NCBI GenBank assembly: GCA_950295325.1
Contig: OX485803.1
Coordinates: forward strand, 71,935,554 to 71,999,553
Reading direction: 5' to 3'
Source of the DNA: Polytrichum commune
Taxonomy: Eukaryota; Streptophyta; Polytrichopsida; Polytrichales; Polytrichaceae
Length of the DNA stretch: 64,000 bases
Shown one piece after another: positions 1-64,000 of the stretch (its first letter is position 1; each line of letters opens with the position of its first letter). The notes beneath the pieces are model-generated. The model made no database searches, had not been told where the DNA came from, and was given only the letters and a program-made list of their open reading frames with translations. The position numbers and the translations under genes are program-made.

Positions 1-408
1 AGCCTGGGGAGAGAACCCTAAACCGCTAGTTACAGATGAGCGGATTGAGTACGAGAAATAACCGGTTCAAATTCAAGATCTTCAGGAAATTCACTGGTCC
101 GTTTAGATGACATTAGCAGAATGTTCTTCAATTCAATCAAGAAAAACCAGACGAAGTCAGCATATAACTGGTTGGTCTTGGAATTGAAAACAATAGGATG
201 TCGACTGATTATGCCCAAAAATCTTCCTGATCATTGTAACGCATCATAGTCAAAAGCCACAAGCAGGCCAAAAGCCCACTTTCCGAATCCAAAAAGTCTC
301 CACTGCAAACCATCAGGTCTGCTCGGCTCTATGCCTCAAAATGTCAACAATATTCAAGCACGTGATCGACCGACTAACTTGCATCCTGATGTGCAACCTG
401 CAGTGACA

Positions 409-415
409 TATAATT
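409..415 (+). promoter_or_regulatory. putative TATA element of peptide gene 1
   Basis: TATAATT about 167 bp before the ATG. It lies in a stretch conserved with the same position upstream of peptide gene 2 (TATAATT at 14971, about 164 bp before its ATG). Shared ancestry alone could explain the conservation, so the role is tentative. Confidence 0.35.
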
Positions 416-575
416 GTCTCACGCTGACACACATCACAGACAAGGTTCAAAGACACAAATGCTTTTGGTACGATTAGTGCATTTCAGGGAGATGCGGGGT
501 GCAACCCAGTTGATGCAGTTTTCTTGGAAGAAATCAATCCACCTGGACCAATCTTCCTGATTCAGGCCAGGACTC

Positions 576-914
576 ATGGCTTCTAAGTTGACATGGCTCG
601 TGATGGCCTTGCTAATCGCAGCTACGCAGGTGCACGTCGCCAACTCCAGACAACTTGGTGGTTCGTCATCTGGAAGCTCCATTTTGAGCAATCCAGAAGT
701 GCGGAAACCCAATTGTGATGAGAAGAAGGTGGTGGCGGAATTGCTGATTTCTCGGATCGCAGCGGAATCTCAAACTGAGCTGAGAGTCAAGATGCCTCTG
801 GAAGATGATTCTGGCCGTAAATTAGCAGCAACATGGCCAACGAAGAGGGTTTTACTGCCTCAAATCAATAGGCCTCCTCCGCCTCCTCCTGGTAACCCTA
901 TAAGTTCCCCGTGA
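576..914 (+). CDS. small secreted peptide precursor, paralogue 1 (112 aa)
   Basis: Intronless ORF starting at ATG 576. Residues 1-24 form a classic signal peptide: a lysine near the start, a hydrophobic core LTWLVMALLIAA, and ANS before a likely cut at S24/R25. The predicted secreted part has a Gly/Ser stretch (28-35), one cysteine (C47), a charged helix-prone middle (about 48-80), a basic WPTKR motif (87-91) and a tail with six consecutive prolines. A second copy lies at 15135-15482. Across residues 27-39 the two genes differ by six silent changes and no replacement, which indicates selection on the protein. I do not recognise the family: no CLE, CEP, IDA, RGF, PSK or cysteine-rich signature is visible. 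A single cysteine argues against a disulfide-folded defence peptide. An apoplastic signalling or wall-associated role is inference only. Confidence 0.7.
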   Translation: MASKLTWLVMALLIAATQVHVANSRQLGGSSSGSSILSNPEVRKPNCDEKKVVAELLISRIAAESQTELRVKMPLEDDSGRKLAATWPTKRVLLPQINRPPPPPPGNPISSP

Positions 915-1274
915 AGATTCACATCTATAGATCCCCTTGGAGAAGGACATTGAACTCATAGAAATTAGCAAGGTGGAGCAAGATAGGTAGATAGACACGG
1001 CACATTGTGAATTGTTGAGCAATTTCATCAGCTCTATGCACTAGTTTCAGTGCGCTGACACCCACAGGAATTGTCTGTAGAATATTACTTGGTTTTCATG
1101 GGCTGGTTGAATGTCGCAGCATTCAAAAGTTTCATGATCTTGGCCTTCATCAGCAGCCTCCATGTGTAGATTTTGCATGTCGTGATGATATTGGCGACCT
1201 GCTCATAAACCAGAATTTCGATGTTTCTACAGTATTTGTCACTGCCACAACTTGCTTGTGTTTTGGTCTTGGTA

Positions 1275-1396
1275 CACTAAATAGTGCTATTACTGTGGGT
1301 CACACTAATTTTCTAGAACTAATTTTCATGCTGAGAATTAATGTGGGCCACATTAATTACTACACTACTAATACACACTACTAGGACTATTTAGTG
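1275..1396. mobile_element. CACTAAATA-family MITE M1 (122 bp)
   Basis: Starts CACTAAATAGTGCT and ends AGGACTATTTAGTG, near-perfect terminal inverted repeats. The element is absent from the paralogous position near 15850, where the flanks join directly (GGACTTGATAGTTTCTC). That empty site confirms an insertion. Confidence 0.75.
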
Positions 1397-1647
1397 CAGT
1401 TTCTTTAATAGCTGGGTTTGAATTGCCTCTCAATGCAATCACCCGGGCACACAACGCTTTTTTTAAGAAGCCATATTTCAAGTACATATAATGCACTAAG
1501 AAGTGTTATATTTCATTCTATTTCAAGAAACTCATGTAGCCCTCAGGAAGAGGAATTTCAAAAATGCAACTTTTAGAAGAAGCACAAGCATGTATAGTAA
1601 GAGAATCATGTATTTTAGATGAAATTATAACGAGAATCTTCATACAT

Positions 1648-1768
1648 AGGGGTGAGGGCAAGCCACCAAGATTTTGGAGGTTTAGGTTCAATTCTTAAAG
1701 CCCTTTTTGTAAAGATATGAGATTTCCCATGTTATTTTCTGGTACACAAATATTTTTACCAATGCGGC
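1648..1768 (+). mobile_element. possible tRNA-derived SINE fragment
   Basis: An A-box-like GAGGGCAAGCCACCAAG (about 1655-1671) is followed by a B-box-like GGTTCAATTCT (1685-1695). The spacing is shorter than in a tRNA. It lies within the block present only in duplication copy 1. No tail or TSD is clear. Confidence 0.3.
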
Positions 1769-1783
1769 GGGGGGGGGGGGGGG
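1769..1783 (+). repeat. G15 homopolymer
   Basis: Fifteen consecutive G. A second run of eleven G lies at 1955-1965. Both are in the extra block of duplication copy 1. Confidence 0.9.
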
Positions 1784-2003
1784 CACGGGGAGTGCACATA
1801 GGAAAGGGTTCATTGAATTAGCAAAAATTCAAGTATGCAATTAAAATTTTGATTTTATTCTAATTAATAATTGAGACCCACTATTTTCATTTGAAAAAAT
1901 ACACTTTCTAACATGTAAACCCAGCCTCTAGATTAATGCCTCTAAAATAACCGCGGGGGGGGGGGACTCTGCAGAACACATACGAACACTTGAAATAATG
2001 CTT

Positions 2004-2501
2004 GAACACTTCACACACGAGACTGAGAGCCCGTGACCATTACACTTCAAGCACTCTCATTGGTGGAAAAGGTGGAGCCGGTCCAAGTTCGCTTCACACT
2101 ACGCTTGAGGGACCAACGGAGTATGTGAATGCAAGATGGATGTAAAGTCTACATGGATTCCTACATGGCATCAAATGGATCATGTTTCATGGTCACTTGG
2201 ATTATTTTCAAAACCACCTCTTGGAGGTAGGCCTAACACAAAACCGGGAGACCATGGCACTCCAAATGCTCATAACCGCTGATTTGTTTTATTTTTATCA
2301 TGTGTGAAGATCCACATGAATAGAAATTCATTGAAATAGCATTTGGTTGAGGGCCCACCCACATATGACTTCACACTACACTTAAGGATCCGTGACCACA
2401 CTACATGATTCTGGAGGTGTCTTGGGATGGCCTTTGGGCACTTTCTTTCGGGCTCTCACAATTTCATGGTCACGACTCTTGGCTCGTGTGTGAACCGGCC
2501 C
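2004..2501 (-). mobile_element. Harbinger-like MITE H1 (~490-bp family)
   Basis: Reverse-orientation copy of the elements at 31696-32193 and 61550-62039. The right end GTGTGAACCGGCCC is followed by TTA. The left end has lost its first bases (GAACACTTCACACACGAG instead of GGGCCACTTCACACACGAG). The interior is collinear with the other copies throughout, including the ATGTTTCATGGTCACTTGGA block. No coding capacity. Confidence 0.75.
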
Positions 2502-2984
2502 TTAGTGTAGTAGGTAGTTTTCCCTCCACTGGAAGAATACCCCCACTTCCAAGAGTGGATCAAAAGTCACCGCTCCCCAACTACAAAAACTAATATTTAT
2601 AAGCACTAACGTAAGCTTCCATACAATCGTATACACGAAACGTGTCGGAGAAGATATCTGTTTATATTCATGAGAAGATGAAGACAAGAGAAGACAAGAG
2701 AATCGTCAACCTTGAATTTGTTTCAAAACTGTCCTTTTTGGACATATATTAAAAAATTCAGCACATTCACTTCTGGTGCATGATCATAATTCCTCTTGGT
2801 CCACATTCAGTTCACACCTAGTGAGGGGCCCAAAGGCTTTGTAAATTGATTTTCTAAGAAATCGGACCATGGATGTTGGACCATCAAGTCGAACCATGGT
2901 AAAAGGCCATCTTTCATGGTCCGATTTCATGGTCCATGGTGTAAACCACCCCTTAGGATTGGAGGAGCTTAACAACATTTACCG
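2502..2984. other. interspersed sequence with CCATGG-rich palindromes
   Basis: No gene seen. About 2862-2945 repeats ATCGGACCATGG and its complement several times, and ends at GTAAACCACCCCTTAG, which looks like a decayed MITE terminus. No partner end was found. Confidence 0.3.
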
Positions 2985-3420
2985 TGTCCTAACATACAAG
3001 CATGTAGAGTGAGATGAAGCGGCAATGTCTCAGATCGGACCATGTTTTGTTCTTGCAATTCACAAAGAACTTTGGAGAGATCATACCACCCAAGACAACA
3101 TGTGGTAAAGTAGACAAATCCTAGTTAATGAGTTTTGTTGAATGTCCATTCAAGTTTTGTCCACGTTGTTGCATGTTTCCTAAGACCAAAAACAAAGGTA
3201 GAAAGAAGATAGGAGCACCTCAAAGTGGTGATGAGTTCATCCTTTGAACTAGCTTGCTTCTCCTCTTGAACATCGAGACTTGTATACTAGATAATGACAA
3301 GAAATGATACGGCTGCACTCACTTTGCAGCAGGCCCTAATAGGATGCTAAAACCCTAAACCTTAAACCCTACGCCTCTAGATGTAGATATGCAATCCTTG
3401 CAGTAATTGTTAATTTGTTA

Positions 3421-4331
3421 ACTATAGCATATGTACTATATAGTCAGAAATATAGAAGGTTTAATATATTTGCCTCAAGCGTTCCCCATAAAATATCAAC
3501 CGCCTATTACACTCCATGTATTAAATTATCAATGAATAGTTGGCTCCTTGTGGGTTCATTGAAACACATCTCACAAGAAATTTTTCCCCCTATATGTTAG
3601 TTAATTTCAAGGCCCCATCTCGAAAAGATGAGTGCCTTTTTCAAACAACACCCTTTATTTCCGGGGATGCATTGTACTAAACATGTACGACTATACATGG
3701 GTGCACAAAAAGGGTGTTAATTTGAACTTTTCCGTATTATGTATACATATGTTACACAAATTATAATTTGTACTCATGTACATGTATGGAGGACCTTTCA
3801 AAAATATCCAGCATTTGTACTTGTATAGTATTATCAGTGTGTCATTAGACTTTACAACATAAGTTTTTTATATTAGATAATATTAGGATGAATAATTTTC
3901 TCATTTCCTTATCTCATCGGGCATCATGCATGTATGGAAAAAGGTCATTTATTTGGAAACTTGGAGGAGGATGAGGAGTGTGATTATGATCACACATTGA
4001 TTGACGATCCTAGTGCACAAGGTAGTGAGAAGGGAGATTGTAGTGTTGATGAAGACAATTCAAACATGTACAAGGATGTGTCATAGACACTGAAGGGGTG
4101 CATTTACAAGCTAAAAACGGCCTAAATGAAAATGTCAAAGTCAACTTCGACAGGCCTTGGGTGTTTTAGTTGATGAGCATGAAAGTGTTGAAATCTCCTC
4201 TCAATTTAATGTGCAATCCATTCCCGGGGGGTGGACTCTTTTTTGGAATTCTAAATGACGTGCGTAGCCCACTAGGAAATCAAACCCCCTATACATGAGA
4301 AGTTTATAGAGAAAAACAAATGTATACGTAC
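3421..4331. other. gene-free stretch
   Basis: AT-rich. Only short open frames without recognisable domains. Nothing supported. Confidence 0.6.
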
Positions 4332-4709
4332 TCACCACCCATCCTCAAAAACAGATGACCTCAACTTATATTGAGGTCGGCGGCTTGCAAAAGTGCCCCA
4401 CCCATCCTGCAAAATGGATGATTTGTTGGTAGGGCCGGCTTGGAAGTTGAGGTTGGCTTGCAAATTGGGGTCATTTTGGGGGTCGGAGCTTTGCCCCCAA
4501 AACAAAAAAGGAGCCCCCTAAACAACAAAGGACAAACTCCATATTCCTCTCCGATTTCCAAGGTGCCAATGAGATTCATCTTGCTTTTGTTTCTTCCTTG
4601 TTTTATCACCTTATATACAAGTCATGGGTGGGGCACCCGGCTTGCAAACCGGATGACTTGAACTTATTGTGAGGATGATCCACCTTGCATTTTGTGGGAT
4701 GGGTGGTGA
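4332..4709. mobile_element. imperfect inverted-repeat element (378 bp)
   Basis: Begins TCACCACCCATCC and ends GGATGGGTGGTGA. Sub-terminal segments also pair imperfectly, with TGACYTSAACTTAT and CCCACCCAT near both ends. No clear TSD and no coding potential. Confidence 0.45.
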
Positions 4710-4902
4710 TGCTCAACATGCTAGAAATTTGTAGAGACACCTTATGAACACAAATAGATGATGCATAGAACCAAGGAGCAGAGCCTAGCTATGAATGAAG
4801 GGAAACGAGGCTAAGAACCACACCAAAGTTGCTAATGGCAGCAAAAATAGGGGAAGAAGACGATGAGGGCATTGGAAGTGAGGGAGTGACAAAGGGGACT
4901 TA

Positions 4903-5309
4903 GGGCCGTGCCACACTGGGGGCAGGCAGGTCCGTGCCCCGCCTCCCATTGGCCGAGGGCGGTGCCTACCTGCCCCACTGACGGCAAGCGGCAGGCAGGT
5001 AATACCTCCGTGGCATGCCCTGGAATATAGGGTATCTACCGGGGGGCGGAGGCTGGTACCCCCTACCCCCCCGGTGCCGGGATTCTTCGAGGCTGCCAGA
5101 TCAGCATCTGCCATCAGCTTCATCCATCAGTCTCTGCTGGAGCCTGCCTGCCTGGGGCTCCATTCGGAAGTTGTTGGGAAGGCAGTTGGCTTCACCCAGC
5201 TGCCGCTAATGTGGCAGGAGCCACGGCAGCAAGCCGAGGTGGCACGGCAAGCCTACGTCGAACCCTAGCCTGTGGCCGGGTAAGCCCTGCCCCTAGTGTG
5301 GTATGGGCC
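4903..5309. mobile_element. Harbinger-like MITE H7, GC-rich (407 bp)
   Basis: TTA TSD at 4900-4902 and 5310-5312. Termini are GGGCCGTGCCACACTGGGGG and the complement of GGCCCATACCACACTAGGGG. The interior is much richer in G/C than its surroundings, and this creates long chance open frames on both strands. The end structure matches PIF/Harbinger (Tourist) elements, which duplicate a 3-bp TWA target. Confidence 0.75.
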
Positions 5310-5312
5310 TTA

Positions 5313-8300
5313 AGTTGGACCCCACCATGAAGTCCAAGGAGCATGGGAGTGAGGTTATAGGCCAAGGAAATGTGGGAACATGACAAAGACCATCAAAATG
5401 CGGGAATGAGGCGAAGGTCCTACGAAGCTGCCACATGGGAATTGAAGACCCCCCTTGCCAAGATCGCGTTAAAGACCCCCTATCACAACTTCGTTGAAGA
5501 ACTTGCCAAGACTTTCTTGTTGAAGAACCAGCCAAGACTCATTCTTGAGAAGTCCGGGAGATTAGAATTAGTTGGGAAGAACTACTTAACTGCCGGATGT
5601 CAACGGAAAATAGTTAGATTCAAATGCTCAAATAATAGATACGTTGGGACTAGAAATAAACAAATTATACAAATTATTTCTATATTTAAAAATCTAAGGA
5701 TCAACAAATAATTAAGTTATTTTTTAGATTTCACATATTATATGAAAATGGAACTTGGAGGCTTTGTTGCACTTCATTTGGCCCCCGAACAATTTATATG
5801 AAGTGTCACCAAGGTCTCTATATAGGTGAGAAACCACTTGGGACTTGGAATTAGGACTGGACACGTAGAAATGGCACTTGAAACTTGGCACGTAGATATT
5901 CAAAAATTCCATTTAGAATCCAAAAGCTTGAGTTTGGAGTCTTGAGTCTCTCTCTTAAAACTTATTTAGGACTCAAAGGCTCCAGGTTTGAGCCTTCTTA
6001 TGATCAAGGATATATGAGAGTTGTAACATTCTTTGAGATGAATGAACAATCGATCCCTTTGCGTACATAAGATTGGTACTTGGAATTTATAAAGCTTGGA
6101 ATACTTGAAAACCAAAGATCATCATTGAAGGCCTAAGATTCTTGGAACTCATAATATCAAGCTACTTGGACATTTGCATTGCAATGGTAAACTTGGGAGT
6201 TCAATCATACTTGGAAGGATCTAAGTACGGATGCTTGAGTTGCTCCATTGAAAGGGGTTACTTTGACACTTGAGTCAAAATTTGTCAATTAAAATACTTG
6301 GGTATTCAACCCACTCATGTGAGATTAATACTTAAGTCATGCACTTGCAACATGAACCCTTAAGCCAAAATCCAAAAAGTCTATTCAATAAAGAGCCTAA
6401 AGCAAAATCCGGATCCAAAAACAAGGAGGCTAAGGTTCGAAGAGACTTACTGAAGTTGACGCATGAGTGAAATTAGACCGCGGCATCATCAAGGGCATCA
6501 TCGGAAGATGACATGTGAGATCTAGTCAAAGTTGGAGAGGATTGTAGATAGGGTTTTGGTTTGGGTTCCAATTAAGAAAACCACACAAGGAAGACTAAGT
6601 GAGTGTCATACTTTATATCTAGGTATCACTATTAGGTTGATTGATAGAACGCAAGGTTTACTGTATGAATTTAGTATGGCAAACCCAAGGAAAATAACTT
6701 CTTAGATGAGTTTTGGAACTTGTAAAATTAAGGTTTGGGTAATTAAGGTCACTCAATGCGGTACATGCAATTGCTCAATCTCTCCCTTACAACCAACACT
6801 CAACAATATCATCTCTCTTATTATGATTTTACAATGCACGGAGTCACGGCTCAACAATAGTCTTTTGAGTATCGAGTAATCCAACAATAGTCTTTCTTTG
6901 ATTTAAAGGTAATTTAGTGAGTCATGAAATACTGTAGTTCAACCCCACGGGTTGTTCAATTCCTTAATTTACCTTAAACTTAGTGAGGTGGTGGAACCAT
7001 TGTCCTTACCTGTTTTATGCGATGGAACATTCCGGTGAGTGCTCAAAGACTATAGGCCATGCCACAAGTTAGCATTCACTTACAACATATTTCAACTACA
7101 CCCCTCATGCCTTCGAATTAATTAATGAAAATTGGTAATTTTGTGTTCCATCTCTTTTCATCTCTTCTAGATTAGCAAATTAACATTTAACTTAATGCTT
7201 TAAAATTAGTTGTTATAATTTGCAAAAGTCTAGTTACAAGAACTAAGTATTGGAACCTAAGTGAACTGTAACTAAGTGATTGAGTCTAAACCCCCGAGTC
7301 CATAGCCTAGTGAGTGTCAACCATTATCTTAGTATCCAATCACCAATAACAATAACTAATAACCAATCTTAAGTATCGAGTCTCGTAGGGTAGTGTAGGC
7401 CATAGTCTTTGATAACAAGTAAGCATATAGGTCTCGAAGATTTACCTGACACCTCTCCTTATATGCTAGCTTTTGGGCTTCCTACCCAATGATATGGGAT
7501 AACTTCTCATCTCCTTCCCGGTTTCGTTCGCCTCCCCATTTTCAATGCTTCGTCCTTCTCAGATCATTGTCGTTGCTGTAGGCTATGGTCTTTCGCTAAA
7601 TTGGGCGCTTAAATTACCTTCCCATAACCATGGTCTTGCCTAACTAACAATAATTCACTTCACCACAAGGTGATAGTACTTTCATAGAGTATGCCCCTCG
7701 TTATTAAGTTGGGAAAAAACAAAATATTGCATCAAAGTTCTCTCACTAGCCTTGGATTACGTTTTCAAGCTTCACCCCGACATTCCCGCACAAACCATCA
7801 TCTTGGTAGATTATCACTCTGATAACCAGATTATCACTTCTAGAGGACTTTTTGCCCTCGTTCACAATCAAGGTTTCACACCCTCAGTCACTTTAATTTA
7901 GAACAACATACACTTTGACCCTAGGGGGAAGAAGATTCTCTCCCTTCTCGAGGAGGTAACTTGCTATCTGTCTTGTTCTTGTCTATGTGCTCGTTTATTA
8001 CTCATTTGTCTATGGCCCTAGCCAACCTCACCATGGACTTTCCCCACAAGAGTATATCATTCACTCCCAAAAGACTATGGCCGGTGACCTGAGTTAATCT
8101 TGGAATTTAATATTCATTTACTCTCTACAGAACACAAACGGATCCCACTTGAATTAATTGCCTGTACGATGAGCATGATAATGGAAAATCTTCTCTTTTC
8201 ACGAGAGGTAATTGACAATGGTCACTCCTCTCTTCATATCTTCCTCAAAAAGTCGACTTCATAATTACACCAGACTACACTTCACCCTTTCACAGGGATC

Positions 8301-8317
8301 AAGAGTTACTACCTTAA
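5313..8317. other. gene-free stretch with diffuse repeats
   Basis: No coding domain recognised. From about 5760 to 6400 the text repeats short CTTGGAACTTGA-type phrases. From about 6850 onward CTATGGTCTT-like phrases recur. It probably derives from old elements, which I cannot classify. A weak tRNA B-box-like AGGTTTGAGCC lies near 5980. Confidence 0.5.
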
Positions 8318-8864
8318 AGGCCAAGTTCCATGTGCCGGTCCCGGTCCGTTTTTTGAATGGGTGAGAAACGGGTGACATCATCCAAAAAATGGGTGATGTC
8401 ACCGATTTTATGGAGGGGTACTTCTATGTGGGGTGCCGGTTTTTTTCGATTTCCTACTTTCTAACTAAATTTGGTGAGTGATAAGACATGACACTTTATG
8501 AAGGTCACCGGCAATGAAGGTCATCTAGATTCTAAAAACATCTTAAAATACACGTTCCCTAGGAGTACTCCTCAAAAGAAGGGACTAGAAGAACAAAGTG
8601 GCCTTTAGTATCCAAGGGTGTTCATAGGTGACCGGCCAATCCGGTCACCGGAGCTTTCTAACCGGCACATGTCCTTCTTGTGACCGTTAGGACCGCCGGT
8701 CCTTTGGCACCCGTTCTTGCACAACACAAAATGTGGGACACTCATCCATGGGGGGTACCGGTCCTTGGGTGAGAGGGATGGGCACATGGCACCACCCTCT
8801 TTTCACCGGCCCACCCATTTATTTTGAAAAAAACGGACCCGGACCGGCACATGGAACTTGGCCC
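8318..8864. mobile_element. Harbinger-like MITE H8 (547 bp, long TIR)
   Basis: TAA TSD at 8315-8317 and 8865-8867. The terminal inverted repeats are about 37 bp and nearly identical: AGGCCAAGTTCCATGTGCCG on the left, GGGCCAAGTTCCATGTGCCG as the complement of the right. The interior is rich in CCGGT motifs. No coding capacity. Confidence 0.8.
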
Positions 8865-8867
8865 TAA

Positions 8868-11800
8868 ATACTGATTCTTGAACCTATCCACTCACTAGAT
8901 AATCCAAATGATAAATGATTGCCCAAAATGCTCCTATATCTTGAGTCTACCCAGGTCCTTCTCAATACACAACCAAATCGATCCCGAGTTCACTCCCTTC
9001 ACTGAGCACAATGACATCAAGACTATAATCCATACAATCATATTATTGTAAGTAAATTCCACAGTTTTATATTATGAGAGGACACTTTTACATCAGCAAG
9101 GGCTTCACACCCCGTAATTATATAAGACTATAGTCTCGCTTTTTGATGAAAGAAGGAGCTACTCTCTTCACGAGAAGTAGTTGTTAATAATCCCCTCCCT
9201 CTCTCTCTCTCTCTGCTTATGGTCATTGCCGAGTCACAAGCCTCTCTTCCTAACCGGTGTGCCTGTCCATAGCCAGATTCATAACTTCCCCTAATTAGTC
9301 ACATGACTATGGTCTTTCTTAGATGACTCTCCCACTCTGGACTATGGTCAGTGACTTGAGAAGGAACACTTCCACTTCATTTCCACTAAATAATCAATAA
9401 TTGCCTATGTCTTCATTGTTTTAGAGTTCTTACTCTACTTCTGATCCTAAACTGCCTCAATTTTTTTTTAAAGAACCTATTCTATCCAAAAAAAATTGTA
9501 TCACAAGGATCATCATCGCAAGGAGTTCCAAACAACAAAATCATGCCAAGCCGTCGAGGTGGACAAATCTCCCGCCTTGTTGCACTTGAGTAAAATCTCA
9601 AACTTCAAACTTCAAGACTCAAGTGAATGTCCCATCAACGATATTAGATTCTAGATTTGTTAAGTTAAAGAATATACTTAAATTTTATATTCGATACTTA
9701 TGAGAAATCTTGAAGTTGTTGACCAAACAATTTTGGAGACTAACAAGTAAAATTCTTGTCTTGAAAACTTATAAGGTTGCGAAGAAAGTAAAACTAATTA
9801 CTTACAATTCATAACTCATGCTTAGAATAACATGCAAGATTCCTATAGACCATGAGGACACTCAACCGTGCCATTAGGATTTAGAGGAACATAACCTTGT
9901 AAGACTTGGGCACATGACTCCCTCAGGATTTCAAGGACATATCTAAGGATTCTTCTTGTACCACATTGAAATTTTATAAATTAAGTTATAGGATATATAT
10001 AGATATATGACCTTGGAATAATTAAAAGTAATTCAAGGTATACCTAGGAAATACTATCACCTAAACAAACACAAGGGAATTAAGGCATTAGATGGCTAAC
10101 CTAATCCTCTAGAGTTATAGGACTTGTGTACACCGGTCAGTAGCATGTCACACCATCTAAGGTTGAGGAAACCTTGTGACCAAAATGACAACCTCAACAA
10201 AAATGCACTCAAGTGTTTATAATAAGCTTTTCAATTTAATGTGATAGATGCCTCCAATACATATACAAAACCTAAATTGTGGATAAATTTGTTATTTTAT
10301 TATTAATAAAATCCACTTTCACTTCCCAATTTGAAAGTCATGAAACTATTTTCCATCCATAGCATGTAACTCCACAATTGCATCAAAACAACAAAGACAA
10401 GAATATGATAAGTTAGCCTTAACCGGAGAGCAAACTGAAGGGAGCCCATGAGCGCTCTAAGAGCTTCTAGTTTGTGAAAACCTAGAACCCAAATGCAAAC
10501 CTTATCAAGATTGGATAGGGTAGGCATTGAGGACTATTACCATCTGAAAACAATGTATGAAAATGTGAAATGGACGAAACTAAAACATTTCTTGTCAATT
10601 TTTTCTCTAAATCCTAGGGCCCCCTTTCCTACATCTACCTTAACTTCTAAATTCTTAATAACATTTTTAATTGTACACACTACAAAACAAATAAAAATAA
10701 AAGTAAAAAGTAAAAACCTCTCCCTTATGTATACCATGTATAGTATTGCCTCAAATAACACCCCTTCTTATACTCATGTTAGTTTGTACATGACAGCTAG
10801 GTGATGCGTGACAAAAATCTCTTGTTGACAGGGTAAGTCCGATTGTTTACCTAGGGGTCAATGACATAATCAAGCTCCTCGTCAACAGTTTGGTCAATTA
10901 CAAAATAATAGTCGATATAGCATTCAACTAGAGAAAAAAAAAATGCAAAAAACATGGAATTCTAGATCTTCTTGGATGCAAGATCTAAAGGTACTAAAAA
11001 TTGGAATTTTTTTGTTTTTGTTTTTTCTAAACAATTGACTAGCTAGTTGATTGCTTTAGGTTGATTGCTCCAAATTAATTACTATAGTCAACCAAGAGCA
11101 ATCAATTAGTTTGTTGACTACTACTAGCAGTCGACTTCTAGAAGAACAAAAATATCTTTAAATAACAATAACAATAAATAAACAACTAAACAACTAAAAC
11201 AAATTCAAAAAAAACATTTCGACCATTAGATCTTACATTTAATAAGATCTAATGGTGCAAAAATATTTTTATAGTATTTCTAAAGATGTCCATTTCTAGT
11301 AGCATTTGAAAAAAAATTAAACAAAAATTACTCCAATTAAAAAAAAAAACCCACATCAGCGAGCGTCACGTCCCAACATGATGCGACGTGACGGGTGGGG
11401 CTACATCACATCCAATTGCACATCCTTGGTTGGGAGGGTTTGTAAGATGTGTAGAAAGTTTGGAAATCATTGGGTGGAGTATAGGGATCCAATTGACTTG
11501 ATGGACCATTTATCAAAAATGAAGATTGACTTGTGTGGGTATCACAAAGGAACCAACAAGAAGTGGACATACGATCTTACCAATCATTTGATGGTAGAAT
11601 TAGAAACAATAATTGCATTAGTTTTTATGACATATATTGCGAACTTGGATGCTTATGAGATACATCCCAGTGATGGAAAACTCTTAAATAACTTTATTGA
11701 TGAATGCTAGGGTTTTGTATTATACATATGATAGGGGTTGATTTCTAATTCCAAGCTATATTTGTAACTTATGTTAAGGACTATATATGAATGCAATTTT

Positions 11801-12013
11801 TTTGAAGTGTATATATTTTCCATTATATTTTAATCATTGAAATTGTATGGGTATTGCTTAATATTACCAACCAACCAATAGATAGATAGATAGATAAGGA
11901 ATTTTAGAGTGTGTTGTGAACGCAAAAGATTCTTTGATTTTAATGAGGAGCATCAAAAGTAAAATTAAAACCAAATGAATGAAGAGGCAAGGGAGTATTC
12001 ATTTAATTGAGAT
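8868..12013. other. gene-free stretch
   Basis: Continues the diffuse repeats of 7.4-8.3 kb up to about 9.4 kb (short CT tract near 9196), then anonymous AT-rich DNA. A 110-codon open frame at 11378-11710 has no recognisable domain. Nothing else supported. Confidence 0.5.
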
Positions 12014-12021
12014 CATGATAG

Positions 12022-13221
12022 CAGGCCATAAATTTGACACCCTAGCCAAATTTCCAGGGGACACCCTGCTCCAATTTTTGGGTGTCCTCATAAATTTCTC
12101 TTAAATTTTTTTTTTGTCAAAATAGGTACAATTTTGAAAAATATATAATATCATTTCAAAATTTCAATTAAAAATCAAAAAAATCACTACATATCATAAC
12201 TTGCAATGCAAATCAAACCTACAAGCGGCGGCCTTTCATAGCACACCACTTTACTCATACTTGTTCAAAGTCAATGGCCTCTATGGGGATTTTTGCCATT
12301 GCAACTCTCATTTGTGCTTCCAAAGTCTCTAATACCAAACTACACCGTAAAGTAGATTTAATATGATTTTGAGTAGAAAATCCTCTCTCACAAGAAGTTG
12401 TACTAGCAGGAATTACAAGAACAGCTTGCCACAACTTTGTCATATGAGGATATCTTCCAACATAGTCCAAATTGGAAGAATAAACCATCCAAGCTTGGTG
12501 CATTTTAAGACCACCACATGAAATATGAAGTGTATCCAAAAAACCTCAAAGCTCTGATTTTAAACCACGCTCATCAAAAAGATTCCCTCCATTAGTGCAT
12601 AGGTGGTCAATGAAACTCTGAAGCCATAAACGAGCATTTCGATGAAGAAGTGTCAAGTCTGTTGAAAAACAGACAGGGCTAAATAGCTTAGTTGCATTGA
12701 AGAGCTTCAAATCAGGAAATCGTTGCTGCAATGATTCTATCACCTTAACCACATAGGCCTGTGCAATCACCTTGCACCCATGGAGGGTACCATCACCACC
12801 AAACTCAATTGCATGAGGCAATGGTGCATAATGCAATATATGTGAATGCACCACTCCTATAGAGTCTTGAAAATGGATCTCACCACCTCTAGAAATGTCC
12901 AAAAATTGTGCCACAAATTTGGTATCCGCACCAAACTCCTCATATTCATACACCAAGAATTTTCTTGACAAAGACCGTGTCGTAATCTCTATGGCATCTC
13001 CAATCTCAGTTAGATCCAAGTTTTCCTTTTGGAAAATCTTGTTTAATGTACGCTGATAGGCCCTACAAGTACAGGGGACACCCTGAATTTTTTTTGGGTG
13101 TAAAAAGGACACCCTTGTAGGATTTTTGGGTGTCCTCGGGGACACCCTGTTTGAGATTTGGGTGTCCTAGGACACTCTAGGAAGCAAAATACACCCCCCA
13201 GGGTGTCAATTTTATGCCCTG
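12022..13221 (-). mobile_element. hAT-family DNA transposon, internally deleted (1,200 bp)
   Basis: Perfect 8-bp TSD CATGATAG at 12014-12021 and 13222-13229. Terminal inverted repeats are CAGGCCATAAATTTGACACC and, on the complement of the right end, CAGGGCATAAAATTGACACC. 8-bp duplications and CAGG-type ends are diagnostic of hAT elements. Inside, on the minus strand, is the C-terminal part of a hAT transposase. The catalytic N-terminal half and the BED zinc finger are missing, so the element is non-autonomous. Confidence 0.92.
12255..13145 (-). pseudogene. hAT transposase C-terminal remnant, one in-frame stop
   Basis: One reading frame runs through the region on the minus strand, interrupted by a single TGA at 12546-12548, between LFDERGLKSEL and GFLDTLHIS. 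The upstream part includes VVKVIESLQQRFPDLKLFNA. The downstream part contains the hAT dimerisation (Dimer_Tnp_hAT) signature ASTTSCERGFSTQNHIKSTL, where the conserved S-ERxFS-xxNxIKxxxR pattern is intact. The extreme N-terminal codons (about 13045-13145) read through CACCC-rich subterminal repeats rather than transposase. The catalytic core is absent. A recent single stop in an otherwise open frame suggests young decay. Confidence 0.85.
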
Positions 13222-13229
13222 CATGATAG

Positions 13230-13839
13230 TATATTTGAATACTACACTAGAGGTTCTTCATTACTTGGTTTTAGTCACATACCATAGTGTGTTTAAGTAA
13301 GAGTAATGTAAGTCAAACAACATTCAAGTAGGCAAAAAAGTTGTAATACCTAGTTTAAGTAGAAATCATGTTCAAATGCTACCAAAGGAGATCCCCTTGG
13401 CATCCCTTGGAGTTGCCATACAATACCTATTAATCATCTCACTAAGTGTTGTCAACATGTCCCTTCCCTTCACAACATGTTTAATTACGAGTGTTGTAAG
13501 TAGGACAACATCTAACTAGGCACAAGATGTATTACATGGGACAAGCAATGTCACATTCCTAATTGGAGTTGCCCAAGACATCGCTTGGGGAGGTGGATAT
13601 TGCGGTGGTGTCCAAGTCCTCCAAGACGGCAGGGCAAAGGTTATTCAAAAGGCAGTGTCCCTTGGCGATGACAATGGTGACAACCCCACCATGGTCAAGT
13701 TGAAGAAAACCGTGTTGGGTAGACGAAGGAACTCAGTTATAATTGACAAGTGATGGCAATCTTCATACATTTCATTTCAATTTTAATAATGAATAATAAA
13801 AGAGAGAATCAAAAGTAAGTAGGTAGCAACACTTTGATT
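13230..13839. other. gene-free stretch
   Basis: Anonymous sequence. About 13590-13710 is slightly GC-richer and open in one frame, but it shows no recognisable domain. Confidence 0.4.
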
Positions 13840-14655
13840 CGGACGAACTAAACCCATACACTCGTTCCTTGTTGGATGCCTAAACCCTTAAGGTAGAGGG
13901 TGCTTAAACCAACACTTTAAGCTATTGCACATACATATGGCTATATGGTTGATATAAAAAAAAAAAAAAAATCATATTAGCCTTTGGGCTAAACATAGGT
14001 ACCAAGAAAGAAAATTTATTTTTAGTCTCAATTGAATATTTGATGAATATTCAAAGTCAAAACTACTAGCTTCCTTAAACCAATCCATAGGCCCCATGTA
14101 TGGTAACCTCACATATGATGAGGACCCCCACCTTCATTGCCTAGAACCAACACAACATAGTTGGGTACTAGACCCAAACTACATGAAAGCCCAAGTAGTA
14201 ATGGTACGCAAAGCCACACGGCTACCTTCACGATCCCACCCAGTTCGCTTGCAAAACCATCACCTTGCATCCTGGGAACCGACCCCCTTGCATCCCGGGA
14301 AATGACCCTTTCGTGCTTTGTGGGCCTACCTCCTTGGCGTTGTGAATAGAATGACTAGAATAGGCATTGACAAGCCACCCTAATCCCACTTTGAAGCAAC
14401 CCGAGATAGAATGGAGCATGTTACCTAGCCTACATGGAGGTAGTGGAGGCTGCTATGAGGTGGCACCACTAATGACACCTAAAACCGTCACTTCGTGGGC
14501 CTAGACACTCCTACACCGCCAGGTACGGTTCAAGGTTGTAGAGTGTTGGCAATTGGTAGGCGTTTATAGGTGTTGGTTTTGGATGGGGTGTTGGTTTTAG
14601 CACCCTCTACCTTACCTCCAAGGAACCCGTGTACGTGTTTAGTTCGCCCCAGCCC
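13840..14655. mobile_element. long-TIR element (~816 bp), possibly Mutator-like
   Basis: About 55-60-bp terminal inverted repeats: 13840-13904 (GACGAACTAAACCCATACAC ... GTAGAGGGTGCT) and 14599-14655 (AGCACCCTCTACC ... GTTCGCCCCAGCCC). A short relative at 38453-38618 has the same ends joined back to back. Long TIRs suit Mutator-like elements. A 9-bp TSD is not convincing, so the class is uncertain. No transposase. Confidence 0.65.
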
Positions 14656-14970
14656 AATACTTCTTGCCATATGAAACTGATTACGGTGACTAGATGGAGA
14701 AACTTATCAAAGCCATTTTCAGTGAATGAGCTGGAAAGCTAAGTGAGACGAGTTCATTACAATACAGGAAAACTCGGGGCATGTGTCGCCAGTATGGAAA
14801 TGATACACCAAAGTCAAAAGTCACCAGCAAGGAAGTCCACTTTCCGACCCCAAAAAGTCTCCACTGCAAACCATCCGTATCCGACTTGTTTCTCAAGGTC
14901 TCATCGATATTCCAGCTCGTGACGGACTTGCAGACTAGCTTTGCATCCTGATGTGCAACCTGCAGTGACA

Positions 14971-14977
14971 TATAATT
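14971..14977 (+). promoter_or_regulatory. putative TATA element of peptide gene 2
   Basis: TATAATT at the position equivalent to 409-415, with matching spacing to the start codon. The sequence between it and the ATG is well conserved between the two copies. Confidence 0.35.
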
Positions 14978-15134
14978 ATCTTACTTTGACACACATCGCA
15001 CACAAGGTTCAAGACGCACATGCTTGGTATGATCAGTGCATTTCAGGGAGATGCCGGGTACGACCCAGTTGATGTAATATTCTTGGAAGAAATCAATCCA
15101 CCTGGACTAATCTTCCTGATTCAGGCCAGGACTG

Positions 15135-15482
15135 ATGGCTTCTAAGTTGACATGGCTCGTGATGGCCTTGCTAATTGCAGCTATGCAGGTGCACATTGCC
15201 AACTCCAGACAACTTGGCGGCTCATCATCTGGGAGCTCGATTTTAAGCAATCCAGAAGTGCGGAAACCCAATTGTGATGAGAAGAAGGTGGCGGGGGAAT
15301 TGCTAATTTCTCGGACCACAGCGGAATCTCAAACTGAGCTGAGAGTCATGATGCCTCTGGAAGATGATTCTGGCCCTAAATTAGCAGCAACATGGCCAAC
15401 GAAGAGGATTTTAGAGGCTCAAATCAATATGTATCCTCCGCCTCCTCATTCTAACACTCCGCATAACCCTTCTATGCCATGA
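15135..15482 (+). CDS. small secreted peptide precursor, paralogue 2 (115 aa)
   Basis: Intronless tandem paralogue of the gene at 576-914, same strand, about 14.5 kb downstream. It has the same signal peptide (T17M and V21I changes only), the same block SNPEVRKPNCDEKK (residues 38-51, identical even at DNA level), and the same LAATWPTKR motif. Replacements sit mostly at 53-54, 61-62, 72 and 81. After residue 92 the tail is rewritten: a PPPP run followed by His/Asn/Ser-rich residues, ending NPSMP, three residues longer than paralogue 1. The single cysteine C47 is kept. The open frame, the intact signal peptide and silent changes in the core suggest that both copies are functional. Family unknown to me. 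Confidence 0.7.
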   Translation: MASKLTWLVMALLIAAMQVHIANSRQLGGSSSGSSILSNPEVRKPNCDEKKVAGELLISRTTAESQTELRVMMPLEDDSGPKLAATWPTKRILEAQINMYPPPPHSNTPHNPSMP

Positions 15483-16500
15483 ATATTGACATGTTATGTA
15501 GATCCTCTTGGAGAAGGATATTGGACTCATAGACATTAGTTAGGTGAAGCAAGATAGTCGGGTAGCTAGGGCTCACTGTCAGTTGTTGAGCAAATTCATC
15601 AGTTGTATGCATTAGTTTCAGTGCTCTGACACCTACAAGAATTGTCTGTAGAATTTTGGGTTTTCACAATCTGGTTGAATGTGGCAGAGTTCACAAGTTT
15701 AATAATCTTGACCTTCATTAGCAGCCTTTGTGTGTTGAATATGAGACTGCATGTCGTGGTGATATTGGCTACCTGCTCATAAACCAGAAATTCAGTGTTT
15801 CTACATCATTTGTCACTGGCACATTTTGCTTGTGTTTCGGACTTGATAGTTTCTCTGATAGCCGGATTTGAATTGCCGCTCAATCAATTTGAGGACCAAC
15901 TAAATTGACAGAGGAGAGAGGTGGTGTCGGAACCCAACTTAAGAAATCATTATGAGTAAATCTTAGCTTTGCCGATAGAGAAAGCATCAGTCAAACTTTG
16001 GGTTGGAAGAGATTGATAGCATTTATCGTGTCCTTACAGCCATACCTGTAGAGTAAGACCAATTGGTCATGTCTTGGACTGGAATGTGTGATGTCGATGT
16101 CTGTGTAACCCACAAGGAACTTTGGGCAAATTGTACCACCTAGGACAACATGGGGTAAAGCAGACCAAACCAAGTGAATGGGGTTTAATGAATTTTCCCT
16201 TCATTTACAAGAGGCCCATTCACCAAGTTTTGTCCACGTTACCACATGTTTCCCTATCATCAAACTCCACAGTAGAAGATAGGAGCAACTCGAAGCCGTG
16301 ATGAGTTCAATCTAACCAGCTTTTCCTCTTGAACATGGAGACTTGTTCAGCTAATTACAAGAGATGGCACAAGTGCACGCACTTTGAAGCAGTTTGAGTG
16401 CTCTGCTAAAATCCTGAACCCTAAACCCTAACCCCAACCCTCTGGGCCGTGTGATGTCTGTGCAGCCCAATCAATGAATGCCACTAATGTTAATCTACCC

Positions 16501-17340
16501 TTTCTCCACGGATATCCTATACTCGCAATATACGTACAAAATCTCAATTTCCTGTTGAGTCCTGAGAACAGGCATGGGTGAAGGACTCATATTCACGTTG
16601 GATACCATGATGTTTCCTTTTCTTTTCTTCTCTTTAGAATCCCAACTAGACCTTGAGCCTTGAGAGATTGAGGATCACTTAAGCAACGCAGGTATTTACC
16701 ATTGCCACCTGCTTTGCGAGCTTTACCTAGCCAGCCAGTGGCAGCATCCACAACCACAATCACTACTAACTTACAAGGTTGTTATTATAGGAACGTTCCT
16801 GCAATACCACTTTCGTAATGGTCAATGTAAATGAGAATCTATCATTGTTTTGTAACAAACTTTGGATTGGCTTAACTTTGTAGCTCAATTGTTGTTTTGT
16901 GGCTATATATATACTTTGCAGATTGTTGCGTTTTTGTAACAGTATTATAACACATGTATCTTTGTTGAAATCGTGATCTATCTAATTTTTTTCAATCCAA
17001 AAAACAAATTTCCACATATGAATATTTTCTCACCTTTGCATACATATTTATATCATTGTAGCCGCCCAACAAAGGAACTCCAGGTCCTCCAGGAAAACAA
17101 TCAATGTACCTATTGTGTTAGATTGTGCCTTCCCCAGTGTGCTCTAACCAAGCTCATAGGTCTCCTAGAATTATTGGCTAAGTCACATTCTATTGTGACG
17201 AAGAAAACTATTGAGTGTCGGCCAGATACGATTTACATTATTAACGCAAAGAACGAGTTGTCTGTTCCAAAACGGTCATGTACAAGTGTTACAAAGTAGC
17301 AAGCATGAAAGGTTTTGTAACTATTAGGCATTGTTACACT
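16501..17340. other. gene-free stretch
   Basis: No supported gene. A 108-codon open frame at 16973-17299 shows no recognisable domain. Confidence 0.5.
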
Positions 17341-18280
17341 TACCGTAGGTTCATAGCTGGTTCGACACATGTTAGCCGAATAATTAATTAAAGTTCAAAA
17401 AGTAGCTTCGGCACCTTAAAATAGTATATTTGTATTTTTGGCAATTTTCTCTTTTAATTTTAAAAATTCAGCTTAAATTCATTTTCAATTTAAGCTTATA
17501 TCTTGTACATCTCTCTTGCATTGAATGACAAGTAAGATGTGAGTGAAGAGTTGAGAATGCTCTGTGCTTTATGCAAGTAGAGTGGAGTTGTGTTCAACAA
17601 TGCATATGGGATATGTAAACTTTGAGGTGAAGCACCGAGTTAGACTTCATTTTTATAACACGCATAACTTTTGCATAGAGCCTTCAAATGACATAAAATT
17701 TGTTGGAGGTGAAAGATTACTTGATTTCTAAACTTTTCTTAGACTAACAAAATTCCAAAAAAGTTGATCTTCTATGCACAAATGAGCTCCGAAAAACTGT
17801 TATGAACGCATTTTAATTTTTTGATCTTTACACGGCTGCAATGTTTTGTCCATATCTTTTGCATAAAGACTTATTTTGACACAAAACTTGTTGGAGGTGG
17901 AAGAAGGATTGATTTCTCAACTTTTGTTAGTTGGACAAAATTCTATAAAACTTCATCTTCTATGCTCAATTGGACTCCAAAAATTTGTGTACAACACATT
18001 TGAAAAGCCTCACCTAGAGTCTTGCTACTTCTTAACCCATATTCTTTGTGGACTAAGGTAAGTGAGCTTGATTACAAAAGGAGCACCTTCTCTCTTTCAA
18101 AATTCACATATGCTTCCACTGTAAGTAAAACTCTAGTGAGAAGTAAAAATTTCTTACTTTTCGGCAATTTTGGAAAATAATTAATTTTATATTTGGCAAA
18201 AAGTGCCAATAATATTCCAAAATTTTCGGCATCTATTTTAAGGATTCTTTTCTGTCGAACTAGGTATGAACCTACGGTAT
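17341..18280. mobile_element. TIR element with internal tandem repeat (940 bp)
   Basis: Left end TACCGTAGGTTCATAGCTGG continuing to TTCGACA (17341-17367). The right end (18254-18280) is its complement with two mismatches. Inside, about 17640-17815 and 17820-18000 are diverged copies of one ~180-bp unit, with shared phrases CTTTTGCATA, TTGTTGGAGGTG and TCTTCTATGC. No transposase and no clear TSD. Confidence 0.65.
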
Positions 18281-20104
18281 TCAACATAAATTACATAACC
18301 CATTAGCAACAGACTACATGCAACTTTGCAACAAAATTGTTCAGAATGGACTTGAAATCCAACACCCCAAAAAATCTGAGAGTGTTCCTAAAATGTAGTT
18401 CAATGCATCATCTAAACTGTTCCAAGCATGCCTATTACAAAATATCTTCACATATTCATTTGTTTTTGGGTCACTCTTCGATCTTGCCAGGTCCTAATCT
18501 AGTCAGCAGATGAGAAAACTTAATGAATCTACATCAAAGGCTTACAGATTCAGTTCTTAAATTCAAGCTAGACAGGTTGCATTGATTGTTTGCAATCTAC
18601 ACAATAGTCATGTGTATGCGGGGACAAAGGGTTGATGCCATGCATTCCTTCAAGAAAATTAAGAGTATTTGACAAGTAAAACTACTGCATGTTTGCATAA
18701 GATTACTCTAATGAAACAAAGGTTGTTTCCTTTCTGAACTTAGCAAAATTTACACCCTTTCTTCCATCCACTTCAAGTTCATACTTGTTTAAGTTCTGCA
18801 TTTTTATTCTAGACTCAAAGTGCAGCCATTGAAGAATACTCCTAAGGAATCAAGACATTAGAGGAGGAAGTGTTATAGTAGTGGGCCTCGAGTTTGGGAG
18901 ATTTTTAGTGACCCCCCCCCCCCAATACCTGCCCGACTATACTTTCTTTCTCGTCCTTTGCGACACATAACGTGCCACACATGAAATCGAGACAAGAAAA
19001 TCAGTTTTCAAATATGCAGCATGCCCCGCAAAACCAATGAATGGGGACAACCAACTCTTACTAACTAGTCTAAAGGGCCCATTCTAAAGGTCCAATCTTT
19101 CGATTTCCCGCTCTCATAAGATCTACTCATGAGATTCTCAGTTGCCCGGGCCCATGGGCAAAAAACTAATTAGTAAGAAGCATTGCATTTCACTCACCAA
19201 TTCAGGGTACTCTGAGGTCTATTTGACCCCCCTTTATTCTGCTAATGGAAGATGCTCTCTTCATTCAACAAAATTATGTGCGCATTGCATGATGTGCCAT
19301 ATAAGGTATGTGGATGTTATTCGGTTCCTTTTTCTTGTTCTCTGTCTTTATCAATCAGATTGACGTCTTCGAATTTGTGATCAATTTGTGTTGCATTAAC
19401 AAATCTATGATGAATCATCAACAAAAACCAATGGAAAAAACGAACCTCTCTCAGTTTGGTTGTGGTTATCAGAAGTGCATTGTTTTGTTGATTCCTTAAT
19501 TGAACACATAGATTCTCCCAATTATGCTCACAAATTAATGTGGAATAGTTCATACAATTTGATGACATAGTCTAATCTCTTATATACATCTGTCTTCATG
19601 TCGTTTGTTCTTTGACCCTCACCAAAGCACACACTATTCAAATATAAGTGTATGAATTAGAAAAGTAACCACATAACACCCACATACCAGCCAGCTTAAC
19701 ATGTCCACACACACACATTGTGTGCGTGCGTGTGTGTAGTATTTGAAATTCTTGGCTTCGCCATCTCCACAAAATTTTCCCATTTCTCCACTCAATTAAT
19801 TGTCAATCTAAGACTTGCTGGCTTTAATTTCCCACCTGCAAAAAGGCTTTGTTGTGATTAATGAATGACCCAACCTTACATGGACAGGCCTCGTGACACA
19901 TTCACATGCACAATCACGTTCGAGAGGATCTCCATCCATCCATCCATCTATCCATCCATCTATCCATCTATCCATCTATCCATCCATCCTTACAGGATGT
20001 GGCAGATTCATAAATGGCTCACCTGTTACCGTAGCCATTAAACCCAGTCATTCTCCCAAGGATCGTAAATTCATGAATAACACCAGGCAAACCATGGGGG
20101 CCGG
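18281..20104. other. gene-free stretch with microsatellites
   Basis: C12 run at 18912-18923, an alternating CA/GT patch near 19708-19738, and a CATC/TATC microsatellite at about 19927-19988. No gene supported. Confidence 0.6.
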
Positions 20105-20325
20105 TGTCCAAGGAGATTTTTGGGCATAATCGGTTGAGATCTTAGTGTTTCCAAGTCCAACCGGTTGCATGTTGACATCTCTCGGTTTTTCTTTATTGAT
20201 CTGAGGTATATTTTTTAGATTCCTCTAAAATGATCGGTAATTTTCATGAAGTTTTGGGTTTCAACCAAATATTTGTCAAACTCAACCGGTTCATCTCTGA
20301 CTAGCGGTCAGTTTTCCCTGTTCAT
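20105..20325 (+). repeat. dispersed repeat, fragment of the H10 element interior
   Basis: Same orientation as 63005-63210, with shared blocks such as GGAGATTTTTGG, ATAATC, GTGTTTCCAAG, TCAACCGGTT and CCTCTAAAATGAT. It looks like a fragment of the interior of the larger element that starts at 62690. Confidence 0.65.
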
Positions 20326-22893
20326 AGGCGGGGGTAACATCAACCTTCTTTTTCATAGTAATGAGGTATATGTGCAACCCCATTGTGAGCACTTCTCACT
20401 CCATAAACAAGGGAAGTGGAGTGGTGGGCAGTAACACATGAGCAATGAGTGGGTTACATGTGATCGATGATGTCAAATATAATAAAAGCACATGGGTTTA
20501 GGTTTCATTCTCTACATTTGGGAATCAATTAATTGAATTTGTTCAATTGTATGTCACAAGTGAAGGGGGCCTATTACCATAGGAATTTGGAACACACATT
20601 CAATCAAGACTTGATTTTTATTGTAATAATTCAAAACGCTCAAATGCCGTGTATTGACATGTTGAAACAGTAGTGTGAACACAACCCTAGCAACACTATT
20701 TGTGCTCAATAACACTAGCAAGTTTAAGAAGTTGCATGACCTCGTCGTAGATATACGTTGGAGCATTAATTAACTTGTCATCTTCAAGCGCCAATGTCCC
20801 CTCCCTCGAGAAATTGGGACCCATTTTCGCCAACAAATGTTGGTATTGTAGGCCAATCCAACTACACACTTCTTTTTGTTGCCACTTACACACTAGTTTA
20901 TGGTTCTCATACTTGTCATTTCCACACCATGTTGTCTCTGCGTCAAATCCCCAAACTAGTTTCCCAAAGAAGGGTGCAAAATCTAAGGTAAATGTGGAGG
21001 CCATACATTTGTATTTTAATCTCACATCGGCAAGCACGCAACTCATGAATAGGAAAATGCCATGGAGAGGTGGTAGAGAGGAGGATTCCATTTGACGTGA
21101 ATCTTGATTGAGGCTTCAACAACTATTGTATATGTTGTCTTTAATGCTTATGCATCAACATATTGATATTTCTCATACTTTCAAGGTGTTTCAAGCTACA
21201 CAGATTTCATTGTGTTATTATGCATGGTTTGTGCAAATTTATTGACCTCTCAGCATTTCATTTTTTAGATCACTTTTTCATGTTTGCAAACGTAGTGGCC
21301 ATCATCTAGTAGCATACAAGGAAGACTTTGCATTGTTTGATGCACTCCATCATCATGACATGATACAATACCCACTCCTAGTGCAAGTGGATTTGTGTCA
21401 CCAAATGCAACTGTTAATTTTAACGAAGAGCATATATATTAAGAAGTTGCAAGGAAAATTTCATTGAATAGATAAGTTAACAAGATATCCATATCTTTTG
21501 CCAACTTGACATCCGACGCCTAGGAAGTGTGCACTTGAAGTATAAGCATTCTAAAAAAAATTGCAAGGAAAATGAAAATATATGAGTTTTCCTACGAGTT
21601 CTATGGTTTTGCCTCCATATGCGGAGAGTGTCACCCATAACATGGCGGGGTCACCGATGTTGATCCATGGCCGCATGTCTCAACAAATTGTTGGTCAACC
21701 ATTTTTAGATGACAAGGCGGATGAGTGTCATTATCTTGATGATTAGGCTAAATCAGTTTACGGATATATAGATAGTTCACAATACCATACATTATATGTT
21801 TGGTTGGATTGGATTCTATTGAGTTAGAACTTTGATTGCATGAAGCTGAGATTCTTCATGCCTACAACTATGTTTCATAATTCCACTAATAAATCAAAAA
21901 GTTTGAGCCCATTGCTTGGAGTTTTGTGATAATGTTTGAACCCGTTTAAATTATTGGTGTCCTTTTAAATCAACGCAATCAGTGGATATTGATTTGTGGA
22001 AGAAATTTCCCTTTATACTTCCATCTATGTCCACAAGTTTAAGTGTTTTTCGTTTGCAATGCCTTCATCAATTCATTACTCAAACTTATGTGAATTCTAG
22101 AAATATAGTTTAAAGCATGCTCAATACTTGGAACGTGCTTGCATTTTATTTGTAGAATTGAATGTTAGAATCTAACAACAATATAGGAAACTACTTCCAA
22201 ACCCTCATGCAAAGCTTGCGGTTATTGATCTTAGAAGTAGAGTAAGGCATTCACTAGGTTAATTGAAATTTGTTTGAACTTCCCACTCATATTGTTGTTA
22301 AGGAAACATTATTATTTATGTCAACAATTACAGTTGTTGTATACATGATATAGAGTATACCATGATTCTAGAATACTAGTGAGTGTATTTCCAAATATTT
22401 TGCTCACCACTCACATGATAACACTTCCCAAAGCAAGCCGTAGAGGAGAAAACAAGTATAATGAACATGTTCAACCCGCCGACATCCTAACAAGAGCACT
22501 TGAACATGTTGAATTTGAGACACACAGAGCAGCATCAGGGTAAAATGCCTTGCCACACTCCGAGTAGAAAACTCACATCCTGATCACTACTTAAATCCTC
22601 AAAGTATACTAGAATCTTATGATCTATACAGCCCTGTTGATTCCGCCATAAATCCCTCAGCATCATGCAATGAGCGAAAGCTCTTGAATTGCGTCACTTT
22701 GAATTGACGAACTTGCACTTGACAACACTCCCAATTGGTATATATTCTTGGGCACAACATAGTATTCTCTTGCAATTCCATCTCCAAAACTTGTTCAAAG
22801 AATCGGATAAGATAATTTAATCTTCCCCAACTTGTGGAAGAGCACGACTCCAAAACCATTCTCCCAAAGCCTTGTCCATCAATCGGTAGCACC
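20326..22893. other. gene-free stretch
   Basis: Only shadow-type open frames, including a 131-codon minus frame at 20696-21091 with no recognisable domain. No gene supported. Confidence 0.45.
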
Positions 22894-22901
22894 TTGAAAG
22901 G

Positions 22902-23505
22902 CAAGGGCGGAGTCAGGGGGAGGCTAGGGGGGGCTCAATCCCCCCTGACATCATCAGTAGAAAACAATGCCAAAACGACTATAGAATTTTTATTTTTATT
23001 TTGCGATTGTAATGTTAAAATTTTGTGGGGCATGTAATACACCGTTGGAAAGGTGTTTTCAAGAGCTTTCCAAGGTGTATTACAAGCCCCCAAAGTCCTA
23101 AAATTTTAGTTGGTAAATTCAAAAAAATCTGCAGTTGTTTAGCAACTGCAAAGCAAGCTGATCAAAAGAACCACAATGGGAAAATGATTGCGATTTTTTT
23201 TCGCAATGTTTTCTACGAGTGCATTGAAGGAAAGTCGTGCATCTACTTATTATTGATGATGCCTATTGGCAATGATTGGATGGTCGATCTGATGATCATC
23301 TCTATCGAAAAGACAATTGTCAAAGCTTTGGATATTAACGACATTATCAAAAAAAAGTATGGGGATGTCAGTTCGATGAGTCCAAATCACTCAATAAGTA
23401 ATCAAATTCGACCACCTATTGAAATTTGAAAATAAAATATACATTGAATATTTCCATATTATGAGGTCAGTCCCCCTTAGGTTCAAAATCCTGGCTCCAC
23501 CCCTG
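22902..23505. mobile_element. hAT-like non-autonomous element (604 bp)
   Basis: Left end CAAGGGCGGAGTCAGGGGG. The complement of the right end is CAGGGGTGGAGCCAGGATTT. The flanking 8-mers are TTGAAAGG (22894-22901) and TTGATAAG (23506-23513), 6/8 identical, as expected for an aged hAT TSD. The plus frame around 23260-23350 (WMVDLMIISIEKTIVKALD then INDIIKK) resembles the degraded C-terminus of a hAT transposase. Confidence 0.65.
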
Positions 23506-23513
23506 TTGATAAG

Positions 23514-24784
23514 AGCCAAACCGACAGAGCAAAGAGTGAAAGAAGATTGAGAAGTCCTAAGGCTCCACAAGCAAACTTGTATGAATTGTCTCCTTAACAA
23601 GCTGCATACAAAGACGTCCGCATATATATATACTGTATATATATCACATCGTAGATTGAATTACAACAGAAGATACAAACCCTCAGTCTTGGAATGAAGA
23701 GGGTGTTGGAGACTACTGCCTCCCACCACTTAGGGTTTCAGCCTAGACTAGAAAGGTCATTCAGACAATGTACAATTTATTCAGCGATTAGACATGGGAT
23801 GTGTTTAAGGAATCCCCTTCTTCTTGTGAGGTCTCTCACATTGAAACACAAGTGCTTTGGAGCACTTCTGTTGTCAAAAAATGACTATTCTAGGTTGAAT
23901 GGCCAACCAAACAAAAGAACCGTTTGAGAGGGGAGACCGGGGTAGAGTAGACAGACCCATTCCCAATAACTTAAGCAATTTCAGTTAAGTGTAGTATAGG
24001 TGTGATACTGGAGTGATTTTTCATAGGTCTAGAAATTGATATCACGATGTCTAATGATAAAAATAACAACTTATTTTCGAGTTTTGAAATTATTGTAATT
24101 TTTTTAAAGGCAAGATTTTGTTTCAACACATATTCACAACACACGTCGGCTTATTTATGATAAATGGGAGACGGAACTTGAGTACAAGTTGTGCTCTTTT
24201 CAAGGAACCCGAATCTGTGTCCTTTCAACTTACTTTTTCCATCATGCTAGAATGTGATGGTGGCATGTCTAAAACTTCACTGCTTTTTCCATCACGTTAG
24301 AATATGACGACTAAATGTGTGGAACTTCACGGCTTTAGGGACTCTATGTATTAAGATGGAGGGGGAGTAACGGAAATGGTTTTGTCTACTTTGTGTGATC
24401 GTTAAAGGAAAAGGAGAAAGACAATGTTTGTGTTGATAATGGATTAGACATTCATAGGAACTCCAAACATTGTGCAAAAAACAGTCACACTCTCAATTTG
24501 TATTTGCAAATCATCTCATACTAACCGTGTGTATAATATCCAAGGAGACGTAGTCTAATTGAGATATTAGTAAACATTTAGGACCCGTCTCAACCTACCA
24601 AATATTCAATTTACAAGACATAAGGATTTTTTGAGAATTGGTGGGAGAGCCATTTTTGGGTTGAACCTCCACATCGGCCCAGGAATGTTGGGCTTGAATA
24701 TAGTCGAACCACTTATTCCCAATCAAGACCCCCGTTAGGAATTTGTGGGGTGCCATAATCTCAATCAGGCTAGGACTAAATTTC
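23514..24784. other. gene-free stretch
   Basis: Short AT dinucleotide run near 23621-23645. No gene supported. Confidence 0.5.
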
Positions 24785-25095
24785 GATCAAGCCAAAATCA
24801 ATAATGTCATGACACATGTTCTTGTTTTGAGTGCTAAAGTGAGGAGAAATGAGCGGTCATGACACACTCTAGACAATGGTATTATGTTCTGGTCAACTTT
24901 TGACTTCACAAAATCATAGTAATTTCAATATGAGGAATTAAATTACTAAAAAAAATTGTAATCCTCCTTATTTCAATCTTCCTAGATGGAAAAAATTTGC
25001 ACTCCCTTATACTTCTCCAGATCTAGCGCAAAATCTCTTAAGTGATAGATATGGGCACCTCTACCCTAGCTGACAAGTGCCACATGTAAAGCGTA
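24785..25095 (-). repeat. dispersed repeat, reverse copy of the H10 left part
   Basis: Reverse complement of about 62696-63000. Shared blocks include TTTTGAGTGCTAAAGTGA, CTTATACTTCTCCAGATCT, AAAATCTCTTAA and GGCACCTCTACCCTAG. One terminus is degraded near 25090. Confidence 0.7.
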
Positions 25096-28000
25096 GTAAT
25101 GTGTGGCTGGTGATGGTCATCTCGGTAACCTAATTAAGGCCATCTTTACATCAATTAAATTTTGGTGTTTCGTTCACCGTCATGGATGAAATGCAGTTGA
25201 ATTTCAAGTCCACGAAGTTAAAAGGCTTGTGGATTAGAAGTACATCAAGACAATGTCTGAAAGACTAATTCCCTAGAGTAATGGAGTGCACCAAATGAGA
25301 CATCGTTCCACTTACGCTAATCATGTGTTATTAAGCTTAGGGAAAGGATAATACCTTGCTTTCAAAAGGTAGTCTTCATGGACATATTACACTATGTATA
25401 TATGAATTGTTTTTGTGTGTGAGAGAGAGAGATCAATGAGGGCTCTTTCACTTTTGATTATAGCCGCAGGTTCATGTGGACCCAAGACAAATTTATAACA
25501 TTATTCAGCTCCATTGCAATGTTCTGTATTAAATTTGAAGGCCATAGGCGTACTAAAAGAAAGCAAGTGAAATGGTGGCGTTGGAGGTAAACAAGTGTGG
25601 GGGCACTTGGAGCTGTCACCGGCGGGGGAACCCTACCCGGAAAGGAATGCCATGTGAACACACATAAATAGGGAGGCATCAGAGGCTCCGGTCAGAGAGC
25701 GACGTCACTTACGCCCCGATCACATCAAAATTTCCGTCCGGATCCAACCATGAAATTGTTGGGATTATATTGAGAAATAGATGTTGGCCCACCACTTTTC
25801 ACACTATTATAATCGGAGATGGCGATGGATGGTGTCAGAACTGGCCGGTGTGATCAGCCCCTCAGTCTCATGTAGATACCCTACCTACCATGGTAGGTCG
25901 ATATTCCCAACATGTGGGTCGCTAGTCGCAATTGGAAGGTCACATGTTCGGCTAGTTTGTTCCCATTAAATCTTCAAATTTGGCACCCTACTAGCTCACA
26001 TTCTGGATCTGGTATTACCCTTCTGTGTTGAACATCATAGCGCTCCCGGGCTTCACGATACATTGGGCTTAGTGAGTACATTGTGATTCACAACCGTGGC
26101 TTTTTGAGGTGGTGCGGCTGGCCAATTTGTTGCAGCAGCAGGAGGAATCACTATATTCGATAATTGGAGACTTTTTCATGATTTTGAGAGTAATTAAGGA
26201 CGTGGTTTTCAAGTAAAGAACAAGAAAAACACAAAAATATAGTCAATGTGATTGAATGAAGTGATTTGCATGGGTAGCACTAACCAATGTGGCACAAATA
26301 CATGTCATTACATTAAGAAATTGAACTAGGCATTAAACCATTTTCATTTATTCTGAGACTTTCCAAAGTCTCTGATTAACGAATGTAGTGATAAGAGCAC
26401 GCTCCAAGTGTTTCCTGTGGGGTTTCGATCCAACCTCCATGATCTTCTTCGTTGCTTTTATGCATGCTCTGTGATGGTGATGTTGGCATCAGAGAATGGT
26501 TATGTAATTTGTGTGGGTGTCATGGCCTCGTGCTTTTGGTTTCCTGATCAAGCCCAGTTTGGGTACTTAGCTCTTGCTTGCATGTGTTACAGTTTGTGGT
26601 TTGTGTTGACTGTCATGAGATGATGTGCCCACTCCAGCTCCCACTTTGTCTATTCTGTGATTCTCCCATCAAATTAGCATTCGAGTTGCCCGCCTAGCTT
26701 CTACCTCGGATTTGCATCATTCTCAATGTTTACGTGGCCATGCACCCATTTGGTCAATGTGGCCCCTCTGCAATTTAGTTCATGTTTCTCCCCGGCTCGC
26801 CATGTCTGTGGTCATGCATTTTCTCATGTCTCCCAATCGCTATTTAGAGTCTGAAGTTCTGGAAATCCTTGTGGTTGACCTCCAATACTTTCGTGTAGAA
26901 TTTCAACACACCCAATATCGCAATTCGGGGTGCAAGGTGTTTTGAAGGCTAACTTGAAGGGAGGTCATCTGCTGCTGTAAAGGTTTCCTTTTGACTAATT
27001 AAGAGGGTGGTGCCAAACATTAAATCTAAACACTCGCGTTCTTAACTCTCGTATTCTTTTTTAACTCTCGTATTCAATTTTGACACATTCTCCTTGGCAC
27101 AAGAATGGCCCGCATTTGGTACACCACGAACTATTGCGTTCAGTTCTGCAAGTCCAAGACAGGTTTCGGCCCAATCAACCCCCGTCCAATGAAACCCTCC
27201 CCCTCGTTGATGGCCATGGTGGCCACGATTTACCAAAGGGCGACACGAAGCTGGTGCGGAGCATCACCCACTTGTTGGACCACGTCGAGCCTCATGTGCG
27301 GACCCTACCTCAAATTGTCTACCTATCCTCCTCAAGTTCCAAACCGCAAGATGGGAGTGCGTCCAATTTTGCCACAACCCCCCCCCCCTTCCAACATTGG
27401 GGGGGGGGGGGGGCAGAGGGGAGTGTTCACGTCGTAAACTATGTAGAACGGATTCCGTTGAGGTTGACCAACCACCCCATCCGCCACCTAGCCCCGTGGT
27501 CCATTATGTATGATTCACAGGCAAGTCCTACATTGTTTTGGGTAGATGCCCACGTCTTGGCCAAATCCACAGTCTCCACCTCAATAATATGTTTACCAAT
27601 AATGAGCCATGGTCATGGATTTAATTTGTACATCAATGGTTCCTCGCAAAACTCCCCCCCCCCTAAAGTGGCTCATCCTCTACCCGTACATTTCATTCAG
27701 TGAGGATCAAAGAGCAAACAATATAAAGACACATGCTTTGAACTTTATGGATGGGACCTAAATGACCATTTGATGAGCACAAGAATCTTCAGTTTGATAT
27801 GGAGTAGTATATTCAAATGAGATCCAAATATTATGAGGAAAGCGATTACGGCCTTGACACCTCAATTTGGATTCACTAACCATCTCATCCAATGTTTATT
27901 TTTGACAAAGTTTTTGACATTCGACACCCAAAACTTGCACAAACAAAATACACATCGATTGACACGCACAATTTAGAATTTAACATGTAATGTGGCATCT

Positions 28001-28682
28001 GGAGAAAAAAATCACACATAAGGAAAAACTGACATGTAAGAAATTGAAATGACACGTAATACTAGGCATATGGCAATGAGGAGACAATTTTAGAAGAAAT
28101 TGTAAATGTCAATTGACATTCATTTTTTTATTTTTGAAAACGTCACGTGAATTTTTGTCACTTTGGAATCTGAAGTTGAACGTCAAATGAAGTTTTGTCA
28201 AACATGCACATTGAATTCATCATAGTAATAAGTAGCCTGCTAATTCACATCCTAAGAGTAACCATTCAAGACCCATCCACCTTACGTCAAAGACAAAAAT
28301 CACTACTGCCAGTTGCCACTTTCATCACCAAACATTCAATCATGCAGATTCTACTTGACATGAAAGCCAACAAAATTATCACCACAAGTGTAATATTAGT
28401 AATTCTAATTGAATAACCAGTATGCTCTGAAGAATATTCTTTTATGCTAGACGTATGCACATGATGTTCGAATGATAACCATGATCTCGTGCGCTACAGA
28501 TAACTAACGGCAAAAGTCTGTAAATGAAAAGCAACTTTTACAACCACTGATGACCAAAAAGCGCCACTATTATTGGGATCTAATGTGTGAGTATTGGAGT
28601 GGTCAATCATTCAACCTATTCCCATCTTGAGCACTACACCAACTTAGTAATATATATTCCAATCAAGTTCGCACCATGTAAA
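25096..28682. other. gene-free stretch
   Basis: No gene supported. A 207-codon plus frame (27080-27703) runs through a C11 tract (27378-27388) and a G15 tract (27399-27413), and I reject it as coding. GA dinucleotides occur near 25425. Confidence 0.45.
27378..27413. repeat. C11...G15 foldback
   Basis: Eleven C, a ten-base spacer, then fifteen G. A self-complementary C/G homopolymer hairpin. Confidence 0.85.
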
Positions 28683-28685
28683 TTA

Positions 28686-28954
28686 GGGTGAGTTTCCATG
28701 TCAGCCGCTCACCCACCACATTCTAGTGTGAATAAGGACAAACCCGTCTAAATGTAGAGGGAATCTGATGGGGTAGGTTAGAAATTCTTTAATGGGCACA
28801 TGGAAGTCTAGTAGCCCGTGTCCACAACCCTCCATATTCTAGTGGACCACCAGAATGTGGTTGGATGGTGGCTTGTGCTTAACTACATGCAAACACCTCC
28901 GACCCACTATTGTCTAGAACTTATTGGGCAAGCGGCCTACATGGAAACTCACCC
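28686..28954. mobile_element. Harbinger-like MITE H9 (269 bp)
   Basis: TTA TSD at 28683-28685 and 28955-28957. Termini are GGGTGAGTTTCCATGTCAGC and the complement of the right end, GGGTGAGTTTCCATGTAGGC. The interior is related to two parts of the larger element starting at 62690. Confidence 0.85.
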
Positions 28955-28957
28955 TTA

Positions 28958-30616
28958 GTACACCAAAATAAACATTTGATTTAGTAGAGTTAACTGTAAA
29001 GTACGGGCATGAAGTAGGTCAAAATCTCCTAATAAAGCCTTGTTTCAATGTAATTGGAAAGTCTTAGAGGGCTCATGTGAGGTTTCAGTGCCAACATGTT
29101 CTATCCTTACATAGTTGTCAGTGACTCTTCTTCTTTAGTTGCCACCTATGTGCACATGCATCTTTTTGGTCCTCTCATCACTTGTGTATTCCCCAAATAG
29201 GATAAAACTTGAGAAAATAACTCGATTTTCTCTTAAAGTGTTGTTGTCTTGAAATAAAGCAAAATGACTGCCCTCTCTAGATTCTTTTTAAGGTCACCAA
29301 CAGAAGTGTCAGAAGCGGAGAATTTGGGAGATTGCTTCAGAGAACTTGTGTTGGTCCCCACTTTTGGTGAATATATGGTTAACTCTAGCATGGCATTAAA
29401 ATCGGTGTATTGTGTTAATTACAATGGTCTTCATTACTTGTTATGTAGCACCCTATCTAGTTGTCACCAAGTGATTGCAAGATGATTCATGTGGGTCCTT
29501 CAAGACAAAACTCGACCCCCTATATATTTGTGGTTGATTCATCTCAAATAACTTGGACTAGACTAGTTTGGGGTCCTTGAGGCTAGTTCCAGTGTCAAAT
29601 CAACATCAAAAATAACCTTTGAATTGCATATTATTTTAGGGCTTTTATGTTGGACAATGAGAGGTACATTCATATGCGACAATTCTCTCCTACTAACCCA
29701 AACTAGCATGAACCTTGACAATGCTCATTTGAAGAACAACCTTGTTATCCATTCTCGATTTAAGTTGAACCACTCATGTATGTGGCCCTATTGTCCAAAC
29801 TCCACAATTTTGAACAATTATGGAGTAAACCTATAATTGTTGATACATTTTGAGCACATCCTTCAATCTCATTGTACCACGTGTCTCTTTGATGCCCATT
29901 CAAGCCTTGTCTTACAACAATGAAAAATAGGTAGTGGATTAAGAAGGGGATCACATAAGGTCCACATACTTATATTCAACATTTTATGACATTGTTAAGT
30001 TCAATTTATAGCAGAAGGCACTCTATTTTTGACAAAGGATAACTATTTTCCCACCAAATTCCTACCACATGTCATTCTTACATTGGCGCCGACCTGCTTG
30101 AATCCTATGTGGATACTACTCCGACACTTGTAGAGATGAAATAGAGTATGGTACTTGTTCACCACATCCTAGAAGTAGGGAAAGCATGCAAGCTTTAAGA
30201 CTTAAACTAATTCCGAAATACTCAAAGCTAATGCATGTCTCAAATCAAATTTGAGAAATCGGATTATAATTGTTTCTCAACATATGTGCTAGATGAATGA
30301 GAGGTATGTTTTTTTTTTTTGCAATGATCCCCATGGCCCATTCCTCATGCCTTCAACACCCTCCCAAGTGTGGCTCTAGGCCCCAAGCATAAAGTGGCCG
30401 TAGTATTAGACTTTAGCCTTGCACAAGGACTTGTCGCCTAAGGTGGAGAGTTTTGAGATTGATGAAGCACTTGGACTTTGTACAAGAATTGTGTATTTTG
30501 TTAGAATTGGCATGTCAATCTTCTACCACATACATGTAGTTATAATTCGATGTTTTTGAAAATAGGTTTCATTACAGAGTCAATAAGCATCCGATTGAAA
30601 ATTGATATTCAGTCAA
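28958..30616. other. gene-free stretch
   Basis: No gene or clear element recognised. T-run near 30309-30320. Confidence 0.5.
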
Positions 30617-31106
30617 GGGTCACTTACACACATACTAGGAGCCATGACCATGAAAATCTAAGGGTCTTTCAAATTATCCAAAGGTTGGACCTTGGGAAAT
30701 AGAAATTCAATTTTGCAATCAATGGGTCCTCAAGCTTAGTGTACAGTGAAAGTGGACCACGTTGAAGGACCGCAACATATGTTCGTATTTGAATCTTCAC
30801 CATGCAACATAATATATCTAGAAGTCAATGGCAATTTAAGTGATTATCACATGACCTAGTTTTGCATTAATTCTACCTCTCTTTGATGTCCCTAAAGACA
30901 TATTTGGTTGACAATGAAACATTGTCCACTTGTTGCCATGTAGGATGTCATGTAGATTTTTCTTGTGCTCAAATTCTTTGGTCACTAAGGCCTTCAAGGT
31001 CTAGTGTAAAGTAAACTTAGACCATGTCGAGCTTCTTAACCAATCACATAATTTGCATATCTAGGTCATGGGTCAAGGGCTCTCAAGCTCTAGTGTAAAG
31101 TGGCCC
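30617..31106 (+). mobile_element. Harbinger-like MITE H11, old diverged copy (~490-bp family)
   Basis: Starts GGGTCACTTACACACA and ends TAGTGTAAAGTGGCCC. The order of internal blocks follows H2 and H3 (AGCCATGACCATGA, GCCATGTAGGATGTCATGTAGA, TAGTGTAAAGTAAAC), but with many substitutions. The flanking triplets no longer match, so it is probably the oldest member in the window. Confidence 0.65.
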
Positions 31107-31695
31107 TCGGCCTCTTCATGTTGCGGTTGATAAAGTTGAAAAATATATAGAGATGGGGTTAGAAGAAATTTTATTGGGTGCCAAGTTGTAGTAGGTGTGC
31201 AATGGTCAAAATTTGCAAGGAATGACTTCAAACGTAGATGATTTCTTCCATGTTTATAACATTACTAGGTAGTTGTGAGTTCTGAGATAAGAATCATGGG
31301 ATGTTGGGAGCTCAATTTGAATATGAGACTCCTTGTGCAATGTTTCATATCCCATGGTTATATTTCCAAGGCCCACGTAACAAATGCACACTGGTTAATA
31401 ATATTATGTCTATATGACAAATCTACTCATTTTGTTCATTGTTGATGGATGTGACTCAAGATCATCCTCCAACTACTGAGCCTATGCCTCGGAATCTTAA
31501 GAAAATACTTATGGCCACAAAGAATAACTTATTCCTCCAATGATAAAATTCGACATGTGAAAATAGGAGATTGTTGGTTGTCATAGATTTACATCGGATC
31601 GAACAAAGGGAGGATACTTTGCATGGTGAAAGGGTGCTCATCATGTATGAGCACGGCCCTTGACTTGAAGTGAGGAGAAAGTTCATTGTATGTAA

Positions 31696-32193
31696 GGGCC
31701 ACTTCACACACAATCCAAGAGCCGTGACCATGAGATTGTGAGAGCCCAAAAGAGAGTGTCCAAAGGCCGTCCCAAGACACCTCCAAAGGTCATGTAGCGT
31801 GGTCACAGACCCTCGAGTGTAGTGTGAAATCATATGTGACTGACCCTCAACCAAATGCTATTTCAATGAATTTCTATTTATTCAGGTCCTCACACATGAT
31901 AAAATAGAATCAATCAATGGTTATGAGTGTTCAGAGTGCCATGGTCTCCCGATATTGTGCTAGGACTACCTCCAAGAGCTAGTTTTTGGAAATAGTCCAA
32001 GTGACCATGAAACATGATCCATTCGATGCCATGTAGGAATCCATGTAGGCTTTACCTCCATCTAGCATTCACATACTCCGTTGGTCCCTCAAGCGTAGTC
32101 TAAGCAAACTTGGACCAGCTCCGCCTTTTCCACCAATGAGAGTGCTTGAAGTGTATTGGTCACGGGCTCTCAGTCTCGTGTGTGAAGTGGCCC
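31696..32193 (+). mobile_element. Harbinger-like MITE H2 (498 bp)
   Basis: Intact TAA TSD at 31693-31695 and 32194-32196. Termini are GGGCCACTTCACACAC and GTGTGTGAAGTGGCCC. Full-length member of the ~490-bp family, with no coding capacity. Confidence 0.88.
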
Positions 32194-32196
32194 TAA

Positions 32197-33090
32197 GGTA
32201 GCTTACACCCACCCATCACACTTGGTATGTGAAAGCATACAAGAAATTTGTTTAAAAATCCCAACTTAAAGCATACATACTCAAGGGTGGGTGTTTGGAG
32301 GGCCATGGGGTGGGGACAGCTTTTGGGAGACCAAATGAAAATATCTTGGAACTTAAAATCGGTAGCGCCTCTTGCATGATATTCTGCACTGAAAGCATGA
32401 CAAAAAAGAGGGACGACCACTTCTTCAAACACATGCTCGAGAAATTTGCTTGCTAATAACATCCGTCGTCCTATTTTGGGCACTTCCAAACAATTCCACG
32501 TACAATCTCAACCGTTGGATTTGATTGGAAACATTATCTCATTTGTTGAGAATTAATTTGCAATTCATCCCAATAGTTGTTTCAAGTTTCGAAGTTGGAG
32601 TTGAGATGGAAAAGTAACAACATGTCAACCTGAAGGTTTTGCTTGCCTCTTTAGGTGATCACAAAGATCCATAACATTTTACGTTTGAGTCTACTTGTTT
32701 CGTTGTTTCATTGGTTCTGGAACATGATGTATGCGATTTCCAAAATCAATGAGACTTTTACGAACATGTATTTAGACATGATTGTTTGTTCACAAGTACA
32801 AGCCAACATAACAATAATGTGAATACATGTATTTGAGTGGTACGGGGTTAGGTGCGAATGTAAGAACGGACACCCAAAAAAACATGTGCTCAAAAGAGAT
32901 TTGGAATATGTGTTGGAATTTGTTGACCATTCTAGGTTCAAAAGTCGACATAATTTGAGGAACGTATTTGAGCATCTGATGAGCACGAGAATATCCACAT
33001 TGCTATTGCACGAGATGTTCATAGGAGCTCCAAATATTACGAGGAGAGTGGCTACATGCAAGCTTTGGATTTGATAATCATCTGGCACTA
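32197..33090. other. gene-free stretch
   Basis: Open frames of 98-126 codons on the minus strand, without recognisable domains. Nothing supported. Confidence 0.45.
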
Positions 33091-33156
33091 GTTGCGTGAT
33101 TCATAACCTACGAGAAGTGGTTGCAGAGAGAAAAATGTCAGTTTTAAGACCCCACT
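33091..33156 (+). repeat. 66-bp direct repeat, left copy, flanking H5
   Basis: Begins TTGCGTGATTCATAACCTAC. Nearly identical to 33711-33776 on the far side of element H5. Confidence 0.85.
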
Positions 33157-33164
33157 CACCTTAA

Positions 33165-33706
33165 GGGCCGCTTTACACCTAGAGGCCGGGCCAATATGTT
33201 GTGTAAGAGGCTTCAAATCCTCACTTTGTGATGGGTCAAAAGACTGAAATCGGCCCCAACCCCTTTACACCTAGAGGCCGGGCCGATTTGGTGGTATGAG
33301 TTTTTTAATCAAAAAATGCATGGTATGACACGGCTTAGGCTCGTTGAATTGGGTGCACCCAAAATGGAGGGCCAATTCTTGGCCTCGGGGCCAATGTCAC
33401 ATTTCAATAAAATTAAATAAAGTAATTAAAATATGTTTTTTTTTCAGCGAACCATATCCATTGGATTATGTGGAAATATGAACAACTCTATGCTAGATTA
33501 TGCTAGATCCGTTGGATCATTCTATATTTATTGAATCGGCTTGGCTTCTTCACCCTAAGGCCTTTACAAATGGAAAAATTGACCCCCGTTATAATCTTAT
33601 TGTAATGTGTTGTTGAAGCCGACCTCCAACCCAAAATGGGCTGAAATTTCATGCAATCGGCCTCGAGGGGAATTGGCCCGGCCTCTAGGTGTAAATTAAG
33701 CGGCCC
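33165..33706. mobile_element. Harbinger-like MITE H5 (542 bp)
   Basis: TAA TSD at 33162-33164 and 33707-33709. Termini are GGGCCGCTTTACACCTAGAG and its near-complement at the right end. The TIR motif TTTACACCTAGAGGCCGGGC recurs at about 33261-33285. The interior is otherwise unrelated to H2. Confidence 0.85.
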
Positions 33707-33710
33707 TAAT

Positions 33711-33776
33711 TGCGTGATTCATAACCTACAAGAAGTGGTTGCAGAGGGAAAAGTGTCAGTTTAAAGACCACACTTT
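33711..33776 (+). repeat. 66-bp direct repeat, right copy, flanking H5
   Basis: Copy of 33091-33156 with a few substitutions. It starts two bases after the right TAA of H5. Confidence 0.85.
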
Positions 33777-33964
33777 ATACCTTGCGTCATAAACTATGAG
33801 ATTTCTTAGCTTCACATTTGGTCAGTCGAGTCAGTTGGTATCAAGCTCAGGGCCGGTTCACACTATGCCCAAGTCGAGAGGAGAAGCGTCACTTTTCTGG
33901 ACCAAACTATGTCGAGAGGAGAAGCTATATTCATATTTTGAATATTTTAATGATAAAAAAGTCC

Positions 33965-34025
33965 GGCCTCTCGACGGAAGTTTGGGTCGAGCATTTTGCT
34001 TGACCCAAACTTTGCTCGAGAGGCC
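33965..34025. repeat. foldback hairpin inside H6
   Basis: Two ~27-nt arms, GGCCTCTCGACGGAAGTTTG... and ...CAAACTTTGCTCGAGAGGCC, with about four mismatches and a very short loop. The geometry resembles a small-RNA precursor. Confidence 0.7.
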
Positions 34026-34126
34026 GAACTCTTGGCGCCATATCTTCCTAAAAGTGCCGCCACCTAGGCTCTTTTGGAGGCGACGTCCTTTGGACTTCAG
34101 CCTCTAACTTAGTGTGAAGGTTGAGA

Positions 34127-34264
34127 TGGGGGAGAGTAGTACTGTCCAAATTTCCCCTTGTCTGGTAGGCATTGGGTCATTTGACAATACGAACGGACAC
34201 TTCATTCACGCCGGCCCCTTTAAATAGGGACCGGAGTTTCTATCTATCTATCTATCTATCTATC
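34127..34264 (+). mobile_element. 5'-truncated short retroposon S2, (TCTA)n tail
   Basis: Flanked by a perfect 12-bp TSD, TGAAGGTTGAGA (34115-34126 and 34265-34276). It ends in GACCGGAGTTT followed by (CTAT)n. The body matches the minus-strand element at 39168-39489, including GAACGGACACTT and TTCACGCCGGCCCC. It is inserted inside H6. Confidence 0.88.
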
Positions 34265-34360
34265 TGAAGGTTGAGAGGACGGACTTTGGACATTTCTACA
34301 TTTTCATTGGTCCAAACGCTTCTCCTCTCGAAGTTTGGCCATAGTGTGAACGGGCCCTCA

Positions 34361-36226
34361 TTCCCCATAACTTTAAAGTCTGAGAGTACTCCATGCCAAA
34401 TATAGTAACAGATGATATCTCCACGCATGCCTATGCACTGCATCTCGATCGGCATCTTGTGTGTTGGGATTGCCAGCCCTCTGTATAACTTATATGCATT
34501 GTTTACGAAACGTACAGTGTATTTCAAACACTTGGGGGTTTCAGAAGTTTCAGGATCTTGGTTCTTGCATGGATTTGATTTTGAAGAGGTGATGGATGGA
34601 GCTTCAGCCCGTGTGAGATATAATTAGTATGGTCTCTTTCTCTCTCTCTCTCTCTTTGTGTTTTTTTTGGGCACAATTTTGAAAATTCAATTGCAGAAAG
34701 GAACCCAAAATACAACCAACATGGGTGAACCAACACAACCCGAGTAGAAATCAAGAAATAATGCTCATTTGCGGCCTATCCTTCTACGTGACAACTAAGT
34801 TGCTCCAAGTCACAATTTGGCCTTTGACCCCCTCTTTCTCTCTCAAACAATGTAGATAGGCCTTGCCAACTAACTCACCTCTCTTGGGTTATGAAACATG
34901 CAATTAGTATGACATATATGTAAGACTCTAATTCCAGCTAGACTTTACTATCTGTAAGACTAGAGGGTTCCACCCTAGGAGATCTAATTTAGTTCTACAA
35001 GTTGAAGGGGAGTTACCCAGTAATTGGGATTGTGGTGTTACACGATGTTCTCATCTTGTAAGTAATGACTGTTGGTTTAAGGGCGCTTAATTCATCCCAA
35101 AGGCATGGAGGGAGAGATGGTTAACTATATGCTCGAGGACTAGTTGAGGGGAGCTACAACTCTTGATTCCTACAATATATGAGGCTCAAGGTTGGGTGGA
35201 TCATGCCTCCTATTTTTCTTCTCTTTTTGAGAGACGTTACATTGGTATCAAAGCTCCAAGATATTGTACCTTGGTGTTTTTGGTCTTGTTACTTTTTTGC
35301 TACATAACATTTGTGTTTCAAGTTGGAAAGATAATTGAAGTTATTTTATGAAGGAAGGGAATGGGTTGGTTGCTTTCTAAAGTATAAAGAGTAGACTTTT
35401 ATTTTGTTTTATTTCAAGAGAGACAAGAGGAGTGCTTAAGGCTAGCTTGGTAGAAAATTTGTTGCAAATTTTTGAGGACCAAAGCAACAAGGTGTTTGCA
35501 ACTTTTGGTTTTATGGAAGTGGTTGTTAAGGTTCTCTTAGGAGATTCAAGTGCTTCATTTTTAGTTCTTTTTTGTTCCTTGAACATATTAGGATTTGTCA
35601 AGGTTTTGAATTAAGTCCTAGGGCTCTTTGGTTTTGGAGTATTGTTTCCGTATGTAGTGTGGGACCCATGGAATTGGAAATGGACATCTCTGCATGTAGT
35701 GGTGACGCCTCTCCTTCCACAATTTAAGCATGTTTCTATTTTCTAGCAATCGAGACAACTAAGGAAATTGTGGACATATTGCTCATATGAAAGATATGGG
35801 AATATTGTGAAGGTAAGTTGATCAATGACCACAATCAATTAGTGATGTTGGAACTAAATTATGAGATGCTCAAGACTTTCATGGAAAAACTTGAGGATGG
35901 CCCAATTTTCCAAGGATTCAAATTTTGATTTCTGGAAATAGTGCAAGAAGCTTAAAAGGGTACATTTGTTGATGCCTCAACGAAACTTGAAATCTTCAAA
36001 GATCGCTCTAAAATGATAATATTGGCCTATAAGACTCAAGGTTGGGTGAATCATGCCTCTTATTTTTCCTATCTCATTTTGAAAGACGTTACAATGGTAA
36101 TTACACCTATACTCATTTGTGCATAATTTTTATCCATTAGATATCCTTAACATTTATGTTGGGTCTTGACGATAATTGAAGAGATTTTCAACACATCTTA
36201 ACATGTAGTTTTTGGACATTGTACAT
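34361..36226. other. gene-free stretch
   Basis: CT microsatellite near 34639-34658. The phrase GGCTCAAGGTTGGGTGGATCATGCC (about 35182) recurs diverged near 36030, a weak direct repeat about 850 bp apart. No gene supported. Confidence 0.45.
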
Positions 36227-36844
36227 GGGTGCAAGCATGGTAAAGTGGACCAAAATAGTTCTCCGGTATACTTCAAACCATAACTTCTTTGGTCAAAGGC
36301 CTAAAAGTAGTAGCAAAGTGTTGTTTAAATTGGATTTTTTTTTCATGATGACCTCTATTGGTGTTAGATAATCAAATATAAAATATCAAGTTGAGATCTT
36401 CAATACTTATCATTACAAGTGATGCTCAAAAGCAAATGGTTGAATCTATTTTTGAACGCAGATTTCATGACCTTAAATATTTTAAAGTTGGATTTTTTTC
36501 TCTCATATTCCTTGAAATCATTATACACTTCAAGGCATCGTCACAAAACTTTGTGGAAAACCATCAATTTAATGTAATTTTATCGTACTTCAAACACATT
36601 TCAGATAGTCACTTGTTCAATATCACCTACTTGCACACCATTTGTATCGTCTTCTAAAATATGTAGACTTTTCTTGAAATTGTTTTTGTCATCATAAATT
36701 ACACAACTTTTGTAGATCAATATGTTTTTTCAATGTCTATGAATTTTTTTTCCACATAATTCAAAACTAATGTATATTTTTGAATTACTTTCACTTAACA
36801 TTAGGCAGGGATCAGGAGTTGTCCACTTTACTGTGCTTGCCCCC
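36227..36844. mobile_element. TIR element (618 bp)
   Basis: Left end GGGTGCAAGCATGGTAAAGT continuing GGAC. The complement of the right end is GGGGCAAGCACAGTAAAGTG. Possible 4-bp duplication ACAT on both sides. No coding capacity. Confidence 0.6.
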
Positions 36845-36872
36845 ACATATAATCTATGAATATTCAAATTGT

Positions 36873-36874
<2 letters not shown>

Positions 36875-36905
<31 letters not shown>
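36875..36905. repeat. (TA)n microsatellite
   Basis: About 15 TA units. A similar run lies at about 49009-49036. Confidence 0.9.
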
Positions 36906-36909
<4 letters not shown>

Positions 36910-37697
36910 GTATTTATTTTATGGAGGTACCTGTAAATATTTCATTTTTGGGCAAGGATCACATCTAGGTGTAGTTATCATAAAATAAGGGGCTCAAGAC
37001 GTTGAAAGTGTATGAGTATGCTCCAAACACATTTCACCACAAAAAAATGAATTATGTTTTGATCTGCCCAGGGGGCAAGTAAATTATTTGTAGTGGGACA
37101 GATCTTAGAATTATGTAAGAGTTGCAATTTTATTGATTGAAAGATTCCAATTAAATTTTGATTGGCTTACCCCTTGGGAATGGTGCAGTCTAGCTCCTTG
37201 TTATTGGTTTCATATTCACAATCAAACCCGTGTCATTCTAGTCACTTCGTGTTAGATTGTAGTGGTATATATATATATTGTCAAATACTCATACCCAACT
37301 AGTATTAAAAGCATGGAATCTTCATTACATATACATGAATGGCACTTCCATATATATATATATATCATTCGGCTATACATACCAACCAAGAACCTTCATA
37401 GCTAGGTAAAACCGTCTTTTACCAATATGGTTCATAATGATATTGACCATAAAAACAACTCAAGCATATAAAGATTCTTTCATCGTGATACATGCACCAA
37501 ACAACAATCTTTGATTGGTACTACAATCTTGATATCCTCGAAAGATTCATTGATACCGTCATTGATGTTGATGATGATTGATACGATGCATTCACCTATA
37601 TATTGGCGCAACAATGATGAGGACACCGACATAACAGGGTCATCAGCAACCATTCAAGAACCCTTGCTCTTGAGCATGGTCCCATATGCTCGGTGGC
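36906..37697. other. gene-free stretch
   Basis: Short TATATA patches near 37267 and 37355. No gene supported. Confidence 0.5.
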
Positions 37698-37700
37698 TTA

Positions 37701-38023
37701 GGGCCACTTCACACATGAGATTGAAGGCCCGTGATCATTGCATTCTAAGATCTCTCATTGGTCAAAGATGCGGAGACCATCCAAGTTCACCTCACACTAT
37801 ATGGTGAAAGGCTAAGGGCTCAAAGAAATCATCATGGATCAAAATATCTACATGGAAAACTACAAACAATAATTATTTCATGATGTGCCGGAACTTGTGT
37901 CCTCGAAGAGATAGGCATGACGCAAATTATAGCAAACCCTATCAATGGTACAACCTTTCGATGAGAATTAAAGGATCTCACAACTACATGGTCACGGCCC
38001 TTGGCTTGTGTGTGAAGTGACCC
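37701..38023 (-). mobile_element. Harbinger-like MITE H4, short form (323 bp)
   Basis: TTA TSD at 37698-37700 and 38024-38026. Ends are GGGCCACTTCACACATGAG and GGCTTGTGTGTGAAGTGACCC. The first ~110 bp and the last ~50 bp match the ~490-bp family in H1 orientation. The centre is different or deleted. Confidence 0.85.
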
Positions 38024-38118
38024 TTATTTCATCCATAGGTGAATGAGGGGTCATAGAAGACATCGGAGCCTCTAGTTGGCATCTTTCCTCCCAAAGAACA
38101 AGGACTCCCAACGGCAAC

Positions 38119-38336
38119 ACTATTTTGTCTAATTAGTGTGGGTTACCACTTGGAGTTACATGTTGCTATGACTTTTTACCGAGAGCATCAATTTTTACCC
38201 AAAGAATATAAACAGTTAGTAAGCACACCGAAGGATATGACATAACTTACTTGGTTAAAAAAAATGTCATGTAGGTAACAAGTCATAGCAACCCGTAACC
38301 ATGAATGGTAACCCACACTAATTAGACCAAATAATG
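38119..38336. mobile_element. inverted-repeat MITE (218 bp)
   Basis: About 60-bp imperfect arms. Left: TTGTCTAATTAGTGTGGGTT then ACC and TTGCTATGACTT. Right: AAGTCATAGCAA then GGTAACCCACACTAATTAGA. The outer ends (CACTATTTT and AATAATG) may be distantly related to the CACTAAATA family. Confidence 0.7.
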
Positions 38337-38452
38337 TAGTTACATGTGAACCGGTTCAAGCTCAAGACTTCACGAAAATTACTAATTATTTTAAATGGAC
38401 TTATGAAACATACCTCAAAAGATCAAAGAAAAACCAACAGATGCCAACATAC

Positions 38453-38618
38453 CATTACTCAACTTAGCCATGGCGTTCTGGATTTGGGCGAACCAACCCA
38501 TACACTCGTTCCTTGTTGGATGCCTAAACCCTTGTCTCCAAGGAACCAATGTACGGGTTGGTTCACCCCAGCCCGGCGTTCTGTGGGCCATGGCTAACCA
38601 TAGTTAAGTTGAGTAATG
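38453..38618. mobile_element. 166-bp foldback, short relative of the 13.8-kb element
   Basis: Arms CATTACTCAACTTAGCCATGG and CCATGG..GTTGAGTAATG enclose a second nested palindrome at about 38487-38572, with ends GGGCGAACCAACCCATACAC and GGTTCACCCCAGCCC. The core matches the TIRs of the element at 13840-14655. Confidence 0.7.
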
Positions 38619-39156
38619 TTATGAGCATGCAACCGGTTAGGATAGGCAGTCAACCCTAAACCACTATAACAAGGGGACTCTTGAACAGAGCAGGACCAAC
38701 GAGCTCAAATGCACGTCAGTGGAACACACGAATGTTAAATTTTCTTTTCTTCTCTTTTCATTTCTTTTCTTGCAACCGGTTGGGCTTGGAAACACTAGGA
38801 TCTCAAGGGGGTAGTCCAACGATCTCCCTGGGCTCTTTTTCTTCCTCGAATTCACCATGAGATCATGGAAAGATGAAGATCGTGGCACTAACTTAGCATA
38901 CCTACTCTCAACTCTCCACACCTGACAACACAAACACATTACAAAACGCTTCAGCAGCGTCATCAGTTACTATGCTGTACATACAGCTCACAACCACATC
39001 ATGTAACATGTGTTGTGATTGTATACTCCAAAAGTTTTGAGTACATCCCGCAATCCCCCAACTTTGTCACTCAACTTGCTCCATCATTCCACCGTAATTA
39101 TTTGTTCATGTTGTGATTACCATCAAGCTTGTGACCAAAGCCGACAAATTCATTTT
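38619..39156. other. gene-free stretch
   Basis: Homopyrimidine-rich CTTTTCTT patch near 38740-38770. No gene supported. Confidence 0.5.
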
Positions 39157-39167
39157 CCAGGAGTCTA

Positions 39168-39489
39168 GATAGATAGATAGATAGATAGAAACTCCGGTCT
39201 CTTTTTAGCAAGGGGCCGGCGTGAATAAAGTGTCCGTTCGTAATGCCAATGACCCGATGCCCACTGGACAAGAGGATATTGGGACAATACTACTCTCCCC
39301 TTTCGAGGATGGACACTATAGTGACACACTATACTAGTTCCTAGCTAGCCACTAGTGCCTTGAAGATACCGGACATGGTATCCCCCCCAAAGGGCTTTGA
39401 GGTACCCATACAACAAGGTCCAAGGACCCCCACCATAGTTGGGTGGACTAAGGTGGTGAGCACCACGCCGGCATGGGGAATAGAACCCA
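39168..39489 (-). mobile_element. SINE-like retroposon S1 (322 bp), (TCTA)n tail
   Basis: Flanked by a perfect 11-bp TSD, CCAGGAGTCTA (39157-39167 and 39490-39500). Read on the minus strand it starts TGGGTTCTATTCCCC, a near-match to a polymerase III B box (GGTTCGANTCC), and ends AGACCGGAGTTT plus (CTAT)n. No A box precedes the B box, so the copy is probably 5'-truncated. Its 3' half matches S2 at 34127. Confidence 0.85.
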
Positions 39490-39500
39490 CCAGGAGTCTA

Positions 39501-41806
39501 CTACTACAGCAAACGCATCATCTTGAAACAGGCCACTGATTCCATATCAACCTAATTTACATGTATACTGTTTGTTTTTAAATACGTAAATGTGTAAGTG
39601 AAAAGTACCGCAGTAAGTACTGAAGCCCTTTTCACTTATTCGTTGAATTATGTAAGCCACTATACTGTATATCTGATTTGGTGTGGTGCAATATTACATT
39701 AGATAGCCAAAGCATTAGAGTTTATTCATAGAGTAAAGCAGTCCCGAATCCTAAGTCAATGGAAAACAACACAAAGTCGTGAAAGTCTTCTTTGAATTAA
39801 CATACAGAAAGAGTGGTGTTGGGTTGTTGCAAATCATTTTTTTAGCTTGTCTTACTAGGATGGGTGGGCCAAGCTAGCCTTGTATGAGCTGAATTGGGAT
39901 TAGGTCAGCATGATTCACGCACATATCATGTTTTAGATCCTAAAATTCTCTCAAAGTTTGAGAGGTGGAAAGAGAAGTTCCCAAAAGTTTCATCCAACTT
40001 TCAAAAGAGGCTCCAATATGTGATGAGCTAACCGTTTTCTCAAAGAAGGACCAAACCCACCGTTTCGTTCCTTTTGAGGGACTTTACAGATAACTTTATG
40101 ACATAGCGGGCTTTTGTTTTCTAGGATAGTAGTAGCCCATGAGAGGAGGATTTTAACCAAACTATATTAGTGGGGTTAAGAGTTATACTAGTTGTAGTGT
40201 GGTCATGAGACTACTACATTGTTTATAGTGAGTTATGTGGACCACACTATAAACGAGGGAGCCCACTCTAAAAACACCGGGGAAATTATCATGGACTCAC
40301 ACTATATTTCAGCCCACATTATGTAACATTAGAGGTCTATGTAGTGGATTACAATACTTTTATTGGATGGAAAATAGGGTGCAGCTAAGAGATTTTTAAC
40401 AAAGTGCAATTCAATTCATACCCATCCTACATGGGTGGTTTCAATTCTATGAAGTGGATATTTAACTCAATCCCATGAATAGAGCTTCTTCTTTTTGATA
40501 AGTATATATAAGTATATATATATATAATTTTATAGTGTAAACCTTAAAAAATGGTTATATTAATTATGGTATTTTACAAAATATAATAGTTTTCATCAAA
40601 GCTGCCTCAATATGATGGGTGTGATGTATGTGAAGTGATCGATGCAAAACAATTCCCTCGAGTTTAAGGTCCATCCTATCTCAATGTGTGAGGGTGTACA
40701 TTGTAGGCCACAATATATTGCAACATAGGGTCACACTATAAATCACACTATAAGTTTGCCCACAACATTTATTATTGACTATGCACTTAACAATACTTTA
40801 GTTGATATATGTCTCTAACACTCCTCGATATTCGTTAATGTGAACATTACGTGATTGGCCAAGGCCTAAACAACTTACATGAGATAGCTTAAGGCTTTGA
40901 CCAAGAGTTTTTTTTAATTCAACATTAGTTTGTCATAGATATTCTACTTGAGATCCATCAATTCTTGTCTACACATGCTAAGCCCAATTTTAAAATAACT
41001 TCAATTATCAAGTTGAAAGTAGACAAGTATGAAACCAATAGGGAGTTGAGTGAACATGCATGAGTAAGTGCTTCCCACCCATAAGAATGCTTGTTTCTTC
41101 AAGCTCTCAATCTCCCTAAGAGTCTAGTGTAATGGGGACCTCAACATGTTTGTCATGAAGTAATGATTGATAGAGGTTTAAAAGAAATGGGAGAAATCCA
41201 AAACTTAATGAAACAATATACAACAATGTGGAGTTCTAAACTGTAGCTTTGTATTCTCACTTAATTAAAATTGAAAAAAAAAACCTAAATGTTAAAAGAA
41301 TTGCTCTCATATCACATATGTGTTACAATGTATACTTCGAAGACTTGGTTTGGAGTTGGCTTATAAAAGATACTTACCACATTCATGATGAGTTTGTAAT
41401 CCATACCTTGGGGCAATCACATCCCCTTACGTTTCATAACCAAGTGCAATAAAATTTTCCCCTATATTAAATGACACAAATAAATTTTAAGCTTATGATA
41501 TTTTTCTACATATACATAACTATTGATAAAATAATTTTATATATATTTATAGTCATCTTCATTTTTGTAGTAATTTTTTTAGTTCAATTTTGCGTCAGTC
41601 TAGTTAGAAATGATATGTTTTATAATTAAAAATAAATTTAAAAAATCAAAGTTGGTTAACATTTTTTACGATGTTGTAGATATTGTGTATATCTACCCAT
41701 GAAACAAAAATTGATAAAATTTTGACCCATTTTGATGATGCTTTATGTAAAAAGTATATGTATTTATGTATTCATTTATGTATATATGTATATATGTATA
41801 TGTATT

Positions 41807-41838
<32 letters not shown>

Positions 41839-41939
41839 TGTATTATCACACGTGGTGTTCAACTTGACAATGGAATGCACCCCCAAGGATCCATACAAGG
41901 AGTTGACAAACTTATATTGAATATTTTTAGTTGGATAAT
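39501..41939. other. gene-free stretch
   Basis: TA-rich patches near 40503-40530 and a TGTA microsatellite at about 41811-41842. Repeated CACACTATAAA phrases between 40190 and 40770 hint at an old element. No ends resolved. Confidence 0.45.
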
Positions 41940-41955
41940 TTCTTTGGATTGGATC

Positions 41956-42073
41956 AAAGGGTGAAGTAGTTTTACATCTAACGTCATTGCCCTAAGGCGT
42001 GGCCAAGGATGGTTTATGAACATACACTCTGTTCACTCCGGCCTCGTCCGGAGACCGGAGTTTTTCCTTCTTC
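41956..42073 (+). mobile_element. short retroposon S3 (118 bp), (TTC)n tail
   Basis: Flanked by a perfect 16-bp TSD, TTCTTTGGATTGGATC (41940-41955 and 42074-42089). It ends with the hairpin CTCCGGCCTCGTCCGGAGAC, then CGGAGTTTTTCC and (TTC)n. Its 3' end GGAGACCGGAGTT is shared with S1 and S2, although the tail repeat differs. Confidence 0.9.
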
Positions 42074-42089
42074 TTCTTTGGATTGGATC

Positions 42090-42829
42090 TCATGAACTAG
42101 CCAACTTCAAATTATCTAGGGCAAAGAGGCTCTCAATTCATCCTTGCTCCTACCACAACTGATGTTTACATCTACCTACCAAGTCGTGTAATTCATGATA
42201 TGAGAAACTTGAACTTTGTGATTGAACTATATTTTCATATTTTGTTTAACATCTTTTGTTGCATGGAACGGCACAAGCATTTTTCAAACATTTTGGGTGC
42301 ACATCGTGCACACCACACAATTTGGCTATACATATTGGTGAAGTAGGGTGCTTGCATCTATACATTCATCAAATGCTTTCAATTTGCACCTAAAGAAGAA
42401 GGGAAAAAAGGGAAGGAAATGAAGGTCATCACATGCAATAGTTATTTTTTTATTAATTTATATGATGATATATGCAATAACCAAGAGTTACTTAACCACA
42501 TGATGGCACATGTAACAACTAGGATAAATTGAGGTATTTGTAGGCATTGTTATTAAATGAAGAGTTAGACAACCTAGAGAGAGAGAGAGAGCACGCCTTT
42601 GAACATAGATTGAGCCCATACATAATCCAAATCAAGTATATATGGCCAATCTAACCTTGTTAGGCATGGCCTAAGGTCCCCAATACCAAAATGCTCCTTA
42701 TATTTGGGTGGAATTTTTCACCTTAATGACAATTCAATATTTCATGGGGTTGATCTTGTTGTTGTCCACGACATGGCAAGCCACCCCACGCCACATGGAC
42801 ATATCCATTACTCACACTTTAAAACCCTT
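42090..42829. other. gene-free stretch
   Basis: GA microsatellite near 42577-42591. No gene supported. Confidence 0.5.
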
Positions 42830-44460
42830 ACTTGAAGAACTCCATAACATTCAAGCCCTCAAGTACAATCCCGCATAAAGCATATGCACCAACAACTCAT
42901 TTATACATCCCCTCCCCCAACAAACAAGGAGTTGGCAACATTGTTGGCTTAAGGGTATACATCCCAACCACCAATATCTGAATAGCTACAAGACTCCATG
43001 GCCTCTAGATCATACCTCTAGGCATAACTCAATGCCATATTAATAGCCATTACCATCACACAACATCAACACCAAGATACCTTTATCTTTATGGGTAGTA
43101 TTAATAATATGTACTTAATAAATAACCACATACAACAATTGTCCTTCTAACACAACCATCATGACAAATTACTTGTTGCAACCAAAGTTAATCAGATTTG
43201 TTGGTTCACCCAAAAGATCAAAATACAAAAAGTCAAAGCTCACACTGGCATAATAGGCAATGAAATCGCCAACCAATTGGCAAACAAAGGAACCACACAC
43301 CCCCAACCTACAATCATACCCCAATTTACGTAGCGCACATCACACTCATATGGCCCAATGAAGTCCCAACATGCACACACAATGGTGCCATATGTCACCT
43401 ACACCCATATATAAACAAAACTTACCAACAAATCGAATTAAGGGTGGCGCAATAAAAGTGTGCATATGTAGATATATGGATATCCAATGAAAAAATTAAT
43501 CACATGCTCTCCAATCACTTATGGAAAAGCCACCCGAATCATAGACACGCAAACTACACAAACACTCAAATTCCGGTAACCACTGTAAACACATTTTTTG
43601 GCCCACCATGCATCCAAACCCCAACTGCACACTGTGCTCTCACAATGACAAAGACACGTGGCCCCACCTACTCTCAACTTGTTCCAAACCCCACATAAAA
43701 GGGCTCCACATAGCCGGGCACAACAACGCAATACGCCAAATAGAACACACCCTCTAGACAAACAAACACACGGGATCCCTGCATCCTCACCAATGCAATA
43801 TACCAAAACTCAACACAACAAGATATCACAGTCCCATAATGGCTACTACAATGCATGTGCCTCACCTCCCCATGCACATGCCTAACCACACTGCAACCTG
43901 ACATACTGTGCGTCTTAGGCACCCCATTGATAGTCAACGACCCATGATGCCCTCCTCGACAAACACTAAGCAATTTGTTGAAGTCACATATTGCCATGAC
44001 CGATTCCCTAATACCACCTGCACATAAACATCCAATAAATACAACCCGCTAAAAAACGCATGGTGGAAAGCTAATCCTCTCATAACCATAACCATGAGAG
44101 AGGCATCCACAAGCGCTCAATTGATGAGCTAGAACACCTTGAAATACCCAAAACATAAGTTAAGACACTCATAAAATGCATACACCAAATCGTCATTAAA
44201 TACCTTACATACCTTGTACTCGACAAGAGAAAACTAGACAATAACCAAGCCCGCATAGAACCACCGTAGTATAACACTCTTCCCATAACCCATAGTTAAC
44301 TAGACACATATTATTTAAAGGAGCCCACCCTCTAAAAGGAAGGAAGTGCCCGTACCATGCAACTTGGTAACACATGACTATGGTATGGTGGAACAGGCTC
44401 CCATTCACGTTGGTTTTAAGAATTAAACCAATGTTACTCGTGCTTTCTTTTCTTCTTGTC
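42830..44460 (+). pseudogene. LINE (non-LTR retrotransposon) ORF2 3' remnant with RNase H
   Basis: One plus-strand frame from 43022 to about 43310 reads LNAILIAIT, then FIFMGSINNMYLINNH, then HDKLLVATKVNQI and QKVKAHTGIIGNEIANQLAN, the layout of a retroelement RNase H domain. The E before LNAI is now a stop (TAA), and the expected D in the IFMDS-type strand is G, so the active site is dead. A shifted frame at about 43705-43753 gives AGHNNAIRQIEHTL. Further on come VTYCHDRFP, and at about 44102-44268 GIHKRSIDELEHLEIPK, then VKTLIKCIHQIVIKYLTYLV and LDKRKLDNNQ, probably the LINE C-terminus. The 3' end is pyrimidine-rich near 44440-44460. No reverse-transcriptase part is readable. Confidence 0.75.
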
Positions 44461-45024
44461 CACGACTATAAACACCAACATTAAGAGAGGGCAAATATAA
44501 TGTGAAGACCTTTTGCAACATCAGACAAATGAACTTCATTGAGCAAGAAACATTACACCCTTGGGTGCAAATACATACTTAGTATTGAGGTCATTGATGT
44601 CGGGCATGAACATATTTTTGTTTTGTCCTTGACATAAGATAATCTACCAAATAAAGTTTCAAACCCCCACACACTAAAGGTTTTATAGACTTGATGAGGC
44701 TTGTTAATAGTGTATGTATGGGTCATGTATCAAGCATGTGGTTCTCTAGACGTTAAGGCCTTGGGTGAAGCCGACTTGTGTTCATTACATTTTGGGAAGT
44801 GAAAATAAACACTTGTGATTCTTAAAGCGTTGTTTTGTAGATTTCCTTAAACCATTATATCTGGAGAAGATCATGTACACATGCAAGAGTAGTGTGTTCA
44901 AGAGTAGTGTGTTAAGTAAGGTATGTCAACCTTATCATGATTAAAACATGTCAAAATATGGTTCACCATTTTAAGGATCTTGAATAGTTATGTGTGCAAT
45001 GTTTAGCTCTTGTGTAGGCAACTA

Positions 45025-45230
45025 CACTAAATATGTTCATTTAGTGTCACTACTTATTTGGAATTACACAATGCTATATCTTTTTACTATCGATGTAATT
45101 TTTTACCAAGTAAAGTTGCTAATGTTCTGTAATGTCCAAACAACCAATTTGACATTTGCTAGTAAAAGATGAGACACATAGTACATAGATATAGCATTGT
45201 GTAATTCCAACACTAAGTATCATATTAATG
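45025..45230. mobile_element. CACTAAATA-family MITE M5 (206 bp)
   Basis: Begins CACTAAATATG and ends CACTAAGTATCATATTAATG. Sub-terminal arms GGAATTACACAATGCTATATCT (45059-45081) and their exact complement (45188-45211) form a long stem. Confidence 0.75.
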
Positions 45231-46322
45231 CAGTTTGGGGACACGTGTTGTCGTTGACAACCAACCGTTTTGGAACTTCGGACCAATGATTGCGTTGGTC
45301 CATGCTTGGCCTCACCATAGGTGTTCATGTTGTATATACATGATATGTTTTAGGTCTTGAATTCCACATTGAACATTTTAAGGTTGTAAATAAACAACAT
45401 GAAAATGAGGGTGCAACTTAGAGGCATGTTTGAATCCATCCCCGAACAAGTGCACTATGCATTTGTACAACAAATAAGAACATATAAAGTAAAAAACACT
45501 AGAAGGACTTTGTGAACTCCTATGCGACTCTAATAGATTAATTATTACACGTTGGGTTCCTTCTATGATTTGATCATACTATTATAAAGCAATGCACTAC
45601 ATATATTTGTTGTGAATGTTGAATATAATTGATTTTTTTGAATCTTCGAGGCCATGACATTGTTAGGGAAGGAAACCTCTTTGTTTTCTTTTTTCTTTTT
45701 TCTAATTTCAAGTATACCTTGCAAAGCTATTGTGGCACCATTGTAGACCACTATGCGAGGACAACAGTCTCTCCCCCTTCCAAGGAGATTCATGCAACAT
45801 AGTGCTATGGTAACTTTGACACTAACTAATTCATTTTTAAAAAGTGAAAGTGTCACATGTTAATGAACAAAAAAAAGCGGGGGGGGGGGGGGGGGGGGGG
45901 GAGAGGAGAAGAAGATGACCAAAACCGTAGTAAAGTTGATGTGGCACAAAAATAAGCCACAATTCAACCCACACAATCTTGAACTTGCCATGGTTCCATG
46001 GTACTTGGAGGAGATTACTCCCCCAAACAATCAAATATATCTACAAAATGTGAGAACATTGAATTTTTGAAAGAAATTATTTGAGCACGAACATGCTTTT
46101 AAATCGTGGGCCATATGTCCCATGTCGATCGGGTGAGCCTCAATTGCATTCACGTGCATCTCAAATTTTAACTTGATAGCGAGCTTCGTAGCAACAAATT
46201 TTGACAAGAATTGACAGTCTCAAATTTGACGTTCTCAAGTTGGAGCAACTAGTGAAAATTACATTTATAAAAGTAATAAATGACATGATGGATAACAAAA
46301 TTGGGTGGGAATGAAACATGTG
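45231..46322. other. gene-free stretch with G23 run
   Basis: No gene supported. Twenty-three consecutive G at 45879-45901, the longest homopolymer in the window. Confidence 0.6.
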
Positions 46323-46328
46323 CATACA

Positions 46329-46358
<30 letters not shown>
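46323..46358. repeat. (CATA)n microsatellite
   Basis: About nine CATA units, which produce a spurious MYVCMYVCM frame on the minus strand. Confidence 0.9.
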
Positions 46359-46359
<1 letters not shown>

Positions 46360-49009
46360 GTGGCGATGTTTCCTTGTTATGAAAACCTATTGGAACAAAA
46401 ACCATCGCCAAAACAAACCTACGTATAAATTACGGCGCGATTTCTCAATTTGGAAATTCACATACACAAACCAATAGCTCTACTAGAAATAGACATGATG
46501 ACCGCCAATCAATGTGATCATATTAGGGTATGTATGAGTTCGTTTCTTTTCTTTCTTGTAATGTTTATGTTCATGTTAACAAATTGAACGTTGGATCAAT
46601 TTGGTAGAACCTTTACGGACCACCCACAACTTGGTAGATGGATACTTTAGAAGTTATCTCGAACTTTGTTACGACATAGTTTTCGCATCATGACAAATCG
46701 AACGAAGGCTACAAATATCAAGTAAAACGTTTTACAAAACATTGACTATATCATCTTTGAAACGAAAGCTCTTTGGTGGAATGACATTTAATATATAAAC
46801 ATATATTGACTCGATGTTAAAGTACATGCCCATATCTAAAACATTTTGTTGATCTATGTGTGTATGTTGACCCCATAACAAAATGTAGGCCATGTTGCAA
46901 ATCTTCTATAAGACAAGTGTACTTGTTTTATTTTAGTGTTTAAGCACCAAGTCCACTATGACTACCTCCCCCCAAACCAAAAGATAGGAACTTTTCTTTT
47001 TGTTTTATGTAAAATGATGTCTACTCCATGAACGGGAATTCCTCAAATTTGATGTATAGAAAATTTCAACTCTCTCTATTATGAAGTCTTTCACACATCC
47101 ATCAATGTGATACACAACAATGCACAACCCTAGCTTTGATTCAAGGTCATTGTTTGCCTAAATGCATACGAAGCAAAATGGTGGTTATGGCCATTTATTT
47201 TTTATATTTGTTTTTCAATGCCTTTTTTTTCCTTAGGTTTCTTGCACTCAAAGATAATTAAGTCTTGCATCATCACAAATAACCCAAATCAAAATGGTAG
47301 TTTAACAATTCTTTGTTGGTGGACCTTCAAGTGGTTGGAACCCTTGATTTCGTCATTGTTGCATCCATTGTTCTTTAAGGAAAGTAGCGAGGTCATTGAC
47401 ATGAATATAATTGGGAGTTCCCACCATGTTATGAAACTATTATTTTCAAAGAAACATATTAATATCATGTGATTATGTGTTACATAAAAATATAGCTATT
47501 TATTGGAGGAAATTACTATCTATATAACATGTTGGAGATCAATGACAATGTACACATGTAGTCTAAAATGCACCCCTTACAACTAAAAACAAGGTTTATG
47601 ATCCATGTATTTATGTGTGTATATATACATACAAGCCAAACTCCTTGGGCTTTTAGGGGTTGAAATTACTACCAAGTCCATTAGCATACCTCATAAAGTG
47701 AGATCTCCTATGTCTAGTTTATACAAAGACATCCCATTTGTTTCAAACTGACTTATAAACTATCAACTTGCCACTAAAATGTCACACCTTGATCGAGGAT
47801 TGTGCATAAGTGTACATAGTTTGTACTCGATCCTTGAAAGGAATCAAAACAAAACTAGATTCACCATTGGCCCAACTAAAGTTTTCTCTTTGAAATTACT
47901 TTCTTTGAGCATTTGTCATAGTCATCTCGGGGAGTTCACTAGACATGTATACATGTATACACGTGCGTGACAAGGGTATTTATTCAAGGGGTATTTAATT
48001 ATACATCCTTCATTTTTTGTACCATATTATTATATAATTTGCTAATTTCTTATTTTTAAAATGACCCTATAATTATTTTTAAATTTGATGAAGCTCTAAT
48101 TTTAAGCTAGGTATGTTCATTATAATTATTTGATTTTGCTCCAAAGGGTTTAAGAGCATTCAAAGTACTAAGTCACCAAAATCCAAGGCACAATAAGGTT
48201 TTACATTAAGAGTGTTCATAAACAGTTTCAAACAACAAAATCAGCCCATGTTCCTCAATCAAGTTACACGGACAATTAAACACAATGGTACTGAGTGTCA
48301 AAAAAACAATTAAAACACCAACAACAAACGGATGTCAACCGACGGTCTAAACTCAGGACTTGGGAGTGAAATGGGACTTACATGCAAGCACGAGTTCCAA
48401 AGCTGGATTTGTGTGGTCGTTATGAAGATTCGACCTCCACTCAAAGTAGAGAGAGAGAATGACCTGCACAGGCCGCCTGCAAACCCCACCTCTCAGAAAG
48501 TCAACAACATCGAAGAAAAAACTCTCGCCAACACTAAACCACAAACCCCACCTCTCAAAACAGTGAAAAAAAACTCTCAAAACCTAATCCTCCAACAACG
48601 TTCTCCCCCAATTTTTCCTAAACCCTAATCCGTCAGCCACCCTCATCAATCTTTCATCCCATTTTTTCAACTAAATCAACGTAGTTTTTCATCCAAAATC
48701 TTCCCGCCTCTGAACACAAAGGACACCCTATTTTAAAAAAAAACCTAGGATCCTTTAATTCTATAGTATATTTTTACAAATATTTTAAAAATATGCGTTA
48801 TTTGTATCAAGCCTATATTATTTATAATACAAAATTTATCATACATACTCACCTATATTGCTTCTAAGAAAATTCTAAGTTTTTCCTTTTGTGAATATAA
48901 ATTACCCTATATTTTCCCGCACGTTGTTTTCTAATATTATCGCAGTGAACTCCCCGAGATAGTCATTTAAAGTAAAATTGATTAAAAAAAAGTAAAATGT
49001 ACAAGAAGG

Positions 49010-49041
<32 letters not shown>

Positions 49042-49139
49042 CCAATTAAAGTAATTTAGGACCAATATGAGAAATCAACAATGTAGTGACCAAGTCATGA
49101 AACCTTGCCATAATTGCCCTTTGTAAGTGGTGGGATGCT
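46359..49139. other. gene-free stretch
   Basis: No gene supported. About 48480-48720 is C/A-rich, with a CCCCACCTCTC phrase repeated at about 48484 and 48547 and a telobox-like CCTAAACCCTAAT near 48617. It could be an old promoter or leader. No adjoining coding exon was found. Confidence 0.4.
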
Positions 49140-49145
49140 TACATT

Positions 49146-49279
49146 AGAAGAAGAAGAACTCCGGTCTCCAAAGGAGGCTGGAGTGAATAAAGTGTATGCT
49201 CATAAAACATTTTTGGCCATGCCTTAGGGACAACGACGTTAGATGTGAAACTACTTCACCTCTGGCAGGGAATAAACAC
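49146..49279 (-). mobile_element. short retroposon S4, (TTC)n tail on the minus strand
   Basis: Reverse-orientation relative of S3, with shared blocks GTGAAGTAGTTT, ACATCTAACGTC, CATACACT and GGAGACCGGAGTT. Only a 6-bp possible TSD (TACATT at 49140-49145 and 49280-49285) is visible, so the boundaries are tentative. Confidence 0.7.
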
Positions 49280-49285
49280 TACATT

Positions 49286-50000
49286 GCTTATTAATAATCG
49301 TTACCAATAACTGGTAGCGTGTAACCGTCGTTAGTAGAAGCTATCCATTAACGTAGCACCACTTTAGGGAGTAGGGTATAGGGGTTTTAAATTTGTTTAT
49401 TTATGGCATGTTTTGGAGGTAAGTGACAGGTTGCCGGTTCTCTAGCCTTTATTTATGGATTAGTATAGCATGTGCATATTGTGTGGCATTTATGTTGATT
49501 TGTTTGAATGTTATTTTGATTTTTATGATAGGGAGTTTAAGTTTTGTATTCAAGATTTTCATCAATGGGATGTATGTTGTGGCTCTTGCACATGCAACTA
49601 TGAGGAAACTTACTCAACCCTTACTCAATATTGAACCAAGAGGGAACTTTTGCACAACATCAAGTCAACCGTCAAAGCTCCTCGATCTAGATCTCATGTT
49701 TGATAATCCGCACCAAAGCTTTACACTTGATGGGGCCCTTGGGAGGAGACCTTGTGGGAATGAAAACGTATGTAACCATGGAGAAAGTTAGGGTACACTA
49801 GCTATGTGGGGTTGAGGAGTCGAGCCCTAGAAACGCGTTTGAAACTCCCTTTGACCCAAACACTATGTAGGTAGCAACCAATTAACATGGAGTGCCACCA
49901 CTTGAGAAAAGCCCTCCACTAGGTACCCGCTTAAAATGATTTAGGAACACTAGGAGCGGGTCCCTATTACCCAGCCCGCCCTACCCCACCCGGCCCGGCC
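49286..50000. other. gene-free stretch upstream of the translocator leader
   Basis: No gene supported. A hydrophobic open frame at 49423-49791 starts at GTG and has no recognisable domain. Confidence 0.4.
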
Positions 50001-50029
50001 TAGCCTAATGACAGCTAGTAATCCGGGCA

Positions 50030-51689
50030 CCCAGGGCCGTCCGATGAGGGCTTCGGAGAAGGACGGCTGAGATTACGTCTCTCCCTCTCCCCCTTGTGTC
50101 CCAACCCCAGGTATGGCCTTTGCAGTTGCTCCCAGCTCAAACCCCGCCATAGCCATAGCCACAAACCCATCCTGCCTTCGTTCTCCCATCACAGGCGCTT
50201 CACCGCCCCATCCCCCTTTCGCGTTGTTCTCTCTTCCGCTGCGGCCATCTCTGCACACTCCCTACAGCAAGACAAGTCTCCCCTCAAATAGTCCAGGATC
50301 GCGTTCGTTTGAGCTCCATAGGGTTACAGGCACAGGAGGGTGGACAGGGATGTGAAGAAGCAGTCTTACTGTGGTCTGGTTTCGTTTCCGAGAGGAGAGA
50401 AACCCTTTATTGTGGAGTTCAAGTGTTGGCTGAGTTCGAGGGAAGCAGATCTTCCAGCTTCCTTCCATGCTGTACATGTAGGGGTTGAGCTTATGTAGGC
50501 GGCAGACATCCTTTTCTGATGCGGTTATGTTGAGAACTGGGATGGATTAGCCCATCTCATTTAGCACCAGCTCGTTTGACTTACATCCGTGCATGTGGTA
50601 TGTAATGCGGATGCCTAAAACCTCTGTTATTGTGTCACCTGTATGCAGGTGGGATTTGTGTGTGTATCAGGCCCGATTTTTAAAAAAAAAAATTGATATT
50701 GTATTCGTTTTCTTTCCATTTGTACGCACCGAGTTCAATCATGTCATCAGCAATGCGATGGCAATGGCTGGTTCGAGCCATGCGTTCATCTTGCCACGGT
50801 TGATGCTCAATATCCTTTATGGAAGGAATGCGATGATAGGAAGTGCGATCTGTTTGTTTGGGAGGTTTGGGAGGAGTGTGTTAGATGTTCCCTTTTTATC
50901 GTGCCACTTTTGAATGAAAAGAGACCCATTTATTGGGTTTGAAAGCATCTCTACTTTTGCATGTTGACCTGCTTTTGAAGCATGTATGTGTGGTGGAAAT
51001 AATACAATGCTCCAATGTGTCAGGCTTCGTGTGAGTACTCTATTAGGGTATCACATGCCACTTTTTTAGTTTGAGCTCTGCACGTGGACATGCTATTAAT
51101 TATTCTGCACAAATCTCGGGTGCAGTTTCGGTCTTTGTCATGCACACCCTACATTCGCACTGAGAGCTGCAACCCGCTGAATGGTTTTTCTGGGTACTTA
51201 CGAAGGCCTTCAGATAATTTCTGTGTAGATGTCTGCCTGTGAAGGTGTATTGAATGGAGATGACATGATAGGATTTCTGTCTACACCTGGCAACTTCAGT
51301 TCTAAACATGACAAGTTAAAACTTGGGATCTGTTTTCTGAAGTAGAGCGTGCGTCTTTATTTATTTGTTTTTGACAGTATTGTTCATGCGCAATCGGGTC
51401 AGTGGGCTTCGCGATCTGGCTTAGAGTCTGTTATTGTCTCAGGATATGCACATGTGTCGACTTGGTGCTTCAGATTTGTGTGATGTGCAGTCGCTAGCAA
51501 AATATTGTTTATGTCTTCGCAGATTCGTTGTCGGTAAGTGAGATCTGAATTCGTGAACGTGTTGCTTGAATCAGGTGAAAGAGTTGATTAGTTGCATCAG
51601 ACAGATGTGTGGTGTATAAGCTGTAGAGAACATAGTGGAGGTGGATTGACCTCACTTAGTGGAATCTGGTGCACTTAGCTCAGGAGGCC
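50030..51689 (+). promoter_or_regulatory. promoter and leader region of the translocator gene
   Basis: GC- and CT-rich DNA begins abruptly near 49970. About 50031-50075 has a hairpin-prone GGCCGTCCGATGAGG ... GGACGGCTGAGATT block, followed by a CT-rich tract (50078-50098), which suits a plant core promoter and transcript start. Possible splice signals (CCCAG/GTATGG at about 50110, TCG/GTAAGT at 51531, and TTAGCTCAG/GAGG just before the start codon) suggest a 5'-UTR intron. This is inference, because no transcript is available. A 80-codon Ser/Pro-rich frame at 50113-50355 would be an upstream ORF if the region is exonic. Confidence 0.5.
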
Positions 51690-52751
51690 ATGGCTAAGGG
51701 AACAGGAAACGCTCCATCAAGCAATATGGAGCTATACAGGAAGATATTCTTCAGCTACCTATATGTTATGGTATGGATCTTCTTAAGCTTCTCAGTGATC
51801 ATCTACAACAAATATATTCTCGACCGGAACCTGTACAACTGGCCCTTTCCCATCACGCTGACTATGATTCACATGGCTTTCTGTTCCGTGCTTGCTTTCC
51901 TCATCATTCGAGTGTTCAAGTGGGTGGAGCCGGTTAACATGACCAGGGAACTTTACATGGGCTCAGTTGTGCCTATCGGAGCCCTTTATTCCCTGAGTCT
52001 GTGGCTCTCAAACTCAGCATACATCTACCTCTCTGTGTCTTTCATACAGATGTTGAAGGCCCTGATGCCAGTTGCAGTGTACTCAATCGGAGTCTCTTTG
52101 AAAAGAGAGAACTTCAAGTCACAAACAATGGCTAACATGATTGGTATCTCAGTTGGTGTCGGGATTGCTGCATATGGGGAAGCCAAATTTAATGGGTGGG
52201 GAGTGATGCTACAGCTTGGAGCTGTTGCATTTGAAGCAACCAGGCTGGTTCTCATTCAAATCCTCCTCACTTCCAAGGGAATCTCCTTGAACCCAATCAC
52301 TTCACTTTACTATATTGCCCCTTGTTGCTTTGTATGCCTTACGGTGCCATGGATAATTGTGGAGTACCCCAGGTTGATGGCTATGTCCTCATTCAACTTT
52401 GACTACCTTGTATTTGGAACGAACTCAGCATGCGCATTCCTACTCAACTTGGCGGTGTTCCTCCTTGTGGGCAAGACCTCAGCTCTCACAATGAACGTTG
52501 CAGGAGTGGTGAAGGATTGGTTGCTCATTGCGTTCTCATGGTCAGTGATTGCGGATAGGGTTACTACCATCAACTTGGTTGGCTACGGAATTGCTTTCCT
52601 TGGAGTTTGTTTTTACAACCACGCTAAACTGCAGGCAATGAAGAACAAAGACTCACAGAAGAAGATTGCACAAGCGGATGAAGAGGGTGAACGTTTACTG
52701 GAGCAAAAGACTGAGACGGAAACAGTGAGGAAATCATCTCCCCAGGTGTAG
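51690..52751 (+). CDS. probable sugar-phosphate/phosphate translocator (DMT/TPT family, 353 aa)
   Basis: Uninterrupted ORF. The ATG at 51690 has a strong plant context (GGCCATGGC). An upstream in-frame GTG at 51669 is not a credible eukaryotic start. The protein closely follows the plant KT/KD subgroup of nucleotide-sugar/triose-phosphate transporters (Arabidopsis At2g25520, At4g32390, At5g11230, At5g25400 type), with hydrophobic helices throughout. Key stretches are [10 protein letters not shown] (36-45), [20 protein letters not shown] (94-113), [13 protein letters not shown] (123-135), [12 protein letters not shown] (182-193), [13 protein letters not shown] (201-213) and [20 protein letters not shown] (261-280), the last with the conserved KD motif. 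The C-terminus is a soluble acidic tail with EEGERLLEQ (331-339). There is no chloroplast transit peptide, so a Golgi/ER or other endomembrane antiporter is likely. The exact substrate cannot be read from sequence. Confidence 0.95.
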
Positions 52752-55589
52752 TGTTTCCATTGTCTTTTGGATACGGCAAAGATATTTTTCCATTTGAGGT
52801 ATAGGTGGGCTAGCATGCTCCAGCTCCCTTCAAGCAGGGTTATCTCCAGTCATCTGGAATTAAAAACAAGTTCATTATCACCTGGGCTTACGGAACTTGT
52901 GTGCCAGTCATTACCTTTGATTGCTTGTGTGAAATTCTCACACTAATGGAGATTATTTTTGAAGCTTTGGGTCGAGTCCATGGAGACAATCGAGCTGTTC
53001 ACGAAGCGATTAGGAAGAGCACTCGAGTCCTGTGAAGTGAAGGCAGAAGCTACATTTAGTTTTTAGATAAGAGTAGCAATTTTAGGCAGTAATTTATGTT
53101 CTAATTTCCAGTTTCTTTTGAGAGATGGAGATATATATTATGGTAATATCATTGAGTCTCCTTCCTTGAAACTTGAATATTCTAGTACGTTTTTTGCCAT
53201 ATTCCTCTTGGCTGGTGTTTTTCATAAATGGTTCCTGGTTTGCCTTGTGGTCAAAATGCAGTCTTCCACTGGTTTGGTGCCTTTGGGTGTTTATGGTGAA
53301 TGACAACGTTGGATTAGCCATATGTGGATTCAGAAGCCATGCAATCCCATAGTGAATTTATTGTGTCATGTCTCAATTTTTTATGGGGCGTCTATTTCAG
53401 AAATTTCCCAGACCCCAAGGAAGTCATCTGTCTGAGCTTCGTTGCAACTTACTAGGTCATATGTTACCTTTTGCATGGGATAAGGTGCTGCTCGAATAAT
53501 CTTATACTATTATGGCATTGTCTAAAAACTTTCATGTGGGACCAGCAGTGATATGCCGCACGCTTATGCACTCTAAGCTCCGTAATATCACGCTTGGGGC
53601 AATCAAAGTGCACGTGATATTAAGGAGTTCTGTAGTGATAATATGGAAACGTGATAAAAGAAAATTAGTCCAGCATGTGACATTATGGAGTAAACTAAGT
53701 CAACATTGCAATAATGACAATGTAATGCGTGCGAGTGTGTGGTTTATACATTCTTTGGAGGTTTGTTTTAATGACAAAACCCGTGATATATGGGAGAGAA
53801 ACATGACAATGAGTGAAATTTAAACTCTGAACATCTGTTCTCTAAGGTTTTGGGTATAAAAGAAGGAATGACGTTGAGGAGGTTGAAATTACGGAGTTGT
53901 TTCTTAGGGATTTATAAAAGGAGTGACATTAAGGTGGTCAAAATTATGGAGTTTAGAGTCCAGTGGTACATATTTATTGATTTAGACTTACTGTTGGTTT
54001 TGAGTAAAAATACCTTAATCCTCTTTATTTGACAATAAGTTCATAAATTTTGTTGTGATTCCGAGTTGCATGTCTCAAAAATACACTGCCCAGTCCATGA
54101 GACCCAGGAATGCCATCAAGATTTATGATTTAATCCGGCAACCCAGCAACTCAACCTGGCAGATTGTAACATGACTATAATTAGCACCGTCGGTCCATTC
54201 CCTTACAGTTAAGGTGGCAGTGCCTTAAAGTAACACCTTCCTTTTGACAACACCTAGTTTTCATCGATAAGCCATCAATAAGTGAGTGCAAGAGTGTCGC
54301 CAAGTCATTGTTAAAAGAAATTAATCATATGCAACATCAAGTATAATATAACACAACTTTAACCATTCATAATAGTGGTGTACAAAGGATGCAAGAATGT
54401 TGTAAGAGCACCAACTTTGACTAATCACAATGGTTAATTGGGGACTTATCCACTCAACAAGACAGTGAGAAGTAATCCACAAAAGGGGGACAACACCTTG
54501 TTGTAAGCGGAGACCCTCACGTGCAATAAAGCTTAGTTTGTGGTGATTCTCACCTAGCAATCCAACACCAATGGACCCCCCTAGTGAAGAGTAAAAGACT
54601 TATTTCTTAAAACGACTACAAATCTCTCTGAGTTGCATACGAATCTATTATTTTTGAAAAATATTCTGTAGATTTCAGTGTGGATTTGCTAATTTATGGA
54701 ATCTTTTTGAAATTTCTTTGAGCTATTTAACCTGCTTGAGATAGCCAAGAGTTTCTTAAAGTGTTGCATTTAGGCTCAACCACCTTAGCTATGCATCAGT
54801 CTCACAAATTTGGGACCTAAGGCTCATGACTCTACTAGAAGATATCCTGGAAGCTGTCAAACAAGCTACAATGTGCAAATCAACAATTAGCGCCACATTA
54901 ATTTATGTAGATTAGTCTTTGCAAATTTCCAGTGTCTGACTAAAACCCCCAAACAACTTACAATGTACAAAACTAGAGAAGTCAATATGTAAATATAACA
55001 TGTACCATATATTTGTTGCACCAGTGTCTTTGCTGACCAACAATTATCTTGGTTCTACTTTTGACATTCGCAAAACTGCAATCGGCATCAGAAGCTTTTT
55101 TGCTGCATTTCGCTGGAGAGACCTATGCTGATTGATCCTCCTTCCCAACAATGGGAGTGATATACAGGAACAATCGGAATCATTTTCACAGCCGTGAGTA
55201 TCAAAGTCCGGAATCAGCACATCATAACTTGCTCGTAGTAGGTTACAACATGGCCTAAACGATCAATATTGGATTCTACTGACCATCTTCATGGGTTCAC
55301 CAACCGGAAAAGCCAGGTACACTAGTCTGATATTCCAGTCTCGGGTTGAAAAAGGGAGGTAAAGGTTACAAGATTCACAAATCTCAGGCTCTTTCAAGGA
55401 AGGAAACTCGTGCCTGTTGGCAGTTGTCCACGACTTTCGTGAATCAAGCTATGAATGGTATATGATGTTGCTGCCTAATACTGCAAGCACATTGAAAACA
55501 TGCTGGGCTCCAGCTAGCTCTGAAACCACAATGAACAGAGAGTGGAATGTTGGCTTTGAGTTTCAACTGAACTGTAGGAGGTAATGCGC
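52752..55589. other. intergenic region between convergent genes
   Basis: Contains the 3' UTR of the translocator and, from the other side, that of the glucuronosyltransferase. Open frames here are short and without domains. Poly(A) sites were not located. Confidence 0.5.
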
Positions 55590-58280
55590 TCATAGACTAA
55601 TACATTGCTGTGAGCGGAAGTTGTCAGGATGTAGAAGCCGCACCACAAGATCTTCAAACCTGCGTGCCCCTTCACCAGGTCGTAACACACTGTATTCTCC
55701 TCGCACTGCACAGGGGTCTTCCCCTGGTTCTGTCCCTATACACCACCCACCAGGAGTGAACCGACCCTTACCCCGATTCAGAAGCACCTGATCAATTTTG
55801 TCCAGCACTGGGTCTTCCCTATCAAACTTCCGAGCAAAAGCTGCTCCACTGTTTGTCATGTTCTGGAAGTCGTCAACTGTGAGGGAAAGTGGGTGTTGTT
55901 TTGGTGGGTTGTCCCAGGAGATGTAATGAAGGTCATGGTTAACAGTAGTGTTCCGAAACTCTTGGCTGTTGCAAATTACAGTGTGAAAGTAGCCTTCAGG
56001 CGAAGATACAAAATTTGTGTAGTACATGAGCACGGTGCGTGGAAGGTTCTCCCAACCCATGTTGCAATACTCCATGAATGAACGTGTCAGAGCAACCCAT
56101 GCTGAGCCTGCTCCAGAAAGACCCAAGAGCATCTCAGTTAATAACTGAAAGCCACTAGAAATCTCAAACAGCAAGTATCTTCTATCCACATGGATGGGAT
56201 TATAGACATATTTCACAAGAGGTTCCATGATGAGCAAGAAAGTTGTTATTTTCATGTGACACTACGGGGAAGACCTTCCAGAAACTCTTCAGTCAGCACA
56301 ACCTAATACTAGCCAGATTTAAGGTTCTGGATAAAATTGTTGTCAACTTTGATCGCTTCCCAAGTGTCTAGTATATACCAATATTCTGTAGAATCTCAGC
56401 TATGTAAATTTCATTTTTAGGTGCACATGTCACCATGGATTTCTGACAGAAGTGGCACTTGCCGTGCTAGATATCCACTCGGCCTCTACTAACTCTTGCT
56501 TTATGGAAATCCACTGGACCACATATTGTATAGAGTGACGCCAAGGGAGATACTGCAATTCCATACTTTATACAACATTTGCACAACTTAAAAATGATAT
56601 ATAATCTGCAATCACCAGATTAAGACCTGTGTTACAGCTTTAAGTATTGATTCTGTGAACGACCAGGATATTAATGATTTGATTAGAAAAAAAGAGCATG
56701 TAAATCAAGCATTTCAAGTGAGATAGGTCTAAAGACTTTGGTGAGGATGACCTGGAAGAGACAAACCTGTGAACAAACGGAATGCAGTGGGCACAGCTCG
56801 TCTTTGTGTTGCCCAAAAAATGTCCGTCTTCTTGTCTTGATACAACCCAGGATCGATAATTATGGGTTTTGCTCTCTGGAACCTGGTGGTTACTCAAACA
56901 ACAAGATTGTTAATCCTGTTGTCCATGTGACTAAAGAAGTCATCCACATCAAAGCATTTTAATTAACAAGTTCCGAGAGATTTGGCATTTTCACCAAAGC
57001 CTGAAAGATTGAGATGTAGTAAGATTTCAGTCTCACTGGCATATCTATAACAAGGGTAGAATATTTTGGTGATTTCATAACATGAAACTCTCTGTATTCG
57101 TCCCACTAATAACAAGTATTATCAGAACTGCAGGAGCCACATCTCAGTAGCTCTGCTTCAACAACTTTGATAAAGGAGCATTGAAACTTACTCTTTCCAG
57201 CCAATGTCACTGGTGTGTTCAATAAAATTCAGGTCCTTTGGTAAGTATGAGAAAACATGAAGAAGATCTGCACCCAAGTAGCGAACCACATCAATCAGGC
57301 TTTCTGCAAAATCACTATCATGTCTAACAAAACAGCACTGCACATATTATTTTTAAAAGCATCACAAAGCCCAAACCCTGCCCAATGGCAGGCGCTACTT
57401 AAAAATCCGAGATGCTACAGACATAACCAATCAACAGACAACCTACACTTTTGCTAACATATTAGGTAGGTAGTAATTGAAATCTGAAATAGCTAAATGG
57501 GTGACAACCACAAGGTGCGAATGTAGCAATTCCGAACTGTAACAAACACTAAGACCCAAAACAACAATCTCCACCAAATTCTCTAGACATGCAAAGTAAA
57601 AAATCAAACAAACCAATACACAATATCCAAACTATGTCAGACAGTAACGATTGCATCAAGCAGCTATGGCACGCACTGTGTGACTCACCATCTTGGGTAA
57701 CAAGAGGATAATCGGATGCACTCAAGTTGATGAACCAATCCCAATCTTTAGCTTGCCTGAGTAGAATTGCTGCACCATGTAGGGTTGCAGCTATCATTGT
57801 TGGGCCACGGTATGTCACCAAATTTGCTTTCCCAACAACATAGACGTTCCCAGCCTCTTGAAAGACAACCTCTTTTTTCACATACCGTGCTAGATCTACC
57901 CGCTCTCGGGATGGTGCTTCAAGATCCAGGTGAAGAAGGTAATAATTCCTGGGGTGATACAAAGCTTGCAATGTCCGCTGCATCCGAAGGCCGTCACCTT
58001 TCGTGCCTGAAATCAAGTATGCAAGCCTTGGTGGAGGAGGCAGTCCTGCAGCAGGCTCCTCCTCTGTGATTTCTAAAACATTCTGAGGTTGGTCACTGTC
58101 TCTAGCTGGTAGGAATGTGACAACAGAGTTGCTGGGATACTCGTGGTGACGGCGGGATCCCAAACTCAGTGTGGCCAAAAGTAGGAGTACAATGGATATT
58201 ATGGTGCTAGCCACCAGCGGTAAAAGCCACTTCCTCTCCATCGTCGCCAGCAGATAGGGCATCTGAATTAACTTCTTCAT
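55590..58280 (-). CDS. GT14 beta-glucuronosyltransferase, GlcAT14-like (4 exons, 433 aa)
   Basis: Exons on the minus strand: 58280-57689, 57267-57192, 56882-56767, 56107-55590. All introns are GT..AG, and phases join cleanly (592, 76, 116, 518 bp). The product is a type II Golgi protein: short cytosolic MKKLIQMPYL, membrane anchor at about 18-41, Pro-rich stem (80-85), then the Core-2/I-branching (GT14) domain. Diagnostic stretches are RLAYLISGTKGDG (85-97), KANLVTYRGPTMIAATLH (151-168), DWDWFINLSASDYPLVTQDD (179-198, spanning the exon 1/2 junction), SSPEGYFHT (296-304), ISWDNPPKQHP (324-334) and TPGGWCIG (379-386). Length and architecture match Arabidopsis GlcAT14A-C, which add glucuronic acid to beta-1,3/1,6-galactan of arabinogalactan proteins. 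The start MKK was chosen because family members begin the same way. The frame stays open upstream to 58445 and an internal ATG lies at 58241. Confidence 0.93.
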
Positions 58281-60796
58281 TCCATCCACCGCCTTCGGGA
58301 TTTGACCCTTCGGGGAAATGCGTATCCGTGGTGGAGAGTTCCCCGAAAACTGGGAGGCTCTCATTACTCCGGACAACTTGACCCACCTCCGTATTCTGAT
58401 GCAAAAACGGTCCCAGAAATCTTGTGCACTGGTGATACAAGGCATACAAGGAGGTCAACCCAAAATTCAAATGGACTTCTGGATCTCAGAGCTGATGACG
58501 ACCTCCTTGAATAAGAACATCCATTATCCAGGCACATTACAGTCCATCTGTAAGTCCGCGCTTCTTGATGTGCTCCACTGGCCGTGCATGCCAAACTCAT
58601 GTGTAAATGGGTCAAGCCGAAGATTATTGTCCCGGAGACCTCAAGTTCCTGCTTCTCAAGCTTCCTTAACCAAGGGGTGATGGACAGCGTGATTCTCACA
58701 GCCAGTCACGAAAACCCATGGCCATATACCCAACACTCAATAACATTAGCAACGGAAAAACCAGCTCTGACAGCCGGTGTCCATGTTGCCCCCTGCAAGG
58801 TTCCACAGTAACACTACCCTATCTAATTTTCCGAACAATGATCGCTCAGAAGCGGACCTAAACAGGAATTTCTTATCTCGGATGCAGCTGAGAGACCTCA
58901 GAGGGCATAATATCCCACCATATACCGATATATGTAAAAAGCCGTAAGGCAACACCCAGAGATGCCCAATGTTATACTAACAAAGGTAAGTCTAAAGACT
59001 ACAAAACAGGAGTGGCCTTTTCCAAGCAGGGTTTGGAAAAACGTGGTATGCCTGAGGCACTACAGATCTGCGAGAACGGGCAGAGAGTACATGGGAAACA
59101 CATACAAGCAATACCTCTACGCCCTACAGCTCCAGTGATTAGCTAACCATGCGAGAGGAGCAGCTCAGCGGAAACGGATGAAGCCGATGCACGACTTCAA
59201 GGAAAGGGTAAGCCCCACAGCTCAGTCTTCAGTCAGGGGCACCTACTTAGGGTTTTGGCAACATCCAACACAGTATAGTGCTGCCAAACCATCACCAGCA
59301 TCCGATGAAGGGCCTCTGTTCGGCGTTGCACACCATCATCGATCTGTCACTCACACTCACGCCCTTCACTCACATTGGGAGGAGGTCCATACTCCTCTCC
59401 TTCCTCCTCATCATCATCCCCTCCAACATGAATCAATTCCCACTCGCTATTACCATCAATTTTTCAATTACGCATGTCTTTCGAAACCCCGGCGCCAAGC
59501 CCTCCTGACGGCACACCTGTCCTCATATTTTCGCCATCGTTTAACTTACTGCACACCACATCACATGTCACATGATGATGACACCACCAAATTGCATAAA
59601 ACCCCAACCCCAAGGCCCTTTACCTCACGACAACTCACCCTAACTTGACTAAACTACATCCATGCATAGCAGTAGTCCTCATCTCACCACAACAACAGCC
59701 GACCATGGGGCATGCAATTGGAAAGAATCAGAACAACGAATCGGCCGCGCGTGCATCGTAGCATGCAGCAGCACGCTCCTTGCGAGTACCAGCATCGTGA
59801 ACATTATCCAGGGGAGACAGGGTTATGCTGTTTGCGGCGAAAGATGACGAAACAGAGGCAAATCAGCACCAAATGAGGTGAGACGGGTACCATTGGGGAG
59901 GGGTTGCAACGGCGGACCCGAATTGATGTTGCGAGATTGCGAGGCGGGCTTCGGGGAGGTCGCATTTCGCCAAGGGATGCGCAGAGGTCGGAGATTTTGA
60001 GTTCAGTCCAGCCCTCGTCACGGTCCTCACGGACCCATTTACTGGCACACACCTCATGGTGGGTCCCATGTCCTTAAGCGCCGTGTTGGGCAGCCCGAAT
60101 TGAAATCCTCGTTCTAGAATTAGATGATTTTCGTTAACGTTTGCATTGTTTTTCATCCGTGAGAGATCACCTTCCCACATATCACATAAGATAGACGTGC
60201 CTTTGATGGATGCATTTCTCTCCACCACACCCATTTTCTTGTAGAATATAAAAACACGCAACTGCTGTAGTTGTAAGATAACTAGCAAGCCCAAATCATG
60301 TCCGTAGTCATGGATATTTCGAAGCAAAGGCTCTCATGTTCATTCAGTGATCACATAGGTTCCCTCAATTCCGTTGCCTATTAAGTCAAGAATGGCTATG
60401 AGCATATAGTCTAGTGCTTAGATCCAAACTTAGCCACATCCCACTCAAATACACATGTGTATTTATACGGTGTGTTCGATTTAGGCACTTCTATCTTGTG
60501 ACTCGGTTGGGACTCATAACGAGTGAGGAACTTCCTTAATGGAACACAAAAATTCACAGGAACAATGTTAAATATGCATGACAACAATGTTGAGATCACC
60601 TACACTTGTACATGAAACTAGATTGCCTTTGCAAATAAGTTGCCTAACTACCCATGCAAATTACCTTGGATCAAAACCATACCACAAAAACTTGTAACTT
60701 TGGTCATTCATCTAAATAAAAACCCCGGTAAAACAATCATGTCTTTAGTCATTGTGATGATAAATATCCAAAATAATGTGGAATGCCGATAAACTA
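58281..60796. other. upstream region of the glucuronosyltransferase
   Basis: GC content is raised up to about 60050, which suits a promoter and leader. Long open frames on both strands (for example 59178-59648 and 59863-60327) have no domains. Promoter elements were not identified. Confidence 0.4.
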
Positions 60797-60917
60797 CACT
60801 AAATAGGATATTTAGTATTTGAGTTTACATTTAATGTTACTAACTTTCATAGGGTTATTAATATTTAGTGTATGCGTTCGTATTTAGTTTATCAAACACT
60901 AAATATCCTATTTAGTG
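60797..60917. mobile_element. CACTAAATA-family MITE M4 (121 bp)
   Basis: Perfect 20-bp terminal inverted repeats CACTAAATAGGATATTTAGT (21 bp with the flanking A/T). The terminal repeat is itself nearly palindromic. It lies in the upstream region of the glucuronosyltransferase. Confidence 0.85.
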
Positions 60918-61089
60918 TGGTGTGGGGCAACCTAAATTGCACATAACTTCACAAGTCGTGTGTATTTTCCCATCCATCCACCCATCCATCCATAAAAGTA
61001 TCATCCACTTCTTCATTTCCCGGGCTGCTGGGAAGGAGAGGCCAATGCACGGGCCCCACCACCATGCGACAGTAAAGCGTGCCGGTCCG

Positions 61090-61260
61090 GAGTTGCCCCC
61101 TGGCCTCTTTCTCCGAGCCTTCCCGTACGTACTTTGCGCGGGTGGCCCGGCCCGGTGTACTCGTCCCCAGGCAGGTCCCGCGTTCAACTCCCTGCACCGT
61201 CACACCCCCATCAATGCTGACGTGGCTGGTCCACCGATTTACCATTAACACTCTCTCCCA
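61090..61260 (+). mobile_element. possible tRNA-derived SINE head
   Basis: An A-box-like TGGCCCGGCCCGGTGTAC (61143-61160) and a B-box-like CGTTCAACTCC (61181-61191) at near-tRNA spacing, in a GC-rich block unlike its surroundings. No tail or TSD resolved, and no full tRNA cloverleaf. Confidence 0.4.
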
Positions 61261-61543
61261 ACTGCCCATTGCATGAATTGTTTAGTCTGTAACAAATTAT
61301 ATCAGTGACGTACTACAGTACCAATGATGGAATTAGTAATATTCTATGGTTATATATACATTCATTGTTGGATTCAACGAAAGGTCCAACTCTCACCAAG
61401 GTTTTGTGTAACAGTTAAAGCATAGTTTTCTGATAGGTGCAATGCTACTTTGTTGGTGCTTTTGGGTTCAGATGTATTTTTGTATCTATATGCTTTCTTA
61501 AGCTTGCATACTAATAAAGTTGTGTGTTAAAGCTAATAAGTAA

Positions 61544-62414
61544 CACGAAGGGCCACTTTACACACGAGCCAAGAGCCGTGACCATGAGATTGTGAGAGCC
61601 CAAAAGAAAGTGTCCAAAGGCCGTCCCAACACACCTCCAACATCATGTAGTGTGGTCACGGACCCTCGAGTGTAGTGTGAAGTCATAGGTGACCGGTCCC
61701 TCAACCAAATGCTATTTCAATGAATTTTTATTCATGTGGGTCTTCACACATGATAACATAGAATAAATCAACGGTTGTGAGCATTCGGAGTGCCAGAGTC
61801 TCCCGGTTTTGTGTTAGGCCTACCTCCAAGAGGTGGTTTTTGAAAATAGTCCAAGTGACCATGAAACATGATCCATTCGATGCCATGTAGGAATCCATGT
61901 AGACTTTACATCCATCTTGCATTCACGTACTCCCTTGGTCCCTCAAGCATAGTGTGAAGCGAACTTGGACCGGCTCCGCCTTTTCCACCAACGAGAGTGC
62001 TTGAAATGTAGGCTCTCAGTCTCGTATGTGAAGTGGCCCTAAATATGATACCTAGTGTACACATGGTATTCAATGTCACTATGGTAACTTTTCGGACGAC
62101 ATTGCTTATGAACAAGTTTACAAATACTGTCATGGATGATGGATGAGTTCATCCACTGGCCAAACCCCCTACCTTCTCTTGTCCACAACTTGTGATGTAA
62201 ATATTGTCATGGATGATTGAAATTTGGATGAAAAAATCACTTGGTAAGTGACAGTAATTGCAACACTGTAAATCTACAATCTCCCCAACAAAATTTACAA
62301 GGAATGACAAATAATGTTGGGTTAACATTTAGTGTTGGTAACACTATACGGTGGTTTACAATTAGTATTGAGCAAGGCAATTAGAATTGGTGACACTAAA
62401 TATCATGTTTAGTG
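61544..62414 (+). mobile_element. CACTAAATA-family MITE M2, split by H3
   Basis: The left terminus CAC(TAA) at 61544 is interrupted by H3 and resumes at 62040 with TAAATATGATACCTAGTG. The right terminus is CACTAAATATCATGTTTAGTG (62394-62414). Without H3 the element is about 380 bp and collinear with M3 at 63557-63925, with shared blocks ATTGTCATGGATGA, AATTTGGATGAAAAA, TCACTTGGTAAGTGACA and AATAATGTTGGGTTAACATT. Confidence 0.85.
61550..62039 (+). mobile_element. Harbinger-like MITE H3 (490 bp), nested in M2
   Basis: Termini GGGCCACTTTACACACGAG and GTATGTGAAGTGGCCC. TSD is GAA (61547-61549) and TAA (62040-62042), one mutation from a perfect TAA. Joining the flanks across the TSD restores the MITE terminus AACACTAAATATGATA. 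Closest to H2 in interior sequence. Confidence 0.88.
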
Positions 62415-62644
62415 CAATCATTGAGAATAGTAGGCGTTTACTGTAGATTGGTCTGCTTTGAGCATAGTATTAAATTTATGCTGATTAATTCATTCTCTAT
62501 TCTTGCAGCATAGGTTTTTAGTCTCCGGGAACGTGGGCAGCAACTCATGAGGTTCAAGTAGCTATCAAATTGATTACGCATATCATGGAATCACGACGGA
62601 AATAGTATGTGTGTCTTCAATGGTAACTTAAACCATGGAGCGGC

Positions 62645-62659
62645 GGGGGGGGGGGGGGG
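62645..62659 (+). repeat. G15 homopolymer
   Basis: Run of about fifteen G following CGGC, 30 bp upstream of element H10. Confidence 0.85.
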
Positions 62660-62689
62660 CTTCAATATCTCCTTCTAGAAATTAGGTTA

Positions 62690-64000
62690 GGGTGAGTTTC
62701 CATGCACGCCACTCGCCCACTAGAGTAGAGGTGTCCATAACAAATCACGTTAAGAGATTTTTATGCCAGATCTGGAGAAGTATAAGGCGGTGCATACATC
62801 TCCCAATTGGGGAGATAGAAATCTTGAGGACTGCAAATTTTTTCATAAATTTTTATTTCTCGTATTGATTTTTTTGTGAATCTTTGAAGCTGAAAGTTGA
62901 TTTAAATGTATTACCAATGTCTAGAGCCTACCATAACAACTCATTCCTCGTCACTTTAGCACTCAAAACCAAGCAATGTGTCATAGCAATATTTTGGTTC
63001 TAGCCAATGTTCAGGGAGATTTTTGGACATAATCAGTCAAAATTATAGTGTTTCCAAGTTCAACCGGTTACATGTTGTGATCGTTCATATTTTCTTTATT
63101 GATTTGTAGTATGTTCTCCATATTCCTCTAAAATGATGGGTAATTTTCTCAAAGTCTTGAACTTCAACTGGTTCGTATGTAACTAGCGATCAATTCTCCT
63201 TGTTCGTTGGTTCCAGCCTCATCAAAAGTCAATCCCAACCTTATCAAAATTATGGAACTCATAGATTGCCAATGTGGTGGTCATCGAGAATAGTCGGCTC
63301 TATTATAGATTCCAAATAGTAATGGGTCGGAGGTGTTCTCATGTAGTTAAGCTCAAGCCACCATCCAATCACATTTTGGTGGTCCACTAGGCTTCCATTT
63401 CCGCTAAAGAATCTTTAACCTACAAGTGTTGGTCACCAAAGGATTAAGATCGCTTGAAGACTCAAGAGAACCAATGTTGGTCTAGAACTTCATCTTTGAT
63501 AACTAGGAGGAGGAGGTTAGTAGGTGGGATTATATTTGAGAAGCCATGAGTAGCTACACTAAATATGATATTTAGTGTCATATGGTATTTTATGTCACTG
63601 TGGTAACTTTTGGATGACACTTCTTACGAATAAGTGAACAATATTGTCATGGATGACGGTGATTTCGCTCATTGGCCAAAACCCTACTTTCTCTTGTCAA
63701 CAACTTGTCATGAAATATTATCACAGATGATTGAAATTTGGATGAAAAATCACTTGGTAAGTGACATTAATTGCAACACTGTAAATCTATAATCCCCCAA
63801 AAAAATTACAAGGAATGACAAATAATGTTGGGTTAACATTTAGTGTTGGTGACACTACACCACGGTTTACAATTAGTATTGAGCAAGATAATTAGGATTG
63901 ATGAAACTAGATATCATATTTAATGCAATTGCCACATGCAAACCCTACCCCACCATATTACATTTGGGTAAGTTTGTCCTTATTCACACTAGAATTTGGT
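62690..64000 (+). mobile_element. Harbinger-like element H10, truncated by the window end
   Basis: Preceded by TTA (62687-62689) and starting GGGTGAGTTTCCATGCACGC, the same terminus as H9. The last ~30 bases of the window (TTTGTCCTTATTCACACTAG) are the complement of H9's sub-terminal sequence, so the right end should lie just beyond the window. Interior segments match dispersed fragments at 20105-20325, 24785-25095 and part of H9. M3 is nested inside. Confidence 0.7.
63557..63925 (+). mobile_element. CACTAAATA-family MITE M3 (369 bp), nested in H10
   Basis: Starts CACTAAATATGATATTTAGTG and ends GATATCATATTTAATG. Collinear with M2 over its full length, same orientation, about 1.5 kb away. Confidence 0.85.

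Follow-up and report, generated by a model that had tools for sequence, protein, structure and literature searches.

A 64,000-nucleotide stretch of the Polytrichum commune genome (the window) probably carries, to judge from its sequence, an orphan gene, duplicated in tandem, that encodes a small secreted protein with conserved residues 1-91 and a tail that is not conserved. The case for real genes is moderate. Copy 1 is an open frame at positions 576-914 of the plus strand (112 aa). Copy 2 is an open frame at 15135-15482 in the same orientation (115 aa). The two intact ORFs of the original prediction are both present. They are separated by 14,559 bp within one duplicated unit. The upstream edge of the copy 2 unit (14700-14766, plus strand) matches a stretch located 19-85 bp before the first base of the window (printed as -84 to -18). 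In the far-downstream part of the unit, 2952-3371 of copy 1 aligns with 15996-16430 of copy 2, both on the plus strand, and this partner is its sole match in the assembly. The copy 1 unit contains repeats that are absent from copy 2.

The DNA surrounding the ORFs is decaying, as had been proposed, with flanks that are 15.6-21.3% divergent and contain gaps. The 3' flank (915-1274 in copy 1 and 15483-15848 in copy 2, plus strand) shows 15.6% divergence between the copies and 6 gap events. The corresponding values are 18.8% and 7 gap events for upstream region 242-378, and 21.3% and 13 gap events for region 2952-3371, located about 2 kb downstream and included in the neutral yardstick. Codons 1-91 show 6.2% divergence and no gap event. 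Low divergence is by itself not specific to the ORF, because the near-upstream stretch is kept as well as the whole CDS. This stretch, a putative 5' UTR and proximal promoter (379-575 in copy 1 and 14941-15134 in copy 2, plus strand), is 9.3% divergent versus 9.2% for the CDS as a whole. Its last 108 bp (468-575) are gap-free, and the low divergence of codons 1-91 may thus be due in part to constraint at the nucleotide level or to gene conversion. A scan of region 300-600 for bacterial promoters and terminators, of a type unsuited to a plant, returned nothing. A TATA-type pattern, searched at the copy 2 locus only, gave 6 matches versus 2.4 expected, none of them close upstream of the ORF. The coding reading is based on how silent and replacement differences are distributed in codons 1-91 and on the absence of indels in codons 1-107. 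The two copies align without gaps over codons 1-107 despite 27 substitutions (p = 0.014 at the indel rate of the near flanks). Three gap events, amounting to a net 9 bp, are found in the last codons and cause no frameshift between the copies.

Codons 1-91 contain 9 silent and 8 replacement differences. Silent sites have changed at about the flank rate (9 of ~66, p = 0.41). Replacement sites have changed about five times more slowly than the flanks (8 of ~207 versus 163 of 876 in the flanks, Fisher p = 9e-9) and 3.5 times less often than the silent sites of the same codons (p = 0.008). With a boundary at codon 91 that was set after inspection of the data, omega is 0.34 (p = 0.03, scan-corrected P = 0.012). 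It is 0.31 for codons 25-91 (648-848 in copy 1, ending with Lys90-Arg91, and 15207-15407 in copy 2, plus strand). Neutral simulations of codons 1-91 give P = 0.027, or 0.034 given no stop. At residues 27-39, the six silent and zero replacement differences noticed earlier are found at codons 28, 29, 30, 33, 35 and 37. With 23 differing codons in all, shuffling gives P = 0.0045 for such a run of six silent ones, which was picked after the fact. The DNA identity described for residues 38-51 is also correct and extends over codons 38-52. The whole ORF (codons 1-107) has a dN/dS of 0.62-0.79, which cannot be distinguished from 1. Hence, the protein-level constraint that had been claimed, for which a dN/dS well below 1 was the proposed check, holds with modest significance for codons 1-91 and is not discernible for the ORF as a whole. 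These counts suggest that codons 1-91 are under purifying selection in both copies.

Codon usage and frame length were also considered. Among the stretches that stay open in both copies within the gap-free block 468-898, the longest (112 codons) lies in the ORF frame and the next best (73 codons) on the minus strand. The codon usage of codons 1-91 resembles that of known genes of the assembly. Of 204 noncoding open frames, 2 reach the score of copy 1 and 9 that of copy 2. A wrong frame of copy 1 with 6 stops is nearly as coding-like (0.192 versus 0.201). A gene on the minus strand was rejected: no Pfam family was found for the minus-strand ORF 434-769, and no minus frame is open in both copies beyond the 73 codons mentioned above.

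Could the frame be open by luck? The ORF would then be a chance one in noncoding DNA, and the conserved core would correspond to a promoter, a 5' region, a noncoding RNA or a gene-conversion tract centred on ~379-848. Such a view is favored by an upstream stretch conserved as much as the whole CDS, by a divergence that rises on both sides away from the 5' half of the ORF and by a whole-ORF omega that is not significantly below 1. In addition, codons 1-91 stay stop-free in 55% of the neutral simulations run with 17 substitutions. However, conversion would reduce silent and replacement differences equally, contrary to the counts in codons 1-91 (8/207 versus 9/66). A chance ORF, which we regard as rather unlikely, also fits poorly with indel-free codons 1-107 and with the signal-peptide-like N-terminus of both copies.

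Downstream of Lys90-Arg91, the tails of the two copies are unlike each other (849-911 in copy 1, proline-rich, and 15408-15479 in copy 2, plus strand). Codons 92-107 carry 10 replacement and no silent differences, and their divergence (20.8%) is close to that of the flanks (18.6%). The copy 1 tail (21 codons) has a noncoding-like score of -0.08 bits per codon. These two features would fit a fragment, a first exon or a decaying remnant of a longer gene, with an intronic or noncoding frame past codon 91. Yet no GT is common to both copies between 786 and 973 of the alignment. The copies therefore share no splice donor around codon 91, and an intron common to both at this place was rejected. Moreover, indels are scattered in the 3' flank, the three flank blocks of 84-102 bp that are open in one frame in both copies show 8-9 residue changes per 27-33, and Pfam is blank for either ORF. 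We consider a longer gene to be clearly improbable.

The best reading is that the tail is unconstrained or fast-changing. Its replacement-only pattern has a neutral P of 0.012 or 0.025 in a region picked after inspection, where several of the ten changes are adjacent and perhaps reflect fewer mutational events. Codon maximum likelihood against omega = 1 gives p = 0.006, with an estimate at its boundary, for codons that change at the flank rate and are in part a CCT-type repeat. One might think of a plant precursor resembling those of venom peptides, in which a conserved signal peptide and propeptide, up to the dibasic site, precede a mature tail diversifying by replacement changes only. Conserved codons 1-91, with their predicted signal peptide and putative propeptide, and the divergent tail are reminiscent of this organization, which we find very doubtful here.

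Returning to the small secreted protein, both copies begin with a signal-peptide-like sequence, as the original prediction had it, according to a crude ad hoc rule that 23 of 648 random ORFs (80-160 aa) and 2 of 31 other ORFs of the window also satisfy. The predicted signal peptide covers residues 1-24 (576-647 in copy 1 and 15135-15206 in copy 2, plus strand), with a possible cleavage after Ala-Asn-Ser in copy 1. An AlphaFold2 model made from the two sequences contains an N-terminal helix (residues 4-26). Because the confidence of this model is low (mean pLDDT 54.9, pTM 0.20), it gives no support to the gene reading. The protein has Cys47 as its only cysteine, and tyrosine is absent from copy 1. 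Lys50-Lys51 and Lys90-Arg91 could be processing sites. The signal-peptide-like N-terminus agrees with a small secreted pre(pro)protein. If transcribed and translated, the 112-115 residue protein would enter the ER, and removal of the 24-residue signal peptide would release a ~90-residue protein, which the weak model suggests to be mostly disordered. Cleavage at the dibasic sites would make it a propeptide, and a "peptide" in the sense of a processed hormone may result. Purifying selection would keep residues 1-91 in both copies and exempt the proline-rich tail. Once secreted, the product might act as an apoplastic ligand or as a defence protein.

Precursors of CLE, IDA, CEP and PIP peptides consist of a signal peptide, a disordered middle, a dibasic site and a proline-rich end. 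The ORF pair has a similar layout but lacks the family motifs, and the C-terminus is its least conserved part. Tyrosine-sulfated precursors (PSK, PSY, CIF, RGF/CLEL) have a similar size and a signal peptide. They resemble the ORF pair in both respects, but the pair has no Asp-Tyr. As copy 1 is devoid of tyrosine, these families are not applicable to it. Motifs of the following families were scanned with regular expressions, some of them shortened. Neither protein matched the CLE motif, the C-terminal motifs of IDA, CEP, PIP and PEP or the Asp-Tyr sulfation site of PSK, PSY, CIF and RGF/CLEL (YIYTQ for PSK). Of the RALF/cysteine-rich type, neither the YISY motif nor a set of four cysteines nor a Pfam match was found. 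A likeness of the tails to pieces of CLE, IDA or RGF, seen by eye, was discarded; the copies disagree there and the scan is blank. In CLE precursors, the conserved part is the C-terminal domain, from which a 12-13 residue motif derives (PMC11756074). It might be asked whether the pair belongs, strongly diverged, to a known plant hormone family (e.g. CLE, IDA or the hydroxyproline-rich systemin type), the active peptide then lying in the proline-rich part that follows Lys-Arg. The layout described above, with its variable middle, would be shared, but the absence of all scanned motifs, the lack of tyrosine in copy 1 and the poor conservation of a C-terminus that is conserved in CLE make this extremely improbable.

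Other parallels are lineage-restricted or recently discovered small proteins that land plants make from short ORFs. The PSEP peptides of P. patens are products of short ORFs resting on mass spectrometry (PMC11756074), and MpSGF10B of M. polymorpha, identified by screening for genes that are conserved with Arabidopsis, has an N-terminal signal peptide and LRR motifs, with expression, secretion and mutants shown (PMC9901580). Our ORFs share shortness with them and a signal peptide with MpSGF10B, but are known from sequence alone, have no known domain and, in the searches described below, have no relative outside the duplication.

Database searches agree with the orphan character of the pair. Both proteins gave no family in Pfam or NCBIfam at E up to 10, with filters that drop most weak matches, in line, together with the motif scan, with the earlier view of unrecognised genes that show no known plant peptide-hormone motif. 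The sole PDB match of the two-sequence profile, 8pjv_A (molecule name SAKe6DR; E 0.006, residues 14-57), was judged a chance one. In the 408 Mb host assembly, only these two copies were found, 2 of 6 candidates being confirmed in the protein search and 2 of 2 in both the DNA and the sub-protein searches. When up to 3 mismatches were allowed, a back-translated pattern hit 25 sites in the assembly (10 for the reversed control), with exact matches only at the two known copies. The searches thus reveal a single duplicated pair, and the gene family that had been proposed is a conjecture. Two short peptide patterns yielded 57 stretches in bacterial and archaeal contigs and 24 in viral contigs, none of which was confirmed. 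Full-text literature contained no match to three peptide fragments of the protein, and no description of the gene was seen among the listed papers on peptides of mosses, on signalling by peptides in nonflowering plants and on orphan secreted proteins or hypervariable precursors.

An orphan pair is not surprising by itself, as plants commonly have small secreted proteins that are restricted to one lineage. If real, it would extend the little-explored secretome of a non-seed plant by a secreted protein that belongs to no recognised family, and it would show how the flanks of a duplicate, used as a neutral clock, can tell a gene from decaying duplicated DNA. The part of most interest is the contrast between a conserved precursor and a replaced tail. 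Were the venom-like organization true, one conserved carrier would deliver two different ligands or defence peptides from the two copies.

Two intact frames, a codon-level contrast of codons 1-91 with the tail and flanks, and a duplicated unit that has decayed around them characterize the pair of candidate secreted-peptide genes. As originally predicted, the signal-peptide ORFs of 112 aa (copy 1, 576-914, plus strand) and 115 aa (copy 2, 15135-15482, plus strand) are both open and share the same orientation. They are spaced by 14,559 bp and belong to a single duplicated unit that extends beyond the gene and whose paired stretches are collinear. Sequence matches link -84 to -18, just upstream of the window, with 14700-14766, 242-1274 with 14806-15848, 1398-1439 with 15848-15888 and 2952-3371 with 15996-16430. 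The copy 1 side has apparently gained insertions; its regions 22-236 and 2007-2508 resemble other sites within the window. Within the assembly, region 2930-3420 has no match other than itself and its counterpart. Thus, it looks like single-copy DNA that belongs to this duplication and can fairly serve as a neutral yardstick.

Outside the gene, the original prediction of decaying duplicated DNA agrees with the divergence of the flanks. Substitution divergence amounts to 18.8% in the upstream region 242-378 (7 gap events), 15.6% in the 3' flank (915-1274 versus 15483-15848; 6 gap events) and 21.3% in the far flank (2952-3371 versus 15996-16430; 13 gap events). Codons 1-91, ending at Lys90-Arg91, diverge by 6.2% and the following codons 92-107 by 20.8%, both without gaps; three further gap events fall in the last codons (897-914). 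Regions 379-467 (2 gap events) and 468-575 (none) each diverge by 9.3%. Their low divergence relative to the other flanks counts against a purely coding reading. Because they may correspond to promoter and 5' UTR, these two regions were omitted from the flank count used below.

The predicted protein-level constraint is supported for codons 1-91 but not for the ORF as a whole. Over codons 1-107, dN/dS is 0.62 (NG86) or 0.78-0.79 (codon maximum likelihood) and a value of 1 is not rejected. In codons 1-91, 9 differences are silent and 8 replace the residue, giving an omega of 0.34 (p = 0.03). At replacement sites, 8 of ~207 differ, compared with 163 of 876 in the flanks (p = 9e-9), and the deficit persists against the near flanks alone (79/481, p = 1.2e-6). 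At silent sites (9 of ~66), no departure from the flank rate is seen (p = 0.41). In neutral simulations with 17 substitutions in codons 1-91, so few replacements occur with P = 0.027. Since 55% of these simulations are free of stops, the open frame by itself proves little. Because codons 1-91 were picked after inspection, every window of at least 60 codons was scanned in 2000 neutral simulations, giving a corrected P of 0.012 for the constraint.

In the proline-rich tail (codons 92-107), all 10 substitutions replace the residue. Under neutrality with no stop permitted, this has a probability of 0.012 or 0.025 depending on the starting copy, and codon maximum likelihood departs from omega = 1 with p = 0.006, the fitted omega lying at its boundary. 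Several of the changes lie side by side and may not be independent events. As the density of changes (10/48) is similar to that of the flanks, loss of constraint is the simpler reading. Codon usage of the copy 1 tail is noncoding-like (-0.08 bits per codon), and no splice donor common to both copies was found near the tail start.

Codon usage was scored after training on 6,530 codons in 15 long open frames of the same assembly, retained from 22 PPR and UDPGT loci after 7 redundant or too short ones were left out. Codons 1-91 score 0.20 (copy 1) and 0.11 (copy 2) bits per codon and the whole ORFs 0.15 and 0.06; the mean for 58 known-gene pieces is 0.14. Among 204 noncoding open frames with 60 or more codons, 2 reach the codon 1-91 score of copy 1 and 9 that of copy 2. 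Yet a wrong frame in copy 1 scores 0.19 despite its 6 stops, which makes the test mostly compositional. Within the gap-free block 468-898, the longest frame open in both copies is the ORF frame (112 codons), followed by a 73-codon stretch on the minus strand. Both ORFs satisfy a signal-peptide rule, crude and devised for them, with a predicted site at Ala-Asn-Ser24; so do 23/648 random ORFs and 2/31 other window ORFs of 80-160 aa. The AlphaFold2 model has helices at 4-26 (N-terminal) and 47-64 and low confidence elsewhere, a picture that fits a disordered propeptide but does not prove one.

Neither protein matches a Pfam or NCBIfam family, and patterns for CLE, RALF, PSK, PSY, CIF, RGF, IDA, CEP, PIP, PEP and SCOOP motifs are absent from both. 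The presence of only one cysteine argues against membership of a cysteine-rich family; tyrosine is absent from copy 1. In the assembly (408 Mb, 64 contigs), the full protein, DNA 379-1274 and residues 24-91 each give two matches, in searches that weak matches may escape. Non-plastid matches are located on contigs C1-C7, C1 carrying the window at 71,935,554-71,999,553. Contig C8 is the plastid genome, whose 146,561 bp exceed the size of most moss plastid genomes and so count against a moss host. Its 319-residue open frame adjoining rbcL is presumably accD and is short, as in non-seed plants. The PDB chains closest to plastid PsaB are 8htu, 6l35 and 7ksq (1705-1701 bits), with 9lut fourth (1667 bits); 6l35 and 7ksq belong to Physcomitrium patens photosystem I, and 8htu probably does as well. 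For RbcL the top match is 9chz. The host is therefore probably a non-seed plant, and more likely a moss than anything else, rather than a flowering plant.

Putative mobile elements and further candidate genes lie near the pair or elsewhere in the region. At ~1275-1397, copy 1 carries a short insertion with inverted ends, missing from copy 2, that looks like a miniature transposable element. Its relatives occur on all seven large contigs, with at least 40 matches including the query (40 of 530 candidates scored), most spanning just the first ~90 of 133 query bases. A dispersed repeat of ~500 bp occupies 2007-2508, 31693-32196 and 61543-62042 (88-90% identity). On the minus strand, 12255-12503 is a fragment of a hAT transposase dimerisation domain (PF05699, E 1.9e-8), and the open frame 22617-22934 (Pfam Cauli_VI, described as Ribonuclease H1 N-terminal domain, E 3.9e-9) is probably a mobile-element piece. 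A 353-aa open frame at 51690-52751 (plus strand) belongs to the triose-phosphate transporter family (PF03151, E 5.2e-22). Two frames at 55590-58454 (minus strand) match opposite ends of Pfam Branch (PF02485) and are likely exons of a single glycosyltransferase gene. The upstream neighbour, at 3115-3414 of locus L005 (plus strand), resembles an exon of the diacylglycerol acyltransferase family (PF03982, E 1.1e-6).

Overall, the original observation stands, and the prediction built on it, a previously undescribed family of secreted peptides constrained at protein level, is partly supported. That the pair truly encodes a small secreted protein is moderately likely; any named role is far less so. 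The ORFs would be transcribed, residues 1-24 would direct entry to the ER and the chain from residue 25 onward would be released, possibly with cleavage at Lys50-Lys51 or Lys90-Arg91. The product may act in the apoplast as a ligand precursor or a defence protein. Judged from its sequence, the pair is a credible orphan gene of modest significance.
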